The position numbers were made by a program, and so were the translations under genes. 64,000 bases of DNA from positions 103,009-167,008 of IMG/VR virus record IMGVR_UViG_3300026484_000236. One strand, given 5' to 3'. Positions 1-64,000 of the stretch are shown here, one piece after another (position 1 is the first letter of the stretch; every line of letters begins with the position of its first letter). This DNA comes from a virus. The notes beneath the pieces were generated by a model, which worked only from the letters and a program-made list of their open reading frames with translations, had not been told where the DNA came from and ran no database searches.

Positions 1-1
1 A

Positions 2-1486
2 GATGATATAGAATTAATAGAAAATAGAAGAGTTTATAAAGTTGAAATAATTTTAAATTTAATAGATGCCACTAATAAAAAAAGTACTGTGTTTAGTATT
101 TTTGCTAAATTTGTAGAAGGTGATCAATATCAAAACTTACCTACTAAAAATAATTTAGAAATTCAAGCCGAACTATTAGCTACTAAAATTTCGGAAATAT
201 TAACTAAATATGACGATACTATTAATGAATATTCTTTTGATATTTCTAATCTTAAAAGAAAGGTATCTGTAATTGGTAGTCAGTTAAATTTAAATAGAAC
301 TCAAATAAATAAATTAACCGCTTTATTACAAGAAAGTATTGATGAAAGCAAACAAGTATTCGAATACACTGATGATAAAATAAAAGTTATTGTTAAATCA
401 TTATACGATATGTACGACGTAATCTATGGAACCATAACTGATTTTTTAAAATCAGAGACTAATTCGGATTTAGAAAATAAAGCAAGTATGTTTCAAGATC
501 TAAAAACAGTGGATTGGTACGATAAAGCTGAGAAAATATCTAGTCAAGGTTTCAGTGAATATCTAATGCTTAGAACAGATTTACAAATAGAAAGAAGATT
601 TGAAAATTATACTGATACAATTAACGAAATGTTTGTTAAGTTCCGATCTTTAATCAATTCAAATATTATTTCACCATTTACTTTAAAAGATAATGAATTA
701 GCGGTTGGAGTAAATGATTTGTATGCTCAGTTAGCATTAATTGGAAATATAGCAGCCGAAGCGAAAGCTAGAGTTTTCAATGCTGATGATAATATAAAAT
801 ATTTGGATAATCGTTTACAATTTGTAGAATCTTTTAATCTTGAAGATTGGGGAGATGATGGTGCTTGGAAATTTTATGCCAATACTTTACAATATAATGG
901 TAATGATGTACTTAGTTATAGTAATACCGAAATAGATTTACATCACTCTAATAGAATTACTTGTAGTACCGATGATGGAAATATGTATTGGGATGGAGAT
1001 ACACTAACATTCGATAATGCAAGCGGTGTTACAGTAGACGCTGGAACTTTTACAGGTACTGCTACTACGGCTAAGTATGCCGATTTAGCCGAGTACTATA
1101 AAAAAGAAAATCATGAAGATTATATGTATGAATCGGGGACTATTTTATATTTTAATAGATCTAAAGATAATGAAGATTTTGAAGTTACTGAGAATGCTAA
1201 AGGTAATATATACTGTGGTATTGTAACGACTAATCCAGGTTTTGTACTTAATAGCACTTTCGAAAATAATCAAGAATATGTTAATATTGCTTTAAATGGT
1301 AGAGTACCTGTTAAATGCGAAGGACTTATTAAAAAAGGAATGTATTTATATCCTAGTCATAATAATCCGAACGTTGCTGAAGGAACATACACTTATAAAA
1401 ATACCATTGATTTAATTGGAGTAGCATTGGAAAATAGCGACCCAAGTTCTTTAGAAAATTTTAAAATTCTATGTAAAGTTAAATAG
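2..1486 (+). CDS. Tail-fibre-like structural protein, 5' end outside window
   Basis: The frame is open from the first bases of the window, so the gene starts upstream; the GTG at 89 is only the first internal start codon. The N-terminal two thirds is helical and hydrophilic, probably coiled coil. The C-terminal part (from about 1075) has the pattern AKYADLAEYY, a GTILYF strand, a CGIVTTNPGF segment and VALNGRVPV-like strands. This pattern is common at the ends of T4-like phage fibre and baseplate-associated proteins and resembles chaperone/autoprocessing (peptidase G2-type) domains. It stands just before the radical SAM island. Fibre role is likely; exact position in the virion is not visible. 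Confidence 0.6.
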   Translation, partial: DDIELIENRRVYKVEIILNLIDATNKKSTVFSIFAKFVEGDQYQNLPTKNNLEIQAELLATKISEILTKYDDTINEYSFDISNLKRKVSVIGSQLNLNRTQINKLTALLQESIDESKQVFEYTDDKIKVIVKSLYDMYDVIYGTITDFLKSETNSDLENKASMFQDLKTVDWYDKAEKISSQGFSEYLMLRTDLQIERRFENYTDTINEMFVKFRSLINSNIISPFTLKDNELAVGVNDLYAQLALIGNIAAEAKARVFNADDNIKYLDNRLQFVESFNLEDWGDDGAWKFYANTLQYNGNDVLSYSNTEIDLHHSNRITCSTDDGNMYWDGDTLTFDNASGVTVDAGTFTGTATTAKYADLAEYYKKENHEDYMYESGTILYFNRSKDNEDFEVTENAKGNIYCGIVTTNPGFVLNSTFENNQEYVNIALNGRVPVKCEGLIKKGMYLYPSHNNPNVAEGTYTYKNTIDLIGVALENSDPSSLENFKILCKVK

Positions 1487-1524
1487 ATATTTTTATAAAA
1501 CTTAAAAAGAATAGGATTAAATAA

Positions 1525-3372
1525 ATGGAAAAGTTTGAAGAAATGAGTATTAATCCAGAAGAGGCTATACCGAGAATAAATGAATTAATAAATAATTCAT
1601 TGTTAAATATAAAGGAAATTTCCTTTATATTTAACGAGGATAATTTAAATATTTTATTAGATATCTTTAATATTTTAGGTCAATCGGATATTAAAACTAA
1701 GGATATTTTATTAGATACCTTAGAAGACTTTGAAGAAACTCCAGAACGTAATGAACAAACTATTAAAATTTTAAAATTAATAAATGATGATTTATTTGAA
1801 ATGATAATTCTTTTAAAATATATTTCCGAAGTTACTGGAAACGATTTTAGTAATTTTATAAATGATATTGGCGAATTTGTAAAAGAATTGAGTACTACTA
1901 TAATTCAATATAAATATCAGGAAACTTATCAAGAAGCTCACAACAGATTGGAATATGCTAGACATTACGAAGAATTAATAGAAAATGATATTAATTTAAA
2001 AAATTTATATAACGATTTAAATAATTACTATAGAAAAACACTAGATGAAAAAAAATTAAATGAAAAAGATATTATCTTAAAAAAAGAACATTATTTTCAC
2101 GACGATACTCCAGATCCTACAAATCATGATGACGAAGATTCATTTCATATAGTATTTCAAATAAATAAAAATTGTAATTTTAAATGTACTTATTGTTATG
2201 AAGGTCTTGATAAAGTTACCGAAATATTATCGATAGATGATGTAGAAGATATTGTCAAAGGTATAAAAAATTTTGCCAGAACTTTAGAAGAAAAAGGACT
2301 TGTTTCTAAAATGTCTTTTAGTATTCTTGGTGGAGAACCAACTTTAGTACCACAGGAAGTAACTCACAAATTAACTAAATTATTAGAAGATGAATTAGAT
2401 TTAAAATATATTATTTTAATTACTAATAATTATTCTGCTAAAAGAACTATTGGTTTCTTCCATCCAGATTTTCCAAGAGATAAGATTAAAGTTCAAATAT
2501 CTTATGATGGTGGAAGAATCCAAGATGATTATAGAAAAGATTCTAAAAAAAATGGAACTAAAGAATCTCTTACTAAAGAAATTAGAGCTTTACTTAATGA
2601 AGATAATGGAATTAAGGTATCCTTAAAAGCGACTTTACCATTGGAGGCTATTAGTAGTGTTCCAGACGCAGTGCAGGATTATGTAACATTTGAAGAAGAT
2701 ATAAATAAAAAAAATAATAATCCAAATAACTTTTCTTATTATCCAACTTTCGATACTACCTCTATATTAATGTATAATTTAAGACAACAGGAAAAGTGTG
2801 GAAATACAAAACCAAAAGAAAAACTATTTACCGAATTAGACGAGACTTTTAAATATTTATTAAAATTTGAAATGGATAGATTAATAAATAACAAACCAGC
2901 TTTTACCAGATGGTTTAGAGAAATGAGTTATGCTGCTAATAATACCACATGTTCTGCGGGAAGTAAATTATTTGGTCTTGATCAGGATGGTATTGGAAGA
3001 TATTGTCATAGAACTGAATTTGGAGAAGAACATACAAATGTTAAATTTCCATATAAAAAAGAACAATTAAATAGTTTAAAATACGGTGATATAACTTCAG
3101 ATACTTTTCAACAAAAATTCTTTAAAACAAAAGAAAAATTGGAAAAGGTTATTAATTCGGATAAAGAATATTCATATTGCGATGGATGTAAAACACTTAC
3201 ATGTGTTAAATGCCCAATGGTAAATATAACCCCAGATAGATCTTTAGACACTAGTACTACTAATGATCTTTATAAAGATATGTACTCTCATGGTTTAACA
3301 TTATCATGTGAAATTAACAATCAAATTAGTAAATATTTATACATATTTGATAAAATTATAAATAATAAATAA
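1525..3372 (+). CDS. Radical SAM/SPASM-type maturase
   Basis: 615 aa. An acidic helical N-terminal part of about 200 residues precedes a radical SAM barrel with the 4Fe-4S motif C217-x3-C221-x2-C224 and a GGEP motif (SILGGEPTL). The C-terminus holds C476, C494, C552, C555, C560 and C563, the sort of Cys set that binds auxiliary clusters in SPASM/twitch enzymes. Enzymes of this build modify peptides and proteins (sactipeptide and ranthipeptide maturases, anSME). It is the largest radical SAM enzyme here and lies 11 nt before a Cys-rich protein, its most obvious substrate candidate. The substrate is inferred from position only. Confidence 0.85.
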   Translation: MEKFEEMSINPEEAIPRINELINNSLLNIKEISFIFNEDNLNILLDIFNILGQSDIKTKDILLDTLEDFEETPERNEQTIKILKLINDDLFEMIILLKYISEVTGNDFSNFINDIGEFVKELSTTIIQYKYQETYQEAHNRLEYARHYEELIENDINLKNLYNDLNNYYRKTLDEKKLNEKDIILKKEHYFHDDTPDPTNHDDEDSFHIVFQINKNCNFKCTYCYEGLDKVTEILSIDDVEDIVKGIKNFARTLEEKGLVSKMSFSILGGEPTLVPQEVTHKLTKLLEDELDLKYIILITNNYSAKRTIGFFHPDFPRDKIKVQISYDGGRIQDDYRKDSKKNGTKESLTKEIRALLNEDNGIKVSLKATLPLEAISSVPDAVQDYVTFEEDINKKNNNPNNFSYYPTFDTTSILMYNLRQQEKCGNTKPKEKLFTELDETFKYLLKFEMDRLINNKPAFTRWFREMSYAANNTTCSAGSKLFGLDQDGIGRYCHRTEFGEEHTNVKFPYKKEQLNSLKYGDITSDTFQQKFFKTKEKLEKVINSDKEYSYCDGCKTLTCVKCPMVNITPDRSLDTSTTNDLYKDMYSHGLTLSCEINNQISKYLYIFDKIINNK

Positions 3373-3383
3373 AAGGAGAAAAT

Positions 3384-3962
3384 GTGTCTCGTACTACCAA
3401 AACAACTAATATTAATTGTCGATTTAATACGACAGTTTGGTCATCTGGTACCAGAGTTTATACTACCGGAGGAGATGGAAATACCTCGTCTAATAATCCT
3501 CCTAATTCTAATACTGATGTTGCTAGTACATGTCCTTCGTATAGAGATACTTGTAGTTCTAATTATGCAAGTGCTTTGGAAACAGTATTTGGACATACTT
3601 CACCAAACAATGAATTAATAGATGATAAACATTTTAAAGATATGTATGATATTATTCATAGTATTGCTAGCGAAAGAAACATTTCTGATATCGAGGCAAT
3701 ATCATCTTTAGTTGCTCCGGGTAAATTAGTAGACCATGATCATTATAATACTATGAAATGGTGGGCAGATAATGTTGTTGCAACAACTGGTTCCGTAACA
3801 TATAGATCCCGCGGTAATTTAATAGATAATGCAAGTATGACAACATTAAAAAATAAATTAAAAGCAGTTGCTAGATTATGTAATCAAAATGACCATAACT
3901 CTTGTCCAAGTGTATGTAAATGTAATACAGTATGTACATGTAACTGTAATGCAAATTATTAA
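3384..3962 (+). CDS. Cys-rich protein, candidate radical SAM substrate
   Basis: 192 aa, GTG start chosen because AAGGAG lies 5 nt upstream; the overlapping ATG at 3382 opens a different, non-coding-like frame. The N-terminal 50 residues are rich in Ser, Thr, Asn and Gly. A helical middle (about 75-165) follows. The end has six Cys in 15 residues with regular spacing: C174-x3-C178-x-C180-x3-C184-x-C186-x-C188. Further Cys sit at 12, 50, 57 and 166. No family is recognised. Position directly after a SPASM-type radical SAM gene and the repetitive Cys tail suggest a modified (for example thioether-bridged) protein or a metal-binding one. Confidence 0.7.
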   Translation: MSRTTKTTNINCRFNTTVWSSGTRVYTTGGDGNTSSNNPPNSNTDVASTCPSYRDTCSSNYASALETVFGHTSPNNELIDDKHFKDMYDIIHSIASERNISDIEAISSLVAPGKLVDHDHYNTMKWWADNVVATTGSVTYRSRGNLIDNASMTTLKNKLKAVARLCNQNDHNSCPSVCKCNTVCTCNCNANY

Positions 3963-3979
3963 AAATTAAAGGAAAATAA

Positions 3980-4594
3980 ATGCAAGTAGCTTTACTAAAT
4001 AAAATAAATGGAAATTTTGTAATTTCTGAAATTATGCAATTCTCTGGTCAAGATTTAGAATTATTCGAAAATTATGCTATGATTGACGATGCAACAAAAT
4101 ATATGTACAATGCCTTGGTTAATGAATATGGAAAAGTATATATTAAAGAAGAAGATATTTTTAAAAAAAGTATTACTAAAGATAGTTTTATATATCTTAA
4201 AGAAGATTTACCCGAAGGCACTACTTTAGAAGCAGAAGAACTAGAATTAAAAAAAGTAGAATTATATAATTATATGGATAATAATTTGGCCTTAAATATT
4301 CAAAAAATTAGCTTTTTAACATATATTCATTATATTACTTTATTTAATTATTTTGCAGCTAAAGGAATTTTTATTACTGAAGATAATAAAGAAGATAAAT
4401 ATATTGAAATTTTAGAATTAGACGACGAAAGCGCTATCGAAAAATTAGAATTGTATTTAAGTATACAGGATGAACTCAAACCATTTTTAGAATTAAATAA
4501 CGAATTAATACAAACTAAAGAAGATATTGATTATGCTGATGAAGAAGAATTAGAGGTATTAGCTGAAAAAATAATTCCTACTAAAATTCTATAA
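3980..4594 (+). CDS. Acidic protein of unknown function
   Basis: 204 aa, strongly acidic, no recognised family. AAAGGAAAATAA supplies a ribosome binding site just before the ATG. Mostly predicted helix, with a hydrophobic stretch near residues 110-130 (ISFLTYIHYITLFNYF) that could be a buried helix. Located directly after the Cys-rich protein and before the sugar/radical SAM part of the island, so it may be a partner or chaperone of one of them; this is position-based inference. Confidence 0.6.
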   Translation: MQVALLNKINGNFVISEIMQFSGQDLELFENYAMIDDATKYMYNALVNEYGKVYIKEEDIFKKSITKDSFIYLKEDLPEGTTLEAEELELKKVELYNYMDNNLALNIQKISFLTYIHYITLFNYFAAKGIFITEDNKEDKYIEILELDDESAIEKLELYLSIQDELKPFLELNNELIQTKEDIDYADEEELEVLAEKIIPTKIL

Positions 4595-4611
4595 AATTAT
4601 AATGATTAACA

Positions 4612-5457
4612 ATGATTAACTTAATTCAAGAAAATAGATTCGGATCTCGTAAAAGAGGTTCGAATACTATTCCTGCCAAAATTTTACGGAACTATAATAA
4701 CCAATTCATTATGAATATTTCTCCATCCAAAAGAACGCCCAATATTAATTTTTATAGACAACCAGATGCTAAAATATTTAAAAATCTTTTATTTACATAT
4801 TCTAAATCTAAACATGAATTAATAAAAGATAATATATTTTTCGAGAAGACTAAATATTTATTTTTAAAAAATAATAATAAAATATTTTCAAATGGTTTTT
4901 ATTACAGTAAATATTATAATATGAAATTCTATCCAACTTATTTTTACGAGTTAACTATTGATAGTAAACTATCAATAGTTAACTATCAATCAAAACAGTA
5001 TAAGTATGGTATATATAATCGGGCTGAATGCCAAGATAAAAAAGTACTTTTAAACTATTTAAAAAATAACGATATTTCCGAACGAGATGTTCTAGTATTT
5101 GGTGGTAATATAGAAGGTTTTGATTCTTGTACCGATCAAGATTATTTTTTTAATAATTTTGAAACTTATTTAATAAATAACGAAGATAATGATTCAGTTT
5201 CAAATACATTATTAGAATGTATTTATTACAAAAAAAAATTATTACTTATGAATAATTTAGCTATTGCCAACGATAATAAAGCTATGTTAGAAGCTTTAAA
5301 TTATTATGGATATGATAGATTATTCAAAAAATTAAATAATTTAAATACTTATTGTTGGAGTGATTTAACAGAAGATAATTTTAGAACTAAGGTCAATTAT
5401 ATAGATAATATATTTAAAAGATCTATTAACTTTACAAATTTTCTAAAGGAATTTTAA
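4612..5457 (+). CDS. Unknown protein carrying an embedded palindromic repeat
   Basis: 281 aa; no family recognised. Rich in Tyr, Asn and Lys, no signal peptide or membrane segment. The start lies in a small direct repeat (aatgattaac twice), so the ATG at 4602 region and 4612 look alike; 4612 is the longer-supported frame. A perfect 34-nt inverted repeat of the type otherwise found between genes sits inside the coding region (residues about 113-124) without breaking the frame. Its last base overlaps the ATG of the next radical SAM gene, implying translational coupling. Confidence 0.6.
   Translation: MINLIQENRFGSRKRGSNTIPAKILRNYNNQFIMNISPSKRTPNINFYRQPDAKIFKNLLFTYSKSKHELIKDNIFFEKTKYLFLKNNNKIFSNGFYYSKYYNMKFYPTYFYELTIDSKLSIVNYQSKQYKYGIYNRAECQDKKVLLNYLKNNDISERDVLVFGGNIEGFDSCTDQDYFFNNFETYLINNEDNDSVSNTLLECIYYKKKLLLMNNLAIANDNKAMLEALNYYGYDRLFKKLNNLNTYCWSDLTEDNFRTKVNYIDNIFKRSINFTNFLKEF
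4950..4983. repeat. GTTAAC-type inverted repeat inside a gene
   Basis: Perfect inverted repeat with 16-nt arms (GTTAACTATTGATAGT) and a 2-nt centre. The same words occur in the palindromes of intergenic regions near 21.8, 36.8, 47.5 and 58.1 kb, but this copy is in a reading frame, which stays open. Confidence 0.85.
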
Positions 5458-6338
5458 TGTTATCTAAAAATAAACCCAGTGAATTAAATACAAAAATATT
5501 TAATAATAACTTGGGTATTTATGTTCAATTAATACCTTTTTATAATTGTAGTATTGGTTGTGAATATTGTTTTACATATTCTAAATTAAATAGTTCGATT
5601 AAGTTAAGTCCAGATGAATTTAAAGATATCCTAATTAAATTAGATACTGATACAAAGAATTTTAAAATAATTTCGTTATCTATACTTGGTGGGGAATTAA
5701 CCGAGTCCAAAGATTACTATAAGTATTTAGATAATATATTTGAAGTATTTTCATACAGAAAAGAAAGCGTTAAAATAGAATTTTTATCTAATTTAACTGG
5801 AAGTATTAAACAATACGAATACTTTTATAAAAAGTTTCAAGACTTTAATGAATTTTGGAGTTTATTTACTATTCATAATAATGCTGTAAGAAATAATAAA
5901 AGTTTGGATAATTTTGCTATAAAGCTTCAGTACCTTAAAGAGAATAATTATATATTCAATATCGATTTTTTACAAAGTCTAGATAAAAATTATTCTAAAA
6001 TAAATAAAAATAATGAGAATTATCTTGTTTCGTTAATTCCCGAAATACAGTTTGATATAATTCATTCCGATTTGGTTGAAAATATTAGTGAATCTATTTA
6101 TGGGACTAATTTTAATAAACATAAAATTAGTCCTAAAAAAGTTTTTTGCCACGCGAATTATATTTGTATACGACCAGAAGGTATCACAAATGAATGCAAT
6201 AATACTAGTATTACATTTGATATATTTTTTAAAAAAGGTCTTAAAAGTATTTTAAAAAGTAAAGTATGTACTTTAAATGAATGTCCATGTTTTCCAGACT
6301 TAAGAAATATAGTTGGATTTATTAATTTAAAAAAATAA
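5457..6338 (+). CDS. Radical SAM protein with C-terminal Cys cluster
   Basis: 293 aa. Motif C31-x3-C35-x2-C38 in NCSIGCEYC, followed by LGGELTES in place of GGEP. The last 60 residues hold a Cys set (FCHANY, NECNN, VCTLNECPCFPDL) like a short twitch/SPASM domain for an auxiliary cluster. Starts on the last base of the preceding stop region, so it is coupled to it. Followed after 14 nt by a glycosyltransferase-like gene. Reaction unknown. Confidence 0.8.
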   Translation: MLSKNKPSELNTKIFNNNLGIYVQLIPFYNCSIGCEYCFTYSKLNSSIKLSPDEFKDILIKLDTDTKNFKIISLSILGGELTESKDYYKYLDNIFEVFSYRKESVKIEFLSNLTGSIKQYEYFYKKFQDFNEFWSLFTIHNNAVRNNKSLDNFAIKLQYLKENNYIFNIDFLQSLDKNYSKINKNNENYLVSLIPEIQFDIIHSDLVENISESIYGTNFNKHKISPKKVFCHANYICIRPEGITNECNNTSITFDIFFKKGLKSILKSKVCTLNECPCFPDLRNIVGFINLKK

Positions 6339-6352
6339 TTAAAAGGGAAAAA

Positions 6353-7225
6353 ATGAATTTTGGTAAAAAAATAGTTCTTACTTATTGTCCAAGCCAATTT
6401 GAAAGAAATAGAATATGTGGTCATACCTTTGAGGTAATGGATTATTATTTATTATTTCATGAATTGGGATATTCGGTAAATATTTTAATACAAGAAAACT
6501 CACCTAAAAATATTTTTTATAAAGCTTGGGAAGATAAGTACATATTACCAAATGATTATAAAAAAGATATTATTTTTAATTTTAAAAGAAAAATTATAAA
6601 AGGTGATATTTTAATATTTACAGATGGTTTATATGATTATTACTGGGATAAATATGTTTTATTATTTGAAAAATTGATTTTATTAAGATGTAATAAAATC
6701 ACAGATTATTCAAAAATTTTAAAAAATGATAAGGTATATTTATTACAAGATAAAAGAATATATAAAGATTACGATAATTTTAATAATTGTATAAATTACG
6801 TTAAAAAAATAAATTTTAAATATTTTAAAACCATTAGAAATTCAGTACAAAACAAAACATTAATATATATTAATACAAATCTTAGAAAATTGGATAATAT
6901 TACGGATAATGAAAATATTCTTTACGTATCTGGAACTAAACATAATTTTGGAGATTTTGTTTTAACTGCTCCAGTTGAAAATATTTTTGAAAAATTTAAT
7001 TCTTTTTTATATACGAAAACCAAATTTCAATTCGATTGTAGTCCAAGATTTATCGCGGAATGTAAATTTTATAATAAAAAAATATTGTTTGATTTTAATT
7101 TCGAAGAATATTGTGGACCAGATTATGGAGATACTGGTTTATATTGGCGTTGGTGGGATATAAATAATAATTTTGAAAATATAGAATTAAAGGAAAATGA
7201 TGAGTTGCTCGAATATACAAAATAA
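6353..7225 (+). CDS. Glycosyltransferase-like protein (GT-B type)
   Basis: 290 aa, no radical SAM motif. The N-terminus (LTYCPSQFERNRICGHTFEV, then HELGYSVNILIQE) reads like the first Rossmann half of a GT-B glycosyltransferase. Near the C-terminus, DCSPRFIAECKFYNKKILF resembles the donor-binding end of phage glycosyltransferase-like proteins (typically a P-R-x-x-x-E-C-x-F-Y pattern). Lies between two radical SAM genes and overlaps the next by 29 nt. It would add a sugar to a target that, with the neighbours, is probably chemically modified. Family assignment is by pattern only. Confidence 0.45.
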   Translation: MNFGKKIVLTYCPSQFERNRICGHTFEVMDYYLLFHELGYSVNILIQENSPKNIFYKAWEDKYILPNDYKKDIIFNFKRKIIKGDILIFTDGLYDYYWDKYVLLFEKLILLRCNKITDYSKILKNDKVYLLQDKRIYKDYDNFNNCINYVKKINFKYFKTIRNSVQNKTLIYINTNLRKLDNITDNENILYVSGTKHNFGDFVLTAPVENIFEKFNSFLYTKTKFQFDCSPRFIAECKFYNKKILFDFNFEEYCGPDYGDTGLYWRWWDINNNFENIELKENDELLEYTK

Positions 7226-8069
7226 ACAAGTTTATGTATCTATAGAACCAACGACGACTTGTAATTTAAATTGCCCATATTGTTATGTATCTTATTTAAA
7301 TACTGTAAAGTTAATTTCTAAATCCGTTTGGACTTTTTTTAAACATAGATTAAAGAAGATTAAAAAAAAATATCCAAATAAGGAATTATATATAGATTTC
7401 TTGGGTGGCGAACCTCTAACATTAAGTCAAGAATTACTTAATGAAAAAATAGAAGATATGTTAGATTTACATATTCTTGGAGTAGTTGATATTTTTTCAA
7501 TTACATCAAATGGATTAATTTATAAGGATTTAAAATTATTAAAAAAATTTAAAAAATCTATGTTAAATATTAGTGTACATCCCTTTAATTTTTTAAAAAA
7601 TTTCGATTCTTTATTTTTTAATCTAAAAACTTATAATGAAGAAAATATACAAATGTTTATTAATTTTTATATAGATGATGTATTAACCAAAGAACATAAA
7701 GAAAAAATTGAATTAATTTTAGATTTCCTAAATGAAAATGATATAAAATATAGATTTATACCCATATTTAAAAATGATGTATTATTTGATATATTTTCCT
7801 GCGGTATCTCAGAAGAAAAAATGTTTAAGTATATATCTAAAAATTATGCTGTAAATGCTAAGTACAATAAAAAACAATTTAACTGTACTCCAAATGTTTT
7901 TGATATTAATATTAATGGTGATATAATATTTTCATGTTCTTATAATTTAAAACAGAATTTAAATATTAAAAATCACGATATACCAGTAAATAAAAAAGTA
8001 ATATGTGATGAAAATTTTTGTACTAGTTACGATGGGGATAAAACAAACGTGAATAAATATTTATTATAA
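7197..8069 (+). CDS. Radical SAM protein with C-terminal Cys cluster
   Basis: 290 aa. C22-x3-C26-x2-C29 (TTCNLNCPYC), FLGGEPLTL, and SITSNG for the barrel strands; C-terminal Cys in FNCTPN, FSCSYN, VICDENFCTSYDG are consistent with one auxiliary cluster. Start is one of two tandem ATGs after AAAGGAAA and lies inside the end of the glycosyltransferase-like gene, so the two are likely co-translated. Confidence 0.82.
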   Translation: MMSCSNIQNKQVYVSIEPTTTCNLNCPYCYVSYLNTVKLISKSVWTFFKHRLKKIKKKYPNKELYIDFLGGEPLTLSQELLNEKIEDMLDLHILGVVDIFSITSNGLIYKDLKLLKKFKKSMLNISVHPFNFLKNFDSLFFNLKTYNEENIQMFINFYIDDVLTKEHKEKIELILDFLNENDIKYRFIPIFKNDVLFDIFSCGISEEKMFKYISKNYAVNAKYNKKQFNCTPNVFDININGDIIFSCSYNLKQNLNIKNHDIPVNKKVICDENFCTSYDGDKTNVNKYLL

Positions 8070-8078
8070 AGGAAATAT

Positions 8079-9008
8079 ATGTATTGGAATTCTATATACT
8101 CACAAGAAAATAGAATATATTTAGATTATGATATACAAATGATGTGTAATATAAATTGTACATATTGTTTTCAAAAATTTGATAATAGTTTAAATATAAA
8201 AAATGATAATAAAATATTATTAAAAAATTCTACGATATTATTAAATTTATTAAAAAAACATCCTTTTGATTTTACGTTGGGATTGCTTGGCGGAGAACCA
8301 ACATTAAATAAAGAATTATATTTTAATATTTTAGATAAATTTTCCGATATAGATAAACCTAACTCAGATATATTTATAAGTACTAATTTTTTTCAATCAT
8401 ATGAATTTTATAAAAATCACCCAAATTATAATAATGTTAATCATTGGCTTAGTTTACATCCAGAATACTTAAATAATATTAATCATAAAAAGAATTTATT
8501 TGATAAATTAGAACTAATTGTATCTAAAAAATTTAATATTATTATTTCACCAATGTTATATTTAACTGAAAAAACAGAATACTTTTTTAAAAATATTATT
8601 TTAGAACTATATTATTTTTGTATTAGTAATAATATAATATATAGTCCTCAGATAATATTTAAAAATGAGGAATTTAAATCAAATAATTTCTTAGATTTTT
8701 TAAATAAGATATCTTATTTAAAATTACCAGAAAAAGTATTTAATCAAAATATTCCGGAATTTTTTTATAATAATAAAAAAATTACATTGAATGAAGTAAT
8801 GAAAGATAATATAAGTTATAAAAATAAAACATGTTCTTATAATTATGGACATATAGATGAAAACCTTACCTTCACCGCAGATTGTTTAAATTATAATTTT
8901 AATATAAAACAAAACCCAGTAAAATTTTTAAAATATTTTGGTAAAAAAATTATTTGCCAACGCGATTCCTGTTTGGATTACCCATTATTATTAACTAAAA
9001 AAGATTAA
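8079..9008 (+). CDS. Radical SAM protein with C-terminal Cys cluster
   Basis: 309 aa. C23-x3-C27-x2-C30 (MCNINCTYC) and GLLGGEPTL. C-terminal Cys pattern: KTCSYNYGH, TADCLNY, ICQRDSCLDYP. It is closest in build to the enzyme at 16496 (same GLLGGEPT, similar LS-HPEY region), suggesting internal duplication of the cluster. Ends 1 nt into the start of the degenerate homologue that follows. Confidence 0.82.
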   Translation: MYWNSIYSQENRIYLDYDIQMMCNINCTYCFQKFDNSLNIKNDNKILLKNSTILLNLLKKHPFDFTLGLLGGEPTLNKELYFNILDKFSDIDKPNSDIFISTNFFQSYEFYKNHPNYNNVNHWLSLHPEYLNNINHKKNLFDKLELIVSKKFNIIISPMLYLTEKTEYFFKNIILELYYFCISNNIIYSPQIIFKNEEFKSNNFLDFLNKISYLKLPEKVFNQNIPEFFYNNKKITLNEVMKDNISYKNKTCSYNYGHIDENLTFTADCLNYNFNIKQNPVKFLKYFGKKIICQRDSCLDYPLLLTKKD

Positions 9009-9757
9009 TGATGTATACATATATTAACATTATTACCGATGGTAAACTCGACAATATAAAAAAACTTTATAATGGTATAAAAAATATTCCTAATATTGTA
9101 TTAGATATTGAATTAAATAATATTAATATAAATGATTTGTATTATATTTTAAAAGTATTTAAATCTAATAATATAAAAATAACTTTAAGTGTTACTAATA
9201 TACAACAACTTAAATTAATAAATAATTTAAACATGAAAGAGTATAATATCGTAAATGTTTCCATATTATTAGATTACAATTTTAATGATATAATTAAGTT
9301 AAATAATTTATTAAATAATTCAATATATAAAGAATATTTATATATAGACATATTTTTTGAAAAAAACGATATTTACGAAGGAAGTAATAAAATTATAAAA
9401 TTATATAAGAACTTAAATAAACTAGATATTAAGTTAGGTATTACTATAAAAGATTTATCAAATAATGAACAATCAGTTTTTAAATATTTAAAAAATAATC
9501 TTGCTAATTTAACAAATTATATTGATCATCAATTAAATATATTTAATACCTCTAATGTTTGTACACCAAATGCTTTTATTTTTTTATTAAGCACTGGTTT
9601 ATTATATGTTGCATGTGGTATTGAAAAAACAGAAATAAAAATTATAAATTTAAATAAATATTTAAATAAAAAATATTCTTGCGATATAGATATATGTCCA
9701 ATAGGAGATGCTATTAATAAAGAATATAATTACAACACGTTTTATAAAGGAACATGA
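9008..9757 (+). CDS. Degenerate radical SAM-like protein lacking the SAM cluster motif
   Basis: 249 aa. The strand-helix rhythm and the C-terminal Cys (VCTPNAF, VACGIEKTE, YSCDIDICPIGD) match its radical SAM neighbours, but the N-terminal CxxxCxxC and GGE motifs are absent. It could be a non-catalytic partner that keeps only the auxiliary-cluster or substrate-binding part, similar in logic to inactive subunits of heteromeric enzymes. Overlaps both neighbours (1 nt and 4 nt). Assignment rests on context and the tail pattern. Confidence 0.5.
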   Translation: MMYTYINIITDGKLDNIKKLYNGIKNIPNIVLDIELNNININDLYYILKVFKSNNIKITLSVTNIQQLKLINNLNMKEYNIVNVSILLDYNFNDIIKLNNLLNNSIYKEYLYIDIFFEKNDIYEGSNKIIKLYKNLNKLDIKLGITIKDLSNNEQSVFKYLKNNLANLTNYIDHQLNIFNTSNVCTPNAFIFLLSTGLLYVACGIEKTEIKIINLNKYLNKKYSCDIDICPIGDAINKEYNYNTFYKGT

Positions 9758-10632
9758 TGAAAAAATTAGTAATACCTTATTATAAAGATGGAACATTTTT
9801 AACCCATTTAATAACTTTAAAAAAATATTATAATATTGTTTTATACAATGGTTTTAACAATTGTGTTTGGAATGGTGGTAGAATACTTGATGAAAAAATA
9901 CAAATAACAGAAATGGATATAGATACTTATAATAAGTTTGGTATTAGTATTGGATTAACGTTTACGAATTCCTTATTGACGAAGGAACATTTAAATGATA
10001 AAAATGGTAATGAATTATTAAAAAATTTATTAATATCGTCTATTAAATATAATATTAAAAATGAGATAATTATTAATTCCGATATATTATATGATTATAT
10101 TATTACAAAATATCCAGAAAGTAAACAATGGTTTACATTCGTTTATAGTATTACTGCTCATAAAAACTTTCCAGAATTTTATAAAAATAATAAAATATCC
10201 AAAGAAAAGATTTTTAAGTATTATACAAATTTATTTAATAAATATGATAATGTTGTAATACATAGTGAATTAATTATAAAACAATGGTTTTATAATTATT
10301 TAGTACAAAATAATTATTTAAAACAAACGGAAATAATTATCAATATTATTAAAGGTTGTAATCATTGTAATAAATATAAAAATCATTATGATAAAATTAG
10401 TTATTATAATTTAAATTATGTCGCGAATAGAAAAAAATTCGAAAGTAGTTGTATGCCATGTATATTAGAAAAAGTACCAAAAAAATTTACGGAAGCTTTT
10501 ATACCAGATAAACATAAAATAATATTTATAAAACGATTTAATATAATTAAATTTGAGGGGCGATCCATAAATAATTATAATCAATTTATAAAACAAAATG
10601 ATATAATATTAAAATTAAAGGGGATACAATGA
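9754..10632 (+). CDS. U32 peptidase-like Fe-S protein, copy 1
   Basis: 292 aa, paralogue of the protein at 13169: both share NNCxWNGGR near residue 36-43, a YNKF-I-x-FTFxN segment and a C-terminal Cys set. Here C202, C205, C233 and C236 are followed by IKFEGRS (267-271). The order N-x-C-x2-3-C ... C-x2-C ... fKi-GR is that of the U32 peptidase/UbiU-UbiV/RlhA family, whose Cys bind a 4Fe-4S cluster and which take part in O2-independent hydroxylations. Family call is by pattern; if right it adds a second type of Fe-S enzyme to the island. Confidence 0.45.
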   Translation: MMKKLVIPYYKDGTFLTHLITLKKYYNIVLYNGFNNCVWNGGRILDEKIQITEMDIDTYNKFGISIGLTFTNSLLTKEHLNDKNGNELLKNLLISSIKYNIKNEIIINSDILYDYIITKYPESKQWFTFVYSITAHKNFPEFYKNNKISKEKIFKYYTNLFNKYDNVVIHSELIIKQWFYNYLVQNNYLKQTEIIINIIKGCNHCNKYKNHYDKISYYNLNYVANRKKFESSCMPCILEKVPKKFTEAFIPDKHKIIFIKRFNIIKFEGRSINNYNQFIKQNDIILKLKGIQ

Positions 10633-11348
10633 ATCTCGATTTATTTATTACATTAAAATGTAATTTTGAGTGCGATTATTGTACAGTTAGTTTAAAAAAT
10701 TCTTTTATAAGTTTAGAAGAATTACATGAAATAAATTTTAAAGATTATGAAGTTATTAATATTCTTGGTGGAGAACCATTTTTGCATCCAGAATTTGAAA
10801 AAATTATAAATTATATAAAACAATATAATCAAAATATTATTATTTATACAAATGGTACTAAATTATTAAAAATCAAAGAGTATGAATATTTATTTACTGA
10901 TAATATAAAAATAGTTCTTAGTTTACATAATCAATTATTTTTTAAATTAAAAAAAAATAAAGATGATTATTTAGAATTATTTAACAAAAAATATATATTA
11001 AGAACTCAAATTATTTTTAATATTAAAAATAGTAATATTATATCTTTGGTTATTAAATTATTTTCTGATATGGATATTATAATTTATTTATGTACTGATA
11101 TAGAAGATCCAAATTATTATCAAAAAACTCTACCAAATTTAAAAAAAATATTTTTAAATAGAATTTTAAATTCCAATATTCTTTCAATGGGATTAATTAA
11201 TTTTGATATAGGAGCCTCACGAAAAGATTACTGTGTAACAAGTACTTTAAAAGAACCAAATACTAAATTATTTATTGAAGATAATCATATTGATTTTTGT
11301 TCATTAAATATATTATTCGATACAAAGGAAAAATATGAATATTATTAA
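10629..11348 (+). CDS. Short radical SAM protein
   Basis: 239 aa, the shortest motif-bearing one. C11-x3-C15-x2-C18 (LKCNFECDYC) at the very N-terminus and NILGGEPFLHPEF. No dense C-terminal Cys set, only isolated Cys (DYCVTS, FCSLN), so it may lack an auxiliary cluster, as in simple MoaA/QueE-like cores. Starts 4 nt inside the U32-like gene and ends 14 nt inside the next one. Confidence 0.8.
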   Translation: MNLDLFITLKCNFECDYCTVSLKNSFISLEELHEINFKDYEVINILGGEPFLHPEFEKIINYIKQYNQNIIIYTNGTKLLKIKEYEYLFTDNIKIVLSLHNQLFFKLKKNKDDYLELFNKKYILRTQIIFNIKNSNIISLVIKLFSDMDIIIYLCTDIEDPNYYQKTLPNLKKIFLNRILNSNILSMGLINFDIGASRKDYCVTSTLKEPNTKLFIEDNHIDFCSLNILFDTKEKYEYY

Positions 11349-12282
11349 ACCAAATAAAAAAATGGATAAATTTTTTCAATATGATATATTAATCAGTTTG
11401 GATATAACTACAGTATGTAATTTAGATTGTTCATACTGTTATTCGAAAAATTATTATAACAAAACTAACGATTGGAATAAAAATTTATCTCAAGAAAATT
11501 GGAATAATATTAAAATATTTTTATTACATATTAAAAAAGAATTTCCAAATCTTCAATTACTTATATTAGGTGGAGAACCTACTTTAAGTAAATATTTTTT
11601 AGATTGTGTTAATTTTTGTATCGAAAATAAAATAAATATGAATATTTTTACGAATTTAATAAATATTTCAAATTTATTAAAAGGTATTGAAATATGTAAA
11701 AATAATAATTTTTTAGATAATATTTTTATTACTGCGAGTGTACATGAATTAATTGATTTAAATGATAATATATTTTTTAAAAATTTAAATTATTTAATAA
11801 ATAATTATAAAATTAATTTAAAAATGGATTTAATGCTTACATTAAAAAAAGAATATATTGAATTTTATAATAATAATTTTAATACTATCGAAAAATTATC
11901 AAAAGTTATTGATATAAATATCGAAGTTATAGATAATGGAAATGAAAATTTCTTAAAAAAAAGAGCTAAAATCTATTCAAAATCCAAATCAAATCCATTT
12001 CGTAAATTGATACAATTATTAAATCCAAGTGTTACTATGAATGATAAAGAAATTTCTATAAATAATTTCATATTATTAAAAAATAAGAAAAAATGTTACT
12101 TAAAAGAATTCTTAATTGATTACAATTTAAATATTTTACAAGGTTGTACTGGTACAAAAATTGGAAATATTCATGATAATTTTAATAATTTACTTATAAA
12201 AATGAAAAATATGTTTATAGTTAATTGTGAAATAACATGTCCATGTTATTATCTTACTCAAATAAAAAAGGAATTGCTATGA
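11335..12282 (+). CDS. Radical SAM protein with C-terminal Cys cluster
   Basis: 315 aa. C28-x3-C32-x2-C35 (TVCNLDCSYC), LILGGEPTLS, and IFTN for the barrel. C-terminal Cys: KCYLKEF, QGCTGTKIGNIHDN (a SPASM-like G-N-I segment) and NCEITCPCYYL. Overlap with the next gene is ATGA-type (next start 12279). Confidence 0.82.
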   Translation: MNIIKPNKKMDKFFQYDILISLDITTVCNLDCSYCYSKNYYNKTNDWNKNLSQENWNNIKIFLLHIKKEFPNLQLLILGGEPTLSKYFLDCVNFCIENKINMNIFTNLINISNLLKGIEICKNNNFLDNIFITASVHELIDLNDNIFFKNLNYLINNYKINLKMDLMLTLKKEYIEFYNNNFNTIEKLSKVIDINIEVIDNGNENFLKKRAKIYSKSKSNPFRKLIQLLNPSVTMNDKEISINNFILLKNKKKCYLKEFLIDYNLNILQGCTGTKIGNIHDNFNNLLIKMKNMFIVNCEITCPCYYLTQIKKELL

Positions 12283-13172
12283 GTTTTATATTGGATAATA
12301 AAGAGGATCTTATAAAAAAAACAACATTGGCGTTACCAATAGGAAAACGATTTTATAAAATACTATTGTTAGCTTTTGATACAACTTGTAATTTAGATTG
12401 TAGTTACTGTTTTGATAAATTTCTTTCTGTACCAAATAATAAAGGTACTTTTACAAACGAACAGCTTTTTAAGATAATAGATAAAGTTTTTTTAGAGTAT
12501 TCTAAATCTAAATATGATAATGATGGTTTTTTTATAAGTATTTCATCTGGGGAATATTTTTATAATTTAGAAAAAATTAATAGATTTGAAATTATTATTA
12601 ATTATATGTCTGCTAAATTACATATGTTTAATAATCAAAAAATTCTATTTAAAATATTTTCTAATTTTAGTACATCTGCTTCAAAATTGGATACATTATT
12701 CAATTTTTTAAATAGTACAAATTTTAATAATTATGTTATTGATTTTACCTTTCATTTGGAACAATTATCATTAGATTTCTATATTAAAAAATTAAAAGAA
12801 TTAAAACCAGTACTGGATAACAACCCTGGTAAATTTGTATTTCTTTTAATGGTTAATACCTATACCGATAAAGAATTAGAAATATTAATAAAAATATTAA
12901 AAGAATATAATTATGATTATTATTACATATTTAATGTTTTATCTAAAGATGGAATACCTGATTGGATACCAGTTCCCAAATCAAAAATAGAAAAATTTAA
13001 AAAAATGGAAGTTAATATAGAAACTAATTTTATAAATTATAATTATATTAAAAAATTTTATTCTGTTAATAAATTTAAATTTTCTGAAAAATATAATATA
13101 TTTATTGATAATATAAATGATTATGATAGATGTTTTAAAAATGAACGATTATCGACTAGGAAAAAAATATGA
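12279..13172 (+). CDS. Radical SAM protein without GGEP motif
   Basis: 297 aa from the ATG at 12279, preferred over the in-frame ATG at 12237 because AAAAAGGAATT lies just before it and the resulting overlap is the usual ATGA. C37-x3-C41-x2-C44 (TTCNLDCSYC). The GGE motif is replaced by SISSGEYF, and no C-terminal Cys cluster remains, so SAM may be bound differently or activity reduced. Coupled to the second U32-like gene by a 4-nt overlap. Confidence 0.75.
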   Translation: MSFILDNKEDLIKKTTLALPIGKRFYKILLLAFDTTCNLDCSYCFDKFLSVPNNKGTFTNEQLFKIIDKVFLEYSKSKYDNDGFFISISSGEYFYNLEKINRFEIIINYMSAKLHMFNNQKILFKIFSNFSTSASKLDTLFNFLNSTNFNNYVIDFTFHLEQLSLDFYIKKLKELKPVLDNNPGKFVFLLMVNTYTDKELEILIKILKEYNYDYYYIFNVLSKDGIPDWIPVPKSKIEKFKKMEVNIETNFINYNYIKKFYSVNKFKFSEKYNIFIDNINDYDRCFKNERLSTRKKI

Positions 13173-14017
13173 ATTTAAATATAGCAGGAGCTTTTACATT
13201 CGATAAAAAAAAATTATTAATAATTTTTACAAAATTAAAATTATTAAAAAAATTTAATGTTAAAGTATATGATGGCCCAAATAATTGTAAATGGAATGGT
13301 GGAAGAATAAATAGAAATATTAATATTGATTTATCCGATATTGAATTCTATAATAAATTTAAAATACCTGTTTCATTTACATTTTCAAATGGAGTTATAG
13401 ATTTAAAAGATAACGTTGGTTTAGAATTATTAGAATTATTAGATCAATCATCTAAAAAATATAAAATACAAAATGAAATTACTTTAATAAACGAAGAGTT
13501 GCGATTATTTTTAAAAGATAATTATAATTTTAATTTAAAATATAGTATTACTGGACATGATTTGGAAGCTTATCCAAATTCGTTAACGCAGCAAAAATAT
13601 TTCGAGTATTATTCTAATTTAGAGACTAAGTACGATTTAATTGTTCCAAAAATGGAACATATTTTTCAAGATTGGTTTCTTAAATTAAATTTAGAAAAAT
13701 ATGAAATTATGGTAAATGATACATGTAAACCAAATTGTGAATTTTATTATGAACATTTTAAAGAAATATCTAAGGTAAATTCGAATGGTTTAAACTCAAA
13801 GGATATTGTATTAAAAATTAAAGAGGTTGAAGAATGTTGGTTATCAAATTTTAATCCAGATAATTGTTTAACTTCATGTAAGACTGGAATGGATTTGGAT
13901 AATAAATTAATAACCAAAGCTAAATCACTTGGTTATATAAATTTTAAAATATCTGGTAGAGAAAATAAATTAAATGAGTTAGAGCATGATATTTCAAAGT
14001 TTAATGAAATTAAATAA
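13169..14017 (+). CDS. U32 peptidase-like Fe-S protein, copy 2
   Basis: 282 aa. The clearer of the two U32-like proteins: VYDGPNNCKWNGGR (residues 34-46), VNDTCKPNCEFYYEH (C186, C190, H196), then C223, C233, C237 and FKISGRE (259-265). N-x2-C-x3-C-x5-H followed by a late fKisGR is characteristic of U32-family barrels. Each U32-like gene directly follows a radical SAM-type gene and overlaps it by 4 nt, so the pairs may act in sequence or as complexes. A 57-nt gap with its own AAAGGAAATT site follows. Confidence 0.5.
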   Translation: MNLNIAGAFTFDKKKLLIIFTKLKLLKKFNVKVYDGPNNCKWNGGRINRNINIDLSDIEFYNKFKIPVSFTFSNGVIDLKDNVGLELLELLDQSSKKYKIQNEITLINEELRLFLKDNYNFNLKYSITGHDLEAYPNSLTQQKYFEYYSNLETKYDLIVPKMEHIFQDWFLKLNLEKYEIMVNDTCKPNCEFYYEHFKEISKVNSNGLNSKDIVLKIKEVEECWLSNFNPDNCLTSCKTGMDLDNKLITKAKSLGYINFKISGRENKLNELEHDISKFNEIK

Positions 14018-14074
14018 ACCCAAAAATTAATATATTTTACTTTATCAAATTATAAATGAAAGGAAATTATTTGT

Positions 14075-14857
14075 ATGGAAATAAATAAACTTCAAGAGTG
14101 GGAAGTAATAAGTCAATGTAATTATAATTGTTTTTATTGTTCTTTACCAAATTATAAAATGGAATTAAACGAAGATATTTTAAAAAAATTTATGGATAAT
14201 ATTGACAAAGATTTAGAATTATTTGTATTTGGTGGAGAACCATTTATGCATAAAAAAATTAAATTTATAATAGATTATCTTAATAAAATAAAACAACCAT
14301 TCGTAATTCAAAGTAATATTAGTACTAAAAGTATCGATATTATTAAAAATAATATAAATAACTTTAACCTACAGTGTAGTGTTCATCCAACAGAAATAAC
14401 AGAAACCGATTTAATAAATAATCTTATCGAATTAAAAAGGTTAAATGATTTAAAAATACTAAATATGAAACGTATAGATATTATGTATATTGGAAAAGAA
14501 TCTATTAGGTATTATAGAATAGTTCAAAAAATTTTTCCAGAAATATGTTATTTATTGCCAATTTCTGGATTTTATAAAAACAATAAAAATTTATGTTGTG
14601 CTTTAAATAAAGAGTATAATATCATAAGATATAAAAAAATATATTCTTGGATAAAATTTGAAGAAAATTATATACTTGGGGAATCAAAGTTCAGATCTGA
14701 ACTTTGGGAAGAACAATGTTCCGGAAAGTTTAGTACCTATGGTAAACCATGTCCATATGATTATGTTCTTTGGGATTCAAAATTAAATAAATATAACTGT
14801 TGTTATAGGGAGATTACTAATGGGTACTGTACAAAAAATGGATGTTTCTGGATGTAA
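14075..14857 (+). CDS. Radical SAM protein
   Basis: 260 aa. C15-x3-C19-x2-C22 (SQCNYNCFYC), FVFGGEPFMH, and QCSVHP in the region where neighbours have LS-HP. Cys-rich end: EQCSGKF, KPCPYDYV, YNCCYREI, YCTKNGCFWM. TATAAATG lies just upstream in the short gap, so an internal promoter is possible but not shown. Confidence 0.8.
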   Translation: MEINKLQEWEVISQCNYNCFYCSLPNYKMELNEDILKKFMDNIDKDLELFVFGGEPFMHKKIKFIIDYLNKIKQPFVIQSNISTKSIDIIKNNINNFNLQCSVHPTEITETDLINNLIELKRLNDLKILNMKRIDIMYIGKESIRYYRIVQKIFPEICYLLPISGFYKNNKNLCCALNKEYNIIRYKKIYSWIKFEENYILGESKFRSELWEEQCSGKFSTYGKPCPYDYVLWDSKLNKYNCCYREITNGYCTKNGCFWM

Positions 14858-15671
14858 AGTAATACAATTTTCTTTAAGAATTACCGAACTATGCAATAGA
14901 GATTGTTCATATTGTCATTATCATTCAAATATAGATTATAATAAAAAGGATATTATGAAAATAATAGATCAGTGTGTATCATATGCTAAAGAAAAAAATA
15001 GAACACCTTTGTTTTATTTTCATGGAGGTGAACCAACATTATCGAAATATTTAATAGACTATTTAAAATATATTAAATATTTAAATTCAAATAGTATCAT
15101 TGAATTACAGACTAATTTCGATAACCCCGATCTTATAATAAGTAGTTTGGATTATATTGATTTATTAAATATAAGCTTTCATTTTGAAATTACAAATAAT
15201 AAAATTATAACATATAAAGATAAATTAAAGTATTTTAAAAATAAGAAATTATTAATTAAATTAAATTATATCGATTTAATGGTAATTAAAAATAATATAA
15301 AAGATATCATTTTTTTAAGAAAATATTTTAATTTGTTAAATATTCGAACTGAAATTACTTATAACTATTTTCAAAGTGATAGTTTTGAAAATTTAGTTAA
15401 ATCAAAAATAAAATTAACAAAACAAGAAATAGAAAAAAATAAATATTTTGCTGGGGAAATTACAGTACCCGATAATTATTTATGTGATACTTCCTATTAT
15501 ATTATTATTAATGGAAATGGAGATTTATTTAAATGTAGTTATAGTTTAACTCAGAATGCTCCAACTGGAAATATATTAAATGGGGACAACTTAAAAGATA
15601 CAATGAAAAAAAGTTTATGTGAATTTAAAACGTGTGGTTATGAATTAAGCTATTTACAAGATTTTATTTAA
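14820..15671 (+). CDS. Radical SAM protein with SPASM-like tail
   Basis: 283 aa. C25-x3-C29-x2-C32 (ELCNRDCSYC), FHGGEPTLS. The tail LCDTSYYIIINGNGDLFKC followed by PTGNIL and LCEFKTCGYE is the classic first half of a SPASM domain (C ... G-D-l-y-C ... iGNi). ATG at 14820 has AGGGAG at good spacing; an in-frame ATG six codons later is possible. Overlaps the previous gene by 38 nt. Confidence 0.83.
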   Translation: MGTVQKMDVSGCKVIQFSLRITELCNRDCSYCHYHSNIDYNKKDIMKIIDQCVSYAKEKNRTPLFYFHGGEPTLSKYLIDYLKYIKYLNSNSIIELQTNFDNPDLIISSLDYIDLLNISFHFEITNNKIITYKDKLKYFKNKKLLIKLNYIDLMVIKNNIKDIIFLRKYFNLLNIRTEITYNYFQSDSFENLVKSKIKLTKQEIEKNKYFAGEITVPDNYLCDTSYYIIINGNGDLFKCSYSLTQNAPTGNILNGDNLKDTMKKSLCEFKTCGYELSYLQDFI

Positions 15672-15686
15672 ATAAAAGGATATTAT

Positions 15687-16502
15687 ATGAGCGAAGATAT
15701 TAGAAAGGTACATAAAAAAAATAGGGAATTGGTTAATAATCTTATAGATAAAATAAATAATCAATTTAAAGATAATAGTTTTGAATTAGTTGTTAAACTC
15801 GATACCTCTTTATCGGATGAAGAAATTCATAAATTAGGTGGTCTTACAATACCCTTACCAATAAATCGAATTGTTTATCATGGTGCTTATAAATTACTTG
15901 ATATAGATACATATAATTTAATTAAGGATAAAGAAAATAATTTTTATATTGATTTAGAATTGTTTACTGAGATACTCAATAGAAAATTTAGATATTTTCT
16001 ATTATTTTATACCGGTGAAAAATTTGATATAAAAAAATTTAATTTGGGAATATTAACTGAATGGAATAAATGCGACAGTTTTAAAATTTATTTAGAAAAA
16101 CTTAAAAAATTATTTACCACAGATGCCGATAAATTATTTGAAAATATTTTTTTATCAGATCTTAATTTTTTTAAGTTAGAAGATATTATAGAAATGTTTA
16201 AATATATAACCGAAATACCAGAATCTAATTTAACTTTTGCAACAGATACAATAATTAAAACTAATTACAAATCTGAAATTATAAATGTAGATCCATATAA
16301 TAAAAACCTAGGAAAAATTGATTATTTAAAAGGTTTGAATATAACTAAAAAAATAGAGAAGAATTTAAATAATTGCAAATACACTTTTTTCCCAAAAAAT
16401 ATATCAATTGACTATGATAATTTATTTTTTTTAAAAAATGAAAATTATTATTTTTTAATGCAACATTTACTTTTCCCAACTTTTCGGGATAGTACATGCT
16501 AG
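15687..16502 (+). CDS. Unknown protein in the radical SAM island
   Basis: 271 aa, no recognised family. Few Cys and no Fe-S motif. The middle is helical (about 100-200); the N-terminal part (residues 36-75) has VVKLDTSLSDEEI and PINRIVYHG. Overlaps the following radical SAM gene by 7 nt, so it is part of the same unit and could be a partner or substrate-binding protein. Confidence 0.6.
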   Translation: MSEDIRKVHKKNRELVNNLIDKINNQFKDNSFELVVKLDTSLSDEEIHKLGGLTIPLPINRIVYHGAYKLLDIDTYNLIKDKENNFYIDLELFTEILNRKFRYFLLFYTGEKFDIKKFNLGILTEWNKCDSFKIYLEKLKKLFTTDADKLFENIFLSDLNFFKLEDIIEMFKYITEIPESNLTFATDTIIKTNYKSEIINVDPYNKNLGKIDYLKGLNITKKIEKNLNNCKYTFFPKNISIDYDNLFFLKNENYYFLMQHLLFPTFRDSTC

Positions 16503-17446
16503 ATTCCAAAACTTTTCAGGGAATTGATCATAAAATACAAAGATTATATATTCATTGGGATATAACTACAAAATGTAATTATAACTGTAACTACTGTTAC
16601 GCTAAATTAGATTATTCTAAAGAAAATAACTGGCAAAATGAATCTAAAATTAAGGATATAAATAATATTATTACTAGCCTTCGATTTAGTACTCTTCCCG
16701 TTTTCTTGGGATTGCTTGGTGGAGAACCAACGGAATCTAAAAACTATTTTTATATTTTAGAAGAAATACAAAATAAAATATTACCAAGACATAAAGATAA
16801 TAGATTATATATAACTACTAATCTTAATCAAGATATAACATATTGGGAAAAACATCCTAAAATAAAAAATACTTTTATATTATGTAGTTTTCATCCAGAG
16901 TATTTCAAAAATTTAACAGAAGAAAGAATAAAATTATTTATCGAAAAATTAGAATATTTAAATAAATATTTTAAAGTAAAAGTTAATATAATGTTAGATC
17001 CAAAATATGATAATATTACTAACGAATGGTTAAAATATTTACCAAATATTTCTAAAGAAATAATAATACATCCACATATTATTTATCCAGATGGAAATCC
17101 ACACAACGATTTACAAAAATTATATAAAACCTCTTTAAATAAATATCAAGAAATATATAAATATATGGATAAAGAATATGAATATATTATAAATGATAAA
17201 AAAGAATATCTTAATGATATTGAGGTTTTTTCAAAAAATCTCACTTTTAAAAATTGGTCATGTTATCAAAATAACTATGAAATATCATTTAATGGTTTTG
17301 TAAGTAGTACTTGTTTTCCTGGAACATTTTCTTTAGAAACTAATTTAATGTATTTTAAAAAAATTAAAAAAATATTACCAAAAAAATGCCCTCATGATTT
17401 TTGCAACTGCGACGGATTATTAAAATGTCAAAAAATATTAAATTAA
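16496..17446 (+). CDS. Radical SAM protein with C-terminal Cys cluster
   Basis: 316 aa. C27-x3-C31-x2-C34 (TKCNYNCNYC), GLLGGEPTES, CSFHPEY. Tail Cys: SCYQNNYEISFNGFVSSTC, KKCPHDFCNCDGLLKCQ. Similar in order and motifs to the enzyme at 8079. Ribosome binding site before the ATG is poor (CGGGAT), so translation probably depends on coupling to the overlapping gene before it. Confidence 0.82.
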   Translation: MLDSKTFQGIDHKIQRLYIHWDITTKCNYNCNYCYAKLDYSKENNWQNESKIKDINNIITSLRFSTLPVFLGLLGGEPTESKNYFYILEEIQNKILPRHKDNRLYITTNLNQDITYWEKHPKIKNTFILCSFHPEYFKNLTEERIKLFIEKLEYLNKYFKVKVNIMLDPKYDNITNEWLKYLPNISKEIIIHPHIIYPDGNPHNDLQKLYKTSLNKYQEIYKYMDKEYEYIINDKKEYLNDIEVFSKNLTFKNWSCYQNNYEISFNGFVSSTCFPGTFSLETNLMYFKKIKKILPKKCPHDFCNCDGLLKCQKILN

Positions 17447-18042
17447 GTATATTAATACCAACTCATGATAGACCAGAACAATTACAAAAATGTTTATTAA
17501 GTATTCGTAAAGCAAATATACAAATACCTTATGAAATTATTATTAATTATGACGACGATTCTATTAAGGATATAAATTTTAATAAATATAAATTACCAAT
17601 TACTATTTATAATGCTTCTTTTATTAATTGGGGGCAAGTATATAATTTTTTATATAAAAAATCAAATGGTGAATATATTTATTATTTAGAAGATGATGAT
17701 ACTTTATTAACATCATTTGATTTTGAATTAAAAAATGATTATTGTTTTGGATTATATTATCCAAACGCTAGAGAAAATAGTACTTTAAAAAATTTTAGAA
17801 AATCATTTAAAAAAATATGGAATAAAACACATACAGAACTATTTAATTATTATAATATTCCAGAAAAATTCGATCATTTTCAATTAGGTCAAATAATAAT
17901 TAAAAAAGAAATAATTAAAAAATTTCCAAAGACTGATAATAAATATAACGATTATTATTTATTTTTTAGAAATAGTGGAAGTATTAAATACATAAATAAA
18001 TTATTTTATAAACAAGGGAAGTCCCATTATAATGTCTCATAA
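17425..18042 (+). CDS. Family 2 glycosyltransferase (GT-A)
   Basis: 205 aa from the ATG at 17425, which gives the standard GT2 beginning (IKLSILIPTHDRPEQLQKCL); an upstream TTG at 17401 is less likely. YYLEDDDTLL around residue 90 supplies the metal-binding D-x-D. Shorter than typical GT2 enzymes (about 250-300) but the nucleotide-sugar half is complete. Overlaps both neighbours, linking sugar transfer to the radical SAM genes and the following sugar-metabolism genes. Confidence 0.75.
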   Translation: MSKNIKLSILIPTHDRPEQLQKCLLSIRKANIQIPYEIIINYDDDSIKDINFNKYKLPITIYNASFINWGQVYNFLYKKSNGEYIYYLEDDDTLLTSFDFELKNDYCFGLYYPNARENSTLKNFRKSFKKIWNKTHTELFNYYNIPEKFDHFQLGQIIIKKEIIKKFPKTDNKYNDYYLFFRNSGSIKYINKLFYKQGKSHYNVS

Positions 18043-18763
18043 AACAACAAAACAATTACTTCAATACAGTATTGATAATAATCTAAAACATATACCAAGC
18101 GCTCTTAGTCAATTCTCATATCTTAAATACTTATTACCAAAGTTTGATTACAGTACGACGAATATTGTAATTGGTAAGCCTTTTGGTTCACAAGCTTATT
18201 ATATGATTTGGAAAGAACTTGGTTTAATTAAAGACCAAAAATTATCTTATGGGGTCAAACACGAAGAGTTAGATTTTATTAATTACAGCGAAGAAACTCT
18301 TGGAAATGCTTTAGGTATAGGAGCAGGTATTGCTTTAGGAAGTCCGGATAAGCTTACTTATGTTAACTTAAGCGACGGTGCTTTACAAATGGGTCCAACA
18401 TTAGAAGCTATACAATTTATAGGAAAACATCAATTAAATATGTTAATTACTATCGATTTCAATGGTATGCAATTAACGGATTCTCTTCAAAACGTTTCTG
18501 GTATTAATTGTTTTAATATAGAAGATATGTTTAAAATGTATAATATAGAAACTCGTTTTTATGATACTAAAGTTTTAAATGATTATGGAATGAATTTAGT
18601 TATAGATAATGTTTTACAAAAGCAAAAAGAAAGTAAAAAACCAGTAGTAATTATTTTTAATACTACTAAAGGTCAAGGCGTTAAAGAAATGGAAGAAGAT
18701 CCAGTACTTTGGCATTATAAAGAATTAAAAAATATTGAAGATATAACTATCTTAAATAAATAA
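18032..18763 (+). CDS. Transketolase-like N-terminal (TPP-binding) subunit
   Basis: 243 aa. NYSEETLGNALGIGAGIALG, YVNLSDGALQMGPTLEAIQF and LITIDFNGMQLTD match the TPP/Mg site of transketolases (GDG...N motif, here SDG), and NTTKGQGVKEMEEDPVLWHY matches the segment closing this domain. Only the first domain is present; the pyrimidine-binding domain is in the separate gene at 19380. Split transketolases occur in some bacteria, including in sugar-precursor clusters. The G-to-S change in the GDG motif may alter metal binding. Confidence 0.72.
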   Translation: MSHKTTKQLLQYSIDNNLKHIPSALSQFSYLKYLLPKFDYSTTNIVIGKPFGSQAYYMIWKELGLIKDQKLSYGVKHEELDFINYSEETLGNALGIGAGIALGSPDKLTYVNLSDGALQMGPTLEAIQFIGKHQLNMLITIDFNGMQLTDSLQNVSGINCFNIEDMFKMYNIETRFYDTKVLNDYGMNLVIDNVLQKQKESKKPVVIIFNTTKGQGVKEMEEDPVLWHYKELKNIEDITILNK

Positions 18764-18775
18764 AATGGAGATAAT

Positions 18776-19378
18776 ATGATATTAATAACTGGAGAAAATG
18801 GATATTTGGGAAAAGCTTTTATTAATTATTATAAATATTATTCTGGATTTAATGCTAATTTTATAACTCTTGCCGATTATTTAAAAAATCCTTGTCCAAC
18901 AAAACTTACAAAAATCATACATACTGCTGGAGTATCGGATAAAGAAGATTTTAAAAATGTTAAAAAAACTACAAATTCAATGATATTATTAACTCAGCAA
19001 TTAGTGGATTTAGCGGAACAAAATAATTTAGAATTTATATTCTTTAGCTCAGAAGCTGCTACCAATGATTTAGATATATATGGTACTTATAAAAGAGCTA
19101 TGGAATTTTATATAAAAGCTTTTTTAAAAAATTATAAATTATTAAGAATACCAAGAATTTATTCAGCCGATAGAAAAAAGGGTTTAATTAAACAACTAAG
19201 AAATAACGAAGTTCCAGAAAAAGATTATGAAAAAGAAATTGAATTTTTAGATTTAGATAATTTAATACCTCAGTTATATCATTATATATTTAAAGAAACT
19301 TCTAATAGAGTTTATTATTTTAAAAATTTAGAAACTAAAACCATTCGAAAAATAAAGGAAAGATATTTAAAGGATTAA
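18776..19378 (+). CDS. NAD-dependent epimerase/dehydratase-like protein (short SDR)
   Basis: 200 aa. ILITGENGYLGKAF is the Rossmann dinucleotide motif, IIHTAGVSD the following strand, FFSSEAA the serine-bearing strand, and YGTYKRAME the Y-x3-K catalytic pair. Truncated relative to usual extended SDRs (about 300 aa), with a small C-terminal half. It sits between the two halves of the transketolase, suggesting one sugar pathway. Confidence 0.7.
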   Translation: MILITGENGYLGKAFINYYKYYSGFNANFITLADYLKNPCPTKLTKIIHTAGVSDKEDFKNVKKTTNSMILLTQQLVDLAEQNNLEFIFFSSEAATNDLDIYGTYKRAMEFYIKAFLKNYKLLRIPRIYSADRKKGLIKQLRNNEVPEKDYEKEIEFLDLDNLIPQLYHYIFKETSNRVYYFKNLETKTIRKIKERYLKD

Positions 19379-19379
19379 T

Positions 19380-19838
19380 ATGCGTAAATTAATGGCAGCT
19401 TATTTAAAAAAAGAAGAATACTTATTACATGCTGATATGTTTAATACTAAAAACTTTCCAACAAAAGCCAAGGTAATTAATATTGGTCTTGGCGAAAGTA
19501 ATTTATTAAATATCACTGGTGGTTTATCTAGTCTTGGTAATACGGTATATATTTATGGAGTTGCTGGTTTTATAATTCATCGATACGAACAATTAAAATT
19601 TAGTTGCAGAGATTTTGGTTCTAAGAATGGTAAAATAATTATATGTAATGCTGGTAAGTACGGTTATGAAACTTTAGGAGCTGGGCATAAATTAGATGAT
19701 GATTTGGGAATTATGGAATTATCAAATATAGAATATTTTCAACCAGAAACCTTAGAAGATATGAAAAATATTTTAGAAACTTTGGATAAAAAAGAAAATG
19801 GAATATACTATATCCAATTAGGAAAAGATCTTTCTTAA
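19380..19838 (+). CDS. Transketolase-like pyrimidine-binding subunit
   Basis: 152 aa. VINIGLGESNLLNITGGLSS corresponds to the transketolase segment with the catalytic Glu (GiaEqnm...aaGLa); GVAGFIIHRYEQLKF and YGYETLGAGHKLDDDLGIM follow in the expected order. The third transketolase domain is missing. Together with 18032 it would give a TPP enzyme with both cofactor halves on separate chains. Last gene of the island, followed directly by the hairpin at 19839. Confidence 0.65.
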   Translation: MRKLMAAYLKKEEYLLHADMFNTKNFPTKAKVINIGLGESNLLNITGGLSSLGNTVYIYGVAGFIIHRYEQLKFSCRDFGSKNGKIIICNAGKYGYETLGAGHKLDDDLGIMELSNIEYFQPETLEDMKNILETLDKKENGIYYIQLGKDLS

Positions 19839-19896
19839 TTTAACGACAGGAAAAAACTTATAGAAATTAATCTATAAGTTTTTTCCTGTCGTTAAA
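19839..19896. terminator. Perfect bidirectional hairpin with CCTGTC on both strands
   Basis: 26-nt arms pair perfectly around a 6-nt loop (AATTAA). Each strand reads a T-run followed by CCTGTC at the outer end of the arm. It separates convergent units, so it probably ends both. It is the symmetrical form of the hairpin-CCTGTC elements seen at other gene ends. Confidence 0.85.
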
Positions 19897-19902
19897 TTTT
19901 GG

Positions 19903-20166
19903 TTAAAATTCTTTTATATCTATATTAATATCTGATTTTCTACGTTTTTTATTAAGACCATTTAGATAATTATTAACTTCATGTTTATCAATTTCTAAAT
20001 CTGTTATATGTTTTTTATCAGTAATTCTTTTTTTACCTTTTAATAATTTTTTATATAAATAAATTAAACCATTTAATAATATTACAGCTAATACAAAAAG
20101 TAAAATCATAAAAATTATCATATTTAAATCAATATTAAATATTTCACTATAATTAAAAGAGATCAT
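19903..20166 (-). CDS. Small single-span membrane protein
   Basis: 87 aa with one strong membrane segment at about residues 14-37 (NMIIFMILLFVLAVILLNGL), then a very basic stretch (KKLLKGKKR) and a polar tail, predicting a short N-terminus outside and the tail in the cytoplasm. Excellent ribosome binding site (GAGGAGG). Last gene of the minus-strand unit. Function unknown; size and build fit phage small envelope proteins (holin, spanin or exclusion-type), but nothing decides. Confidence 0.6.
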   Translation of the reverse strand: MISFNYSEIFNIDLNMIIFMILLFVLAVILLNGLIYLYKKLLKGKKRITDKKHITDLEIDKHEVNNYLNGLNKKRRKSDINIDIKEF

Positions 20167-20204
20167 TTATCCTCCTCGTTTAATAACTTTTGAATGTATT
20201 TTTG

Positions 20205-21251
20205 TTAGGATTTATTTTTAAAACCATCGCATTTAATATTCCAAGGACATTTGATACATTTTATATCTTTATAGTATTGTGTTTTTCTTTTAAAAAATAA
20301 ATCCTTTTTTATTTTATCTAAATTAAATTCATTTTTATTTTCATTTAAAATATCTTCTTTATAGATATAAAAAGGATTCCAATCATTAGTAAAATAATGA
20401 TCTAAGTAATTATATAAATACTTATGATACTTTTCAGATAAAAAACAATATTCTAAATATCTTATATTTAATTTAATTTTTTTAAGAATTATTCTGTCTA
20501 GTACTTCTTCCAAAAGATTAATATTTTCATGAACTATCGACTGCGAACGTTCACCAATTATTTTAGCATCGTCCCATTCGTTAATTGGTAAGAAATTGAT
20601 TTCATGAATATTAATTAAATAAAATGAATGTTGATTTAAAAAATCCTCAATTATATCACCCAATTCAAAAATACTTTTATTATTTACTATAATATTTAGT
20701 CTAGCTTTTACATTACTTGGATGATTATGAATTACTCTAAGATTACTAAATATTTTTTCATATGCTTTATCTAATTTAACTATCTTATCATGAGTATCTC
20801 TAAATCCATGAATACTGAACATAATTTCATCTATTCCTCTATCTATAATACTTCTTATTTCCTCATGATTTAAATAACCATTTGTAATAACCGAAGTAAT
20901 TAAGCCTAATGATTTAGCGTAACTAACACATTCTAAAAAATCTGGATGAATAGTACTTTCACCACCACTGAATTCAATACTTTTAAAATTTAATTCTTTG
21001 GCTTTATTTATTTGAGTAATAATTTCTTCTTTAGGAATAAATTCGTCATTAACCTTAGTTAAATAATAACAATAAGTGCATTTAGCATTACATCTAAAAC
21101 CAGTGTCAATTTTTAAACGAGAACTATATTTGGATTTATAATCACCATATAGTTCTTTTAATTTATTTGAATTTAATCTAGCAATATTACACTCTTCTAT
21201 TTTATTAATAATTCTATTAGATTTTTTATAATCCGGTGCTTCCAAAACCAC
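20205..21251 (-). CDS. Radical SAM/SPASM-type protein, minus-strand unit
   Basis: 348 aa. C54-x3-C58-x2-C61 (FRCNAKCTYC), IEFSGGESTIHPDF, SVITNGY and FSIHGF are typical MoaA/PqqE-like radical SAM features; the end CIKCPWNIKCDGF is a SPASM-like triplet. Better conserved to cellular enzymes than the island copies. Start is the GTG at 21251 or the TTG at 21245; the latter has better spacing from AGGAG. Overlaps the end of dut by 26 nt. Substrate unknown. Confidence 0.82.
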   Translation of the reverse strand: MVLEAPDYKKSNRIINKIEECNIARLNSNKLKELYGDYKSKYSSRLKIDTGFRCNAKCTYCYYLTKVNDEFIPKEEIITQINKAKELNFKSIEFSGGESTIHPDFLECVSYAKSLGLITSVITNGYLNHEEIRSIIDRGIDEIMFSIHGFRDTHDKIVKLDKAYEKIFSNLRVIHNHPSNVKARLNIIVNNKSIFELGDIIEDFLNQHSFYLINIHEINFLPINEWDDAKIIGERSQSIVHENINLLEEVLDRIILKKIKLNIRYLEYCFLSEKYHKYLYNYLDHYFTNDWNPFYIYKEDILNENKNEFNLDKIKKDLFFKRKTQYYKDIKCIKCPWNIKCDGFKNKS

Positions 21252-21696
21252 CTTCTCCTCGCTCAGTATTTTTTTCTTTGTCGAATTCTTCTTTCGTTAA
21301 TGTTTTAAAATAAACTCTTGGAATTTCTTCTAAAATAGCTTGAGCAATTCTAGATCCTGCTTCAGTTGGTAATAATTCAGTTGGTATTGTACTTGGAACT
21401 ACCAATTTTACCATTATTTCTCCTCTATAATCACTATCTATAATTCCAATCGTATTTGCCAATCCCATTTGATACTTGAATCCTAAACCAGATCTTGGAT
21501 AAATTTTTAAAACATATTTATCATCGAATGATGTATATAAACCAGTACTAATTGTTGCGACGTGGTAATCCTGATAAGTTTTCCACTTAATTTCTTCCTT
21601 AGCTTCTATATCAAAGGCTGCGCTGTTAGCCGTACCGTATTCTGGTATTCTTCCAGTTTCAGAATATATTTTAATTACTGTGTTTTCTCTTTCCAT
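21226..21696 (-). CDS. dut: dUTP diphosphatase
   Basis: 156 aa, usual length of a trimeric dUTPase. All five motifs are visible: SAAFDIEA, PRSGLGFKYQ, GIIDSDYRGEI (with the catalytic Asp), GSRIAQ, and the C-terminal arm RGEGGFGSTG. Hydrolyses dUTP to dUMP, limiting uracil in DNA and feeding dTMP synthesis; goes with nrdA/nrdB elsewhere in the window. First gene of the minus-strand unit, behind a TATAGATATAATA motif. Confidence 0.95.
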   Translation of the reverse strand: MERENTVIKIYSETGRIPEYGTANSAAFDIEAKEEIKWKTYQDYHVATISTGLYTSFDDKYVLKIYPRSGLGFKYQMGLANTIGIIDSDYRGEIMVKLVVPSTIPTELLPTEAGSRIAQAILEEIPRVYFKTLTKEEFDKEKNTERGEGGFGSTGL

Positions 21697-21723
21697 AATT
21701 TTCCTTTAATTTTATTATATCTT

Positions 21724-21736
21724 TATTATATCTATA
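21724..21736 (-). promoter_or_regulatory. TATAGATATAATA promoter-like motif before dut
   Basis: On the minus strand, 28 nt before the dut start. One of five near-identical 13-mers (TATAGATAT[A/T/C][T/A]TA) found in intergenic regions before genes. Confidence 0.4.
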
Positions 21737-21752
21737 TTAAATATTACAAGAT

Positions 21753-21809
21753 AACTATTAATAGTTAACTATTCATAGTGCGTGGTATTAATAGTTAACT
21801 ATTAATAGT
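21753..21809. repeat. GTTAAC palindromic repeat pair
   Basis: AACTATTAATAGTTAACTAT, then a short spacer (TCATAGTGCGTGG) and the perfect palindrome TATTAATAGTTAAC plus its mirror. Same architecture as in the regions near 36.8, 47.5 and 58.1 kb. Confidence 0.8.
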
Positions 21810-21980
21810 TGTTTGTTTTTAAAATCTCTAGCTAACAGATTTTAAAATAAACTTAAAATCAAAAACCAAGTCCCCTATTTTCCGGTGTTATAAAGGATTG
21901 AAAATTTAACTATTTCTTAAATTTTAGGTTTTAAAATTTTTTGTCTTTTTGAAATAACTGGCTATAGTAGGTTAGTTGAC

Positions 21981-22007
21981 ACTATGAATAGTTAACTATT
22001 AATAGTT
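21981..22007. repeat. GTTAAC palindromic repeat, single unit
   Basis: ACTATGAATAGTTAACTATT followed by AATAGTT; 70 nt before the first gene of the structural unit. Confidence 0.75.
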
Positions 22008-22076
22008 TTTCTAATATTTTTAAATACGGATATTTACTATTTAAACTAAATAATATTAAAAATCTAAGGAAATAAT

Positions 22077-22742
22077 ATGGGTGTAACTCAAGCACAAATA
22101 CTTGCAATTAATAAAAATGGTTCTGGTACAATAGATTTTCAAAAAGAAGCTTTATCAAAACAAGGTTCATATCCTTTAGACGCTGGAGAATCAAAGCATA
22201 ATTTATTACAAAAACGATTATCTTTAAAAGCTACTGGGATGAAAGACGTTTTAAAAGATTCAGATGATTTATACAAAAGTATACTAAAATTAAAAAAAAC
22301 TGGGATGTTAAAAGATATGTTAAAAAGAGCTGGGATTAAAAAATCAATGCTTAACGAAAGTGTATTTTCTATAATAGATCCTAATACCTCGGCTAAAAAT
22401 GTACAAGTCTTTCAAGAGATGGAAGGAGCTGCGGTAAGTATTGGTGGAAGTCCTATTGTGCCAATGGGTGGTTTTGGAACTATGGTAAAGGATTCTTATC
22501 CTAGTAACGGTGGACTCGGAACAACTAAGAAAAAATCTTCAAAAGATAAAGAAGAAATTATAGAAGAATTTAATTTAGGTAATAAAATATTTATTGCATC
22601 TAGAGATGAAAATCCAGGATATGCTAAAAAAATTGATGGTTTTAGAAAACAAGAACATCAACGAAAGATATTAGCTAAAGAAAAAAAAGAATTGGCTTTA
22701 GCGGCTAAAAAAATAAATTATCAAAAAAAAAGAAAAGGATAA
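22077..22742 (+). CDS. Unknown basic protein, first gene of a virion-type unit
   Basis: 221 aa; no recognised family. Gly-rich centre (GGSPIVPMGGFGTM) and a Lys-rich C-terminus (AKEKKELALAAKKINYQKKRKG region). Good site AAGGAAATAAT. Precedes probable neck and structural genes, so a virion or assembly role is likely but inferred. Confidence 0.55.
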   Translation: MGVTQAQILAINKNGSGTIDFQKEALSKQGSYPLDAGESKHNLLQKRLSLKATGMKDVLKDSDDLYKSILKLKKTGMLKDMLKRAGIKKSMLNESVFSIIDPNTSAKNVQVFQEMEGAAVSIGGSPIVPMGGFGTMVKDSYPSNGGLGTTKKKSSKDKEEIIEEFNLGNKIFIASRDENPGYAKKIDGFRKQEHQRKILAKEKKELALAAKKINYQKKRKG

Positions 22743-22745
22743 TTA

Positions 22746-23591
22746 ATGGCAACCATTACAGAAACCGACTTAGTTAATAATTTAACTAAGATTGAAGAAG
22801 AATGTGTTAACTTAGATCAATTTGATACATTTGTAGATGATATAGAAAATAATACGGATGAATCCAATTTTAGTATTACTTGGAGTAATTGGGAAAATCT
22901 TTTATCATATATTAAATTAAATCTTGGAAGTACTGTGAATAATGTAGAATTTACGGATGAAGAAATAATTGGTATTATTGAGGAACACGTTCTTCCAGAA
23001 TTTAGTAGATATATTCCTCTTATAAGATATTATGTAATGTATGAATATGAGAATATTATTTCCAGAAGTCCAGCATTAGTGTTTCAATTTAAAAATTTTA
23101 AATACAAAATTATGAATGTTAATAGACTAATTAGAAAACCAACAGTAATGGATATTACACAATATTATAATCTTCAGCAGACTTCTGGAGATTTAACTGA
23201 TATGTTAATTGCCCAAAATTCGTTTAGTATGTCTAAAGATTTTATATCTCAAGATACTTGGAAATTCTTTGCTCCGGATAAATTACAAATTGTACGTGGT
23301 AGTAATAATTATGGTTCCGTTTTAGATTTTATAGTAGAATTAAATTGTATTCATAAAGATCCAAGTACTGTTGATCCAGACGTTTATCATTTATTAAGAG
23401 ATTTAGCATTAGCTACATTATTTATATCAATAGGTAGAATTCGTAAAAAATTTTCTAGCTTTAATACACCTCAGTCGCAGGTTGATATCAACGCTGATGA
23501 AATGTTTCAAGAAGGTATGCAACTTAGAGAAAAAACTTTACAAGAATTAGATGAGTTACCACCAGAATCATATATTTGGTTTTTGAACTAA
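22746..23591 (+). CDS. Probable neck/connector-type virion protein
   Basis: 281 aa. The C-terminal third (RDLALATLFISIGRIRKKF, FNTPQSQVDINADEMFQEGM, LREKTLQELDELPP) resembles a protein found among head-to-tail joining genes of many large phages (a helix, then tP-G-v-lN-d-l-eG). This is recognition by pattern only. Acidic N-terminus. Confidence 0.45.
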   Translation: MATITETDLVNNLTKIEEECVNLDQFDTFVDDIENNTDESNFSITWSNWENLLSYIKLNLGSTVNNVEFTDEEIIGIIEEHVLPEFSRYIPLIRYYVMYEYENIISRSPALVFQFKNFKYKIMNVNRLIRKPTVMDITQYYNLQQTSGDLTDMLIAQNSFSMSKDFISQDTWKFFAPDKLQIVRGSNNYGSVLDFIVELNCIHKDPSTVDPDVYHLLRDLALATLFISIGRIRKKFSSFNTPQSQVDINADEMFQEGMQLREKTLQELDELPPESYIWFLN

Positions 23592-23599
23592 GATTTATT

Positions 23600-24487
23600 A
23601 TGCCTAAAAAATTAACACAAGAAGAAATTTTAAAAAGATTTAAAAAAGTTCATAAAGATAAATACAATTATAGTAAAGTTATTTATACTGGAATAAATAA
23701 TAAAGTAATTATAAATTGTTCAAAACATAATGAATTTTTACAAACTCCATATAATCACTTTAAAGGACATGGTTGTCCAAAATGCTCTAAGAATTATAAT
23801 TATACCACATTTGAAATTATAGAAGATTTTAAAAAAATTCATGGAGATAAATACAATTATTCCAAAGTTAATTATATCAATGCCGAAATAAAAATAAAAA
23901 TTATATGTCGAGAACATGGTGAATTTTTACAATTACCTTATTCTCACCGTATTGGTAATGGTTGTCCTAAATGCCAATTATTAAATACAATTGAAATTAT
24001 TAAAAGATTTAAAAAAATTCATGGAGATACTTATAATTATGAAAAAATTAAATTTAAAACGACAAATGATAAAGTAAAAATTATATGTAATATTCATGGA
24101 GAATTTAACCAAGTTGTTAAAGATCATTTTTCTGGTTCTGGATGTCCTAAATGCGCTACAGAAATTAAAGAATCTAAAGGTGAAAGAAAAATTAGAGAAT
24201 TTCTAGAAGAGAATAATATTAAGTACTCTCAAGAAGTTAAACTCTTTGAGAATTATAGATTTGATTTTTATTTAGAAGATTTAAATACTGTCATTGAGTA
24301 TGATGGTATTCAGCATTATAAACCAGTGGAATATTTTGGTGGTTTAGAAGGATTCTTGAAAACTCAAGAACGGGATAAAATTAAAACAGAGTATTGTATT
24401 AAAAACGATATAAGAATTATTCGAATAGAGTATAATAATTTTAATATTATTGAAAAAATATTGAAAAAAGAGTTCAATAGTATTTAA
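23600..24487 (+). CDS. Zinc-repeat/Vsr-type homing endonuclease, copy 1
   Basis: 295 aa from the ATG at 23600. Three repeats of the form F-x-k-x-H-g-d-k-Y-x-Y-s ... C-x2-H-x-E-F-x-Q ... H-x4-G-C-P-K-C, likely Zn-binding DNA contacts, then a C-terminal nuclease-type domain (RKIREFLEENNIKYSQEVK, YRFDFYLEDLNTVIEYDG, QHY) of Vsr/EDxHD build. Such genes are free-standing homing endonucleases in phages. It breaks a run of virion genes, overlaps none, and has a weak ribosome binding site. Its last 203 nt of nuclease domain nearly match copy 2 at 32098. Confidence 0.75.
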   Translation: MPKKLTQEEILKRFKKVHKDKYNYSKVIYTGINNKVIINCSKHNEFLQTPYNHFKGHGCPKCSKNYNYTTFEIIEDFKKIHGDKYNYSKVNYINAEIKIKIICREHGEFLQLPYSHRIGNGCPKCQLLNTIEIIKRFKKIHGDTYNYEKIKFKTTNDKVKIICNIHGEFNQVVKDHFSGSGCPKCATEIKESKGERKIREFLEENNIKYSQEVKLFENYRFDFYLEDLNTVIEYDGIQHYKPVEYFGGLEGFLKTQERDKIKTEYCIKNDIRIIRIEYNNFNIIEKILKKEFNSI

Positions 24488-24531
24488 TTACAAACAAAAC
24501 AAAGAAATATATTAAAAATAAGGATTATAAT

Positions 24532-25056
24532 ATGGCACGTAAGAAAAAAGATGTAGAAGTCGAAGACGCTCAAGCAGCTATCGAATTAGCAGAAAAAGAA
24601 AAACAAGAGGCAAACGAGGCAGAAGCTCAATTAGCTAAAGAAGAAGCAGAGGCTAAAGCAGCTAAAGAAGCAGAAGAGAAAGCTCTTAAAGAAGCTGAAG
24701 CTAAAGCAGCTAAAGAAGCAGAAGCTGCTAAAAAATTAGAAGAAGCTAAAGAAGCTGGTGATGAAGAAACTATTTCAGCAGCTACTGAAGTACAAGAAGC
24801 TGCGAAACTTGAATTAGAAGCAGCAAGTGCTGAAGCTACAATAGCTAAAGAAGCTAAAGCTAAAGAACTTCAAGAAGCGATTGCTGCTAGAGTTAAATTA
24901 GTTCAACAAAAAGACGAAGCTGAACTAGCATACGATGATATACCATTAACTGCTAGAAAACCAGACGAAAAAACTAAAGAAAAAAAATTCTTATCTGATA
25001 AAGGTCCTTCATATAAAGATGAAAGTACTGTTTATGGATTAGTTTTTTCTCGTTAG
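24532..25056 (+). CDS. Ala/Glu/Lys-rich coiled-coil protein
   Basis: 174 aa. Residues 10-125 are almost pure A, E and K in repeated KAAKEAE words, a long single helix or coiled coil; the last 45 residues (from AYDDIPLTARKP) look folded. Fits an abundant virion, scaffold or tape-like component; not assignable by sequence. Followed by a hairpin of the terminator kind without a U-run. Confidence 0.55.
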   Translation: MARKKKDVEVEDAQAAIELAEKEKQEANEAEAQLAKEEAEAKAAKEAEEKALKEAEAKAAKEAEAAKKLEEAKEAGDEETISAATEVQEAAKLELEAASAEATIAKEAKAKELQEAIAARVKLVQQKDEAELAYDDIPLTARKPDEKTKEKKFLSDKGPSYKDESTVYGLVFSR

Positions 25057-25063
25057 TATTTTT

Positions 25064-25093
25064 ATAGGATCTTATCCGATGATAAGATCTTAT
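25064..25093 (+). terminator. Hairpin after coiled-coil gene
   Basis: GATCTTATC - CGAT - GATAAGATC core, extended outward by further A-T and one G-T pair to about 13 bp. No U-run and no CCTGTC follow, so it may be an RNA-processing or attenuating structure instead of a full terminator. Confidence 0.45.
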
Positions 25094-25123
25094 TAAGAAT
25101 ATAATTAAATAAAAGGAAAATAA

Positions 25124-25849
25124 ATGAAGGATCAATCTAAGTATTTAGATATTACTAAAAATGAAATTAAAGCAAAAAAAGAATGTTTAATAATTATCAA
25201 TTTAGAAGAGTATAAAAATGTTTCAGAAGAAATAGTCGAAAATGAAGATAATGATAATGAACTAGTACTTAATATTCATGGATTCTTTGAAATAGTATTT
25301 CCTAATGATTTAAATAGTATTCAATTTACATTACCTTACAATGTAAATCTTTATAAACATAATGTTAGTAATGGTAAAAATTCTAAAGAATTAATTTTTA
25401 AATTTATGCCTGGAGATACTATATTTACAGCACATTTTAAAAATAAAAATACTAATATCGATGTATTATCAGCACTGTTCCAGAATAGAATTAAATATAT
25501 TTCCGATGATATATATGAATTAGTACTTAGTATATATAATCAGTTATCGGGTGTTACCAATATCGATATATTTAATATCGAAACTATTTTAACTCAAGTA
25601 TTTGCAGAATCTGTTAATGGTAAACTTACCCCAATTAGATTAACTAATAAAAAGTACTCTAAAAAATATGCTATAGATTTTACTAAATCTTCTCATAATT
25701 TTAGTAATATTATGGGGTTCAGTTATGGATATACTAATAAATATTTAATGACTAAAATAACAGATAAAAATAAAAAATTGGATGATAGTTATTTGGAAAA
25801 TATTATTACTAATAAATATTCAAAAATTAAAGAAAATGAAGGAAAATAA
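25124..25849 (+). CDS. Unknown virion-region protein
   Basis: 241 aa, no recognised family. Beta-rich segments such as LVLNIHGFFEIVFP and FKFMPGDTIFTAHF; Lys-rich at the end. In the same block as other probable virion proteins. Stop codon is 1 nt before the next ATG. Confidence 0.5.
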   Translation: MKDQSKYLDITKNEIKAKKECLIIINLEEYKNVSEEIVENEDNDNELVLNIHGFFEIVFPNDLNSIQFTLPYNVNLYKHNVSNGKNSKELIFKFMPGDTIFTAHFKNKNTNIDVLSALFQNRIKYISDDIYELVLSIYNQLSGVTNIDIFNIETILTQVFAESVNGKLTPIRLTNKKYSKKYAIDFTKSSHNFSNIMGFSYGYTNKYLMTKITDKNKKLDDSYLENIITNKYSKIKENEGK

Positions 25850-25850
25850 A

Positions 25851-26957
25851 ATGAAAATAAAATTTGAGGATTTAAAAACTATTAATAAATTAATACAAGA
25901 AAGTTCTGAGGATTTTTTAAGTAAACCAAAAGAACCAGGATTTTTTGAAAGAAATAAAATTAATCTTGGTATTGGTGCAGCTGGTATTCTTGGAGCAGCT
26001 GGGCTTGGATATCTTGGTCATGATTTAGGTAATCAATACGGAGATTCAGCACATACCGAAGATATAATGGATAATGTAAATAGCAAATCTCTTCAGCAAT
26101 CCCAATTAGAGAATTTACAATCTTCTAAAGATTCTTTGGAAAATTTTAATCCAAAAGCAGGTTTAACTATAGATGAACATTTGATTAGAACGGATGGAGT
26201 GGATAAAATTATGGCCGATATAGAAGCTGAAAAAGATAAAGCACTTGCTGAAATTAAATCTAAATTTGGGGCAAATACTACTGAAGGAGCTCAAGCAACT
26301 TCTAGAATTTTAGATAACTATAATGCTAATAAAACAGCTTTACAAGATGCTTTACATTCAAATACTAAATTTCTTGGTGATTTTAGAAGTGGAGGTGAAG
26401 TTAAAGATATCATTGGTTCTAATAAGGTTCCTGAAAGTTCATTCTTCTCAAGAATATTCTCTAACGATGATCTAAATCAGCCATCTGAAGCTAATTTACA
26501 AAATAGAGCTAGAATAGATGATATTGTTAAAAAAGCTAATGTAGTAAGCGAATTAAATGATAATATTGATCCACGAGATGTGGCTAAATACAATACCAAT
26601 CAATTACCAATAGTAAGAGAAAAACTTGATCATGATATAACACAGGCTAATAAAGCTATTCAACAAACGGATGATACTTTAACAAGATTAAAAACTCCAG
26701 AATCAAAACAACAATACTTAAATAAATATAGCAATATTGGTACTGGAATTGGGGCCGTTACTGGTAGTGGTTTAGCCGCGGTTGGTGCATCTAAATTAGC
26801 ATCTGCTCATAAAGCAGCTAAAGAAGCTAAAGAAAAAGAAGATGAAAATAATTTAAATAGTTATGGTGAAAATCTTTCTGATACTCCAAATTCTCAAGCT
26901 CCTTCACAACAACAAGTCCAACATCAACAACAAAATTCTTTAATAGGAATTAGATAA
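25851..26957 (+). CDS. Leader-bearing glycine-zipper protein, probable packaged protein
   Basis: 368 aa from the ATG at 25851 (AAGGAAAATAAA before it); an upstream in-frame ATG lies inside the previous gene. N-terminus MKIKFEDLKTINKLIQESS carries I-x-E followed by S, the cleavage pattern of gp21-type proteases. Two Gly/Ala hydrophobic stretches with GxxxG spacing: about residues 38-55 (LGIGAAGILGAAGLGYLG) and 300-322 (IGTGIGAVTGSGLAAVG). The centre is helical, the end Gln-rich. Fits an internal head protein with membrane-active segments; inference. Confidence 0.55.
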   Translation: MKIKFEDLKTINKLIQESSEDFLSKPKEPGFFERNKINLGIGAAGILGAAGLGYLGHDLGNQYGDSAHTEDIMDNVNSKSLQQSQLENLQSSKDSLENFNPKAGLTIDEHLIRTDGVDKIMADIEAEKDKALAEIKSKFGANTTEGAQATSRILDNYNANKTALQDALHSNTKFLGDFRSGGEVKDIIGSNKVPESSFFSRIFSNDDLNQPSEANLQNRARIDDIVKKANVVSELNDNIDPRDVAKYNTNQLPIVREKLDHDITQANKAIQQTDDTLTRLKTPESKQQYLNKYSNIGTGIGAVTGSGLAAVGASKLASAHKAAKEAKEKEDENNLNSYGENLSDTPNSQAPSQQQVQHQQQNSLIGIR

Positions 26958-26989
26958 AATAAAATAATTTAAAATTTAAAGGAATAAAA

Positions 26990-28789
26990 ATGGAAATTAA
27001 AAAAATATTTACTAGTACTGGGTTAAATGGAATAAAAGAATTAACTTTTAAAAATTTAACCAATGATAGTTCTGGTAAATCGGGAACTGGTATAAATTTA
27101 ATATATTTTACGAATGTTACTAGTATTAATTATTCTTCAGATGAAAACAATATTAATGGTTTATCTTTCCTTGCTCATGCTAAAAATAAAACATATTTTA
27201 ATTCATTTATTATTCCCCCATCATTCGTATTTTATAATCATAGAGTAAGTACCCTAAAATATTCTAAATTTTTTAAAACGACCATTGCTAAAAAAAGTAT
27301 TTCTGGAAGAGTACTTAAAACTATTCCTTTAACCAAAACTGAAATTCTTCAAAAAAGTTCTTTTTATGATTTAACTTCATTAGGTGAATCTTTTAAAACG
27401 GTTTCTGGTATTTCAGAAATTAAAGCTATTAATGAATTCATGAATCTTTTATTAAGTATAATAAAAGAATATCATAAAACTTTTTATAAAAAAGATACTT
27501 ATTTATTATTAGAAACTGATTATGATAATAAAGAAATTTTAGATATGTTCTTAAAATTTTATCGTATTAAAAATACCTTAATTGATTTAACTAGTATTCC
27601 ACATTTTAAAGGAATTATGGTTAAAGTTAAAAATAACTATTATCCATTGACCGAAATAAAAACTTCATTGAATGGAGATAACTTAGTTATTAATCTTCAA
27701 GCATTGAATAAAATAAATAAAATGCTTTTAGAAGAACATAAAAAAGATTTATTAAGCGCTGGTCTTAATTTAGATGAAGATGTAGAAGATGTAAAAGATG
27801 TAAAAGATGTAAAAGATGTAAAAGAAATTAAAGTATTTGATGGAACTAAAATTAAATCTAAAGATAAAACTTTAAAAATTAAAGAAGAACTTTTAGATAA
27901 ATTTACAGAAGTTAAAGAACTTAATAAAGGTATTAAAGATCCAAAAGCAGATATTAAAATAAATAATATTTTAAATCAAGCAAATGAAATTATTACAAAA
28001 AATACTTCTAAATCGTCTGGAAATGAAAATACTAAAAAAGATAGTTTACATCATGATAAAATTTTAAATGATTTGGAGAAAGATCCTAAATTTGCTAAGT
28101 ATTTAAAAGAAGTACAAATGCTTAAAGATATTAATTTTAAATTTAATGGTAGTATTAAAGTACAACGAGCTAATCTTCCTAAAAATTTATATTATGATCC
28201 AATTAAAGCTACTGGTATAGAAACTTATACTAGTTATAATAAGCAGCAAACTGAGTTTAATGAAGTACTTGATGAGGCAATGTTTGATTTATTTAAATCT
28301 TTAGAAATTGATAAAGATGCTGGTCTAAAAGTACAAGATGTTAAAATATATTTTGAAGATAATATCAAAAATAGATTTAAAATATATAAAGTTAAATTAA
28401 AGAATACTAAATTTGGTTACGAAAAACCTTATGAAATTCAATTAAAAGTACCTTATCCAAGTCATGGTAAATACATTAAATTAGATTCTAATAAGTACAT
28501 AATGATTAATCAATTATTCCCTTATCCTATTTTAAAAATTCAACCAAATACAGTAAGAATATATACTCACTTTAGTACTGCAGCCGTAGAACTTAAAGGT
28601 AGTAATGTTAATCTTGGTACTAATGATTTAAATAGAATTAAAGATGCTTTTTTAATTAATCTTACGGAAGCTAAACTTAAAGTAAAAACACAAGATTTAG
28701 ACGATCAAAAAGTACAACGTATTAAAGATAAATATAATTTACCTTCTGATTTAAACGATAAATTATTTACTAATATCGAAATTGGTTAA
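26990..28789 (+). CDS. Large unknown virion-region protein
   Basis: 599 aa. Beta-type N-terminal domain (1-250), a charged linker with a 9-nt DNA repeat (Asp-Val-Lys four to five times, 27779-27824), a Lys-rich helical region (280-380), and a second folded part (PYEIQLKVPYPSHGKYIKL, YIMINQLFPYPILKIQPN). The second part reads like a domain found in large phage structural proteins, but I cannot name the family. Confidence 0.5.
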   Translation: MEIKKIFTSTGLNGIKELTFKNLTNDSSGKSGTGINLIYFTNVTSINYSSDENNINGLSFLAHAKNKTYFNSFIIPPSFVFYNHRVSTLKYSKFFKTTIAKKSISGRVLKTIPLTKTEILQKSSFYDLTSLGESFKTVSGISEIKAINEFMNLLLSIIKEYHKTFYKKDTYLLLETDYDNKEILDMFLKFYRIKNTLIDLTSIPHFKGIMVKVKNNYYPLTEIKTSLNGDNLVINLQALNKINKMLLEEHKKDLLSAGLNLDEDVEDVKDVKDVKDVKEIKVFDGTKIKSKDKTLKIKEELLDKFTEVKELNKGIKDPKADIKINNILNQANEIITKNTSKSSGNENTKKDSLHHDKILNDLEKDPKFAKYLKEVQMLKDINFKFNGSIKVQRANLPKNLYYDPIKATGIETYTSYNKQQTEFNEVLDEAMFDLFKSLEIDKDAGLKVQDVKIYFEDNIKNRFKIYKVKLKNTKFGYEKPYEIQLKVPYPSHGKYIKLDSNKYIMINQLFPYPILKIQPNTVRIYTHFSTAAVELKGSNVNLGTNDLNRIKDAFLINLTEAKLKVKTQDLDDQKVQRIKDKYNLPSDLNDKLFTNIEIG

Positions 28790-28798
28790 GGGGTTATT

Positions 28799-29251
28799 AT
28801 GGATTTTAATATAAAAACAAAATATGAATTTCAAGACGATGAAGAAATTCAAATAATACGAACCAATGTATTCAAAAATCGCGAAGAAGATCCAATTCCT
28901 TATTTTTTTATAAGGAATCATTTAGATACTAAAAATTATAGAATAAGTATTTCATTCGAGCATCTTAATAAAAATTTTGGATTGGATATAGGAATTATTA
29001 GAGATTTTACAAAATTGAATTTAAATATAAATGAACTTACTGAATTTTTATCGTACTTTGAACAAGTTCAAAGTACTGAAACAAATACAACTTTTATTAA
29101 TATTTCTAATTATACATCTAAAGCTTATCCAGATACAAGTATATTTATTATTTCTAAAACATTTAATAATGTATCTGCTGAAACAGTTGTATATTTTTCT
29201 AAAGACTTTTCTAATATAAATTTATTTTTAGAAAATTTAAAAGGAGAATAA
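28799..29251 (+). CDS. Unknown small virion-region protein
   Basis: 150 aa, no recognised family; acidic and beta-rich. Placed 1 nt before the next gene with an AAAGGAGAATA site shared across the junction, so both are co-translated. Confidence 0.5.
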   Translation: MDFNIKTKYEFQDDEEIQIIRTNVFKNREEDPIPYFFIRNHLDTKNYRISISFEHLNKNFGLDIGIIRDFTKLNLNINELTEFLSYFEQVQSTETNTTFINISNYTSKAYPDTSIFIISKTFNNVSAETVVYFSKDFSNINLFLENLKGE

Positions 29252-29252
29252 T

Positions 29253-30956
29253 ATGGCTAATTTAGGAGTAGAGTTTGATGATATTGGTCAAGTTACTTAT
29301 ACTGAAGAAGATATTGCTAACTTAAAAAATATTAGTAAAAAAATTAAAGATGATAATCAAAGTGAAATAAATCCTTTTACCGGTAAAGCGAATGCTTTAA
29401 ATCTTCCTATTAATGATGAAGATTTGCCAGAAGAATCTTTACCAGAAGAAATTTTAGAAAAGATAGATGAATATATTAATCCTGATAATAACGAAGAAGT
29501 TCGAGGAATAAATGATGTAAATTTATTTGATAATTATCATAACTTTTATATAAACTTTTTTAAGTACCTAAAATATTTTTTAGGTACCCATTTAACAAAA
29601 GGTTATAAATCACGAACTGGTCAAGTACAATACATTAAAAACTTTTCATTTAATTATGGTTCTCGGATTATGTCTTCATTTGATTATTATGATGGAGCAT
29701 CATATGAATTACCGTTTGCTAAAATTAATTTAATAGATGTACGTCCAATGGATAACGTTCAGTATGTATCTAGACAGAGTCTTGGTAAAACTCCAGCTAA
29801 TAATATTATTATAGCCGAGAATGAAGATTTAGACGAAGTTATTTTTACTTCAGTACAATATAATTATATTAATATATCAGTTGAATTATCATTAGAAAGT
29901 TCAGCCGAGATGCTAGATTATATTAGTAATATAAATACGCATATACCTCTTAATTATACCGTATATACCCCAAAATATTATAACTATATAAATATTTCTA
30001 GTGTAACTAAAACTTGGAAAAAAGAACATACCTATTATGGGTTAAATATCATACCAAGTAATACTTATAGTAATAAATTATATACTTATGGTAAATTAGA
30101 ATTTGAACCATCTATGGAACTTACAAACGTTTCTCAAACTGTTTCTAAAGAAACTAACGAAAATATTTTAAATTTAGATTTTATATTTGGATTAACTATT
30201 CCTACAAATGTTTATAAAAAAACTAAAATAGGAATACATAAAATTACTACAGATATCGATTTAAAATTAAATAATGGTATTATTAATAAATTACCACTTT
30301 TGAATACTTTAACGGCCGAAAGTTTTATCGATATAGAAAGCGATGATCTTTTAAAAATAGGTTCTAAATCAGCTACGATCAAAGAAACTATTATTCTGGA
30401 TTCACAAAATCTTTTAATACATAGTCCATATAAAATATTATCTTTTGGAACTGAAATTAATTTCGGAACTATTTTACAAAATAATTATAATGGTATTGGA
30501 TTTTGGAAAAAAAGAATATACACCGATTTATTAACATTAACCGATAATACAAATATAGAAAAATTTGTACCATTGAATTATTTATTTACTGAAAAAGCTA
30601 AAAAAGATTTAACATTTGAAACGATTATAATAAAACAAGATTCGACAAAAACTATGGAAGAGAATATAGATATTCTTTTTAATGGTGGTATTTTTAACGA
30701 AGTTGAATTTCCAGGAATTTATTCTTGGTATAATAATATGTATAATGAATTAACTACTAATAAGGTATTTAGATTTTGTATTATACCAGTAAGTAATTTG
30801 GATGATAACAATATCTTAGAAGAAAACGCAAAACTGGAAACCTTTCCAGAAGGTACAAATTTTCATTATTTAATTAAAAGTAAATACATCTTGGCCGAAG
30901 CCGATGAAATAGATAATCCGCAAGATTATTATAACAGTATTTTACTTTATAACTAA
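29253..30956 (+). CDS. Probable tail/baseplate structural protein
   Basis: 567 aa. Acidic, low-complexity first 90 residues, then long alternating beta segments rich in Tyr and Asn (YGSRIMSSFDYYDGASYELP, INLIDVRPMDNVQYVSR) typical of large-phage tail or baseplate proteins. No named family recognised. Last gene before the A/B leader-gene block. Confidence 0.45.
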   Translation: MANLGVEFDDIGQVTYTEEDIANLKNISKKIKDDNQSEINPFTGKANALNLPINDEDLPEESLPEEILEKIDEYINPDNNEEVRGINDVNLFDNYHNFYINFFKYLKYFLGTHLTKGYKSRTGQVQYIKNFSFNYGSRIMSSFDYYDGASYELPFAKINLIDVRPMDNVQYVSRQSLGKTPANNIIIAENEDLDEVIFTSVQYNYINISVELSLESSAEMLDYISNINTHIPLNYTVYTPKYYNYINISSVTKTWKKEHTYYGLNIIPSNTYSNKLYTYGKLEFEPSMELTNVSQTVSKETNENILNLDFIFGLTIPTNVYKKTKIGIHKITTDIDLKLNNGIINKLPLLNTLTAESFIDIESDDLLKIGSKSATIKETIILDSQNLLIHSPYKILSFGTEINFGTILQNNYNGIGFWKKRIYTDLLTLTDNTNIEKFVPLNYLFTEKAKKDLTFETIIIKQDSTKTMEENIDILFNGGIFNEVEFPGIYSWYNNMYNELTTNKVFRFCIIPVSNLDDNNILEENAKLETFPEGTNFHYLIKSKYILAEADEIDNPQDYYNSILLYN

Positions 30957-30983
30957 AAATAGAAATAAGTTATAAATTATAGT

Positions 30984-31005
30984 AATATACTTCACGTGAA
31001 ATATA
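30984..31005. repeat. CACGTG-centred palindrome
   Basis: ATATACTTCACGTGAAATATAT, an inverted repeat with one mismatched pair, 28 nt before the gene at 31033. Shares the CACGTG centre with the palindrome at 36841. Possible operator. Confidence 0.4.
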
Positions 31006-31032
31006 TTTCTAAAAAAATTAGGAGAAATTCTT

Positions 31033-31470
31033 ATGGAATTAAAAACAATTATGTCTCAAGAAGTAGCATCAGTACTTGAAGAAGCTACTGGAATAGTTAC
31101 GAATAGACTAGTAATGGAATCATTACTTAAAAACGGAAAAGTTACTATTGAAGAAGCTACATTTTTAAATAAATTAGCATCAGAAGTTATTACAGAAGCG
31201 GCTGAGGATTTTATCCCAGATTCAATCGAAGTACCAGATGTTGTTGAAGAAAGTACTAAAGCTGAACCAGCTCAAGAACAAGCTCCAACAATTGAAGAAG
31301 GTGCTCAAGAACAAGCTCCAACAATTGAAGAAAGTGCTCAAGTTGTAGAAGAAAGTACTTCGGTAGTAGAAGAAAGTACTCCGGTAGTAGAAGCTGCAGA
31401 ACCAACTCAAAAAGAAGAACTTACAGAATCTGAAGCAATTGTTAATAACCTTATTAACAAACTTTTCTAG
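31033..31470 (+). CDS. Leader-bearing acidic protein A1
   Basis: 145 aa, very acidic with Glu/Ser/Val repeats (EEGAQEQAPTIEE, VVEESTS). The N-terminus has SVLEEATG (L-x-E followed by A), a gp21-type site. Paralogue of A2 at 33404: both have NGxVTxEEAxFLNKLAxE and end in ESEaI..N.L. The low-complexity middle uses repeated DNA words and expands easily. Probably a packaged or assembly protein. Confidence 0.5.
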   Translation: MELKTIMSQEVASVLEEATGIVTNRLVMESLLKNGKVTIEEATFLNKLASEVITEAAEDFIPDSIEVPDVVEESTKAEPAQEQAPTIEEGAQEQAPTIEESAQVVEESTSVVEESTPVVEAAEPTQKEELTESEAIVNNLINKLF

Positions 31471-31479
31471 GAGAATAAA

Positions 31480-32034
31480 ATGGCATTATTAAATAAAGTA
31501 ATCGAAAATAAAAGAGATGAATATATGATCAGTGTACTTGAAGAAGGTACAACTGAATTAGAATCATTAAAAACTAAAAAATATCTTACTGAGAATCTTC
31601 ACCTGATTGGAAAGATCCTTATGGAAGAAGGTGTAGTGGATGCGGCCAAAGCTAACTTATCTAATAACTGGGGCAAATATGCTGCAGGTGCTGGTGCTTT
31701 AGGTGCTGGTGCTTTAGCTTATGATAATCGTGATACTATTCATGATTATTTATCAGGAGCTTCAGCTAATCCAACGGATTATTTAAATAAAGGTGAAGTA
31801 ACTCCAGAAGGCGAAGTAATTACTCAACCAGTTCCTATTAATAATCAATCTGATGTTGTAGGTACTAATGGAATGAGTCCAGACGAAGCAGCTAAATTAC
31901 GTAATATCCAAGCTCAACAAACATTACAAACAAGTGGTGAAGTTACTACTAATGTTGGTAGTCCAGACAATGTTGTTTCAGGTACAGCAATGAATACTTT
32001 AAATAAAGTTAATCCAAACGTTTATCCTAGATAA
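31480..32034 (+). CDS. Leader-bearing glycine-zipper protein B1
   Basis: 184 aa. Shares with B2 (32844) the N-terminal module ENKRDEY-x-I-x-VLEEGTTELESL, which holds L-E-E before Gly, and a second E-E-G site (ILMEEG). Hydrophobic Gly/Ala segment at about 66-80 (YAAGAGALGAGALAY). Followed by a hairpin-CCTGTC terminator. Internal head protein role is inferred. Confidence 0.5.
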   Translation: MALLNKVIENKRDEYMISVLEEGTTELESLKTKKYLTENLHLIGKILMEEGVVDAAKANLSNNWGKYAAGAGALGAGALAYDNRDTIHDYLSGASANPTDYLNKGEVTPEGEVITQPVPINNQSDVVGTNGMSPDEAAKLRNIQAQQTLQTSGEVTTNVGSPDNVVSGTAMNTLNKVNPNVYPR

Positions 32035-32041
32035 TCAAATA

Positions 32042-32078
32042 AATTAACCTCCCCCGATGGGGAGGTTAATTTCCTGTC
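32042..32078 (+). terminator. Hairpin-CCTGTC terminator
   Basis: 13-bp stem AATTAACCTCCCC around CGAT, then TT and CCTGTC. Unusually G+C-rich stem for this genome; lies 8 nt after a stop codon. Confidence 0.8.
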
Positions 32079-32097
32079 TGTAATATAAGGAAATATT

Positions 32098-32823
32098 TTG
32101 AAAAAAAGAAAAAATATAAAAGAACACCTTAAAGATTTTCAAAAAGTTCATTTTGATAAATATAATTACTTAAATTCATTACAAGAATATAAAAATATTA
32201 AATATTTAAATACGAGTACTAAAATAAAAATAATTTGTCCGGAACATGGGGAATTTTTACAAACTATTAATATGCACAAACATGGCAATGGCTGTCCAAA
32301 ATGCCATAAACTTAGTAAAAAAAAACCTTTAAAAAATTTAAAGGAACATATTAATGATTTTAAAAAAGCTCATAATAATAAGTATAATTATTCAAAAATT
32401 ATTTTTAAAAATACAAATACTAAAATAGAAATAATTTGTCCAAAGCATGGAAGTTTTTTTCAAACTCCAAATATGCATAAATTAGGTTCTGGATGTCCAA
32501 AATGTAAAGAATCTAAAGGTGAACGAAAAATTAGAGAATTTCTAGAAGAGAATAATATTAAGTACTCTCAAGAAGTTAAACTCTTTGAGAATTATAGATT
32601 TGATTTTTATTTAGAAGATTTAAATACTGTCATTGAGTATGATGGTAAACAGCATTCTGAACCAGTTGAATATTTTGGTGGTTTAGAAGGATTCTTAAAA
32701 ACTCAAGAACGTGATAGAATTAAAGAAAAATTTCTTAAAGAAAACAATATAGAACTTTTAAGAATAAATTATAAAGAATTTAATAATATTTTAACTATAT
32801 TAACGAACATAACAAAAACTTAA
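32098..32823 (+). CDS. Zinc-repeat/Vsr-type homing endonuclease, copy 2
   Basis: 241 aa, TTG start supported by AAGGAAA. Two of the C-x2-H ... G-C-P-K-C repeats instead of three, then the same nuclease domain as copy 1. Seven mismatches in 203 nt between 24170-24372 and 32509-32711 show recent exchange or duplication, while the N-terminal repeats have diverged. Sits behind its own terminator between B1 and B2, as expected for an invading gene. Confidence 0.75.
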   Translation: MKKRKNIKEHLKDFQKVHFDKYNYLNSLQEYKNIKYLNTSTKIKIICPEHGEFLQTINMHKHGNGCPKCHKLSKKKPLKNLKEHINDFKKAHNNKYNYSKIIFKNTNTKIEIICPKHGSFFQTPNMHKLGSGCPKCKESKGERKIREFLEENNIKYSQEVKLFENYRFDFYLEDLNTVIEYDGKQHSEPVEYFGGLEGFLKTQERDRIKEKFLKENNIELLRINYKEFNNILTILTNITKT

Positions 32824-32843
32824 TTAAAAACTAAGGAAATATT

Positions 32844-33404
32844 ATGACATTAGAAATAATTTTAGAAAATAAAAGAGATGAATATTTAATTCAAGTACTT
32901 GAAGAAGGTACAACTGAATTAGAATCATTAAAAACTAAAAAATATCTTACTGAGAATTTAAACTTAATTGAAAAAATTCTCGTTGAAGAAGGATTATTAG
33001 ATACTTTGAAAAATCATGGTGGTAAAATTGCTACTGGTGTTGGTCTTGGAGCAGCTGCTGCTTATGGAATGGATCATTCGGATGAAGTAAAAGATGCTTT
33101 ACATACTGGTATGGATAAAGCTAAAGAAATGTATCACGGAGCTACTGATAATAAACCAGAAACTACTGATAATAAACCAGAAACTACTGATAATAAACCA
33201 GCTACTCCAGCTGTGGATAAAAATTCAACGGGATATAAACAGACTCATATTACAGATGACCAAGGGTCAAGCAAGTACATGAAAAAATTAGGAGTTACTG
33301 ATAAAACTTCTTTAGAAGCTTATAATAAAGCTCATCCAGGACATAAAGATTTTTCAATGGGTAACAACTTTGTAAAAAATTTATCTAAAAAGGCAGTATT
33401 ATAA
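32844..33404 (+). CDS. Leader-bearing glycine-zipper protein B2
   Basis: 186 aa. Paralogue of B1: 63 nt (32895-32957) are identical to 31534-31596. L-E-E-G site and LVEEG; Gly/Ala segment at about 61-74 (KIATGVGLGAAAAYG). Three tandem DNKPETT units (21-nt DNA repeat near 33146-33196) follow. Stop codon overlaps the next ATG by 1 nt. Confidence 0.5.
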   Translation: MTLEIILENKRDEYLIQVLEEGTTELESLKTKKYLTENLNLIEKILVEEGLLDTLKNHGGKIATGVGLGAAAAYGMDHSDEVKDALHTGMDKAKEMYHGATDNKPETTDNKPETTDNKPATPAVDKNSTGYKQTHITDDQGSSKYMKKLGVTDKTSLEAYNKAHPGHKDFSMGNNFVKNLSKKAVL

Positions 33405-33793
33405 TGAAAATTTTAGAAGAATCAATTAATTATATGACAACTAGATTAATTAACTTTAATTTACAAAAAAATGGTTCTGTTACATTAGAAGAAGCTAAGT
33501 TCTTAAATAAACTAGCTACTGAAATTCTATTAGAAGCAGTTAATGAAATGGGGGAAGAACTTCCAGATACGGATAAAGTACTTACAGATGAACAAGGAAA
33601 TGAATTTCTTTATAATCCAGTTACTGGTGAATTAAATCCAGTAGATACTCCCGAACCAGAAACTACTCAAGATGGTTTAGGTGAACCTCAAGAAACTCCA
33701 GATCAGGTTATGCCAGCTGAAGGTATGGTCCCAGAAATTGGTGAAGGTTTTACAGAATCGGAAATTATAGCAAATAGATTATTAAGTTTATAA
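33404..33793 (+). CDS. Leader-bearing acidic protein A2
   Basis: 129 aa. Begins MKILEESINY, i.e. L-E-E before Ser at the extreme N-terminus. Shares NGSVTLEEAKFLNKLATE and the end FTESEIIANRLL with A1. Middle is Pro/Glu-rich (PEPETTQDGLGEPQETP). Order A1-B1-endonuclease-B2-A2 suggests duplication around the inserted endonuclease. Confidence 0.5.
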   Translation: MKILEESINYMTTRLINFNLQKNGSVTLEEAKFLNKLATEILLEAVNEMGEELPDTDKVLTDEQGNEFLYNPVTGELNPVDTPEPETTQDGLGEPQETPDQVMPAEGMVPEIGEGFTESEIIANRLLSL

Positions 33794-33802
33794 GGATTAA
33801 AT

Positions 33803-34471
33803 ATGCGAAGTGTGTTGGAGAAATCTTATAATAATCCTTTATCTTCTCCAACAATGTTCAAAGATATTACTAAACGTATAACCGAACATAATGTTGCGAA
33901 TAAAGATAAAGGAACAGCATTTGATAAAACATCTGTAAATAGTGTTCAAAGTGAAGTTTCAGATCCTTTGGCTCATATGAGAAGCGATGTTCAAAGCGCT
34001 GAAAAAAACGTTCTTCGTGGTTCTAAAACGGTATTTACTAATTTAAAAAGAAATGATGAACATAATGTTAATTCAATTATTGATAAATTAGGAGCTGGTA
34101 AAAGTACTCCAAGTTCTTCTATATTTGAAGAAACTGCTTTACCAAGAGTTTTTAATCTTTTTGAAGAAAGAGCTTTTGGAGAAGAAGTTAAACCAACTCC
34201 AGGAATTAAACATCAAACGGATGGAATAATTGGAGAAAAAAAAGTTAATACTACTGGTTTACATGGAACCAAAATGTCTCAGAAAAATCAAGATAATGGT
34301 TTAAAAGTAAATAGATATTTAAATAATGCTAAAACTGGAAACTTAACTCAAGCAGGTACTCCTAGAATAAATAGAGAATTGGATTGTTCCAATCCAATGA
34401 ATTTAAATCACGTTAAATGTAGAAGTAAAGATAATACTAAATTACGACCAGAAATAAAACCTATTGGATAA
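33803..34471 (+). CDS. Unknown basic, disordered protein
   Basis: 222 aa, rich in Lys, Asn, Ser and Thr, no hydrophobic core; MRSVLEKS at the start resembles the leader of its neighbours but lacks the final E-[S/A/G]. NLFEERAF at about 117-124 could be an internal processing site. Could bind DNA in the head; no family recognised. Confidence 0.45.
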   Translation: MRSVLEKSYNNPLSSPTMFKDITKRITEHNVANKDKGTAFDKTSVNSVQSEVSDPLAHMRSDVQSAEKNVLRGSKTVFTNLKRNDEHNVNSIIDKLGAGKSTPSSSIFEETALPRVFNLFEERAFGEEVKPTPGIKHQTDGIIGEKKVNTTGLHGTKMSQKNQDNGLKVNRYLNNAKTGNLTQAGTPRINRELDCSNPMNLNHVKCRSKDNTKLRPEIKPIG

Positions 34472-34492
34472 TTCCAATAGGTTTCTCCTGTC
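34457..34492 (+). terminator. Hairpin-CCTGTC terminator
   Basis: 12-bp stem AAACCTATTGGA around TAAT, then CT and CCTGTC. Left arm overlaps the stop codon region of the preceding gene. Confidence 0.78.
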
Positions 34493-34541
34493 TTTTAACA
34501 AAGAACTAAATAATATAAAAACCAAAGATTAAAGGAATACT

Positions 34542-34862
34542 ATGATCACGTATGATGCTCCCACTAGGATTGATCCAGATAATCAAGTCATAAATAATCT
34601 TGTTGATGCTAAGCCTTTCTTACTAAAACAATTATTGGTATCAGAACAATTTTTATTTGATAATTGTATAGTACTCCCATATCGAGCTAAATATAATAAA
34701 AGACCTGATTTAGTAGCACATGAACAGTATGGAATTATGGCTTATTATCCAATAATACTTTTTGCTAATAACGTCGGAAGTTTATTTCAATTTAATCAGG
34801 ATAATTTAAATAATCGAATACTTGTACCAAATATAGAATTTGTGCAAAAATATTTAATATAA
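34542..34862 (+). CDS. Possible baseplate-type small protein
   Basis: 106 aa. KPFLLKQLLVSEQFLFDN, IVLPYRAKYNKRPDLVAHEQ and YGIMAYYPIILFANN resemble the short gp53-like/LysM-like baseplate proteins in which a strand pair is followed by YG...w..I...N. Weak match by eye only. Confidence 0.35.
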   Translation: MITYDAPTRIDPDNQVINNLVDAKPFLLKQLLVSEQFLFDNCIVLPYRAKYNKRPDLVAHEQYGIMAYYPIILFANNVGSLFQFNQDNLNNRILVPNIEFVQKYLI

Positions 34863-34871
34863 AGGAACAAT

Positions 34872-36164
34872 ATGAATATGACCAACACTAACACCTCTGG
34901 TAGTTTAAAAGAATCTCTTACTTCTAGAACAGATAAAGGAGTTTTAAACTCTACAAAACAATACTCTTATTTAAAAGATACTACTGTTTCAATGGGAATG
35001 AATTTAATACAAGATAAAGAATTTTATAAAGCGGTTAATGAAAAAATTAAAGTAGCTTTATCTAAATTCAGTACTTCTAAAAAAACTAAATTAGTTCATG
35101 AATTAATGATTAAAAATCAAATTGTATTTGGTCAAATCAATGTTGAAGTTCCAGTAGAAGTAATAGCAAAAGAAAATACACTACATAAAATTTTTATTAA
35201 TCCATTCGCTGTTCTTAATTATGGTGGAGCTGGAAGAATAGATCAATTTAAAAAAATCATTTACGATTTACAAAATACTCTTACTGCTATTAAAGGAACT
35301 AAAACTTTAATTACTTCCCAACAAGTACTTAAAATTGATTCTTTGGAAAAAGATAAAAAAGAATACATTGAAAAATTTATGGCAGAAATAGATTGGTTAA
35401 AATTAATTGATTTAGCTTATTTTGGATTATTACAATTCTATGCTTATAATGCTACAAATAAAAATAAACCAGAGAAAGTTAAAGTATATAAAACAACCGA
35501 AGATTTATTACTCAAACAACTTCGTAAAGTTCTTTCTAGAGTAGATTCTTCTCTTAAACCAGCTATTAAAACCGAAACGGAAGAGGATATTAAAACAGAG
35601 AAAGATATTAAAATTATTAAACTTAGATTAGCCGTCCAATTTATGATGTTAACTTATTTTTTACAAATGAGTACGAAAAGCGCTTTAGAAATTTTAAAAA
35701 ATAATAAAAGTGAATTTGTAAGAGTATCGTTAGATACTATTTTTCCAGAAGAAGATCCAGATTCTAAAAAAAATAGAACACCGTACGAAGATAATGCAAG
35801 ACACGAAAATATGATTTCTAAAGGTGAAGAATCTAAGGAATATTATGAAAAAGTAATGAAAGATTTTGCTAAGTTCAAACCAGAGAAATTTGAAGACATA
35901 ACAGAACTTTTAAAAATATTAGATATTTTAAACATTAGTACTTCAACACTTAAAACATTAATGATTCAAAATGTTGGAGAAAAAGAATATTATAATTATT
36001 ATACGTTCTTACCAAAACTTATAGCACTATTCTGTACTATGAATTATAATTCGCAATTGTTTCCAGAACTTTACGAAATAGATTCTAAACTTCAAAAACG
36101 TTTGGAAGAATTAGTACTTAATCAAAAATCGATGACAATTATTAAAGAAAATAAAATAATATAA
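34872..36164 (+). CDS. Unknown helical virion-region protein
   Basis: 430 aa, mostly helix, Lys-rich; folded N-terminal part (FGQINVEVPVEVIAKENT, NPFAVLNYGGAGRIDQF) and helical bundle to the end. No family recognised. Between a baseplate-like gene and a leader-bearing gene. Confidence 0.5.
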   Translation: MNMTNTNTSGSLKESLTSRTDKGVLNSTKQYSYLKDTTVSMGMNLIQDKEFYKAVNEKIKVALSKFSTSKKTKLVHELMIKNQIVFGQINVEVPVEVIAKENTLHKIFINPFAVLNYGGAGRIDQFKKIIYDLQNTLTAIKGTKTLITSQQVLKIDSLEKDKKEYIEKFMAEIDWLKLIDLAYFGLLQFYAYNATNKNKPEKVKVYKTTEDLLLKQLRKVLSRVDSSLKPAIKTETEEDIKTEKDIKIIKLRLAVQFMMLTYFLQMSTKSALEILKNNKSEFVRVSLDTIFPEEDPDSKKNRTPYEDNARHENMISKGEESKEYYEKVMKDFAKFKPEKFEDITELLKILDILNISTSTLKTLMIQNVGEKEYYNYYTFLPKLIALFCTMNYNSQLFPELYEIDSKLQKRLEELVLNQKSMTIIKENKII

Positions 36165-36183
36165 AATAAACAAGGAAAATAAA

Positions 36184-36660
36184 ATGATATTAGAAATAAA
36201 TAAAAACGTATTAGTTGAAGAAGCTGTATATATATTAGAAGAGTCTATAAAAGGTCGTGTTAAAAGCGCTTTAAAAAGTGCAGATCCTTTTAGAAATAAT
36301 TTAACGAAACATATCAAACGTTTACGTAAGTACAATAAAGATACTACTGGTTCAAGTAGAGTAAAATCGGAAAAAGATGGTTATACTAATAAAAGTATAA
36401 CGAATGTTTGGCCAGATCAAAATACTTTGCCAAGTAAAAATGGATCATTAAAACCAATAGGAAATTCCAAAGGTTTAAAACAAGCTACTATTAAAGAAAA
36501 GGTTGAAAACGTTTTAGGAAGAACTACAAATGATCCACAATCATTTCCAGGAACTATTTTAAAAACTCCAAATAGTCTTAAGAAAAAGAATGATGAAATA
36601 GATGAAAAAGATAGAAAACGTAGAGAAGAAAGTAAAAAAGGTAAAAAAGGAAGATTTTAA
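36184..36660 (+). CDS. Leader-bearing very basic protein, probable packaged protein
   Basis: 158 aa. N-terminus MILEINKNVLVEEAVYILEE followed by S: the fullest form of the shared leader, with L-E-E/S at residues 18-21. The rest is strongly basic and disordered (KGKKGRF end), as in phage internal DNA-binding proteins. It ends directly before a hairpin-CCTGTC element. Confidence 0.55.
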   Translation: MILEINKNVLVEEAVYILEESIKGRVKSALKSADPFRNNLTKHIKRLRKYNKDTTGSSRVKSEKDGYTNKSITNVWPDQNTLPSKNGSLKPIGNSKGLKQATIKEKVENVLGRTTNDPQSFPGTILKTPNSLKKKNDEIDEKDRKRREESKKGKKGRF

Positions 36661-36670
36661 AAACAATTTA

Positions 36671-36708
36671 ATTAACTTAGAGAATATTCTCTAAGTTAAT
36701 TTCCTGTC
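36671..36708 (+). terminator. Hairpin-CCTGTC terminator
   Basis: 13-bp stem ATTAACTTAGAGA around ATAT, then TT and CCTGTC, 11 nt after a stop codon. Confidence 0.8.
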
Positions 36709-36741
36709 TTTAAATGATATGACCAACCTAAATCATTCGAA

Positions 36742-36796
36742 TAACTATAAATAGTTAACTATTGATACACACACTATAAATAGTTAACTATTGATA
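36742..36796. repeat. GTTAAC palindromic repeat pair
   Basis: Two units AACTATAAATAGTTAACTAT and CTATAAATAGTTAACTATTG separated by GATACACACA-type spacer. The units also read TATAAATA, the T4 late-promoter word. Confidence 0.8.
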
Positions 36797-36837
36797 CCAT
36801 CAACTAAAGAGACAAACGTATATAGATAACTATACTT

Positions 36838-36884
36838 ACTATTGATACCACGTGGTATCAATAGTTAACTATTAATAGTTATCA
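36838..36884. repeat. CACGTG palindrome fused to a GTTAAC palindrome
   Basis: ATTGATACCACGTGGTAT plus CAAT is a perfect 22-bp palindrome; it runs straight into ATAGTTAACTATTAATAGTT. The same GTGGTAT-TAATAGTTAAC junction is seen at 21783-21797. Confidence 0.75.
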
Positions 36885-36960
36885 CGTTTTTAATAAAAAA
36901 ATATATTCAAAAATATATTCAAAAATATTCAAAAATAACTAACACGCTACATATAGATTT

Positions 36961-36973
36961 TATAGATATATTA
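36961..36973 (+). promoter_or_regulatory. TATAGATATATTA promoter-like motif before nrdA
   Basis: 38 nt before the nrdA ATG; same 13-mer class as at 47605 and 58156. Confidence 0.4.
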
Positions 36974-37010
36974 GATACAATAAAATAATCATTAATTACA
37001 AAGGAAAATT

Positions 37011-40000
37011 ATGGAGAACTATACCGTAATCAAAAGAGACAATAGAATCGAACCATTTAATTCGGAAAAAATACTAACTCATTTTAAACATGCATGTGAA
37101 GGTTTAAATATGGATCCTTTTGAAATTTTTAGTAATTTCAAAATACGTCTTAAATCAGAAATGCATTCTAAAGATATTCAAACTTCAGCTATTTTTACAG
37201 CAGCTGATATGATAGATAAAAATAATCCCGATTCCCAATTCCCACCAGCTCGTCTTATGCTTCAAGATCTTTATAAAGATATTTATGGAAGTTATAATCC
37301 AGAATTTAATGCCGGTACTCTTAGAGAAAGAGCGGAAAAAGGTTATTATGATAAAGAATTATTCTTTTATTATACAGATGATGAAATAAATGAATTATCA
37401 AAATGTATTGATTACAATAATGATTTAAGATTTACTTATTTAGGATTAAATCAACTTATTAAAAAGTACAGTATTAAAAGAGATAATAAGCCTATTGAAA
37501 CTCCACAAGAAATATTCTTCTTAATACCTTTATATATTTTTGCGACTATTAAGGATAAGAAATTTCGATCTAAAATGGTTTTAGAATTTTATCAAGCTTT
37601 AGCAGTATTCGATATATTTTTACCTACTCCAGGAATGGTTGGTATTCGTACTAATATGAAAGGCTGGACTTCGTGTTTTAAACCAAACACTTTAATAAAA
37701 TTAAACGAATTTGATTTTATTGAAATAGGGGACATTAAAATAGGCGATGAAATTTTAACTTCTTTTGGGAATTATAAAAAAGTTACTAATATTATCAAAT
37801 CTTTTAAAAATAAATTTGTAAAATTAAATACTATTTTTTCAGAAGAACCTTTAGATAGTACCGATAATCATCCAGTATTTTCTATAATTAAAGAAGATAT
37901 CTTATGTGCTAGAAATCCATCTGGTGGAGATAAATTTGGAAAAATTTGTCCCATAAGCCAAGGAAATTATAAATATTGCCTTAGTACTAAAAATTATTAT
38001 AAAAATAATTGTTCAGGATTAGATAAAATTTTTGATTTATCGATAGCGGATTATAACGAGGCTGGTAATTTGGATATTGGTGATTATATTGGAATTCCTA
38101 TACCAAGAAAAATTATTTCAAATACATTAAATATTTTCGAATTAATTCAAAATGAAAAAGGTATTAAAAATAAAAAGTTTGAAGTACTAGATGAAAAAAT
38201 AGTTTCTAGAAATATTGATAAAGATCATATAAATAATGGTAATGCTGGAATAAATAAATTAATAAAACCAATTAATAATTTTATTACTATTGATAATAAT
38301 TTAATGGAAGTTTTTGGTTGGTTTTTAGCAGAAGGTTCATCATATAAAAAAGGACAAACCTTTATATTTACAGTAAGTACGGACGAGGTTAATTATTTAG
38401 AATTTATAAACGAAACTATTTATAAACATTTTGGAATTTATGGAAATATTAGTATTAATTACGAACCAACTAAATATGCAGTTCTTACTTTTAATTCTAA
38501 AATTCTTAAAACCTTTTTTAATTTAATTCTTAATAATATTAAAGATCAATATTATAAAAAAGATGGCTATAATTTTAATAATATTTTATTATTTCAAGAA
38601 CCGGAATTACAAAAATATTTTTTAAAAGGTGCTTATTTAGGAGATGGAAGTTTTAATAAAACTTCTGGAACTTTAAAAATATCTTTAAAAGATAAAAAAT
38701 TTATAGAACTTTTAAAAATAATGCATTTAAGAAATGGTCATAAAATTAATACAAATATTGAAAAAAATAATGTATTAAAAAATCCAAATTCCAGAGATTC
38801 GTATAATATTAATATTAAAGCTTCATTAGAAAAAGAATTTATAAAATTCGTACAAAAACATACCAATGGTTACGATAAAGATTTTTATGATAATTTTAAT
38901 TATAAAGAAAATATTCATTATAATGGTGGTTTCTTTTTAGAAGATTTTTATTTTACTAAAATTACTAAAAAAGAAGAATATTTAGATAAAGATACAGAAG
39001 TAATTGATATTACAGTGGAGGACGACCATACTTTTATCGCAGGTGATTATGCAGTCCATAATTGCTCAGGTCTTGATTTTGGAGATAGTATAGAAGCTAT
39101 TGCAAATGGTAGTAAATCTCTTTATAAATTAATTACTAAACTTCGAGCAGGTATTGGAGCAAATATAGGAAACATTAGAGGTTTAGGAGCAGATATTGGA
39201 AATGGTTTTGAAACACATACTGGTATAACTCCTTATGCAAAAGCTAATGAAGCAATTTCTAGAAGTAGTACTCAACCAAATTCTGGACGTTCCGGAGCAA
39301 TTACAAATTACTATCCTTTCTTCCATATTGAGATAGAAGATATTCTTCAACTTAAAAATAACAAAGGTTCTGACGAAGCTTCAGTTAGACATTCAGATCA
39401 TGCAATTATATTTGATCCTGTGTTTAGAAAACGCCTTGATAATGACGAAGATATTTCATTATTTTATATAAATGATGTTGGAGAATTATATAGTCTTATT
39501 GGGACTTCGGAATTCGAAGCAGAGTATATTAAATATGAAAAACTAGCTGAAGAAGGGAAAATATTTAGAAAAGTTATTAAAGCATCTTCTTTAGAAGATA
39601 GATATTTTCATGAAAGATATATTACTGCTAGAAATTATAAAGTAAATGCAAAGGCTATGCAAGAACACAGTGCATTTAATTTACCAGTATATACTTCGAA
39701 TTTATGTACAGAGATAGCCTTACCAAGTTTTCCAGATGAGGATTATATTATTAATGTTCTAGATCAAAATAATTATCAATTATTTATAGAAGGTCTTTAT
39801 AAAGATGGTAAATGGTATCAACTATATAGATTTATTAGATATGGTGTTATTGATGAAAAAAATGCTTGGGTAGTAGATATCCATTTAAGTTTCTTAGATA
39901 ATTCTGATAATTCCAATAAATTTACTTTAAATTTTGGAGAAATATTTTCTTGTATTCTTGGTGGAATTAACTTTGGTAATCTTAGTACAGATCCAAAAGT

Positions 40001-40901
40001 ACGTAGACAACAGTTCGAAAAAAATATGTATCTTATGGTTTATTTCTTAGACGAAATGATAGATAAACAGGATTATCAGGATATTAAACCATTTGAAAAG
40101 TTTACTAAAAATAGAAGAGCTCTTGGAATTAGTCCAGGAAATTATTTCTATATGTTAGCTAAGCATGGATATAACTACGATACTCCAAAAGCTAGAGCAT
40201 TAACAGCAGTTGTATTCGAAGAGTTTCTTTATTATGGTTTAAAAGCTAGTAATGAAATAGCTAAGGAAAAAGGATCATGTAATTATTACCAAGATACTAA
40301 ATACTCTAAAGGTCAATTACCAATAGACACTTATGAAAGAAATGTGGATTCTTTATACTCTTTAAAATCTTTACCAATGTCTCAAGCAATTAGTATTACT
40401 TTGGACATGTGGAAACTTCTTAGAAAAGATATTCAAAAATATGGTTTAAGAAATAGTACTTTACTTACAGCAGTTCCTAGTTCGAATTCTAGTAGACCTG
40501 GAAACATGATCTCAGGAATTAATCCCCCACAGGGTACAGAATATAGTATCGAAGATAACAATATGAAAATTACGGCTATTCTTCCTAATTCAAAAGAATA
40601 TGATTCATTTTATGAATATAATTCCGCTTGGAATTTAGATATTATAGAATACTGGAAACTTATTGCTATTATGCAAAAATTTATTGACCAAGCAATTAGT
40701 ATTAATGAGTATGTTGATTTTACAAAATATCCTGATGGAAAAATTCCAAAATCCGAAGTAATCAGAAGAGATTTATTTACAGAGTTGTTTGGAATTAAAA
40801 CATTGTATTATGCTAAAACTAAAACAGATAATGATACAGAAGAACTCCAAGAAGTTATTTCAGATGATGAAGGATGTTCTGGTGGTGGATGTACGTTATA
40901 G
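37011..40901 (+). CDS. nrdA: Class Ia ribonucleotide reductase large subunit with intein
   Basis: 1296 aa, of which residues 222-684 are an intein, leaving an 833-aa enzyme of normal size. Residues 1-95 look like an ATP cone (YTVIKRDNRIEPFNSEKI). Redox Cys C685 (the +1 residue of the intein) and C981, thiyl Cys C899 in SNLCTEIALP, and a C-terminal C1289-x4-C1294 arm are all present; the C685-C899 distance (214) equals that of E. coli NrdA. Reduces ribonucleotides with NrdB. An extra 60 residues between C899 and C981 is unusual. Heads a unit with a ClpP-like gene and nrdB. Confidence 0.95.
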   Translation: MENYTVIKRDNRIEPFNSEKILTHFKHACEGLNMDPFEIFSNFKIRLKSEMHSKDIQTSAIFTAADMIDKNNPDSQFPPARLMLQDLYKDIYGSYNPEFNAGTLRERAEKGYYDKELFFYYTDDEINELSKCIDYNNDLRFTYLGLNQLIKKYSIKRDNKPIETPQEIFFLIPLYIFATIKDKKFRSKMVLEFYQALAVFDIFLPTPGMVGIRTNMKGWTSCFKPNTLIKLNEFDFIEIGDIKIGDEILTSFGNYKKVTNIIKSFKNKFVKLNTIFSEEPLDSTDNHPVFSIIKEDILCARNPSGGDKFGKICPISQGNYKYCLSTKNYYKNNCSGLDKIFDLSIADYNEAGNLDIGDYIGIPIPRKIISNTLNIFELIQNEKGIKNKKFEVLDEKIVSRNIDKDHINNGNAGINKLIKPINNFITIDNNLMEVFGWFLAEGSSYKKGQTFIFTVSTDEVNYLEFINETIYKHFGIYGNISINYEPTKYAVLTFNSKILKTFFNLILNNIKDQYYKKDGYNFNNILLFQEPELQKYFLKGAYLGDGSFNKTSGTLKISLKDKKFIELLKIMHLRNGHKINTNIEKNNVLKNPNSRDSYNINIKASLEKEFIKFVQKHTNGYDKDFYDNFNYKENIHYNGGFFLEDFYFTKITKKEEYLDKDTEVIDITVEDDHTFIAGDYAVHNCSGLDFGDSIEAIANGSKSLYKLITKLRAGIGANIGNIRGLGADIGNGFETHTGITPYAKANEAISRSSTQPNSGRSGAITNYYPFFHIEIEDILQLKNNKGSDEASVRHSDHAIIFDPVFRKRLDNDEDISLFYINDVGELYSLIGTSEFEAEYIKYEKLAEEGKIFRKVIKASSLEDRYFHERYITARNYKVNAKAMQEHSAFNLPVYTSNLCTEIALPSFPDEDYIINVLDQNNYQLFIEGLYKDGKWYQLYRFIRYGVIDEKNAWVVDIHLSFLDNSDNSNKFTLNFGEIFSCILGGINFGNLSTDPKVRRQQFEKNMYLMVYFLDEMIDKQDYQDIKPFEKFTKNRRALGISPGNYFYMLAKHGYNYDTPKARALTAVVFEEFLYYGLKASNEIAKEKGSCNYYQDTKYSKGQLPIDTYERNVDSLYSLKSLPMSQAISITLDMWKLLRKDIQKYGLRNSTLLTAVPSSNSSRPGNMISGINPPQGTEYSIEDNNMKITAILPNSKEYDSFYEYNSAWNLDIIEYWKLIAIMQKFIDQAISINEYVDFTKYPDGKIPKSEVIRRDLFTELFGIKTLYYAKTKTDNDTEELQEVISDDEGCSGGGCTL
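37674..39062 (+). other. Intein with LAGLIDADG endonuclease in nrdA
   Basis: 463 aa, in frame within nrdA. Starts Cys-FKPNTLIKL, then IGDIKIGDEIL (block A), TDNHPVFS (block B), LAGLIDADG-type motifs FGWFLAEGS (about 434-442) and FLKGAYLGDGSF (about 535-546), VEDDHTFIAGDYAVHN (blocks F/G) and a Cys at +1. All splice residues are present, so it should be active. The insertion is directly before the catalytic Cys, so the enzyme is inactive until splicing. Confidence 0.93.
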
Positions 40902-40929
40902 AAAACTTTATAAATATAAAATAAATATA

Positions 40930-40966
40930 ATAATGGTATTAATTTCAATACCATTATATTATTTTT
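40930..40966 (+). terminator. Hairpin terminator after nrdA
   Basis: 11-bp stem ATAATGGTATT around AATTTC, followed by ATTATTTTTAAT. A conventional T-rich tail; no CCTGTC. Confidence 0.6.
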
Positions 40967-40994
40967 AATATTTTAAATAATTTAAAGGAAAAAT

Positions 40995-41756
40995 ATGAAA
41001 AAGAAAATTAACAAACCAACCGAAATTAAAAAACCCCAAGAACCAAAAAAAGAACATAAAGGTAAACTTTATAATATAGCTGCAAAAAAACATCATTTAA
41101 CAGTTGAACCACAAGAACCAATTCTTATTGATAAAAAGAAAAATAAATACATTCATCCAAAATTATATTTATTAAACTTAGACGGATTCTTAAACGATGA
41201 ACCAAGTCTTTATAAAATTTTAGATGAATTAAGAATGGTAAATCCGGAATTAGATACAGTACGAATATATATTTCTAGTAATGGTGGATATGCTACAGAA
41301 TGTCAACAGTTTATTAATACTTTACAAGACTTAGAAAAAGTTTTTAAAAAAGAAAATAGATTACATAAAATTAGTATTACTATTAATTCTCATGCCTCTA
41401 GTGCTGGAGCATTTACATTTATTGCTTTGGAAAATAGATTAATTTATCCAAATTCTAGAATTATGTTTCATCATAGTTCTGGTGGAGCTTCTGGGAAAAT
41501 GTCTGATATGATAGATAAAATAAAATTCACTAAAAAGCATTTGGATAAATTTTTAGGAAGCGCTCAGAAGTATTTTACTAAAAAAGAATGGAAACGTTTA
41601 AATCAGGGAAAAGATTTTTGGTTAGATGCAGAAGATATGTTAAAAAGAGGGATATGTACTGGAATCATTATAAATGGTTTACAATACAATAATAAAGATG
41701 GTATTAAAAAACTTAAAAAATATTATAAAAAACAGGATATATATTTTAAAGGATAA
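40995..41756 (+). CDS. ClpP-like serine protease
   Basis: 253 aa. After a 55-residue basic, Pro/Lys-rich tail comes a ClpP/crotonase-type core: IYISSNGGYATECQQFI, NSHASSAGAFTFIA with nucleophile S136, and SRIMFHHSSGG with H159. The third triad residue is probably in the FWLDAEDMLKRG segment. Related proteins serve as phage head-maturation proteases or as cellular ClpP; here the prohead protease is a separate gp21-type gene, and position between nrdA and nrdB suggests a non-capsid role. The basic N-terminal tail is not typical of ClpP. Confidence 0.75.
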   Translation: MKKKINKPTEIKKPQEPKKEHKGKLYNIAAKKHHLTVEPQEPILIDKKKNKYIHPKLYLLNLDGFLNDEPSLYKILDELRMVNPELDTVRIYISSNGGYATECQQFINTLQDLEKVFKKENRLHKISITINSHASSAGAFTFIALENRLIYPNSRIMFHHSSGGASGKMSDMIDKIKFTKKHLDKFLGSAQKYFTKKEWKRLNQGKDFWLDAEDMLKRGICTGIIINGLQYNNKDGIKKLKKYYKKQDIYFKG

Positions 41757-41761
41757 TAATT

Positions 41762-42050
41762 ATGGCTCATTATATAACAGATTCTGATTTATTTAAAGAT
41801 GAAAAAGATACTTTTTTAATTAAAGAATCCAACTATAATTAATACCAAAAAGGCCGAATCTATTTTAAAGAATAAATCTTTGTCTAAAACGGAGTATCTT
41901 TATGGTTCTTCGGATATAGGGCATCGAATACAAAAATTGGATGAACATTTAAAAAAATTATTAAATGTTCATTATATGGAAAGGGATATTGGTAGAATTA
42001 ATAAAGTTATTAAAGCTATCGAATTCTGGAAAAATATAAAGGATAATTAA
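41762..42050 (+). pseudogene. Small gene split by a 1-nt frameshift
   Basis: ATG at 41762 after AAAGGATAATAATT opens a 26-codon frame ending at 41842. The next frame is open from a stop upstream through INTKKAESILKNKS ... INKVIKAIEFWKNIKDN to 42050, with no good start codon of its own. Skipping one A near 41832 joins them to a 95-residue helical protein. The end overlaps the nrdB ATG (TAATG). Either a decayed gene, a sequencing slip, or programmed +1 frameshifting. Confidence 0.55.
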
Positions 42051-43195
42051 TGCAAAAAACTAAATATGATATTTATACTTTAGAAAAAGTAGATACTGTA
42101 GCAGAACCACTCTTTTTTGGAACTGCCAGAAATACCCAACGATACGATAAAAATAATTTTAATTTCTTAAGTAATATGGCGATGACCATTCAAAGACAAA
42201 TGTGGTTTCCAGAAGAAATTAAATTACAAAAAGATAAATTAGATAAAGAATCATTTACCGAAGTAGAAGACTTTGTTTATTCGGAGCAACTTTCTAGATT
42301 AGTATTCTTAGATTCTTTACAAGGTCGTAGCCCATTATTAACATTTGGACAATTAACTACTAATCCGGAATTTGAAGCATGTCTTCTCGAGCAAGAGTTC
42401 CAAGAGAGTAGAATACATTCTAGAACCTATAGTTATATGGTTGAGAATTTATACACTGATCCGGATATTATTTTTAATAATATTTGGGATAATAAAGTTC
42501 TTCTTAAAGCCGCTACTACAACGGTTAGAGAACCAAATAAGCTTTATGACAGTATTATTTCTTATCTTTATAAGACTAAAAATAATATAGATATTTTAGA
42601 TGCAGAGTTCGAAGAACTTCTCGAAGATATTATTAAAGCTATTATCAGTATGAATATTTTAGAAGGAATTCATTTCTATCCTGGATTTATGGCTATCTGG
42701 AGTATTACTGAGTTCTGTGGAAAAATGGCTGGTAGTTCGAGATTACTACAATTCATTCAAAGAGACGAGAAACAGCATCTTGCTTTAACGCAATACTTAT
42801 TTAACTCTTTAAAAAGACACCCTCTATTTGAGAAGGTAGTTCGAAAATTACAACCTTGGATTTATGACGCATATTTTGAAGCCCAAGAAGAATCTTTTGA
42901 ATGGGCCGATCATCTATTCTCTAAGGGAAATCTTCCTGGTATGAATGCGGAGATTAGTAAACAATATACTAAGTACCTAATTAACCAGAGACTTTTAGCA
43001 ATAGGTCTAAAACCTATTAATCCAGAAGTAAAAACTAATCCAATTAAATGGAGTAATAAATATATTAATCTTCATAATGTAGAAACTTCTCTTCAGGAAT
43101 CAGAAGCTGTTGATTATGTATCTGATCCAATTAAAGATGAAGTAATTACTAAAAATACAAGAAACAATATTAGAGATTCTTTAAGGTTCAAATAA
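42050..43195 (+). CDS. nrdB: Class Ia ribonucleotide reductase small subunit
   Basis: 381 aa. Di-iron ligands and radical site visible: D88 in FLDSLQGRS, E119 and H123 in EFQESRIHSRTYSYM, radical-bearing Y127, E205 in LEGIHFY, E240 and H243 in RDEKQHL. The spacing E119-H123 is one longer than in E. coli NrdB (E115-H118). Partner of NrdA; start overlaps the stop of the frameshifted small gene. Confidence 0.94.
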   Translation: MQKTKYDIYTLEKVDTVAEPLFFGTARNTQRYDKNNFNFLSNMAMTIQRQMWFPEEIKLQKDKLDKESFTEVEDFVYSEQLSRLVFLDSLQGRSPLLTFGQLTTNPEFEACLLEQEFQESRIHSRTYSYMVENLYTDPDIIFNNIWDNKVLLKAATTTVREPNKLYDSIISYLYKTKNNIDILDAEFEELLEDIIKAIISMNILEGIHFYPGFMAIWSITEFCGKMAGSSRLLQFIQRDEKQHLALTQYLFNSLKRHPLFEKVVRKLQPWIYDAYFEAQEESFEWADHLFSKGNLPGMNAEISKQYTKYLINQRLLAIGLKPINPEVKTNPIKWSNKYINLHNVETSLQESEAVDYVSDPIKDEVITKNTRNNIRDSLRFK

Positions 43196-43206
43196 CCTTA
43201 AAGAAT
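43176..43206 (+). terminator. Stem-loop at the end of nrdB
   Basis: 13-bp perfect stem ATTCTTTAAGGTT around CAAAT, overlapping the stop codon. No T-run or CCTGTC follows; may be a weak terminator or mRNA 3' end. Confidence 0.5.
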
Positions 43207-43297
43207 TAAAATATTTAAGAATTTAAATAAAATATTTAAAAAAATAAAATATATTTTATGGGATATTCTTATCTAAATTACGAAGAGGAAATACAAA

Positions 43298-43963
43298 ATG
43301 AATACACAACCGATAGTGTGGTTGTTCCACGAAATAAATGATAATATTATAAAAATAATTCAAAATATTTCTAGAAACGATCCAGAAGCAATATTTACAT
43401 TTGACGACGGATTATATAGTAATTATAAATACTTATATGATTTAAAACAATTACCAAATAAAAAAATATTTTTTATTTCATTAGGGATTCTTAGAAATAA
43501 CAATGATTTACCAAATAAAGAATTTATAACTTGTTATGATGCGCATAACCAAAAAGATACTAAGTATTATATGAGTTTAGAGGAAATAAATGAAATCGAA
43601 GATCTTGATCCAAAATACAACTGTTTTATAGGATTACATGGTTTAAAACATTTAAAAAGTACTTTAAAGAATGGAATCATTTCTAGAATTAATTATCCTC
43701 CCGTAGTTGGAAAAGATGAAATAAAAGGATTAAAAGAATGTAAAGAAGAATTCTTACAAGACATTAATAATATGTTAATGCTTTCCAGTGTTCTTTTAAA
43801 TCATCAACCAAAATATTTTGCTTGGCCATATAATATTGAAAGTCCATTTATGAAAACAATTTTAGTACATAAATCAAAATTACTTGGATATAATTTTGAA
43901 TTCTTCGGAAAAGAAAGATTAGAATTTGATACAGGAATAATTTTACAAAGTCAAAAGGATTAA
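43298..43963 (+). CDS. Polysaccharide deacetylase-like protein (NodB/CE4)
   Basis: 221 aa. IFTFDDGLYSNY has the CE4 motif 1 (TFDDG, with catalytic base and metal Asp), GLHGLKHL the H-x3-H metal pair, and YFAWPYN the motif 3 (x-x-P-Y). These remove acetyl groups from amino sugars in glycans or sugar precursors. No signal peptide, so it acts in the cytoplasm, probably on a nucleotide sugar or lipid-linked sugar. First of a three-gene sugar set. Confidence 0.7.
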   Translation: MNTQPIVWLFHEINDNIIKIIQNISRNDPEAIFTFDDGLYSNYKYLYDLKQLPNKKIFFISLGILRNNNDLPNKEFITCYDAHNQKDTKYYMSLEEINEIEDLDPKYNCFIGLHGLKHLKSTLKNGIISRINYPPVVGKDEIKGLKECKEEFLQDINNMLMLSSVLLNHQPKYFAWPYNIESPFMKTILVHKSKLLGYNFEFFGKERLEFDTGIILQSQKD

Positions 43964-43965
43964 AA

Positions 43966-44613
43966 ATGAAAAATTATTACGTAGTAGCAGCACATTTAGA
44001 TGATATTGAATTCGGAATAAGTATTTATTTAACTCAGATTATTAAACCAGATGATGAAATACATTTTTATATAGCGAGTTCTGGATTATACAAACATCAT
44101 GATTTAATAAATACTAATCGTAAAGAAGCTCAAATAAAGAATTTAAAAAAATTATTTCCAAATAATAATATAAGTATTGAAATAAATCCCAATATAATAG
44201 ATACCTTATTTTTTGAAAATAAAAAAACGATTAGAAATTTATTAGAGAATTGGATAAGTAACGTAGTAAATATAAATAATAACGAAAATATTTTAATTAC
44301 TCTTGCTCCAGATATACACGAGGATCATAGAATTATTTCGGAATTTTGTGACGTAATAGCTAGGCCAAATTTATCTAATACTCAATACAATACTTTTGAA
44401 TCTTATTATAAATTTTATATTCCTGGAAATTATGAATACCAAAATAAATATAATTTGGGAGTTTATCAACAACCATATATGAATAAAGAAATTATTAATT
44501 TAAGCAGAGAAGATATATTATTTAAAGTCGAATTATTACATACTTATCCTGGTCTAATAATAAAGCATGATAATTTGGTTGTAAACCAAGAAATAATAAT
44601 AAAAATATTTTAA
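43966..44613 (+). CDS. PIG-L/LmbE-family deacetylase
   Basis: 215 aa. VVAAHLDDIEFG corresponds to the AHPDDxE motif (H, D, D metal/catalytic) and LAPDIHEDHRII to the HxDH motif of the PIG-L family, which de-N-acetylates GlcNAc-type sugars. Cytoplasmic. Two different deacetylases side by side is unusual. Gap of 2 nt to the previous gene. Confidence 0.75.
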   Translation: MKNYYVVAAHLDDIEFGISIYLTQIIKPDDEIHFYIASSGLYKHHDLINTNRKEAQIKNLKKLFPNNNISIEINPNIIDTLFFENKKTIRNLLENWISNVVNINNNENILITLAPDIHEDHRIISEFCDVIARPNLSNTQYNTFESYYKFYIPGNYEYQNKYNLGVYQQPYMNKEIINLSREDILFKVELLHTYPGLIIKHDNLVVNQEIIIKIF

Positions 44614-44622
44614 AGGAAAAAT

Positions 44623-45855
44623 ATGGAAAACAACGAATTAGAAAATACTTTTAAAAAAAGAAATGTTTCGATAATTTTTGGAGGTAGTGGATTTATTGGA
44701 TTACATTTAATTAAAAAATTATTAAATTTAGATAAAGATTCCCATAAAGTTATAGTAATCGATAAATATAAACATCCAGAAATTGATAAAATTAAGGAAA
44801 GTATAGTCGATAAAAATGATTTACAATTTTATCAATTTGATATGGTTCAAGATCCATACAGTAATTTAGAATTTTTAAATACTTTGTATGAGGAAGACAA
44901 TGGAAATAATATTAATATTTTTCAGTTAGCTTCTTCTTTAGGACCGGAAAATGTAACGAAACATCATTCGATAGAAGATTATTTATTAAATTTTAATTTT
45001 TATAGTTACTTGGTTAGATTAATGGATCCAAATTCTCCAACATATATAAAGAATTTAAAATTTAATAAAATTATTTTTACTAGTACCTCAGAAGTATATG
45101 GAGACCAAGCGAATATGAATGAAAGCGAAGACGTCAGAGTAAATATTTTAAAAGATAGATATCGCCCACAATACGCTTTACAAAAATTAACAGCTGAAAA
45201 TTTATTATTAAATTTTGGTAAAGATTTTAATCAGAATGTAATAGTTACTAGATTATTTAATATAGTTGGTCCTGGTCAAAAAGATGGTTTCGTTTTATCT
45301 AATTTTAACAGAATATTTAAAAAGAATTTAGAAATTATTAAAACTAATTTAGAACTTATCAAAGATGAAAAATCAACTACCGAAATATTAAAACCTTTTA
45401 ATATTTATGGAGATGGTAAGCAAAGTAGAACATTTACTGATATTTCTGATACTGTTAACGCAATGCACTTATTAACTATTTATATGGATAAACATGAAGA
45501 ATTTAACGATGAATTAAATATAGTAAATTCTATTATTAATATAGCATGTGTAAAAAATGAAATAACTATTTTAAAATTAGCATATAAATATTTAGAATTT
45601 TATAAACATATTATCCAAGGTATTCTTATTAACGAAACGAATTTAAATGAAAATCAAAAAAAATATTTGAATATGCTTTTAGACGATATTGTAACTAAAA
45701 ATAATTTTATTAATTTTATAGAACCATCTAAGGATAATAATATTAATACGGGTGTTCAAAAAAGAATTCCTACCGTATTTAAATTATATAAAGTACTTGG
45801 TTATAAACCATCTAAAAATTTAAATAATATTGTCAATGATTCATTATTTGGATAA
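44623..45855 (+). CDS. NAD-dependent sugar epimerase/dehydratase
   Basis: 410 aa. IIFGGSGFIGLHLIKKLL (Rossmann), FQLASSLGPENV, FTSTSEVYGD, and YALQKLTAE (Y-x3-K) of extended SDRs acting on nucleotide sugars; RLFNIVGPGQ and IYGDGKQSRTFTDISDT are typical of GalE/RmlB-like enzymes. About 80 residues longer than usual owing to a helical insertion near residues 285-370. Completes the sugar set with the two deacetylases. Confidence 0.8.
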   Translation: MENNELENTFKKRNVSIIFGGSGFIGLHLIKKLLNLDKDSHKVIVIDKYKHPEIDKIKESIVDKNDLQFYQFDMVQDPYSNLEFLNTLYEEDNGNNINIFQLASSLGPENVTKHHSIEDYLLNFNFYSYLVRLMDPNSPTYIKNLKFNKIIFTSTSEVYGDQANMNESEDVRVNILKDRYRPQYALQKLTAENLLLNFGKDFNQNVIVTRLFNIVGPGQKDGFVLSNFNRIFKKNLEIIKTNLELIKDEKSTTEILKPFNIYGDGKQSRTFTDISDTVNAMHLLTIYMDKHEEFNDELNIVNSIINIACVKNEITILKLAYKYLEFYKHIIQGILINETNLNENQKKYLNMLLDDIVTKNNFINFIEPSKDNNINTGVQKRIPTVFKLYKVLGYKPSKNLNNIVNDSLFG

Positions 45856-45858
45856 GAT

Positions 45859-46566
45859 ATGAAAGATACGAAAGATATAAAAGATATAAAATTTAGTATT
45901 ATGAGAAATGAAAAAAAGAATTCTCTTTATATATGTCTTAAAAAGAATAATAATATTTTAGAAATTCAGAAAGATGATATTTTAAATCTTTCTGATAAAA
46001 AAGATAGTTATGAATACTTAGGAATGGTTTTTAATGCGATTGGAACATTAAATAAGGAAAAACTTATAACTATTATATATGATATGAGAATACCTTTTGC
46101 TTTTATATTATTAATTTTAAAAATTAAAGCCAGTACTGGAAGTAAGTTTCAAATTCTAATGCGGGATAAAGATACTTATAATTTTATTCAGGAATTTTTA
46201 GAAGCCGATCCAGAAGAAACAAAAGAATTTTTTTATAAAACTTCTGATAATTTATTAAAAGATAATAAATTTGCTAATATCGAAAAAGAAGAAATTAATT
46301 CGGATGATTCAACTTGTGAAATTGGTTTAAAAGATAAATTTAAAAAACTTAAAGAAGAACTTGATAAAGATCAAGAAATTTTAATGAGAAATGAATTACT
46401 TAAAGATACAGACGATTCTGATTTAAAAGAAAATTTAAGAAGCAAGAATGAAGAAATTCAACGACAATTAGATACTATTAAAAATATTTCAAATGATGAT
46501 TTTATAGACCTTATGGAAAATAATTTTACAGATGAATTGAGAAAACTTAAGATATCTTTATTTTAA
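45859..46566 (+). CDS. Unknown acidic protein before the prohead protease
   Basis: 235 aa, second half an acidic helix (KLKEELDKDQEILMRNELLK). First part folded with YDMRIPFAFILLIL. Could be a scaffold- or assembly-type protein by position, but no family is recognised. A 9-bp stem with a run of seven T overlaps its end. Confidence 0.45.
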   Translation: MKDTKDIKDIKFSIMRNEKKNSLYICLKKNNNILEIQKDDILNLSDKKDSYEYLGMVFNAIGTLNKEKLITIIYDMRIPFAFILLILKIKASTGSKFQILMRDKDTYNFIQEFLEADPEETKEFFYKTSDNLLKDNKFANIEKEEINSDDSTCEIGLKDKFKKLKEELDKDQEILMRNELLKDTDDSDLKENLRSKNEEIQRQLDTIKNISNDDFIDLMENNFTDELRKLKISLF

Positions 46567-46574
46567 GTTTTTTT
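46542..46574 (+). terminator. Possible intrinsic terminator
   Basis: AAAACTTAA ... TTAAGTTTT with a 12-nt loop and a run of seven T; left arm and loop are inside the gene end. Confidence 0.45.
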
Positions 46575-46637
46575 AAGACATGTATCTTTAGTTATAACAA
46601 AAAGATAATTAAAATTAAATAAATTAAGGAATCACAT

Positions 46638-47486
46638 ATGTTTCAATCTATATCGGAAGAAGCTTATACATCGAATACTCCTGTAAAAATTTTAGAAGAA
46701 TCTATGGTTCCTGGAAGTACGGATTCGAGACTAATTTTTAGAGCGGTTTTGCAAGAAGCTAATGTTATTAATAATAATAAGAGAATGTACCCAAGCGAGA
46801 CTTTACAAGCTATCGTTTATCAATTAAGAGATAAAGCAAGAACTCGTAAACTACTTGGAGAATTAGATCATCCACAACCTCAAGGGGATATGGCTGCTAA
46901 AATGAAAAGAAGTAGTACTATTCTTTTACAGAACGTTTGTGTACTTTTCAGAAAACTAGATTTTATTGATGGTAAAATATACGCCGAAGTAGAAACTCTT
47001 AATACACCAAGTGGTCGCATCGTTAGAGATCTTTTAAAAGATAATATTAGTATTGGATTCTCTTTAAGAGCATTTGGAAGTACTAAAAATGAAAATGGAA
47101 CTACAGTAGTTCTTGCAGATGATATTAAAGGTTTAACTTTTGATGTAGTTTGTATGCCATCGCATGATAATGCCCTAATTCAAGAATTCTTAGCTGAGGG
47201 TGAAGAAGCTTCTGCGAAAGATAAACTTAAAGAATTACTTCAAGAAATGACTGAATACAAAAAAGCTCTTCAAAACGAAGTTCATCCCCAAATTATGGAA
47301 GAATCAAGAAGTCTTTTTGAAAGTATTAGAGAAGATGGTAAAGCCGCTATGGAAGGAATGACTGGACAAGTATGTATTAATGGTATATGTATGGCTAGAC
47401 CTCTTAACGAAAGTATTGATTACTTAGTAGAACAATCCCTTAAAATGGATACTACTAAATATCAAAAAAGTATTAAACTTAAATAA
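46638..47486 (+). CDS. Prohead core protease (T4 gp21 type)
   Basis: 282 aa. FRAVLQEANVINNNKRMYP, LLGELDHPQPQ with catalytic H78, and ISIGFSLRAFG with S142, are the hallmarks of gp21-type (peptidase U9/S80) maturation proteases. The residues KILEES at 17-22 match its own likely cleavage signal, suggesting self-processing. The C-terminal half is helical and probably acts as scaffold anchor. Many other proteins here carry the same L-E-E-[S/A/G] leader, making them candidate substrates. Ends 1 nt into a hairpin-CATGTC element. Confidence 0.87.
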   Translation: MFQSISEEAYTSNTPVKILEESMVPGSTDSRLIFRAVLQEANVINNNKRMYPSETLQAIVYQLRDKARTRKLLGELDHPQPQGDMAAKMKRSSTILLQNVCVLFRKLDFIDGKIYAEVETLNTPSGRIVRDLLKDNISIGFSLRAFGSTKNENGTTVVLADDIKGLTFDVVCMPSHDNALIQEFLAEGEEASAKDKLKELLQEMTEYKKALQNEVHPQIMEESRSLFESIREDGKAAMEGMTGQVCINGICMARPLNESIDYLVEQSLKMDTTKYQKSIKLK

Positions 47487-47521
47487 TTATTAGAAGCTTA
47501 AGCTTCTAATAATTTCATGTC
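47486..47521 (+). terminator. Hairpin with variant CATGTC tail
   Basis: 28-nt perfect palindrome (ATTATTAGAAGCTT and mirror), then TT and CATGTC, the one variant of the CCTGTC class. Confidence 0.75.
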
Positions 47522-47545
47522 TTTAAATAAAAGAAAATTATCGAA

Positions 47546-47592
47546 TAACTATCAATAGTTAACTATTGATACACATACTATGAATAGTTATC
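47546..47592. repeat. GTTAAC palindromic repeat pair
   Basis: AACTATCAATAGTTAACTAT then TGATACACATACT spacer and ATGAATAGTTATC. Second unit is a half-copy. Confidence 0.8.
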
Positions 47593-47604
47593 TAATTATA
47601 TTTA

Positions 47605-47617
47605 TATAGATATTTTA
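47605..47617 (+). promoter_or_regulatory. TATAGATATTTTA promoter-like motif
   Basis: 16 nt before the start of the homing endonuclease gene; same class as at 36961 and 58156. Confidence 0.4.
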
Positions 47618-47632
47618 ACTAAAGGATATAAT

Positions 47633-49363
47633 ATGATAAAAGAATTAATCGACTTAAATTTTTTAAAAGATAATTTAATGTTTAATCAAAGTACTATTAA
47701 AAATAGAACTTTAGAACAAAATAATTTTTTAAAAGAATTATATGAAAGATATTCATTTTTAGAAGAATATAAATTATCATATTTAATAAATATTTTAAAA
47801 AAGTATAAACCAGAAGATTGTAAATGTATAATTAACAGTTGTAATCATGCTAAACTTTATATACCTAATCATAAACGATTACGACTTAGTTGTAAAGAAC
47901 ATATTAAACATCCAGATGTAATTCAAGTATCTAAAAAAAATCGTAAAGAAAAAACTCAAAAAACAAATTTGGAAAAATATGGTGTTAAGAATATATCACA
48001 ATTAAAAAATATAAAATTAAAAAAAGAGGAAACTTCTTTAAAAAATTTTGGTGTTCGTAATCCACAACAATTAATAGAAATTAAAGAAAAAAGAAAGCAA
48101 AATTATTTTGAAAAAACTGGGTATAGTAATCCTCGTAAAAATCCAGAAGTAATTCAAAAAACAAAAAATAATTGTATAAAAAAATATGGTTATTCACATT
48201 ATATGAAAAACCCAGAATTAAAAAAAGAATTTTTTAATAAACAATTATTAAAAAAAGGTTATATGTATTCAAGACAACAAAATAGAAAAAATCCTTTAGA
48301 TTTAAATAAAAAATTTATAGAAGAAAATTTTATTGATGAAAAAACAAATACCTTTAAAAAAACAGAATTTGATAAGTATTTTAATTTTAATTCCCTTCAT
48401 AATGATGGGCATACTTATCTTAAAAAATTTAATATAACTTATACAAAATTAACTGGAACTTCTAGAGCGGAAGAAGAAATAATAAAATATATTTTATCAT
48501 TAAAACCAGATATAAAAATTATTAAAAATTCTAGAAATATTATCAAACCATATGAGTTAGATATTTATTTACCCGAATATAATTTAGCATTTGAATATAA
48601 TGGTTTGTATTGGCATAGTTATGGTTTAAATAATGTTTCTGAATCTCAAGGTGATTATTTATTCCAACGCTCAAGACATAAAGAAAAAACTGAATTATGT
48701 GAAAATAAAAATATAAATTTATTCCATATTTTTGAAAATGATTGGTGGAACAAAAAAGAAATTATTAAAAGTATGATTAAAAATAAGTTAAAATTAAATT
48801 ATAATAAAATATATGCTAGAAAATGTCAAATTCAAGAAATAGATTCTAAAACAACAAATATATTTTTAAAAGAAAATCATATACAGGGATCAAGTAACTC
48901 TCAATATAGATATGGATTATTTTTTAATGATGAATTAATATCGGTAATGACATTTTCTAAAAGTAGATATAATAAAAATTACGATTTTGAATTAATACGG
49001 TTCTGTTCTAAAAAAAATTATAATATTATTGGTGCGGCTGGAAAATTATTAAAGAATTTTCAAAGGTTATTTAATTATCCAAGTATAATATCATACGGAA
49101 ATCGAACTTTTTCTAGTACTAAAAATAATGTTTATTTATCTTTAGGATTTAAACATATTAAAAATAATAACCCAGATTTAAAATTTGTCTCTAAGGATTG
49201 TTCTAAATTAATACCAAGAGAATATTTTATGAAACATAAATTAAAAAATATACCAGATTTTATTTATACTGAAAATTTATCAGTTAATGATAATATTATA
49301 AATAATGGTTATAGAATTTTACATGGTCCTGGAACAGCAGTTTATATATTGAAAGATAACTAA
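47633..49363 (+). CDS. Large homing endonuclease-like protein
   Basis: 576 aa. Residues 105-200 hold tandem NUMOD-like DNA-binding repeats of the form K-Y/F-G-V-x-N-x2-Q/R (LEKYGVKNISQL, LKNFGVRNPQQL, IKKYGYSHYMKN). A Vsr-type nuclease core follows (PYELDIYLPEYNLAFEYNG, LYWHS), and the last 190 residues look like an acetyltransferase-like fold (LFFNDELISVMTFSKS). This build is common in free-standing phage homing endonucleases. Located between the protease and a leader-bearing gene. Confidence 0.78.
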   Translation: MIKELIDLNFLKDNLMFNQSTIKNRTLEQNNFLKELYERYSFLEEYKLSYLINILKKYKPEDCKCIINSCNHAKLYIPNHKRLRLSCKEHIKHPDVIQVSKKNRKEKTQKTNLEKYGVKNISQLKNIKLKKEETSLKNFGVRNPQQLIEIKEKRKQNYFEKTGYSNPRKNPEVIQKTKNNCIKKYGYSHYMKNPELKKEFFNKQLLKKGYMYSRQQNRKNPLDLNKKFIEENFIDEKTNTFKKTEFDKYFNFNSLHNDGHTYLKKFNITYTKLTGTSRAEEEIIKYILSLKPDIKIIKNSRNIIKPYELDIYLPEYNLAFEYNGLYWHSYGLNNVSESQGDYLFQRSRHKEKTELCENKNINLFHIFENDWWNKKEIIKSMIKNKLKLNYNKIYARKCQIQEIDSKTTNIFLKENHIQGSSNSQYRYGLFFNDELISVMTFSKSRYNKNYDFELIRFCSKKNYNIIGAAGKLLKNFQRLFNYPSIISYGNRTFSSTKNNVYLSLGFKHIKNNNPDLKFVSKDCSKLIPREYFMKHKLKNIPDFIYTENLSVNDNIINNGYRILHGPGTAVYILKDN

Positions 49364-49391
49364 AAATAAAAATAAATAAGGGAATCAAAAA

Positions 49392-49967
49392 ATGATTTTA
49401 GAAATAAATAAAAATTTACTAATCCAAGAAGCTACTAAAATTTTAGAAGAGTCTAATCATACTGGAGATGCTAACTTAGATAAAAGAGCCGCTGCTAAAA
49501 AAAACATACATGAATTTAAAAAAGTTACTCAAGCTAGAACAAAAATGGCAAAAGAAATAAAAGCTAAAAGAGCGGATGCTAAAAAACTAGAAAAAACTAA
49601 CGAAAAAATTAGAAAAGAAGGATCTAGAATTACATTTTCGGATAAAAGAAAAGCTTTAAAAGATTCTATAGATCATGGTTTTAAAGGTTCAATAAAAAGA
49701 TATAAAAAAAATATAACGAATACAAAACTGGAAAAAACCAGAAAGTTATTAAATGCCGGAACTAAAAACACGAAAGAAGAAATTAATAAATTACATAACG
49801 AAGCGCGCACAATATCCAGTGGAAATAAAATACCAGTTGGTCAAGAAACTAAAAAATTTGCTTTACCAGCGCATCGAGAAAATAAAGCAGGTGTTCAAAT
49901 AAATACTAGAGCGAGTACTTCAAAAAATTTAGATGAAATTGATCCAGAATTAAGATATAAATATTAA
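49392..49967 (+). CDS. Leader-bearing very basic protein, probable packaged protein
   Basis: 191 aa. MILEINKNLLIQEATKILEE followed by S gives a near copy of the leader at 36184. The remainder is extremely Lys/Arg-rich helix (AKRADAKKLEKTNEKIRKEG) without hydrophobic core, fitting an internal head protein or DNA condenser. Followed by a hairpin-CCTGTC element. Confidence 0.57.
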   Translation: MILEINKNLLIQEATKILEESNHTGDANLDKRAAAKKNIHEFKKVTQARTKMAKEIKAKRADAKKLEKTNEKIRKEGSRITFSDKRKALKDSIDHGFKGSIKRYKKNITNTKLEKTRKLLNAGTKNTKEEINKLHNEARTISSGNKIPVGQETKKFALPAHRENKAGVQINTRASTSKNLDEIDPELRYKY

Positions 49968-50001
49968 ATAACTAAGGAACTATCCTTAGTTATTTCCTGT
50001 C
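49967..50001 (+). terminator. Hairpin-CCTGTC terminator
   Basis: 12-bp stem AATAACTAAGGA around ACTA, then T and CCTGTC. Marks the start boundary of the signalling cassette. Confidence 0.8.
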
Positions 50002-50058
50002 GTTGGATTTACTTCAAACAAAAGAATATTGAAAAAAAATATTAAATAGGAGACTTTT

Positions 50059-50511
50059 ATGACAGAAGAACAAGTAAAAAAGAAAATAGAAGATTTCCGC
50101 GACTCATATATAAAAAGTTATAATTCTCCTAGTACTCAAATGGATTTAAGGGAACATTTTTATTTAGTTCGTGATGAATCTAAAACAATACATGAACTCA
50201 TGGCATTAATGTACGATGATATACATAAAGTTATGACTGATAATAAAAATCAAATACTTACTTTAATGGATAAGAGTATTCAAGCTGATACAGAATTATA
50301 TAATTATTTATTAACTATAGAAAAAAACTCTGGTAAATTTAATAAACCAAAACCTAAAAAAGAATGGCATACTTGGTCAAATTTATTTAAAATACCAGTA
50401 CTTCTTGGAAGTACTATAGCGGTATTATTATTACTATACGAAATTGACTCAACCGCATATACCGCTATTATAGATCATATAATGTTAGCAATCGAAGAAT
50501 TTAAAAAATAA
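50059..50511 (+). CDS. Membrane protein with C-terminal span, first gene of signalling cassette
   Basis: 150 aa. Cytosolic-type helical part (1-105) rich in charged residues, a basic KPKPKKEWHTW stretch, then one membrane segment at about 113-128 (IPVLLGSTIAVLLLLY) and a short tail. No signal peptide. No family recognised. Its unit also encodes a receiver protein and a sensor kinase, so it may be their membrane partner. Confidence 0.55.
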   Translation: MTEEQVKKKIEDFRDSYIKSYNSPSTQMDLREHFYLVRDESKTIHELMALMYDDIHKVMTDNKNQILTLMDKSIQADTELYNYLLTIEKNSGKFNKPKPKKEWHTWSNLFKIPVLLGSTIAVLLLLYEIDSTAYTAIIDHIMLAIEEFKK

Positions 50512-50523
50512 ATAGGAAAACAA

Positions 50524-51243
50524 ATGAATATTTTTGAAAAAATAAAAAGTTATTTTATAGAAGAAGAACAAGAAGAAGAACAAGAAGAACTCGATTATCT
50601 TAAACCAATGGATCTTGGTTCAAATAATTATAAAATAGAAATACCAGAAATAAATATAAACAAAGAAGCTATATTTAATAAAGATCTTAAAACAATATTT
50701 ATTATGGATGATTTCGATGGAATGGCTGAATTAATCAAGGATGAATTATATCAGGCAAGATGCTGTAATGTAAAAGAATATTTTAATATAATAGTAAGTA
50801 CTGGAATATTTGCTGGTTTTAGTATAAGAAATTTATTAATGAGTAATCCAGATTTAATTATAGATATAGCTTTTTTAGATATTACTTTAGGTGGTATTAT
50901 TAATGGTGAAGAATTAGATGGTATAGATATTGCAATTCTTTTAAAAGAACGTAATCCAGATTGTTTAATTAAATTTGTAACTGGACATACTCTTAATAAA
51001 CATAATCCGGAAATATTTAAATTTATTCATAAATTTGAAACCACCTTTAAAGTAAAAATGGATGAAATCGAAGAAACTTCAAGTAGTAATAATGGAGATA
51101 TTAAAATTTATAAACATGTTATAAATAAAACTAGTAATCGTAAAGAATTAATAGAATTAACACTACATAATTATTTTGACAAATTTATTATTGGTAAACA
51201 AGACGGAGTCTTTGAAAACACCAAATACGATTTAGTAAATTAA
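50524..51243 (+). CDS. Response-regulator-like receiver protein
   Basis: 239 aa. After an acidic N-terminal 45 residues, a receiver-type fold: TIFIMDDFDGMAEL (acidic pair D62, D63), DIAFLDITLGG with likely phosphate acceptor D119, and IKFVTGH with T153 as the switch residue. An insertion lies between strand 3 and helix 3. No DNA-binding output domain is seen; the last 70 residues are unassigned. Gene lies 9 nt before the kinase. Stand-alone receivers often act through protein contact. Confidence 0.65.
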   Translation: MNIFEKIKSYFIEEEQEEEQEELDYLKPMDLGSNNYKIEIPEININKEAIFNKDLKTIFIMDDFDGMAELIKDELYQARCCNVKEYFNIIVSTGIFAGFSIRNLLMSNPDLIIDIAFLDITLGGIINGEELDGIDIAILLKERNPDCLIKFVTGHTLNKHNPEIFKFIHKFETTFKVKMDEIEETSSSNNGDIKIYKHVINKTSNRKELIELTLHNYFDKFIIGKQDGVFENTKYDLVN

Positions 51244-51252
51244 GGATACAAT

Positions 51253-52728
51253 ATGGAAACCTCTAAAATGGGAAGTTTATATCATGCTTCTGGATCAATA
51301 TTTTTTAAGTATCTTGGTTTAATAACTATATATACTTTATTAATGGGAGCAGTACTTGGTAATAATTTTCACAATATAGTTCACATGTATAAAGAAAATT
51401 TAAAAAACACCGTAGTAAAAACAATTGAAGAATATCACGAAATAGATTTACAACATATTTGTACTATTTCAAACTGTTCTCAAATTGGTTTTATAAATAG
51501 AAATAAATCATACGTATTAAAAGATGGCAAATTAATAAAAAATAATAATCGTAAAATAATTAATATTTATTGGAAATTGAATAAAATTCCAATAATAGAA
51601 AATACTGTTAATACAGCTTTTAACGAAGACCTACATAAAAATATTATAATAACTTTACCAAAATATAATTTGTATTTATCAAGTAATAGTTATTATACGT
51701 TAAGCGAATTACTAAAAGGGTATTTTTATATTTATGTTATATTTATAATACCTATTACTTTTATATTTTTTATATATGAATTTAAATTATCAAGACGAAA
51801 AGCTTTAGATGTTATAAATACTAGCAGTATTCTTAGAGAAAAGAATATGCAAATACTTACTGAAAATATACATCATGAATTAAATACTCCAGTAGCTATT
51901 ATTCAAGGATCTGTTTTAAAAATAGAACAATCTTTAAAAAGACAATATGATATTTCGAAAAATTGTTTTAAAACATGTGCATTAACCGAACAATTTAAAG
52001 GAATAGATTTTGACATGATTTATTCGAGTATTGATCAAATTGGTACAGTACTAGAAAGAATGAGTAATTTTAAAAATCTCAAATACAGTAATGGTAATAA
52101 AACATTATTTGATATTTTAAATTATTCGGCTAATTCTATGAGTATTTATAAAGCTTCTTATTTTGAAATTATAATTGATCCAGCATTTGAGGAATGGAGT
52201 CTTAAACATGGAGATGGATATTTAAAAAATGCTGATTTATTAAATATAATTTCTAATCATTTAAGAAATAGTATAGAAGCCAGTGCCACAAAAATACATC
52301 TACAGCTAAAAGTATCTGATACTAAAAATGAAAAAATAAAATTAATACATATATTTATAATTGATAATGGGACTGGTCTTAGAGATCCAGATACTGGATT
52401 ATTACTATCTCCATCAAAATATCAAAATATTTTTAAAGATTATTACAGTTCTAAAAATAAAAATGGAAAATCTAAAATTTATAATTCAAAAGGTTATATT
52501 TTAGATTTAGTACATATTTTAAAAACGAAATTTACTAAAACAAATCGATTTTTAAAAATAGCACCAGAACCAGTTAAAGAAGATAACGCAAGAGGAGTAG
52601 GATTATATTTAAATAAGGAATTATTACGGGATAATCATGGAAATTTAAAATTAAGGGAAACCTCCGAAAAAGGAACTGTTTTTGAAATTACGATTCCAGG
52701 AATTAAAGCAAAAAAAGAAAATTATTAA
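51253..52728 (+). CDS. Sensor histidine kinase
   Basis: 491 aa. Two membrane spans (about 18-37 and 156-175) enclose a 115-residue periplasmic sensor domain without recognised fold. H box NIHHELNTP with H208, N box SNHLRNSIEAS with N339, G1 box IIDNGTGL (371-376), G2 box ARGVGLYLNK (446-455), and the final strand GTVFEITIPG are all intact. So this is a complete, probably active kinase with a receiver encoded just upstream. Phage-encoded histidine kinases are rare. The ATP-lid region is long (380-445). Confidence 0.85.
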   Translation: METSKMGSLYHASGSIFFKYLGLITIYTLLMGAVLGNNFHNIVHMYKENLKNTVVKTIEEYHEIDLQHICTISNCSQIGFINRNKSYVLKDGKLIKNNNRKIINIYWKLNKIPIIENTVNTAFNEDLHKNIIITLPKYNLYLSSNSYYTLSELLKGYFYIYVIFIIPITFIFFIYEFKLSRRKALDVINTSSILREKNMQILTENIHHELNTPVAIIQGSVLKIEQSLKRQYDISKNCFKTCALTEQFKGIDFDMIYSSIDQIGTVLERMSNFKNLKYSNGNKTLFDILNYSANSMSIYKASYFEIIIDPAFEEWSLKHGDGYLKNADLLNIISNHLRNSIEASATKIHLQLKVSDTKNEKIKLIHIFIIDNGTGLRDPDTGLLLSPSKYQNIFKDYYSSKNKNGKSKIYNSKGYILDLVHILKTKFTKTNRFLKIAPEPVKEDNARGVGLYLNKELLRDNHGNLKLRETSEKGTVFEITIPGIKAKKENY

Positions 52729-52742
52729 CATAAGGTTGAAAT

Positions 52743-53120
52743 ATGAAAAAACTATTTTTGGGCAAACCAACATTATTTTTTTATATATTTTTATTATTAA
52801 ATTCTAATTTAATCGCTCGAGAAAGGATTAAAAATATTAATAAAGATTATTCAAATGGTACTTGTACTGTACTTTTTAAAGAATATGATATAGATCCAGA
52901 AGTTCGTTCCCCTAAAGGATGGTATCGTATTTATAAAGAAGGAGCTCTAACAAATTATTTACATATACACTACTTAAGTACGAAAAATGAAAAAAAGTTA
53001 TCGGATTGTCTAATTAATAATGGTTTTAAAATAGAAAAATACCAAAGAAGTATTGGAGATAAAAAAAATAAAAGCTCTATAATACAGAATAGAAAGGAGA
53101 ATAATTATGAAGATAATTAA
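52743..53120 (+). CDS. Small secreted protein with two cysteines
   Basis: 125 aa. Signal-peptide-like N-terminus (KLFLGKPTLFFYIFLLLNSN, then LIARE). Mature part has two Cys (NGTCTVLF and LSDCLINN) that could form a disulphide in the periplasm. C-terminus is polar and basic. No family recognised. Ends 14 nt inside the outer-membrane protein gene, so the two are co-translated. Confidence 0.6.
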   Translation: MKKLFLGKPTLFFYIFLLLNSNLIARERIKNINKDYSNGTCTVLFKEYDIDPEVRSPKGWYRIYKEGALTNYLHIHYLSTKNEKKLSDCLINNGFKIEKYQRSIGDKKNKSSIIQNRKENNYEDN

Positions 53121-54297
53121 AATTATTTTGGTATTAAGCATAGTTGTTCAGTTAGCTATGGCATTCGAATATAAGAATACTAATTATTTAGAAGTGGTAT
53201 ATGGAACTATCACAAGTTCGGAAAATAACGGTGAATATATTGGCTCTCGTCATTTAATAGATATAACGACATTTAATGATTTTATATTTGATAATTTTAG
53301 TATTACTAGTACTATATATTTCTCTAAGTATTCTGAAAGTTATTCTAGAACGTATAATCATATAATTCAGGAAGGGACTCAATTAGAATTTTCAGAATTG
53401 GCTTTAAATACATTTATAACCAACGATGATATATTAACTATTGGGTTATTATCTTTTAAGTATGGAAGTATGTCGGAATATTCTAAAATAGGACTAGAAC
53501 AATCGGATGCTTTATATACTATGTATTATTTAACATTACCTGGAGTATTTTATACTCATCATTTTGATAATGGAAAAATACAACTGGGGTATGCGGAACG
53601 AACAAAATACGAATTATCACCAACAAATCGATATGAACATACTGTACCAGGATCAAACATTGCCTTTTTATTTGCTAGTAAAAATTATTTAAACAATGAT
53701 TTAAAATTTAAATTTAATACGAGTATTTCTGACATAGTTTATGAAAATATATCTGGGGACGAAGATGTTAGTTTAGGTTATTTATATATGTTTGGGATTG
53801 GAATATCCTATGATACTCCTGATTATTCTTTATATGGTATTATAGCCGGTTCAAAAACAGATTTCGATGGAACTAAATTAACACCAAATGAACAACCATT
53901 AATTCTCCCACCAGGATTTACCGATCCAACTAGTCCAGGAGCTTCGTTCACAAACGAAGGTTCTAGATATGGTTATAGTATTTTTTTAGGAGCTAAAAAA
54001 ATAAATTATTTACCAATTATTAAAAAAGATATTTATTATGGAATTGAATATTTTCATAGTAGTAAATATTGGGTATCGGCTGTAACAGATGAGTATAATA
54101 AAGATAGTTATTCTTGGGGAGATCTTGGGAATATTTATAAATTTTATACAGGCGTTAGTTTAACGCCAAAATTAAATATTGGTATTAATTTTAAGTACTC
54201 TGATATTAATTATCAAAAATTAAAAGGTGGTAACGCTGTAGTAAAAACAGATCAATACGATAAAAGAATATATTTTAGATTAGATTATTTATTTTAA
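53107..54297 (+). CDS. Outer-membrane beta-barrel protein (DUF3373-like)
   Basis: 396 aa. Signal peptide MKIIKIILVLSIVVQLAMA with likely cleavage after AMA. Mature part is a string of amphipathic strands of alternating polar/hydrophobic residues, aromatic-rich, ending with Phe (YFRLDYLF) as outer-membrane proteins do. The last 120 residues (DIYYGIEYFHSSKYWVSAV, GDLGNIYKFYTGVSL) resemble DUF3373 barrels of Campylobacterota. Phage-encoded barrels can block superinfection or change host surface; with the kinase and receiver the cassette may sense and alter the envelope. Confidence 0.72.
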   Translation: MKIIKIILVLSIVVQLAMAFEYKNTNYLEVVYGTITSSENNGEYIGSRHLIDITTFNDFIFDNFSITSTIYFSKYSESYSRTYNHIIQEGTQLEFSELALNTFITNDDILTIGLLSFKYGSMSEYSKIGLEQSDALYTMYYLTLPGVFYTHHFDNGKIQLGYAERTKYELSPTNRYEHTVPGSNIAFLFASKNYLNNDLKFKFNTSISDIVYENISGDEDVSLGYLYMFGIGISYDTPDYSLYGIIAGSKTDFDGTKLTPNEQPLILPPGFTDPTSPGASFTNEGSRYGYSIFLGAKKINYLPIIKKDIYYGIEYFHSSKYWVSAVTDEYNKDSYSWGDLGNIYKFYTGVSLTPKLNIGINFKYSDINYQKLKGGNAVVKTDQYDKRIYFRLDYLF

Positions 54298-54327
54298 ATT
54301 CTTGGCTAATACCAAGAATCTCCTGTC
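54298..54327 (+). terminator. Hairpin-CCTGTC terminator
   Basis: 8-bp stem ATTCTTGG around CTAATA, then CT and CCTGTC; starts directly after the stop of the barrel gene and ends the cassette. Confidence 0.78.
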
Positions 54328-54389
54328 TTTTATTTATACAAATTAATAATAAACTAACTAAACTATAAATAAAACCAAATATAAATATT

Positions 54390-54625
54390 GGAAAATATTT
54401 TCGACCCAATCATGGCGATGAAGCAATACATACATTATCTAAATGGTTTGGTATATTGACTCTAAAATAAAAAAAGCTTTCTCTAGTAAGCATGAATATG
54501 TTAAAAACGATACTCCATTGGTTCACTCAAATAGTTCGGATTTTTAAAAGATATTTATTAGCATGCTAATAAATATATTACTGAAAATTGGATAGAACAA
54601 AACAATAATACAAATAAAATAGGAA
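54390..54625 (+). pseudogene. Gene remnant in several frames
   Basis: No intact gene between 54328 and 54630. Coding-like pieces in different frames read GKYFRPNHGDEAIHTLSKWF, then IDSKIKKAFSSKHEYVKNDT and PLVHSNSSDF, then GFLKDIY-stop-HANKYITENWIEQ. These join into one protein if small indels and one TAG are repaired. A perfect 26-nt palindrome (centred on GCATGC, 54551-54576) lies across the TAG. Origin of the lost gene is unknown. Confidence 0.45.
54551..54576. repeat. 26-nt perfect palindrome
   Basis: ATATTTATTAGCA and its mirror. 55 nt before a leader-bearing gene; could be an operator or the scar of an insertion. Confidence 0.6.
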
Positions 54626-54630
54626 ATACA

Positions 54631-55434
54631 ATGATATTAGAAATAAATAAAAAGTTACTTTTAGAAGATATAAATGCTCTTGGGGAAGAAATTCCAGGAG
54701 TTGGAGAACAATTTTCAAAGATTGGTGAAGGAGTATCTAATTGGTGGAATAATACAGTAACGCCAAAAGTAGATGCTATTGATCAATATACGGCTGGTGG
54801 TCCAAATAGCCAATTGCATGATGATATTGTAGCGCAAGGAAAAAAGGTTTATAATAATATGCAATCAGTTGGACAAAATGCTTACCATACAATTAAACCA
54901 GCTTTTATGCAAGGAGCTGAACGTACTTCGGCTGCTTATCATAATAGTGTCGAGGGAGTTAAAGAAGGTTTAGTACCCGAATCGGTTAATAATGATATAG
55001 CTCAAAATGCTTCTGGTGTAGCTCAAAATGCTTCTGGTGTAGCTCAAAATGCTTCTGGTGTAGCTCAAAATGAACATAATATAACTACAAATAAAATGAG
55101 ATCGTTTGCGAACTCTCAGCATAATATGCACCAAGATAACGACATACATACTAACCAAGAAGATATTAAAGTAAATTCTCAAACTGGTACTGATAATCAT
55201 AAAGCAATTGCTAAAAATCTTACAAATATTGCCAATACAAATAGTAGAGTAGATGATAATGAAGCAACTGGTGCTATGAATGAGGAAGAAATTTCTCAAA
55301 ATCGAACTGGTATTCAAAATAATGCTAAAGTTGGCGCAAGTAATACAATGCGAGCGAATATTAATACTGGTCTTGGTGTAGCTGGTTTAGGACTTGGTGG
55401 AGCGGCTCTGTATAAAGCATCTCAACGCAAATAA
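54631..55434 (+). CDS. Leader-bearing protein with repeats and a glycine-zipper tail
   Basis: 267 aa. MILEINKKLLLEDINALGEE is the shared leader with a modified cleavage region (L-G-E-E). Helical part, then three exact QNASGVA units (a 21-nt DNA repeat at 55000-55062) and further diverged heptad-like units. The last 25 residues are a Gly/Ala hydrophobic segment (GLGVAGLGLGGAALYKA) ending in basic QRK. Probably an internal or ejected head protein. Confidence 0.5.
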   Translation: MILEINKKLLLEDINALGEEIPGVGEQFSKIGEGVSNWWNNTVTPKVDAIDQYTAGGPNSQLHDDIVAQGKKVYNNMQSVGQNAYHTIKPAFMQGAERTSAAYHNSVEGVKEGLVPESVNNDIAQNASGVAQNASGVAQNASGVAQNEHNITTNKMRSFANSQHNMHQDNDIHTNQEDIKVNSQTGTDNHKAIAKNLTNIANTNSRVDDNEATGAMNEEEISQNRTGIQNNAKVGASNTMRANINTGLGVAGLGLGGAALYKASQRK

Positions 55435-55450
55435 AAATTAAGGAATTCAA

Positions 55451-56230
55451 ATGGTATTAGAAATAAATAAAAAAGCTATTTTAGAAGAAGCTCAAGTAGT
55501 AATGGCTCCAAACGCTAACGAGGTGGGTTTAAGTAATCATAATAGTGGTATGAATACTGCTGGTTCGGTAATTGGCGCAGCTATTCTGGGTGGACCGATG
55601 TTAGCAACACCTTATGGAGCTTTAGCTTATTATGGTCGTAGACAAAACCCATATGAATTAAGCCAAAGTACTATTCCAAATGCTGGTCAACCTCAACCTC
55701 AACCTCAACAGATTCTTAAAGAAAGTACTGATAAAACTCTTGAGGAGGATGGTGCTTGGGATAAATCAATGAGAGCAAGAGGACAAATCTATAATAATAT
55801 GGATAATGTAATGTCTCAAAATTTTGATAAAAATACGGGTCATTATTTATTAAATCCTTTTGTAGGTGGACCATTATCTCATGGTATTATAAAAGGAATG
55901 GGTTCCATTGAAAAAGGCGCATATAAAATATTGAAGGATACTGATTCTCCAGATATAAGTAATAAAGTTACTGTAGCGGCAGATGTTACTAATAATCCTT
56001 GGAATGCTGAAAAAGATGTTGTAAGAGCTTCGTATAATAATTATACAGACGATTTAGCTCAGATCAGAGCAGACCATCCAGTTCAATCTTATTTAAATCC
56101 TTTAACTTCTGGTCCAATGGGTACCTTAGTTGGTCATGTTTCTGGTGGTATTGAAAATATTAAAAGAACCGTTGCTAGTCCAACAACAACATCTGGCGAT
56201 ACTTTGGTATATAACCAAGTACGTAGATAA
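55451..56230 (+). CDS. Leader-bearing glycine-rich protein
   Basis: 259 aa. MVLEINKKAILEEAQVVM: L-E-E before Ala fits the protease signal. Gly/Ala hydrophobic segment at about 36-57 (AGSVIGAAILGGPMLATPYG). QPQPQPQ linker, then ILKESTDKTLEEDGAWDK with a second possible cleavage site. Two further repeated motifs LNPFVGGPLSHG and LNPLTSGPMGTLVGH suggest internal duplication. Directly upstream of the capsid gene. Confidence 0.5.
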   Translation: MVLEINKKAILEEAQVVMAPNANEVGLSNHNSGMNTAGSVIGAAILGGPMLATPYGALAYYGRRQNPYELSQSTIPNAGQPQPQPQQILKESTDKTLEEDGAWDKSMRARGQIYNNMDNVMSQNFDKNTGHYLLNPFVGGPLSHGIIKGMGSIEKGAYKILKDTDSPDISNKVTVAADVTNNPWNAEKDVVRASYNNYTDDLAQIRADHPVQSYLNPLTSGPMGTLVGHVSGGIENIKRTVASPTTTSGDTLVYNQVRR

Positions 56231-56412
56231 ATTAAACAATAAGAAAATCCACATATAACTAAATAAGGAAATAAATTTATTTAATTATGATTTTCTCGGG
56301 TTGTAAGATCCCACCAAAACTTTCTAAATACTTAACGATTTAAGTATTTATTTAATTAAATAAATAAAAAAAATCAAAAAAATAAATAATTTTTTTAACA
56401 AGGAAAAATAAT

Positions 56413-57966
56413 ATGGCTAAATTAATTGATAATTTAATCCTCGAGAACTATGATATGTTTACGAAAGATCACTCGAATCTTTTCGAAGAAGCAAAAACAC
56501 CAGCTGAGATCATCTTTGATGATTCTTACTTTGATATGTATGTATCAAGTCTTACTAAAGGTCTAGAAGAAAGCGTTGTTGCTAAAATTCTTCCAGTACT
56601 TGATCGTGAACGTAAAATGTTTATTGAGGAAAGTTCAGCTCTTTTAACTTCTCCAGAAGCTATTGCATATGCTGTAACTACTATTCCAATGCTTATTAAC
56701 ATCTATGCTGAGCCACAACTTAGCAAAATCGTTACAACAGTTCCAACTGATATGCCAACTCTTTCTATTTCTAGAATCAAATGGGTATCTAAAGTAATTG
56801 ATGAAAAAGGTGGAGTTACTGAGTACATGTTCCCAACTGCTACTTCAATGATTCGTCCAGATTTCAAACAATTCAAAGTTGCTCAATCTGCAAATCTTTA
56901 TAGCGAACTTGGTATTGCTAAAGGTGATTTCAGACTTTCTAAAAGAAATTTCAAAGTTGTAAGTATCGACGTTGTTGTTGATGATGGTACAAACACTACT
57001 GTTGAAAATGTTCCAGTAACTGCTATCGCAGGTGCTCGTGGTAACTTTACAGTTGATTCTTTTGTTGTTCCAGGTGTAACTGGTGGTGTTTATAAACTTC
57101 AAGGTTCTGTTGACTTTGAATCAGGTTCAATTACATCTTCTGTAATTACTATTGAACCAGGTGACAAAACTGTAACTGAAGATACTATTGAAATTAAATT
57201 CAGACTTTTTGGTAATGGTAATGGTCGTGGTGTTGTTAAGTCAGCTCCAAAACAAGAAATCATTGACGTTAATGCAGATATCGAAGATTCTTTCGAAGTT
57301 GAAAATATTGAAGAAGTAATTCAAGATTGGTCAGCAATTTATAAACTTGATATCATTTCAGAGCTTAAAAACTTTGTAAAAGGTCAAATCAAGTTAAATA
57401 GAGATTTCGAGATTGCTGAACTACTTGAATCTAATATTCCATTTGCTCAATCAATTGGTCAATATAAAGAAGTAGACTTCTCAAGATTTGGATCTGCTGA
57501 TGGTTTCAAACCTTCAAATATCCAAGATATCTTCAAAAATATTGTTCCTACAATTATGTCTCTAGTAGAGAAAATGCGTAAAACAAACAATATGGAAGTT
57601 CAATATCTTGCTTGTGGTGTTGATGTAGCTGTAGTACTTAAATCTCTTCAAGAGTTCGCTGTATCTATGGAAAAAATGAATGGTAACTATTCTGTTCAGG
57701 GTGGAGTTCAATCAGGTTTCAATAAACTTGAAATCGTTGAGTCTTATGCAATTGCTGATGATCTATTACACTTAGTTCTTACTGCACCTGCTACTAACCA
57801 AAGTTCACTTGTTGAAGTACTATTTAAACCTCTTTATATCATTACTGAGACTACTAATAGTATCAAACGTACATTTATCAAATCAAGAACTTGGATTGGT
57901 ATAGTTCGTCAAGAAGGTATTGGTACAATCCGTATCAAAAATTACGAAGGTTTCGTTAACGTATAA
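56413..57966 (+). CDS. Probable major capsid protein
   Basis: 517 aa. Beginning (residues 1-45) is an acidic helical part with NLFEEAK, a possible maturation site like that of T4 gp23. ALLTSPEAIAYAVTTIPMLI, YAEPQLSKIVTTVP, ISRIKWVSKVIDEKGG and the end RTFIKSRTWIGIVRQEG fit an HK97-fold capsid protein of T4-like/jumbo phages. Codon choice differs sharply from the neighbours: many ATC, TTC, AAC and CGT codons, so base composition is visibly less A/T-rich, as expected for the most highly expressed gene. A stem (AAATACTTAA) lies in its leader. Confidence 0.75.
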   Translation: MAKLIDNLILENYDMFTKDHSNLFEEAKTPAEIIFDDSYFDMYVSSLTKGLEESVVAKILPVLDRERKMFIEESSALLTSPEAIAYAVTTIPMLINIYAEPQLSKIVTTVPTDMPTLSISRIKWVSKVIDEKGGVTEYMFPTATSMIRPDFKQFKVAQSANLYSELGIAKGDFRLSKRNFKVVSIDVVVDDGTNTTVENVPVTAIAGARGNFTVDSFVVPGVTGGVYKLQGSVDFESGSITSSVITIEPGDKTVTEDTIEIKFRLFGNGNGRGVVKSAPKQEIIDVNADIEDSFEVENIEEVIQDWSAIYKLDIISELKNFVKGQIKLNRDFEIAELLESNIPFAQSIGQYKEVDFSRFGSADGFKPSNIQDIFKNIVPTIMSLVEKMRKTNNMEVQYLACGVDVAVVLKSLQEFAVSMEKMNGNYSVQGGVQSGFNKLEIVESYAIADDLLHLVLTAPATNQSSLVEVLFKPLYIITETTNSIKRTFIKSRTWIGIVRQEGIGTIRIKNYEGFVNV

Positions 57967-57994
57967 TCCTTGGATTATATAAACCTTTAAATTT

Positions 57995-58028
57995 ATTCTA
58001 GAAGCCTAAGCTTCTAGAATTTCCTGTC
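57995..58028 (+). terminator. Hairpin-CCTGTC terminator after the capsid gene
   Basis: 11-bp stem ATTCTAGAAGC around CTAA, then TT and CCTGTC. A smaller stem (ATAATCC/GGATTAT) lies on the stop codon just upstream. Confidence 0.82.
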
Positions 58029-58079
58029 GAAAAATTTAGGTAATTTCAAAAATCTATTTTACTTAGCAAAAAAAAGAGA

Positions 58080-58141
58080 ATAACTATTAATAGTTAACTA
58101 TCAGTACACACACTATGAATAGTTAACTATTAATAGTTATC
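58080..58141. repeat. GTTAAC palindromic repeat pair
   Basis: TAACTATTAATAGTTAACTA then TCAGTACACACACT spacer and ATGAATAGTTAACTATTAAT with AGTTATC. Confidence 0.82.
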
Positions 58142-58155
58142 TTGTTCTAAGCGAT

Positions 58156-58168
58156 TATAGATATCTTA
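58156..58168 (+). promoter_or_regulatory. TATAGATATCTTA promoter-like motif
   Basis: 27 nt before the start at 58195; identical to the minus-strand copy at 60446. Confidence 0.4.
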
Positions 58169-58194
58169 ATTATAAAAATAATTAAAGGTATACT

Positions 58195-59100
58195 ATGGCA
58201 ATTATAAAATGTGAATTTTCAAAACAATTAGAAAAGTTTGATAATTGGTTAAATAAACAATACCTTAATATGAAGGTATTCTTTTATAATAAATTTAATA
58301 AAAATAAAAATAAAAAATTATTTTTATATAAAGATAATAAAATTAATGGAATAATAAAAATGGTTCCATATTATGATAGTAATAAAATACATATAGGTTA
58401 TGATATAAATATTTCATATTTTTTATTTAAAGATACCAAAAATAAATTATATAAATACTTAAATACTATTAAAAGATTTAAAATACTTTATAGTACTTCT
58501 TTAAATAATAATACCTCTTATGAATCATTATTGCAATTAAGATTAAGATATTTTTTAAAACCAGAAGATAAGAAATTCCCAAAAGAAAAATTCTTAGATG
58601 ATTTTAACGAACATTCTGATATATTTTATCATTTTTTATCCAATACTTCACTTAAAGAAAGTGATATAAATCTAGAAATTATTATAAATAAATTTCAAGA
58701 ATATATAATTAGAGAAGAAGAAAATTATAATTTTATTTTAATAAATCATTTGGACATTCTCGAATGTCATTTTAATAAATATTCTGAATTAGATTCTAAA
58801 GTAATATCTGATGAATTTCAACCAGCGTATAAAAAACTATGTAAAATTAGTCATTCTTTTGAAGAAAGATATTATAAAGATGGATTACTGCATAGAGAAG
58901 ATGGTCCAGCATGGGTAGAAAATTATCAACAAAAATATTATAAAAATGGGGAATTACATAGAGAAGATGGGCCAGCTATTATTAACGAAGAAAAAGAAGA
59001 ATATTATTTACATAATAAAAAAATAAAACCAAAAAATTTTAAACGAATAAAATTAAACTATTTTTTAAAATCTTCAAAAATCTATTTTAATTTCGAATAA
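58195..59100 (+). CDS. Unknown protein with HREDGPA repeats
   Basis: 301 aa. Lys/Asn-rich first 215 residues with no recognised fold. The end has two and a half copies of YYK-x-G-x-LHREDGPA (about 219-265), a MORN/YwqK-like strand repeat often found in phage and bacterial proteins of unknown role. Followed directly by a hairpin-CCTGTC element. Confidence 0.6.
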   Translation: MAIIKCEFSKQLEKFDNWLNKQYLNMKVFFYNKFNKNKNKKLFLYKDNKINGIIKMVPYYDSNKIHIGYDINISYFLFKDTKNKLYKYLNTIKRFKILYSTSLNNNTSYESLLQLRLRYFLKPEDKKFPKEKFLDDFNEHSDIFYHFLSNTSLKESDINLEIIINKFQEYIIREEENYNFILINHLDILECHFNKYSELDSKVISDEFQPAYKKLCKISHSFEERYYKDGLLHREDGPAWVENYQQKYYKNGELHREDGPAIINEEKEEYYLHNKKIKPKNFKRIKLNYFLKSSKIYFNFE

Positions 59101-59132
59101 AAAAGAAAGGCGTTAGCCTTTCTTTTCCTGTC
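59101..59132 (+). terminator. Hairpin-CCTGTC terminator
   Basis: 11-bp stem AAAAGAAAGGC around GTTA, then CCTGTC. Lies between convergent genes; the left arm gives a T-run on the minus strand, so it may act in both directions. Confidence 0.8.
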
Positions 59133-59144
59133 CTTTAAAACTAT

Positions 59145-60377
59145 TTAACCAATAATATCGTCTATAATATTTAATTGTATACCATTATTTATAAATGGAG
59201 TAACTTGTATTTTATACGCATCGGATAGATCATTAGCTATTAAAAATTCCTCTCTATCAAAATTATTACCTACTTGTTCTCGATCGATATGTATTTTTCC
59301 AATAGTATTTATATCTGGACGAATAATTCCTTTTGGACGACATCGCTGAATATGAGTATTACCTCTAGGTACACGAATATTGTTAATTAACACATACTTA
59401 CCCTGTATCTTAATAACGTTAATAATATCATCGTAATCTGATGGGACTAATTTAAAACCAATTTCCTTTTTAGAAGCCGGTAACTCATCTAAAATATCAA
59501 TTATGTTATCTTGATAATTATAATGGGATGATATTTTTTTTCGTTCCTCTTCTTCGGACATCGATCTTAAAAAAGGAAGATTATTAAATTCCTCATAATA
59601 TTTTAATTTTTTATAAGGACTTAAAATTTTAATTTTTCCACATGTGTTAACATTCATATTATGACTTAAAGTATAATTACCTAAATATATTTGTAAAGCC
59701 AATTTTTGTTTACTAATATGAGGAACCAATTCTCCAGCTATTATTTTATATTTAACAATGTATTTGGCACCTAAGAACTTCTCCAAATATATCCCATTTA
59801 AATCTTTATTAGCCAAGTAATATTTTCCAACTTCTATATTATCTTTATTAACTTCGTTGTTATCTTCCTCTTCTGTTTCTGGAAAATGTATTTTTCGCCA
59901 AAGATTATAAAAACCTTCTGAAAAAAGTTGTCTATGATGATTAACTATAAATCTCCCTTCTAAATTACCACCAATTATCTTAAGTTCTTCCGGCTCACCA
60001 TTTTCATTAAGTAAACCTTTTTTCATAGTTTTAAAAAAATTACTTGAAGGTACTCGTTGAATTCTAATACCTTCATCATTTTCTAAAACCATATAACCAG
60101 AATATACATCGGTGTTTCGATAATCTATTTTCCAAGTACTTGATAAAGTTGGTGTAATACGATTTCGATTACTAGTAAATAATTTAAATAAATCTACGTC
60201 CATTAAATATTTTCTTTGTTGTTCATCAATTTCGTTTACTCTTTCTAATATTTCATTTAACCCATTCTCATTAATATTTAAACCAGTAATACTAATTTTT
60301 CGAAGATAGTTTAATACCTCTGATATTCCAGTTCTACTGTTGTTATTTAATAACTCCATTATTCTCGCATTTGTCAT
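59145..60377 (-). CDS. Unknown protein
   Basis: 410 aa; no recognised family. Beta-rich with many Ile/Asn/Arg segments (GGNLEGRFIVNHHRQLF, IQGKYVLINNIRVPRG). No signal peptide or membrane span. One of only four genes on the minus strand, transcribed away from the HNH gene and convergent with 58195, so it forms its own unit, probably from the motif at 60446. Confidence 0.6.
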   Translation of the reverse strand: MTNARIMELLNNNSRTGISEVLNYLRKISITGLNINENGLNEILERVNEIDEQQRKYLMDVDLFKLFTSNRNRITPTLSSTWKIDYRNTDVYSGYMVLENDEGIRIQRVPSSNFFKTMKKGLLNENGEPEELKIIGGNLEGRFIVNHHRQLFSEGFYNLWRKIHFPETEEEDNNEVNKDNIEVGKYYLANKDLNGIYLEKFLGAKYIVKYKIIAGELVPHISKQKLALQIYLGNYTLSHNMNVNTCGKIKILSPYKKLKYYEEFNNLPFLRSMSEEEERKKISSHYNYQDNIIDILDELPASKKEIGFKLVPSDYDDIINVIKIQGKYVLINNIRVPRGNTHIQRCRPKGIIRPDINTIGKIHIDREQVGNNFDREEFLIANDLSDAYKIQVTPFINNGIQLNIIDDIIG

Positions 60378-60445
60378 TTAAGACTCCTTTTTATATTTAT
60401 TTGAAAATAAAAAATACTTACGTATTGTATTCTTTATATCGATTA

Positions 60446-60458
60446 TAAGATATCTATA
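60446..60458 (-). promoter_or_regulatory. TATAGATATCTTA promoter-like motif
   Basis: On the minus strand, 69 nt before the start of the 410-aa gene; exact copy of the 13-mer at 58156. Confidence 0.4.
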
Positions 60459-60532
60459 TAAAGTTATTCTTATTTTAAAGTAATTATACCCATGTGAAAC
60501 TAAATATTAATAATTTATTATTAAGGTTGAAT

Positions 60533-61255
60533 ATGTCTAATCAATTATTTTTAAAAAATAAATATCGTACTTGGTATTTTAACATAATAAATAATGCTAA
60601 ACGAAGGAAACTGAATTATTATGCTTATTTGGAGTGCCATCACATAATCCCATCTTCTTTTAAGAAATTAAAATTAAACGAATTTAATTTTAATTTTAAA
60701 AATAATTTAGTTTTTTTAACGGCCAAAGAACATTATATATGCCATTTATTATTAACTAAATTTTGTACAGGTCAAAATAAACATAAAATGATATATGCTT
60801 TTAACTATATGAAAACTTCCCCAAATAATAACGGTGAGCGAGAAAAAGTAACTGGAATTATGTTTCAGTACAATAAAATAAAAGTTAATAAATTACAAAA
60901 GAAAAATAAATTATATGGTAAAGATAATGGTTCATATGGGAATATATGGGTATATCATTTAGAGAAAGAAGAAAATTTAAAAATACCAAAAGTATTTTTA
61001 AATGATTATATATCTTTAGGTTATATTAAAGGCAGGTGTATCGATTTTAACAAACGTAAAAAAGATATTGAAAAAGACTTTCTAAAAAAACAAAAAAAAT
61101 TAGATAACAAATTAAGGAAGTACAAAATATTTAAACAAAAATTTAAATATTTTCAACAATATGGTTGGGAATGTACTAAACAAAAATTTAAATTAAATTA
61201 CACGAGACAAAATTTAATACATCATTTTAATAATTTTGAATTAAATAAAGCTTGA
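60533..61255 (+). CDS. HNH homing endonuclease
   Basis: 240 aa from the ATG at 60533 behind AAGG; an in-frame GTG at 60494 lacks a site. YLECHHIIPSSF, NLVFLTAKEHYICHLLL form the HNH core (H-H, N, H) of phage homing endonucleases. The Lys-rich C-terminal half probably binds DNA. Fourth free-standing homing-type gene in the window; precedes tail-type genes. Confidence 0.8.
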   Translation: MSNQLFLKNKYRTWYFNIINNAKRRKLNYYAYLECHHIIPSSFKKLKLNEFNFNFKNNLVFLTAKEHYICHLLLTKFCTGQNKHKMIYAFNYMKTSPNNNGEREKVTGIMFQYNKIKVNKLQKKNKLYGKDNGSYGNIWVYHLEKEENLKIPKVFLNDYISLGYIKGRCIDFNKRKKDIEKDFLKKQKKLDNKLRKYKIFKQKFKYFQQYGWECTKQKFKLNYTRQNLIHHFNNFELNKA

Positions 61256-61283
61256 TAATTTATTATAAAAACAAGGAATAAAA

Positions 61284-61682
61284 ATGACTACAAAACTAAC
61301 AGATTCGTTTATAAACGATTTTAAAAATGAATTAAATAATCGTATTAATAGTTCAGAACTTCTAATCCAATTTTTTACTGGAGTTCAACCAACTAGAGAA
61401 GAAATGAATACTTTTCTAAATGGTAATAGAATTTCTGATAAACTTGGAGAAGTTTCTGTAACTTTAGTAAATGGAGAATTTGACAGCGTTATTGACGGAG
61501 TAGATCCAATCTCGTTTACACCAGATGTATCCGGAGAGTGTACTTGGTGTACAGTTGCACCAAAAGATTCTTTAAACGAAATAGTAATATTAAATGATAT
61601 GTCTAACCATATAGTAATTCAAGATTATAATCTAGATACAACTATTGAAAATAATTTGCAAAAACTATTTATAAAAATATAA
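61284..61682 (+). CDS. Unknown small protein in the tail gene block
   Basis: 132 aa, acidic, no recognised family. N-terminal helix (TDSFINDFKNELNNRI) then beta-type sequence with two close Cys (GECTWCTV). Placed 10 nt before the propeller protein; may be a tail accessory protein. Confidence 0.5.
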   Translation: MTTKLTDSFINDFKNELNNRINSSELLIQFFTGVQPTREEMNTFLNGNRISDKLGEVSVTLVNGEFDSVIDGVDPISFTPDVSGECTWCTVAPKDSLNEIVILNDMSNHIVIQDYNLDTTIENNLQKLFIKI

Positions 61683-61692
61683 GGAATAAATA

Positions 61693-63531
61693 ATGAATTT
61701 AAATAAAAATATACAAGCCAATGCTTTTATGGTGAATAATCCTTTTAGTACTACTTTTCCAGATTCTTTTATTGGGGAAGGATTAAAGGATATTTATTTA
61801 CCAGATTTTGTAAATCAAAGAATTACTGTAATTGTTAGTATTAATAATACAGAAGCGGTTAACATAAATGAGAAAATTAATGGTAAAATGGCAAATGGTT
61901 CATTAAGATACCTTAATACTTTAATAATTCCAGAAATAACTATGACGGAAACTTCGGAAATATCTTTTAGCATTACGAATGAATCATTCGTAAATAATTA
62001 TAACGTTGATGATGTAACAGATTCAGGTATTATTAAATCTGGAGATTTAGATATTACTATTAATGCTCGTACCGATGCTCCAGAGTTGAATTATGTTATT
62101 AATGGAGTTTTTAGTACTATTGGTACATCTGGAAATATGGTACTAGATATTACTAAACCATTTTCAATTATCCCAATCGATAATAAAGAAATTTATTTAA
62201 ATTTTAGAGATCCTGAAGTTGGTGATAGTCTATCTGCTTTAAAATTTAATAACTATAATAATATTATTAATTTATTCAGTACTGATAAAGAAAATGAAAA
62301 TTTTATTCTTAAAAAAACTCAATTTTATAATAGTATTAAACTTCAAGCTAGTGATGCTCAAAGTAAAGACTATTTTGGGCGTTCTGTATGTAATACCGAT
62401 AAATATATTGTTGTTGGGGCACCTAATGAAGATACCACTGAAACCGATGCTGGATCAGTTTATATTTATGATATTGAAAAAGATTTAGAAATAAAAATTC
62501 AAGCTAGTAATGCTCAAAAGTCGGACTATTTTGGATACACTGTATCTATTTCAAATAATACTTTAGTTGTTGGAGCATATGGAGAAGATACTACTGGATC
62601 GTCTGCTGGATCAGTTTATATTTATGATTTAACGAACTTTGATATTGATAGTATCAAAGCATCTGAAATAAAAATTCAATCTAATGATATTCGAGCTAAT
62701 GACTATTTTGGATACAATGTAACTATTTCAAATGATACTTTAGTTGTTGGAGCATATGGAGAAGATGTTGCTGGAGCAGTTTATATTTATGATTTAACGA
62801 ACTTTGATATTGATAGTATCAAAGCATCTGAAATAAAAATTCGATCTAGTGATGCACAATCTGGTGATTATTTTGGATTCAATGTATCTATTTCAAATGA
62901 TACTTTAGTTGTTGGAGCATATGCAGAAGATGCTGGGACTACTGATGCTGGAGCAGTTTATATTTATGATTTAACGGACTTTGATATTGATAGTATCCAA
63001 GCATCTGAAATAAAAATTCATGCTAGTGTGGTGCAAACACGTGGTTATTTTGGATACAATGTATCTATTTCAAATGATACTTTAGTTGTTGGAGCACATG
63101 CAAACAGTACTAATGGGACACTTGCCGGATCAGCTTATATTTATGATTTAACGAACTTTGATATTGATAGTATCAAGGCATCCGAAATAAAAATTATCTC
63201 GAGCGATATAAATATCCGGGACCAGTTTGGATACAATGTAGCTATTTTAAATGATACTTTAGTTGTTTCGTCGCCTTGGCAAGATACTAATGGGACGGAT
63301 GCTGGGTCGGTTTATATGTATGATTTAACGAAATTTGATAGTGATAGTATCATGGCATCTGAAATAAAAATTCAAGCTATTGATGGTCAAGGGATCGATT
63401 ATTTTGGATTCAATGTATCTATTTCAAATGATACTTTAGTTGTTGGAGCATATGTAGAAGATACTGGAACGGTTGATGCTGGATCAGTTTATATTTATGA
63501 TATTAATGTGTTAAAAAATAATTCTAAATAG
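61693..63531 (+). CDS. Seven-bladed FG-GAP propeller protein, probable tail adhesin
   Basis: 612 aa. Residues 1-215 are beta-rich and unassigned. From about 216 to the end there are seven copies of KI-x-A/S-S-D-A-x4-D-YFGYNVSISNDTL, VVGAY, EDTxGTDAGSVYIYD, the FG-GAP (integrin alpha-type) blade; seven blades close a propeller. Copies 3-6 share long DNA stretches (period about 170-185 nt), so copy number can change by recombination. No signal peptide. Position before a repeat-containing fibre-like gene points to host-surface recognition. Confidence 0.72.
   Translation: MNLNKNIQANAFMVNNPFSTTFPDSFIGEGLKDIYLPDFVNQRITVIVSINNTEAVNINEKINGKMANGSLRYLNTLIIPEITMTETSEISFSITNESFVNNYNVDDVTDSGIIKSGDLDITINARTDAPELNYVINGVFSTIGTSGNMVLDITKPFSIIPIDNKEIYLNFRDPEVGDSLSALKFNNYNNIINLFSTDKENENFILKKTQFYNSIKLQASDAQSKDYFGRSVCNTDKYIVVGAPNEDTTETDAGSVYIYDIEKDLEIKIQASNAQKSDYFGYTVSISNNTLVVGAYGEDTTGSSAGSVYIYDLTNFDIDSIKASEIKIQSNDIRANDYFGYNVTISNDTLVVGAYGEDVAGAVYIYDLTNFDIDSIKASEIKIRSSDAQSGDYFGFNVSISNDTLVVGAYAEDAGTTDAGAVYIYDLTDFDIDSIQASEIKIHASVVQTRGYFGYNVSISNDTLVVGAHANSTNGTLAGSAYIYDLTNFDIDSIKASEIKIISSDINIRDQFGYNVAILNDTLVVSSPWQDTNGTDAGSVYMYDLTKFDSDSIMASEIKIQAIDGQGIDYFGFNVSISNDTLVVGAYVEDTGTVDAGSVYIYDINVLKNNSK
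62337..63510 (+). repeat. Seven tandem FG-GAP coding repeats
   Basis: Near-identical words such as GATTTAACGAACTTTGATAT and TTTCAAATGATACTTTAGTT recur every 170-185 nt. Middle copies are closest, outer copies diverged, as expected from unequal exchange. Confidence 0.8.
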
Positions 63532-63540
63532 GAACAAATA

Positions 63541-64000
63541 ATGTATTATTTAATAAATGAATCTGGGACTTCTATACAAGTCCCAGATTGGCAAAAAATA
63601 TATTATAAAGATTTGACATTAATTGGTAAAAAAACTATGAATTGGAATGAACCAATCCAGGAAAATTTTTTAAAAATTGCCGATCGTCTTAAAAGAATAG
63701 AAGATTTATTAGCAATACCAGATATTAATATTTCTAGTAATTTAGGATTATTAAATTTATTAGATTCGCCAGTCGATGCTTTATTTGTATCCAATCAAGA
63801 AGACATTAATATTTCTAGTAATTTAGGATTATTAAATTTATTAGATTCTCCAGTTAATGCTTTATTTGTATCCAATCAAGAAGACATTAATATTTCTAGT
63901 AATTTAGGATTATTAAATTTATTAGATTCTCCAGTTAATGCTTTATTTGTATCTAATCAAGAAGACATTAATATTTCTAGTAATTTAGGATTATTAAATT
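63541..64000 (+). CDS. Tail-fibre-like protein with 27-aa repeats, 3' end outside window
   Basis: ATG at 63541 follows AGGAACAAATA; the frame stays open to the window end, so at least 153 aa. MYYLINESGTSIQVPDWQKI is followed by an ENFLKIADRLKRIEDLL helix and then tandem units of 27 residues (DINISSNLGLLNLLDSPV, then NALFVSNQE). Such repeats build fibrous trimeric shafts. Same gene block as the propeller protein. Confidence 0.6.
   Translation, partial: MYYLINESGTSIQVPDWQKIYYKDLTLIGKKTMNWNEPIQENFLKIADRLKRIEDLLAIPDINISSNLGLLNLLDSPVDALFVSNQEDINISSNLGLLNLLDSPVNALFVSNQEDINISSNLGLLNLLDSPVNALFVSNQEDINISSNLGLLN
63721..64000 (+). repeat. 81-nt tandem repeat, at least three full copies
   Basis: Copies start at 63721, 63802, 63883 and 63964 (cut by the window end). 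Copies 2 and 3 differ by only a few bases, copy 1 slightly more. In frame (27 codons). Confidence 0.9.

Follow-up and report, generated by a model that had tools for sequence, protein, structure and literature searches.

A recurrent histidine kinase-receiver gene cassette with predicted membrane, exported and outer-membrane barrel partners in uncultured large phages

Introduction

Phage decisions are known to be made through repressors, peptides and holin regulators, and T4 lysis inhibition works through RI, T and RIII; to our knowledge neither a kinase nor a receiver takes part in the latter. Among the described systems closest to the cassette reported here are the HisKA-type pairs (HK853-RR468, ZraS, YycG, PhoR), which have in common with it the order TM helix, periplasmic domain, TM helix, DHp and HATPase, the H-box, the N and G boxes and an adjacent cognate receiver, as well as single-domain response regulators such as CheY and Spo0F, which like the cassette receiver are without a DNA-binding domain. 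Another likeness is to the divergent receiver-like domains of large phages: published descriptions of the jumbo-phage cREC have it never linked to a histidine kinase and occurring with NAD/ADP-ribose or RNA-repair genes (PMC7824862, PMC9503650). In the literature that we searched, of which coverage was partial, no kinase-receiver module carried by a phage was described.

Here we analyze a window of 64,000 nucleotides (bases 103009-167008 of a 167-kb IMG/VR virus record), the source contig being that of a T4-like phage. The original prediction, made from the DNA letters, was of a complete kinase-receiver pair with a periplasmic domain and with membrane, exported and outer-membrane partners; this was borne out, and the arrangement recurs as a unit in other phages.

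Layout and genomic setting of the cassette

Five ORFs lie head to tail on the + strand at 50059-54297, the position first reported, separated in order by 12, 9, 14 and -14 bases and preceded by GGA-type ribosome sites. The gene order is tail-anchored membrane protein, receiver, histidine kinase, small exported protein and outer-membrane barrel, and the features of the locus are as follows:

49966..50001, +, upstream boundary hairpin followed by CCTGTC (13-pair stem, 4-nt loop)
50059..50511, +, tail-anchored inner-membrane protein, 150 aa (TM prediction, homologues)
50524..51243, +, single-domain response regulator, 239 aa (catalytic columns, weak Pfam match, context)
50878..50880, +, predicted receiver phospho-acceptor codon D119 (invariant in 11/11)
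51253..52728, +, membrane sensor histidine kinase, 491 aa (Pfam, family profile, AF2/Foldseek, conserved boxes)
51874..51876, +, predicted kinase phospho-acceptor codon H208 (invariant in 13/13)
52743..53120, +, small exported protein, 125 aa (hydrophobic N-terminus, signature SxxGWxR)
53107..54297, +, outer-membrane beta-barrel, 396 aa (DUF3373-like; first 14 bases shared with the exported-protein gene)
54296..54327, +, downstream boundary hairpin followed by CCTGTC (stem search)

The claim of a self-contained five-gene unit between two hairpin-CCTGTC elements held up, as all five ORFs and both elements are present. CCTGTC occurs in the window at 19850 (- strand), 19885, 32073, 34487, 36703, 49996, 54322, 58023 and 59127, at gene-block boundaries, and all nine of these sites have a hairpin of at least 9 pairs directly 5' of the motif; since a hairpin of at least 8 pairs was found at only 27 of 1500 random positions (1.8%), the arrangement is not due to chance. 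TCCTGTC is also found 5' of the cassette in a related contig, L002. The hairpin-(T)CCTGTC resembles a phage element for RNA 3'-end formation or processing, distinct from a plain T-run terminator. Late-promoter-like sites (TATAAATA) were slightly commoner than in shuffled sequence, their count being reached by 4/100 shuffles; the frequency of sigma-70 promoter-like sites was not above that of shuffles, and no Rfam families were found in the cassette region.

The cassette sits in the virion gene region of the window, between a prohead protease (46638-47486) and a homing endonuclease gene on its 5' side and the major head protein (56413-57966) on its 3' side. In this part of the window (49392, 54631 and 55451), in L002 (12347 and 16485) and in L018 (10980), otherwise different proteins begin with M(I/V)LxINKxxLxE, which, near prohead protease or head genes, looks like a capsid-targeting leader of internal head proteins. 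Elsewhere in the window, a long one-strand run of ORFs alike in size (about 150-315 aa; 3384-19838) is possibly a paralogous family, and the 1296-aa ORF of the ribonucleotide reductase large subunit (37011-40901) has its family match in two stretches, which suggests an intein or inserted element.

Recurrence and selection

Searches of IMG/VR and GTDB identified the family kinase on 12 further contigs, 11 of them viral and one a short MAG contig, which with the window makes 13, all of them metagenomic; as the contigs were scanned with exact peptide patterns, this count is a lower bound. With these patterns, 84,980 bacterial and archaeal genomes yielded a single match, the MAG contig L012, which is 5.8 kb long and carries a phage-family gene. 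Among 50,697 phage records, tblastn with three kinases of the family as queries turned up no convincing relative. One further candidate, L019, was dropped as a chance motif match within a dUTPase-like gene.

When the five-gene order was sought in other phage genomes it was found complete in L006, L011 and L024; L021 has it too, with its barrel gene split. The core order of TM protein, receiver and kinase is seen in all loci that extend far enough, and kinase and receiver genes are adjacent wherever both can be seen, except in L022, where one extra gene lies between them. This gene (L022:1365-1961) encodes a membrane protein of 198 aa that is Cache-like by eye and had no match in Pfam or PHROG. 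What follows the kinase varies: L002, with a kinase 77% identical to that of the window, has four of the genes and a 118-aa barrel remnant that keeps the barrel start (EYKNxNYLE); L025 has kinase, exported protein and barrel at the locus end; L007 has two extra receivers directly 3' of the kinase (L007:4687-5491), where the exported protein and barrel would otherwise stand; and in L023 and L026 the cassette ends with the kinase. The L012 and L020 loci are truncated where the retrieved DNA ends.

Between the window and L002, dN/dS was 0.13 for the TM protein, 0.25 for the receiver, 0.19 for the kinase and 0.37 for the exported protein, compared to 0.05 for the major head protein; judged from these ratios, purifying selection acts on all four cassette genes that could be tested. 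The kinase and receiver trees largely agree, with the window grouping with L002 and then L006 and L007, and a second clade standing apart in both trees; L011, which has a long branch, is placed differently in the two. We consider it very probable, on this sequence evidence, that the kinase and receiver form a functional cassette under selection.

The histidine kinase and its receiver

The kinase has its first TM helix at about residues 16-34, a periplasmic domain, a second TM helix at about 156-174, an H-box with H208, and N, G1 and G2 boxes. Its HATPase_c domain scored above the Pfam cut-off (1.1e-8) and its HisKA match was weak and partial; the family profile matched solved kinases at 2e-13, and an AF2 model of moderate confidence (pLDDT 62) matched HK853 by Foldseek at 8e-10. 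The H-box residues H208, E209 and P213 are identical in all 13 kinase sequences, N335 and N339 of the N box and D371 are kept in all kinases covering them, and the G boxes are intact in nearly all members, L021 being without the G1 segment. The clearest conserved feature of the periplasmic domain is a Cys-X4-Cys motif (C70, C75), found in 11/11 kinases having that region, and the kinases of the window's clade and of L011 have a second Cys pair, located in an insertion that separates the DHp helices. No nutrient-sensing Pfam family matched the periplasmic domain. The input to the kinase is probably periplasmic.

The receiver is strongly diverged, with Pfam matches at best 3e-4 across the family and a weak match (0.007) for the window protein alone. 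About 56 residues extend it at the N-terminus, and it has an insertion ahead of the C-terminal Lys segment. D62, D63 and D119 are invariant in 11/11 receivers and the position of T153 is T or S in all 11, while a Lys near the C-terminal strand is present in every receiver, its exact column being ambiguous. The receivers of the two divergent clades align at the profile level (1e-20, probability 99.3%). The receiver profile aligned to CheY-like receivers by hhalign at only 19%, and PDB profile searches gave weak receiver matches or none; due to this the receiver assignment rests on the conserved catalytic columns, the weak Pfam matches and the gene context. An N-terminal amphipathic helix acting as a membrane anchor is weakly supported, the signal being not significant overall. 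No DNA-binding or output domain of the OmpR, NarL or NtrC types was found in the receivers scanned with Pfam, and little sequence follows the receiver domain; output is therefore probably by protein contact.

Membrane, exported and barrel partners

The tail-anchored protein, encoded by the leading gene in all loci that show this position, has a cytoplasmic N-terminal part, one C-terminal TM helix (residues 109-127) and a 23-residue tail. Its sequence is poorly conserved across clades (hhalign 19%), and a single TM helix near the C-terminus is present in 10/10 homologues examined.

The small exported protein had been described as a secreted protein with two Cys. Export fits its hydrophobic N-terminus, and the signature SxxGWxR is common to seven members; the two Cys are not a family feature, as Cys41 and Cys89 are kept only in the window's clade and L011 and the pair is absent in L021, L024 and L025. 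The exported proteins of the two divergent clades join at the profile level (4e-7). An AF2 model (pLDDT 62) of the small exported protein gave no fold match.

The barrel protein has an N-terminal hydrophobic segment and a C-terminal Phe, the latter present at 5/5 C-termini seen. Against DUF3373 (PF11853; cut-off 26.1 bits) the window barrel scored 27.3 bits and that of L006 39.4 bits, and Pfam gave no DUF3373 match for the barrels of L011 and L024; those of the two divergent clades join at the profile level (6e-6). The genes for the barrel and the exported protein overlap or abut in the window, L006, L011, L024 and L025. A coupled outer-membrane barrel, as originally proposed, is thus present in the window and in several relatives; as an obligatory part it did not stand, since L002 has only a remnant of it and no barrel follows the kinase in L007, L023 and L026, and from its distribution the predicted barrel is an accessory of the cassette.

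Neighboring genes, lysis functions and host

In L011 genes for an endolysin and a secreted nuclease, together with one of the DUF1353 family, lie directly 5' of the cassette; in L007 an endolysin of a different family lies two genes 5'; and next to the L020 cassette are genes for a small membrane protein and a weakly Rz1-like (spanin-like) product. In the window's own genome the holin and endolysin genes are about 95 kb from the cassette, and other cassettes lie beside capsid, DNA polymerase, ClpX-like or ribonucleotide reductase genes (the last three named by eye). A general association with lysis cassettes, searched for through the M15_3 peptidase and 3TM holin families, held for L011 only. 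The varied neighbors indicate that the cassette moves between contexts, and they keep the link to lysis hypothetical. Based on the endolysin genes close by in two loci, control of lysis or superinfection by the cassette is plausible, and we advance it tentatively.

The phage also encodes a CheY (G000:C1:55664-56077; L018:5665-6078), 98 kb from the cassette in the same genome; about 1.8 kb downstream of this CheY gene lies a lysis block consisting of a 3TM holin, a secreted DNA/RNA endonuclease and an M15 endolysin. Its best solved match was the Helicobacter pylori CheY (1.8e-39; entry 3gwg, which we take to be this protein), the next kind scoring 5.7e-28, and because of this match the host probably belongs to the Campylobacterota. 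No CheY-like genes were found in the L002, L006 and L011 records.

Proposed function and alternatives

Our best explanation for the whole, somewhat short of an even chance, is that this is a phage-specific two-component cassette that spans the envelope and acts on a late envelope-directed step. The kinase would read the periplasm, either its redox, disulfide or metal state via the CX4C motif or a contact made by the exported protein or the barrel, and would phosphorylate the receiver. The phosphorylated receiver may then act through protein contact at the inner membrane, likeliest on the co-encoded tail-anchored protein, and the output would tune a late envelope-directed step, with lysis timing or a superinfection response being the likeliest. 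We take the tail-anchored protein as the likeliest target or scaffold because it is never missing where its place is visible; that the output passes through it we consider evenly balanced. More tentative is the fuller proposal of a dedicated viral two-component system that engages both membranes, senses the periplasm, takes a lysis or superinfection decision via the receiver on the tail-anchored protein and is swapped as a cassette among large phages.

The barrel and exported protein could instead be the business end of the system, remodeling or blocking the cell surface for superinfection exclusion or receptor replacement, with the kinase-receiver pair tuning them. Their overlapping or abutting genes in five loci and the similarity of the DUF3373-like barrel to bacterial outer-membrane proteins are in keeping with this; however, with one or both missing or in remnant form in L007, L023, L026 and L002, this cannot be the core function, and we regard it as unlikely. 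The same barrel might serve as an uptake porin and the kinase as a nutrient sensor, in an auxiliary metabolic cassette that prolongs host productivity. DUF3373 is in a listed family of outer-membrane pore-forming proteins (PMC4827864), and phages have been reported with phosphorus-acquisition genes (PMC10987575), but a receiver without a DNA-binding domain is not a PhoB-type regulator, and the lack of a match between the periplasmic domain and a nutrient-sensing Pfam family also speaks against this improbable reading.

Host takeover, in which kinase and receiver feed or drain host phosphorelays such as those for motility and the phage CheY is another piece, would accommodate both the H. pylori-like CheY of the same phage and the two extra receivers right behind the L007 kinase. 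It is no more probable than the metabolic proposal, as the kinase has its own conserved adjoining receiver and CheY-like genes were not found in the three other records searched. The kinase and receiver are, of course, bacterial kinds of protein, and they might be recent captures that are functionless in the phage; this we consider very improbable and in effect refuted by the conservation of the cassette across 13 contigs, with low dN/dS, with active sites and order kept across very divergent phages, and with a single relative (by the patterns used) in the bacterial and archaeal genomes, on a short contig with a phage gene.

If the envelope-spanning two-component reading is right, lytic phages would also use phosphosignaling to read the envelope of the infected cell. 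The cassette offers concrete testable residues (H208, D119, C70 and C75) and a fixed gene order, and among uncultured large phages, for which few host-control genes are known, it adds a recognizable unit.

Comparison with known systems

T4 lysis inhibition would be analogous if a periplasmic input of the phage changes lysis behavior at the inner membrane; no sequence relation between it and the cassette was found. In contrast to cREC, the cassette receiver always lies beside a kinase, which places it outside that type, and it differs from CheY and Spo0F in its N-terminal extension, in the insertion before the last Lys segment and in its strong divergence. The window and L006 barrels are above the Pfam cut-off for DUF3373 outer-membrane proteins, whereas the cassette barrel is phage-encoded and coupled to a kinase, and the L011 and L024 barrels are without a family match. 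Compared to the HisKA-type pairs, the cassette is phage-encoded, its receiver is without an output domain, a tail-anchored partner is encoded first, and its kinase has the periplasmic Cys-X4-Cys and a long insertion separating the DHp helices, which contains Cys in the window's clade. Judged by sequence, the parts of the cassette are genuine two-component parts, arranged as a previously undescribed phage-specific cassette.

Follow-up and report, generated by a model that had tools for sequence, protein, structure and literature searches.

A large uncultured phage ends its 167,008-base contig with a 64-kb stretch (hereafter the window, i.e. the whole 64,000 nucleotides analysed) that holds a complete open reading frame of 612 amino acids, composed over most of its length of repeats of one unit. 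The frame lies on the plus strand (61693–63531), opens with an ATG and closes with a stop codon at 63529–63531. A reading of the sequence alone had proposed that its product is a seven-bladed FG-GAP propeller, possibly acting as a receptor-binding protein, and that repeats recognizable at the DNA level would permit exchange between blades and so change binding specificity. The locus raises two questions: does the wheel close, and what could its repetition serve in a virus?

The Pfam family FG-GAP_2 (PF14312) matches seven stretches of the protein (whole-protein E 5.7e-96), with a score of 315 bits against a curated Pfam cut-off of 23. Each of the seven repeats is also above the family cut-off in a six-frame search of the whole 167,008-base contig, which returned no FG-GAP_2 repeat beyond those seven. 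They are confined to residues 215–611 (62335–63528). In the DNA the unit measures 177 nt, with shorter units of 165 and 156 nt (Table 1), and the copies are 65–81% identical in an ungapped comparison; the internal blades, once codon-aligned, are 72–90% identical. The FG of the cage motif is found in all seven blades and its GA in six of them. The N-terminal ~205 residues have no Pfam match and no PHROG match of weight; searched alone, this domain gave no match at E 1 among named phages and nothing meaningful among PDB sequences (best E 0.1).

Table 1. Parts of the propeller gene, its cassette and the capsid gene upstream, in window coordinates; percentages are identities to the window.
Feature	Coordinates	Strand	Remarks
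Major capsid protein gene	56413..57966	+	phrog_20655, major head protein, E 2.1e-6
Cassette gene A	61284..61682	+	132-aa small protein; directly upstream of propeller gene in L004 (61%) and L005 (26%)
N-terminal domain (~residues 1–205) and linker	61693..62334	+	homologues in L004 (72%) and L005 (44%)
Blade 1	62335..62490	+	without long 3-4 linker; more diverged
Blade 2	62491..62667	+	
Blade 3	62668..62832	+	loop 2-3 shorter by 12 nt
Blade 4	62833..63009	+	
Blade 5	63010..63186	+	
Blade 6	63187..63363	+	loops most diverged of all; cage-motif GA lost
Blade 7 and C-terminus	63364..63528	+	
Cassette gene C	63541..64000, runs past contig end	+	conserved ~58-aa head, then 27-aa repeats

The protein was modeled with AlphaFold2 from an alignment of three natural homologues, and the model is of high confidence over residues ~205–603, where most 10-residue blocks score 80–95 and the remainder mainly 66–79. 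AlphaFold2 gave no confidence for the N-terminal domain in the full-length protein, and this domain folded alone has a pLDDT of 30. Foldseek and VIA-align searches with the model matched complete integrin-alpha propellers. The best VIA match was the integrin alphaM headpiece, which aligns with residues 210–609 of the model over 352 residues (Z 37.4, rmsd 3.1 Å); sequence identity in the structural matches to integrin propellers is 17–21%. Since a confident model aligns to complete integrin propellers, ring closure is well supported, and we predict a closed seven-bladed integrin-type propeller at residues ~205–603 by model confidence, or 210–609 by alignment. The seven FG-GAP_2 repeats, the AlphaFold2 model and the fold matches, which include the structure prediction that the sequence-only reading had called for, all agree with the fold it had proposed. 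The likeness to the integrin-alpha propeller (PF14312) comprises seven FG-GAP_2 repeats, the FG-GAP cage and a superposable model. The phage protein differs by its low identity and by its lack of a DxDxDG-type calcium motif: a pattern search of the protein found none, and the strand 1-2 turn of the blades, where this motif would lie, is about three residues long. Because this motif is absent, we assign an integrin-type fold and do not file the protein as a calcium-binding integrin-like propeller. Calcium-dependent integrin-like binding was rejected for the same reason.

Propeller folds have precedents in phages. As described in the available excerpts of one article (PMC4901313), virion receptor-binding proteins with propellers include the phi11 RBP with five blades, phiKZ gp131C with seven (role unproven) and PRD1 P2. 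These resemble the present protein in that a virion protein is presumed to contact the host through a propeller; the likeness is one of description, FG-GAP repeats not being named for them in those excerpts. A survey of highly repetitive propellers lists, in the part available, archaeal and bacterial examples of the FG-GAP type (PMC9218822). A tblastn search of 50,697 named phage records with the propeller protein gave matches in 16. The earlier remark that such propellers are rare in phage tails is thus roughly right for this subfamily, but the case is not unprecedented.

Six of the 16 records were inspected individually. The S-TIM5 protein (AEZ65754 / H6WG31), annotated as virion structural protein and packaging, is like ours an FG-GAP_2 protein with seven blades from a tailed phage, and was also matched in a viral protein structure library (Foldseek E 1e-22) that yields further phage and giant-virus FG-GAP proteins; it differs in having no comparable long N-terminal domain and in its blades, which are not homogenised. 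The S-MbCM6 homologue is a giant protein labelled gp8, that of Vibrio phage nt-1 is an FG-GAP repeat protein, and the S-SCSM2R copy adjoins genes annotated as tail fibre. In the IMG/VR locus L002, a protein with a tail fibre PHROG match (E 2.6e-72) holds 14 FG-GAP_2 repeats in two groups of seven. Seven blades recur in the window, in the related contigs L004 and L005, in S-TIM5 (first repeat partial) and twice in L002; no clean seven was obtained for nt-1 (six matches, one of them negligible at E 6.7) or for C48C1 (15 fragments). Because L004, L005 (whose propeller is only 30% identical) and the 7+7 of L002 all keep seven, blade number is held at that value.

The propeller gene is the middle one (B) of a three-gene, operon-like cassette, A-B-C, that follows the major capsid gene; 10 nt separate A from B and 9 nt separate B from C. 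Gene A has no Pfam or PHROG match. In gene C, the repeats are near-identical inside each genome and differ between genomes, being of 27 aa in the window (63541–64000) and in L004 (17638–18039) and of 22 aa in L005 (8164–8520), while the head is conserved. Directly upstream of the cassette, at 60494–61255, lies a homing-endonuclease-like gene (phrog_655, E 6e-20) that is 86% identical in L004 and might favour replacement of the cassette region.

Relatives were found by a scan with the window capsid protein, which retrieved five related contigs (those of L004–L008); searches with cassette gene C, the N-terminal domain or blade DNA patterns recovered only the contigs of L004 and L005 and no further family member. 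The capsid proteins of L004 and L005 are 99.4% and 98.6% identical to that of the window, and both contigs keep the A-B-C order behind the capsid gene. Cassette identities in L004 and L005 are lower, namely 68 and 30% for the propeller and 81 and 67% for the head of C (see Table 1 for A and the N-terminus of B). Among other L004 genes, the counterpart of the 59145 gene is 68% identical, the kinase 77%, the protease 95% and the capsid 99%; the divergence of the cassette therefore stands out against capsid and protease only, since other accessory genes are at 68–77%. FG-GAP_2 repeats number seven in L004, seven in L005, two in L006 and none in L007 and L008, the last three being counts on contigs that may be incomplete. 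In L006, where the capsid is 82% identical, the two blades are spread over two overlapping short frames (18627–19263) and adjoin a gene of 350 aa whose N-terminus is similar. This remnant-like piece is possibly a decaying or a newly forming propeller gene.

In the window as in L004 and L005, the cassette follows immediately on the major capsid gene, a position that would also suit a head-decoration adhesin, i.e. a capsid-surface ornament in a Hoc-like role whose targets are glycans of the host or the environment, as opposed to a tail receptor-binding protein. The gene downstream in L013 (16617) has a weak match to a head-category virion structural PHROG, in line with this view; PHROG matches of downstream neighbour genes in relatives are weak throughout. 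Gene order alone cannot tell head from tail for this cassette. Against a head location, the homologous module of L002 sits in a tail-fibre-type protein and that of S-SCSM2R stands beside genes annotated as tail fibre, and we regard head decoration as unlikely.

The internal blades show concerted evolution. A codon alignment was made of blades 2–6 from the window and L004, and in the maximum likelihood tree the five window blades and the five L004 blades fall on opposite sides of one branch with 100/100 support. In these two genomes, a blade is closer to its neighbours in its own genome than to the blade at the same position in the sister phage, so that repeats within the gene are more alike than counterparts across genomes. 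Three of the L004 blades (2–4) are identical, and their number and identity may be affected by what we presume to be short-read assembly.

Codon usage at unchanged residues reveals where this homogeneity resides. Among pairs of window blades 2–6 that carry the same amino acid, two different codons are used in 10 of 328 framework pairs and in 22 of 66 loop pairs; the corresponding values for L004 blades 2–6 are 0 of 402 and 14 of 156. In the loops, agreement between some codons for the same amino acid may be a coincidence that followed replacement. The framework identity is not a matter of codon constraint, because 41 of 160 same-amino-acid framework pairs differ between the window and L004. 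Three more distant FG-GAP proteins served as controls and the contrast is absent from them, with loop versus framework differences of 28/53 v 88/183 in L005 (all seven blades), 173/569 v 502/1418 in L002 (all 14) and 39/114 v 99/297 in S-TIM5 (six of seven blades). These five sets of blades make up the test; nt-1, C48C1, S-SCSM2R, L003, S-MbCM6 and Phosso stand outside it. The loops tested were 4-1, which joins strand 4 to strand 1 of the following blade, and 2-3, which joins strands 2 and 3; their limits were set on the alignment before the model and are 1–2 residues off the model's strands.

Amino acid diversity follows the same partition. In window blades 2–6, 16 of 18 loop columns are variable in amino acid, versus 16 of 41 framework columns (Fisher 5e-4; 5 of 59 circular shifts reach this value). 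The variable loops lie on one face, since they border the FG and GA residues of the cage, and this face, which bears loops 4-1 and 2-3, is the one that we take to be ligand-binding by the integrin convention; diversity is thus concentrated in ligand-face loops. Synonymous variation is also higher in the loops (8 of 18 columns versus 4 of 41; Fisher p 0.0045), an excess that is suggestive under the stricter circular-shift control, in which 9 of 59 shifts reach it. Over blades 2–7 of the window, pN/pS is 0.93 in the loops and 1.45 in the rest, the framework value being higher only because the framework has almost no synonymous change. With a loop ratio of 0.93, positive selection is unsupported by pN/pS, and selection cannot be separated from loop-directed exchange because the loops are raised in both kinds of change. 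Our claim is therefore limited to a homogenised framework combined with diverse loops and does not extend to proven positive selection.

The same pattern bears on a simpler account, in which the blades are the product of an ordinary recent amplification from one blade and their differences reflect drift without any recognition function. Repetitive propellers are known to amplify continuously, according to the part of the survey available (PMC9218822), and the identity of L004 blades 2–4 fits such a process. Amplification alone predicts neither the concentration of variable columns on one face (16/18 versus 16/41) nor the extra codon differences at unchanged loop residues, and we hold it to be quite improbable as the sole explanation. 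Exchange between blades, by comparison, is supported by the clustering of internal blades by genome together with the homogenised framework codons. The suggestion that DNA-level repeats permit blade exchange is thereby extended, the exchange itself being a process that we infer from the clustering.

Taken together, these observations lead us to favour, with modest confidence, a virion adhesin, most likely a tail or baseplate receptor-binding protein, diversified by exchange between blades. The receptor-binding role is plausible in view of the structural-gene neighbourhood, of the homologous modules in tail-fibre and virion proteins and of the diversity of loops on one face. The seven repeats, the match of fold, the gene order of the cassette, the grouping of blades by genome and the contrast between framework and loops are results of the analysis; we infer the virion location, the position in the tail, the contact with a ligand and the exchange mechanism. 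In this scheme, the N-terminal ~205 residues would anchor the protein to the particle, and the C-terminal ~400 residues form the closed seven-bladed FG-GAP/integrin-type propeller that the model and the fold match support. Loops 4-1 (leading to the next blade) and 2-3 would provide the contact surface on the ligand face. The framework DNA would be kept near-identical by exchange among the blades of one gene, through gene conversion or unequal crossing-over, and loop differences would be retained or imported, resulting in changing loops on a scaffold that stays at seven blades. A non-virion product, associated with the envelope or released, that masks receptors or blocks superinfection would agree with the common occurrence of FG-GAP proteins on bacterial surfaces and with other envelope-directed genes of this phage (a histidine kinase and a DUF3373 protein), but inspection of the N-terminus by eye shows no evident signal peptide and both the structural-gene neighbourhood and the relatives in tail-fibre or virion proteins argue against it, making it very improbable.

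Phages are known to alter their host-binding proteins by several means, tail-fibre swapping and reverse-transcriptase mutagenesis among them. A diversity-generating retroelement was considered as source of the loop variation and provisionally set aside: RVT_1 was found neither in the phage's own contig nor in the five relatives, contigs that may be incomplete, and the own contig holds no second, template-like copy of the blades. For the virion adhesin proposed here, a further and rather doubtful possibility is that it works as a diversity generator free of reverse transcriptase, in which exchange would keep seven frameworks identical in DNA so that loop cassettes could move between blades with the fold intact, and perhaps also between co-infecting phages; gene C would evolve likewise, and the system would be a phage counterpart of the fungal HNWD proteins. 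In the available excerpts on Podospora HNWD, concerted repeat evolution is described together with diversifying selection at codons of top-face loops (PMC2873952). Both systems combine a propeller with units that are homogenised and top loops that are diverse; HNWD, as those excerpts present it, is a eukaryotic NLR with WD40 repeats in variable number, whereas the phage protein has FG-GAP repeats in a constant number of seven. Tandem domain repeats also occur as BACON domains in tail-associated proteins of crAss-like phages, for which host binding has been proposed (PMC6949934, available text); these are Ig-like and do not form a closed propeller, and terms for recombination or homogenisation are absent from that text.

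Among open-licence PMC papers, judged by title and abstract start, our searches found none on an FG-GAP propeller protein in a phage or on a phage propeller with gene conversion; within these searches, no phage propeller has been reported as a mosaic shaped by concerted evolution. If our proposal is correct, a propeller with a homogenised framework and differing ligand-face loops would represent another route to new host binding, and a strategy of fungal recognition receptors would have arisen independently in a virus. It would also offer a plausible role for the FG-GAP propellers that recur in structural proteins of large phages.

Several other features of the window were noted. No tRNA genes were found in it, and membership of an anti-phage defence family was dropped as PADLOC gave no match. 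The promoter scan is uninformative, because it returned 47 promoter-like sites where 51 are expected by chance. The histidine kinase (HATPase_c), the DUF3373 protein (above the Pfam cut-off) and a receiver-like ORF, recognized by eye, that precedes the kinase are clustered at 50524–54297; no relative of the DUF3373 protein was identified among 54 pattern matches in bacterial genomes. The large subunit of ribonucleotide reductase (37011–40901) has an intein-like interruption with a LAGLIDADG domain. A leader of approximate form M-x-(L/I)EINK is shared by otherwise unlike proteins of the window (36184, 49392, 54631 and 55451), L004 (7520, 11658 and 21164) and L005 (10850), and it could be capsid-targeting or protease-cleaved, given the prohead protease at 46638. 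Finally, a run of radical-SAM genes occupies 1525–15671, where all six ORFs tested match PF04055 (E <= 1.2e-4, three of them above the cut-off). It adjoins a Cys-rich ORF of 192 aa (3384–3962, no Pfam match) and a tail-fibre-like gene (2–1486), and such a cluster, which would be unusually large for a phage, could serve to modify peptides or proteins.
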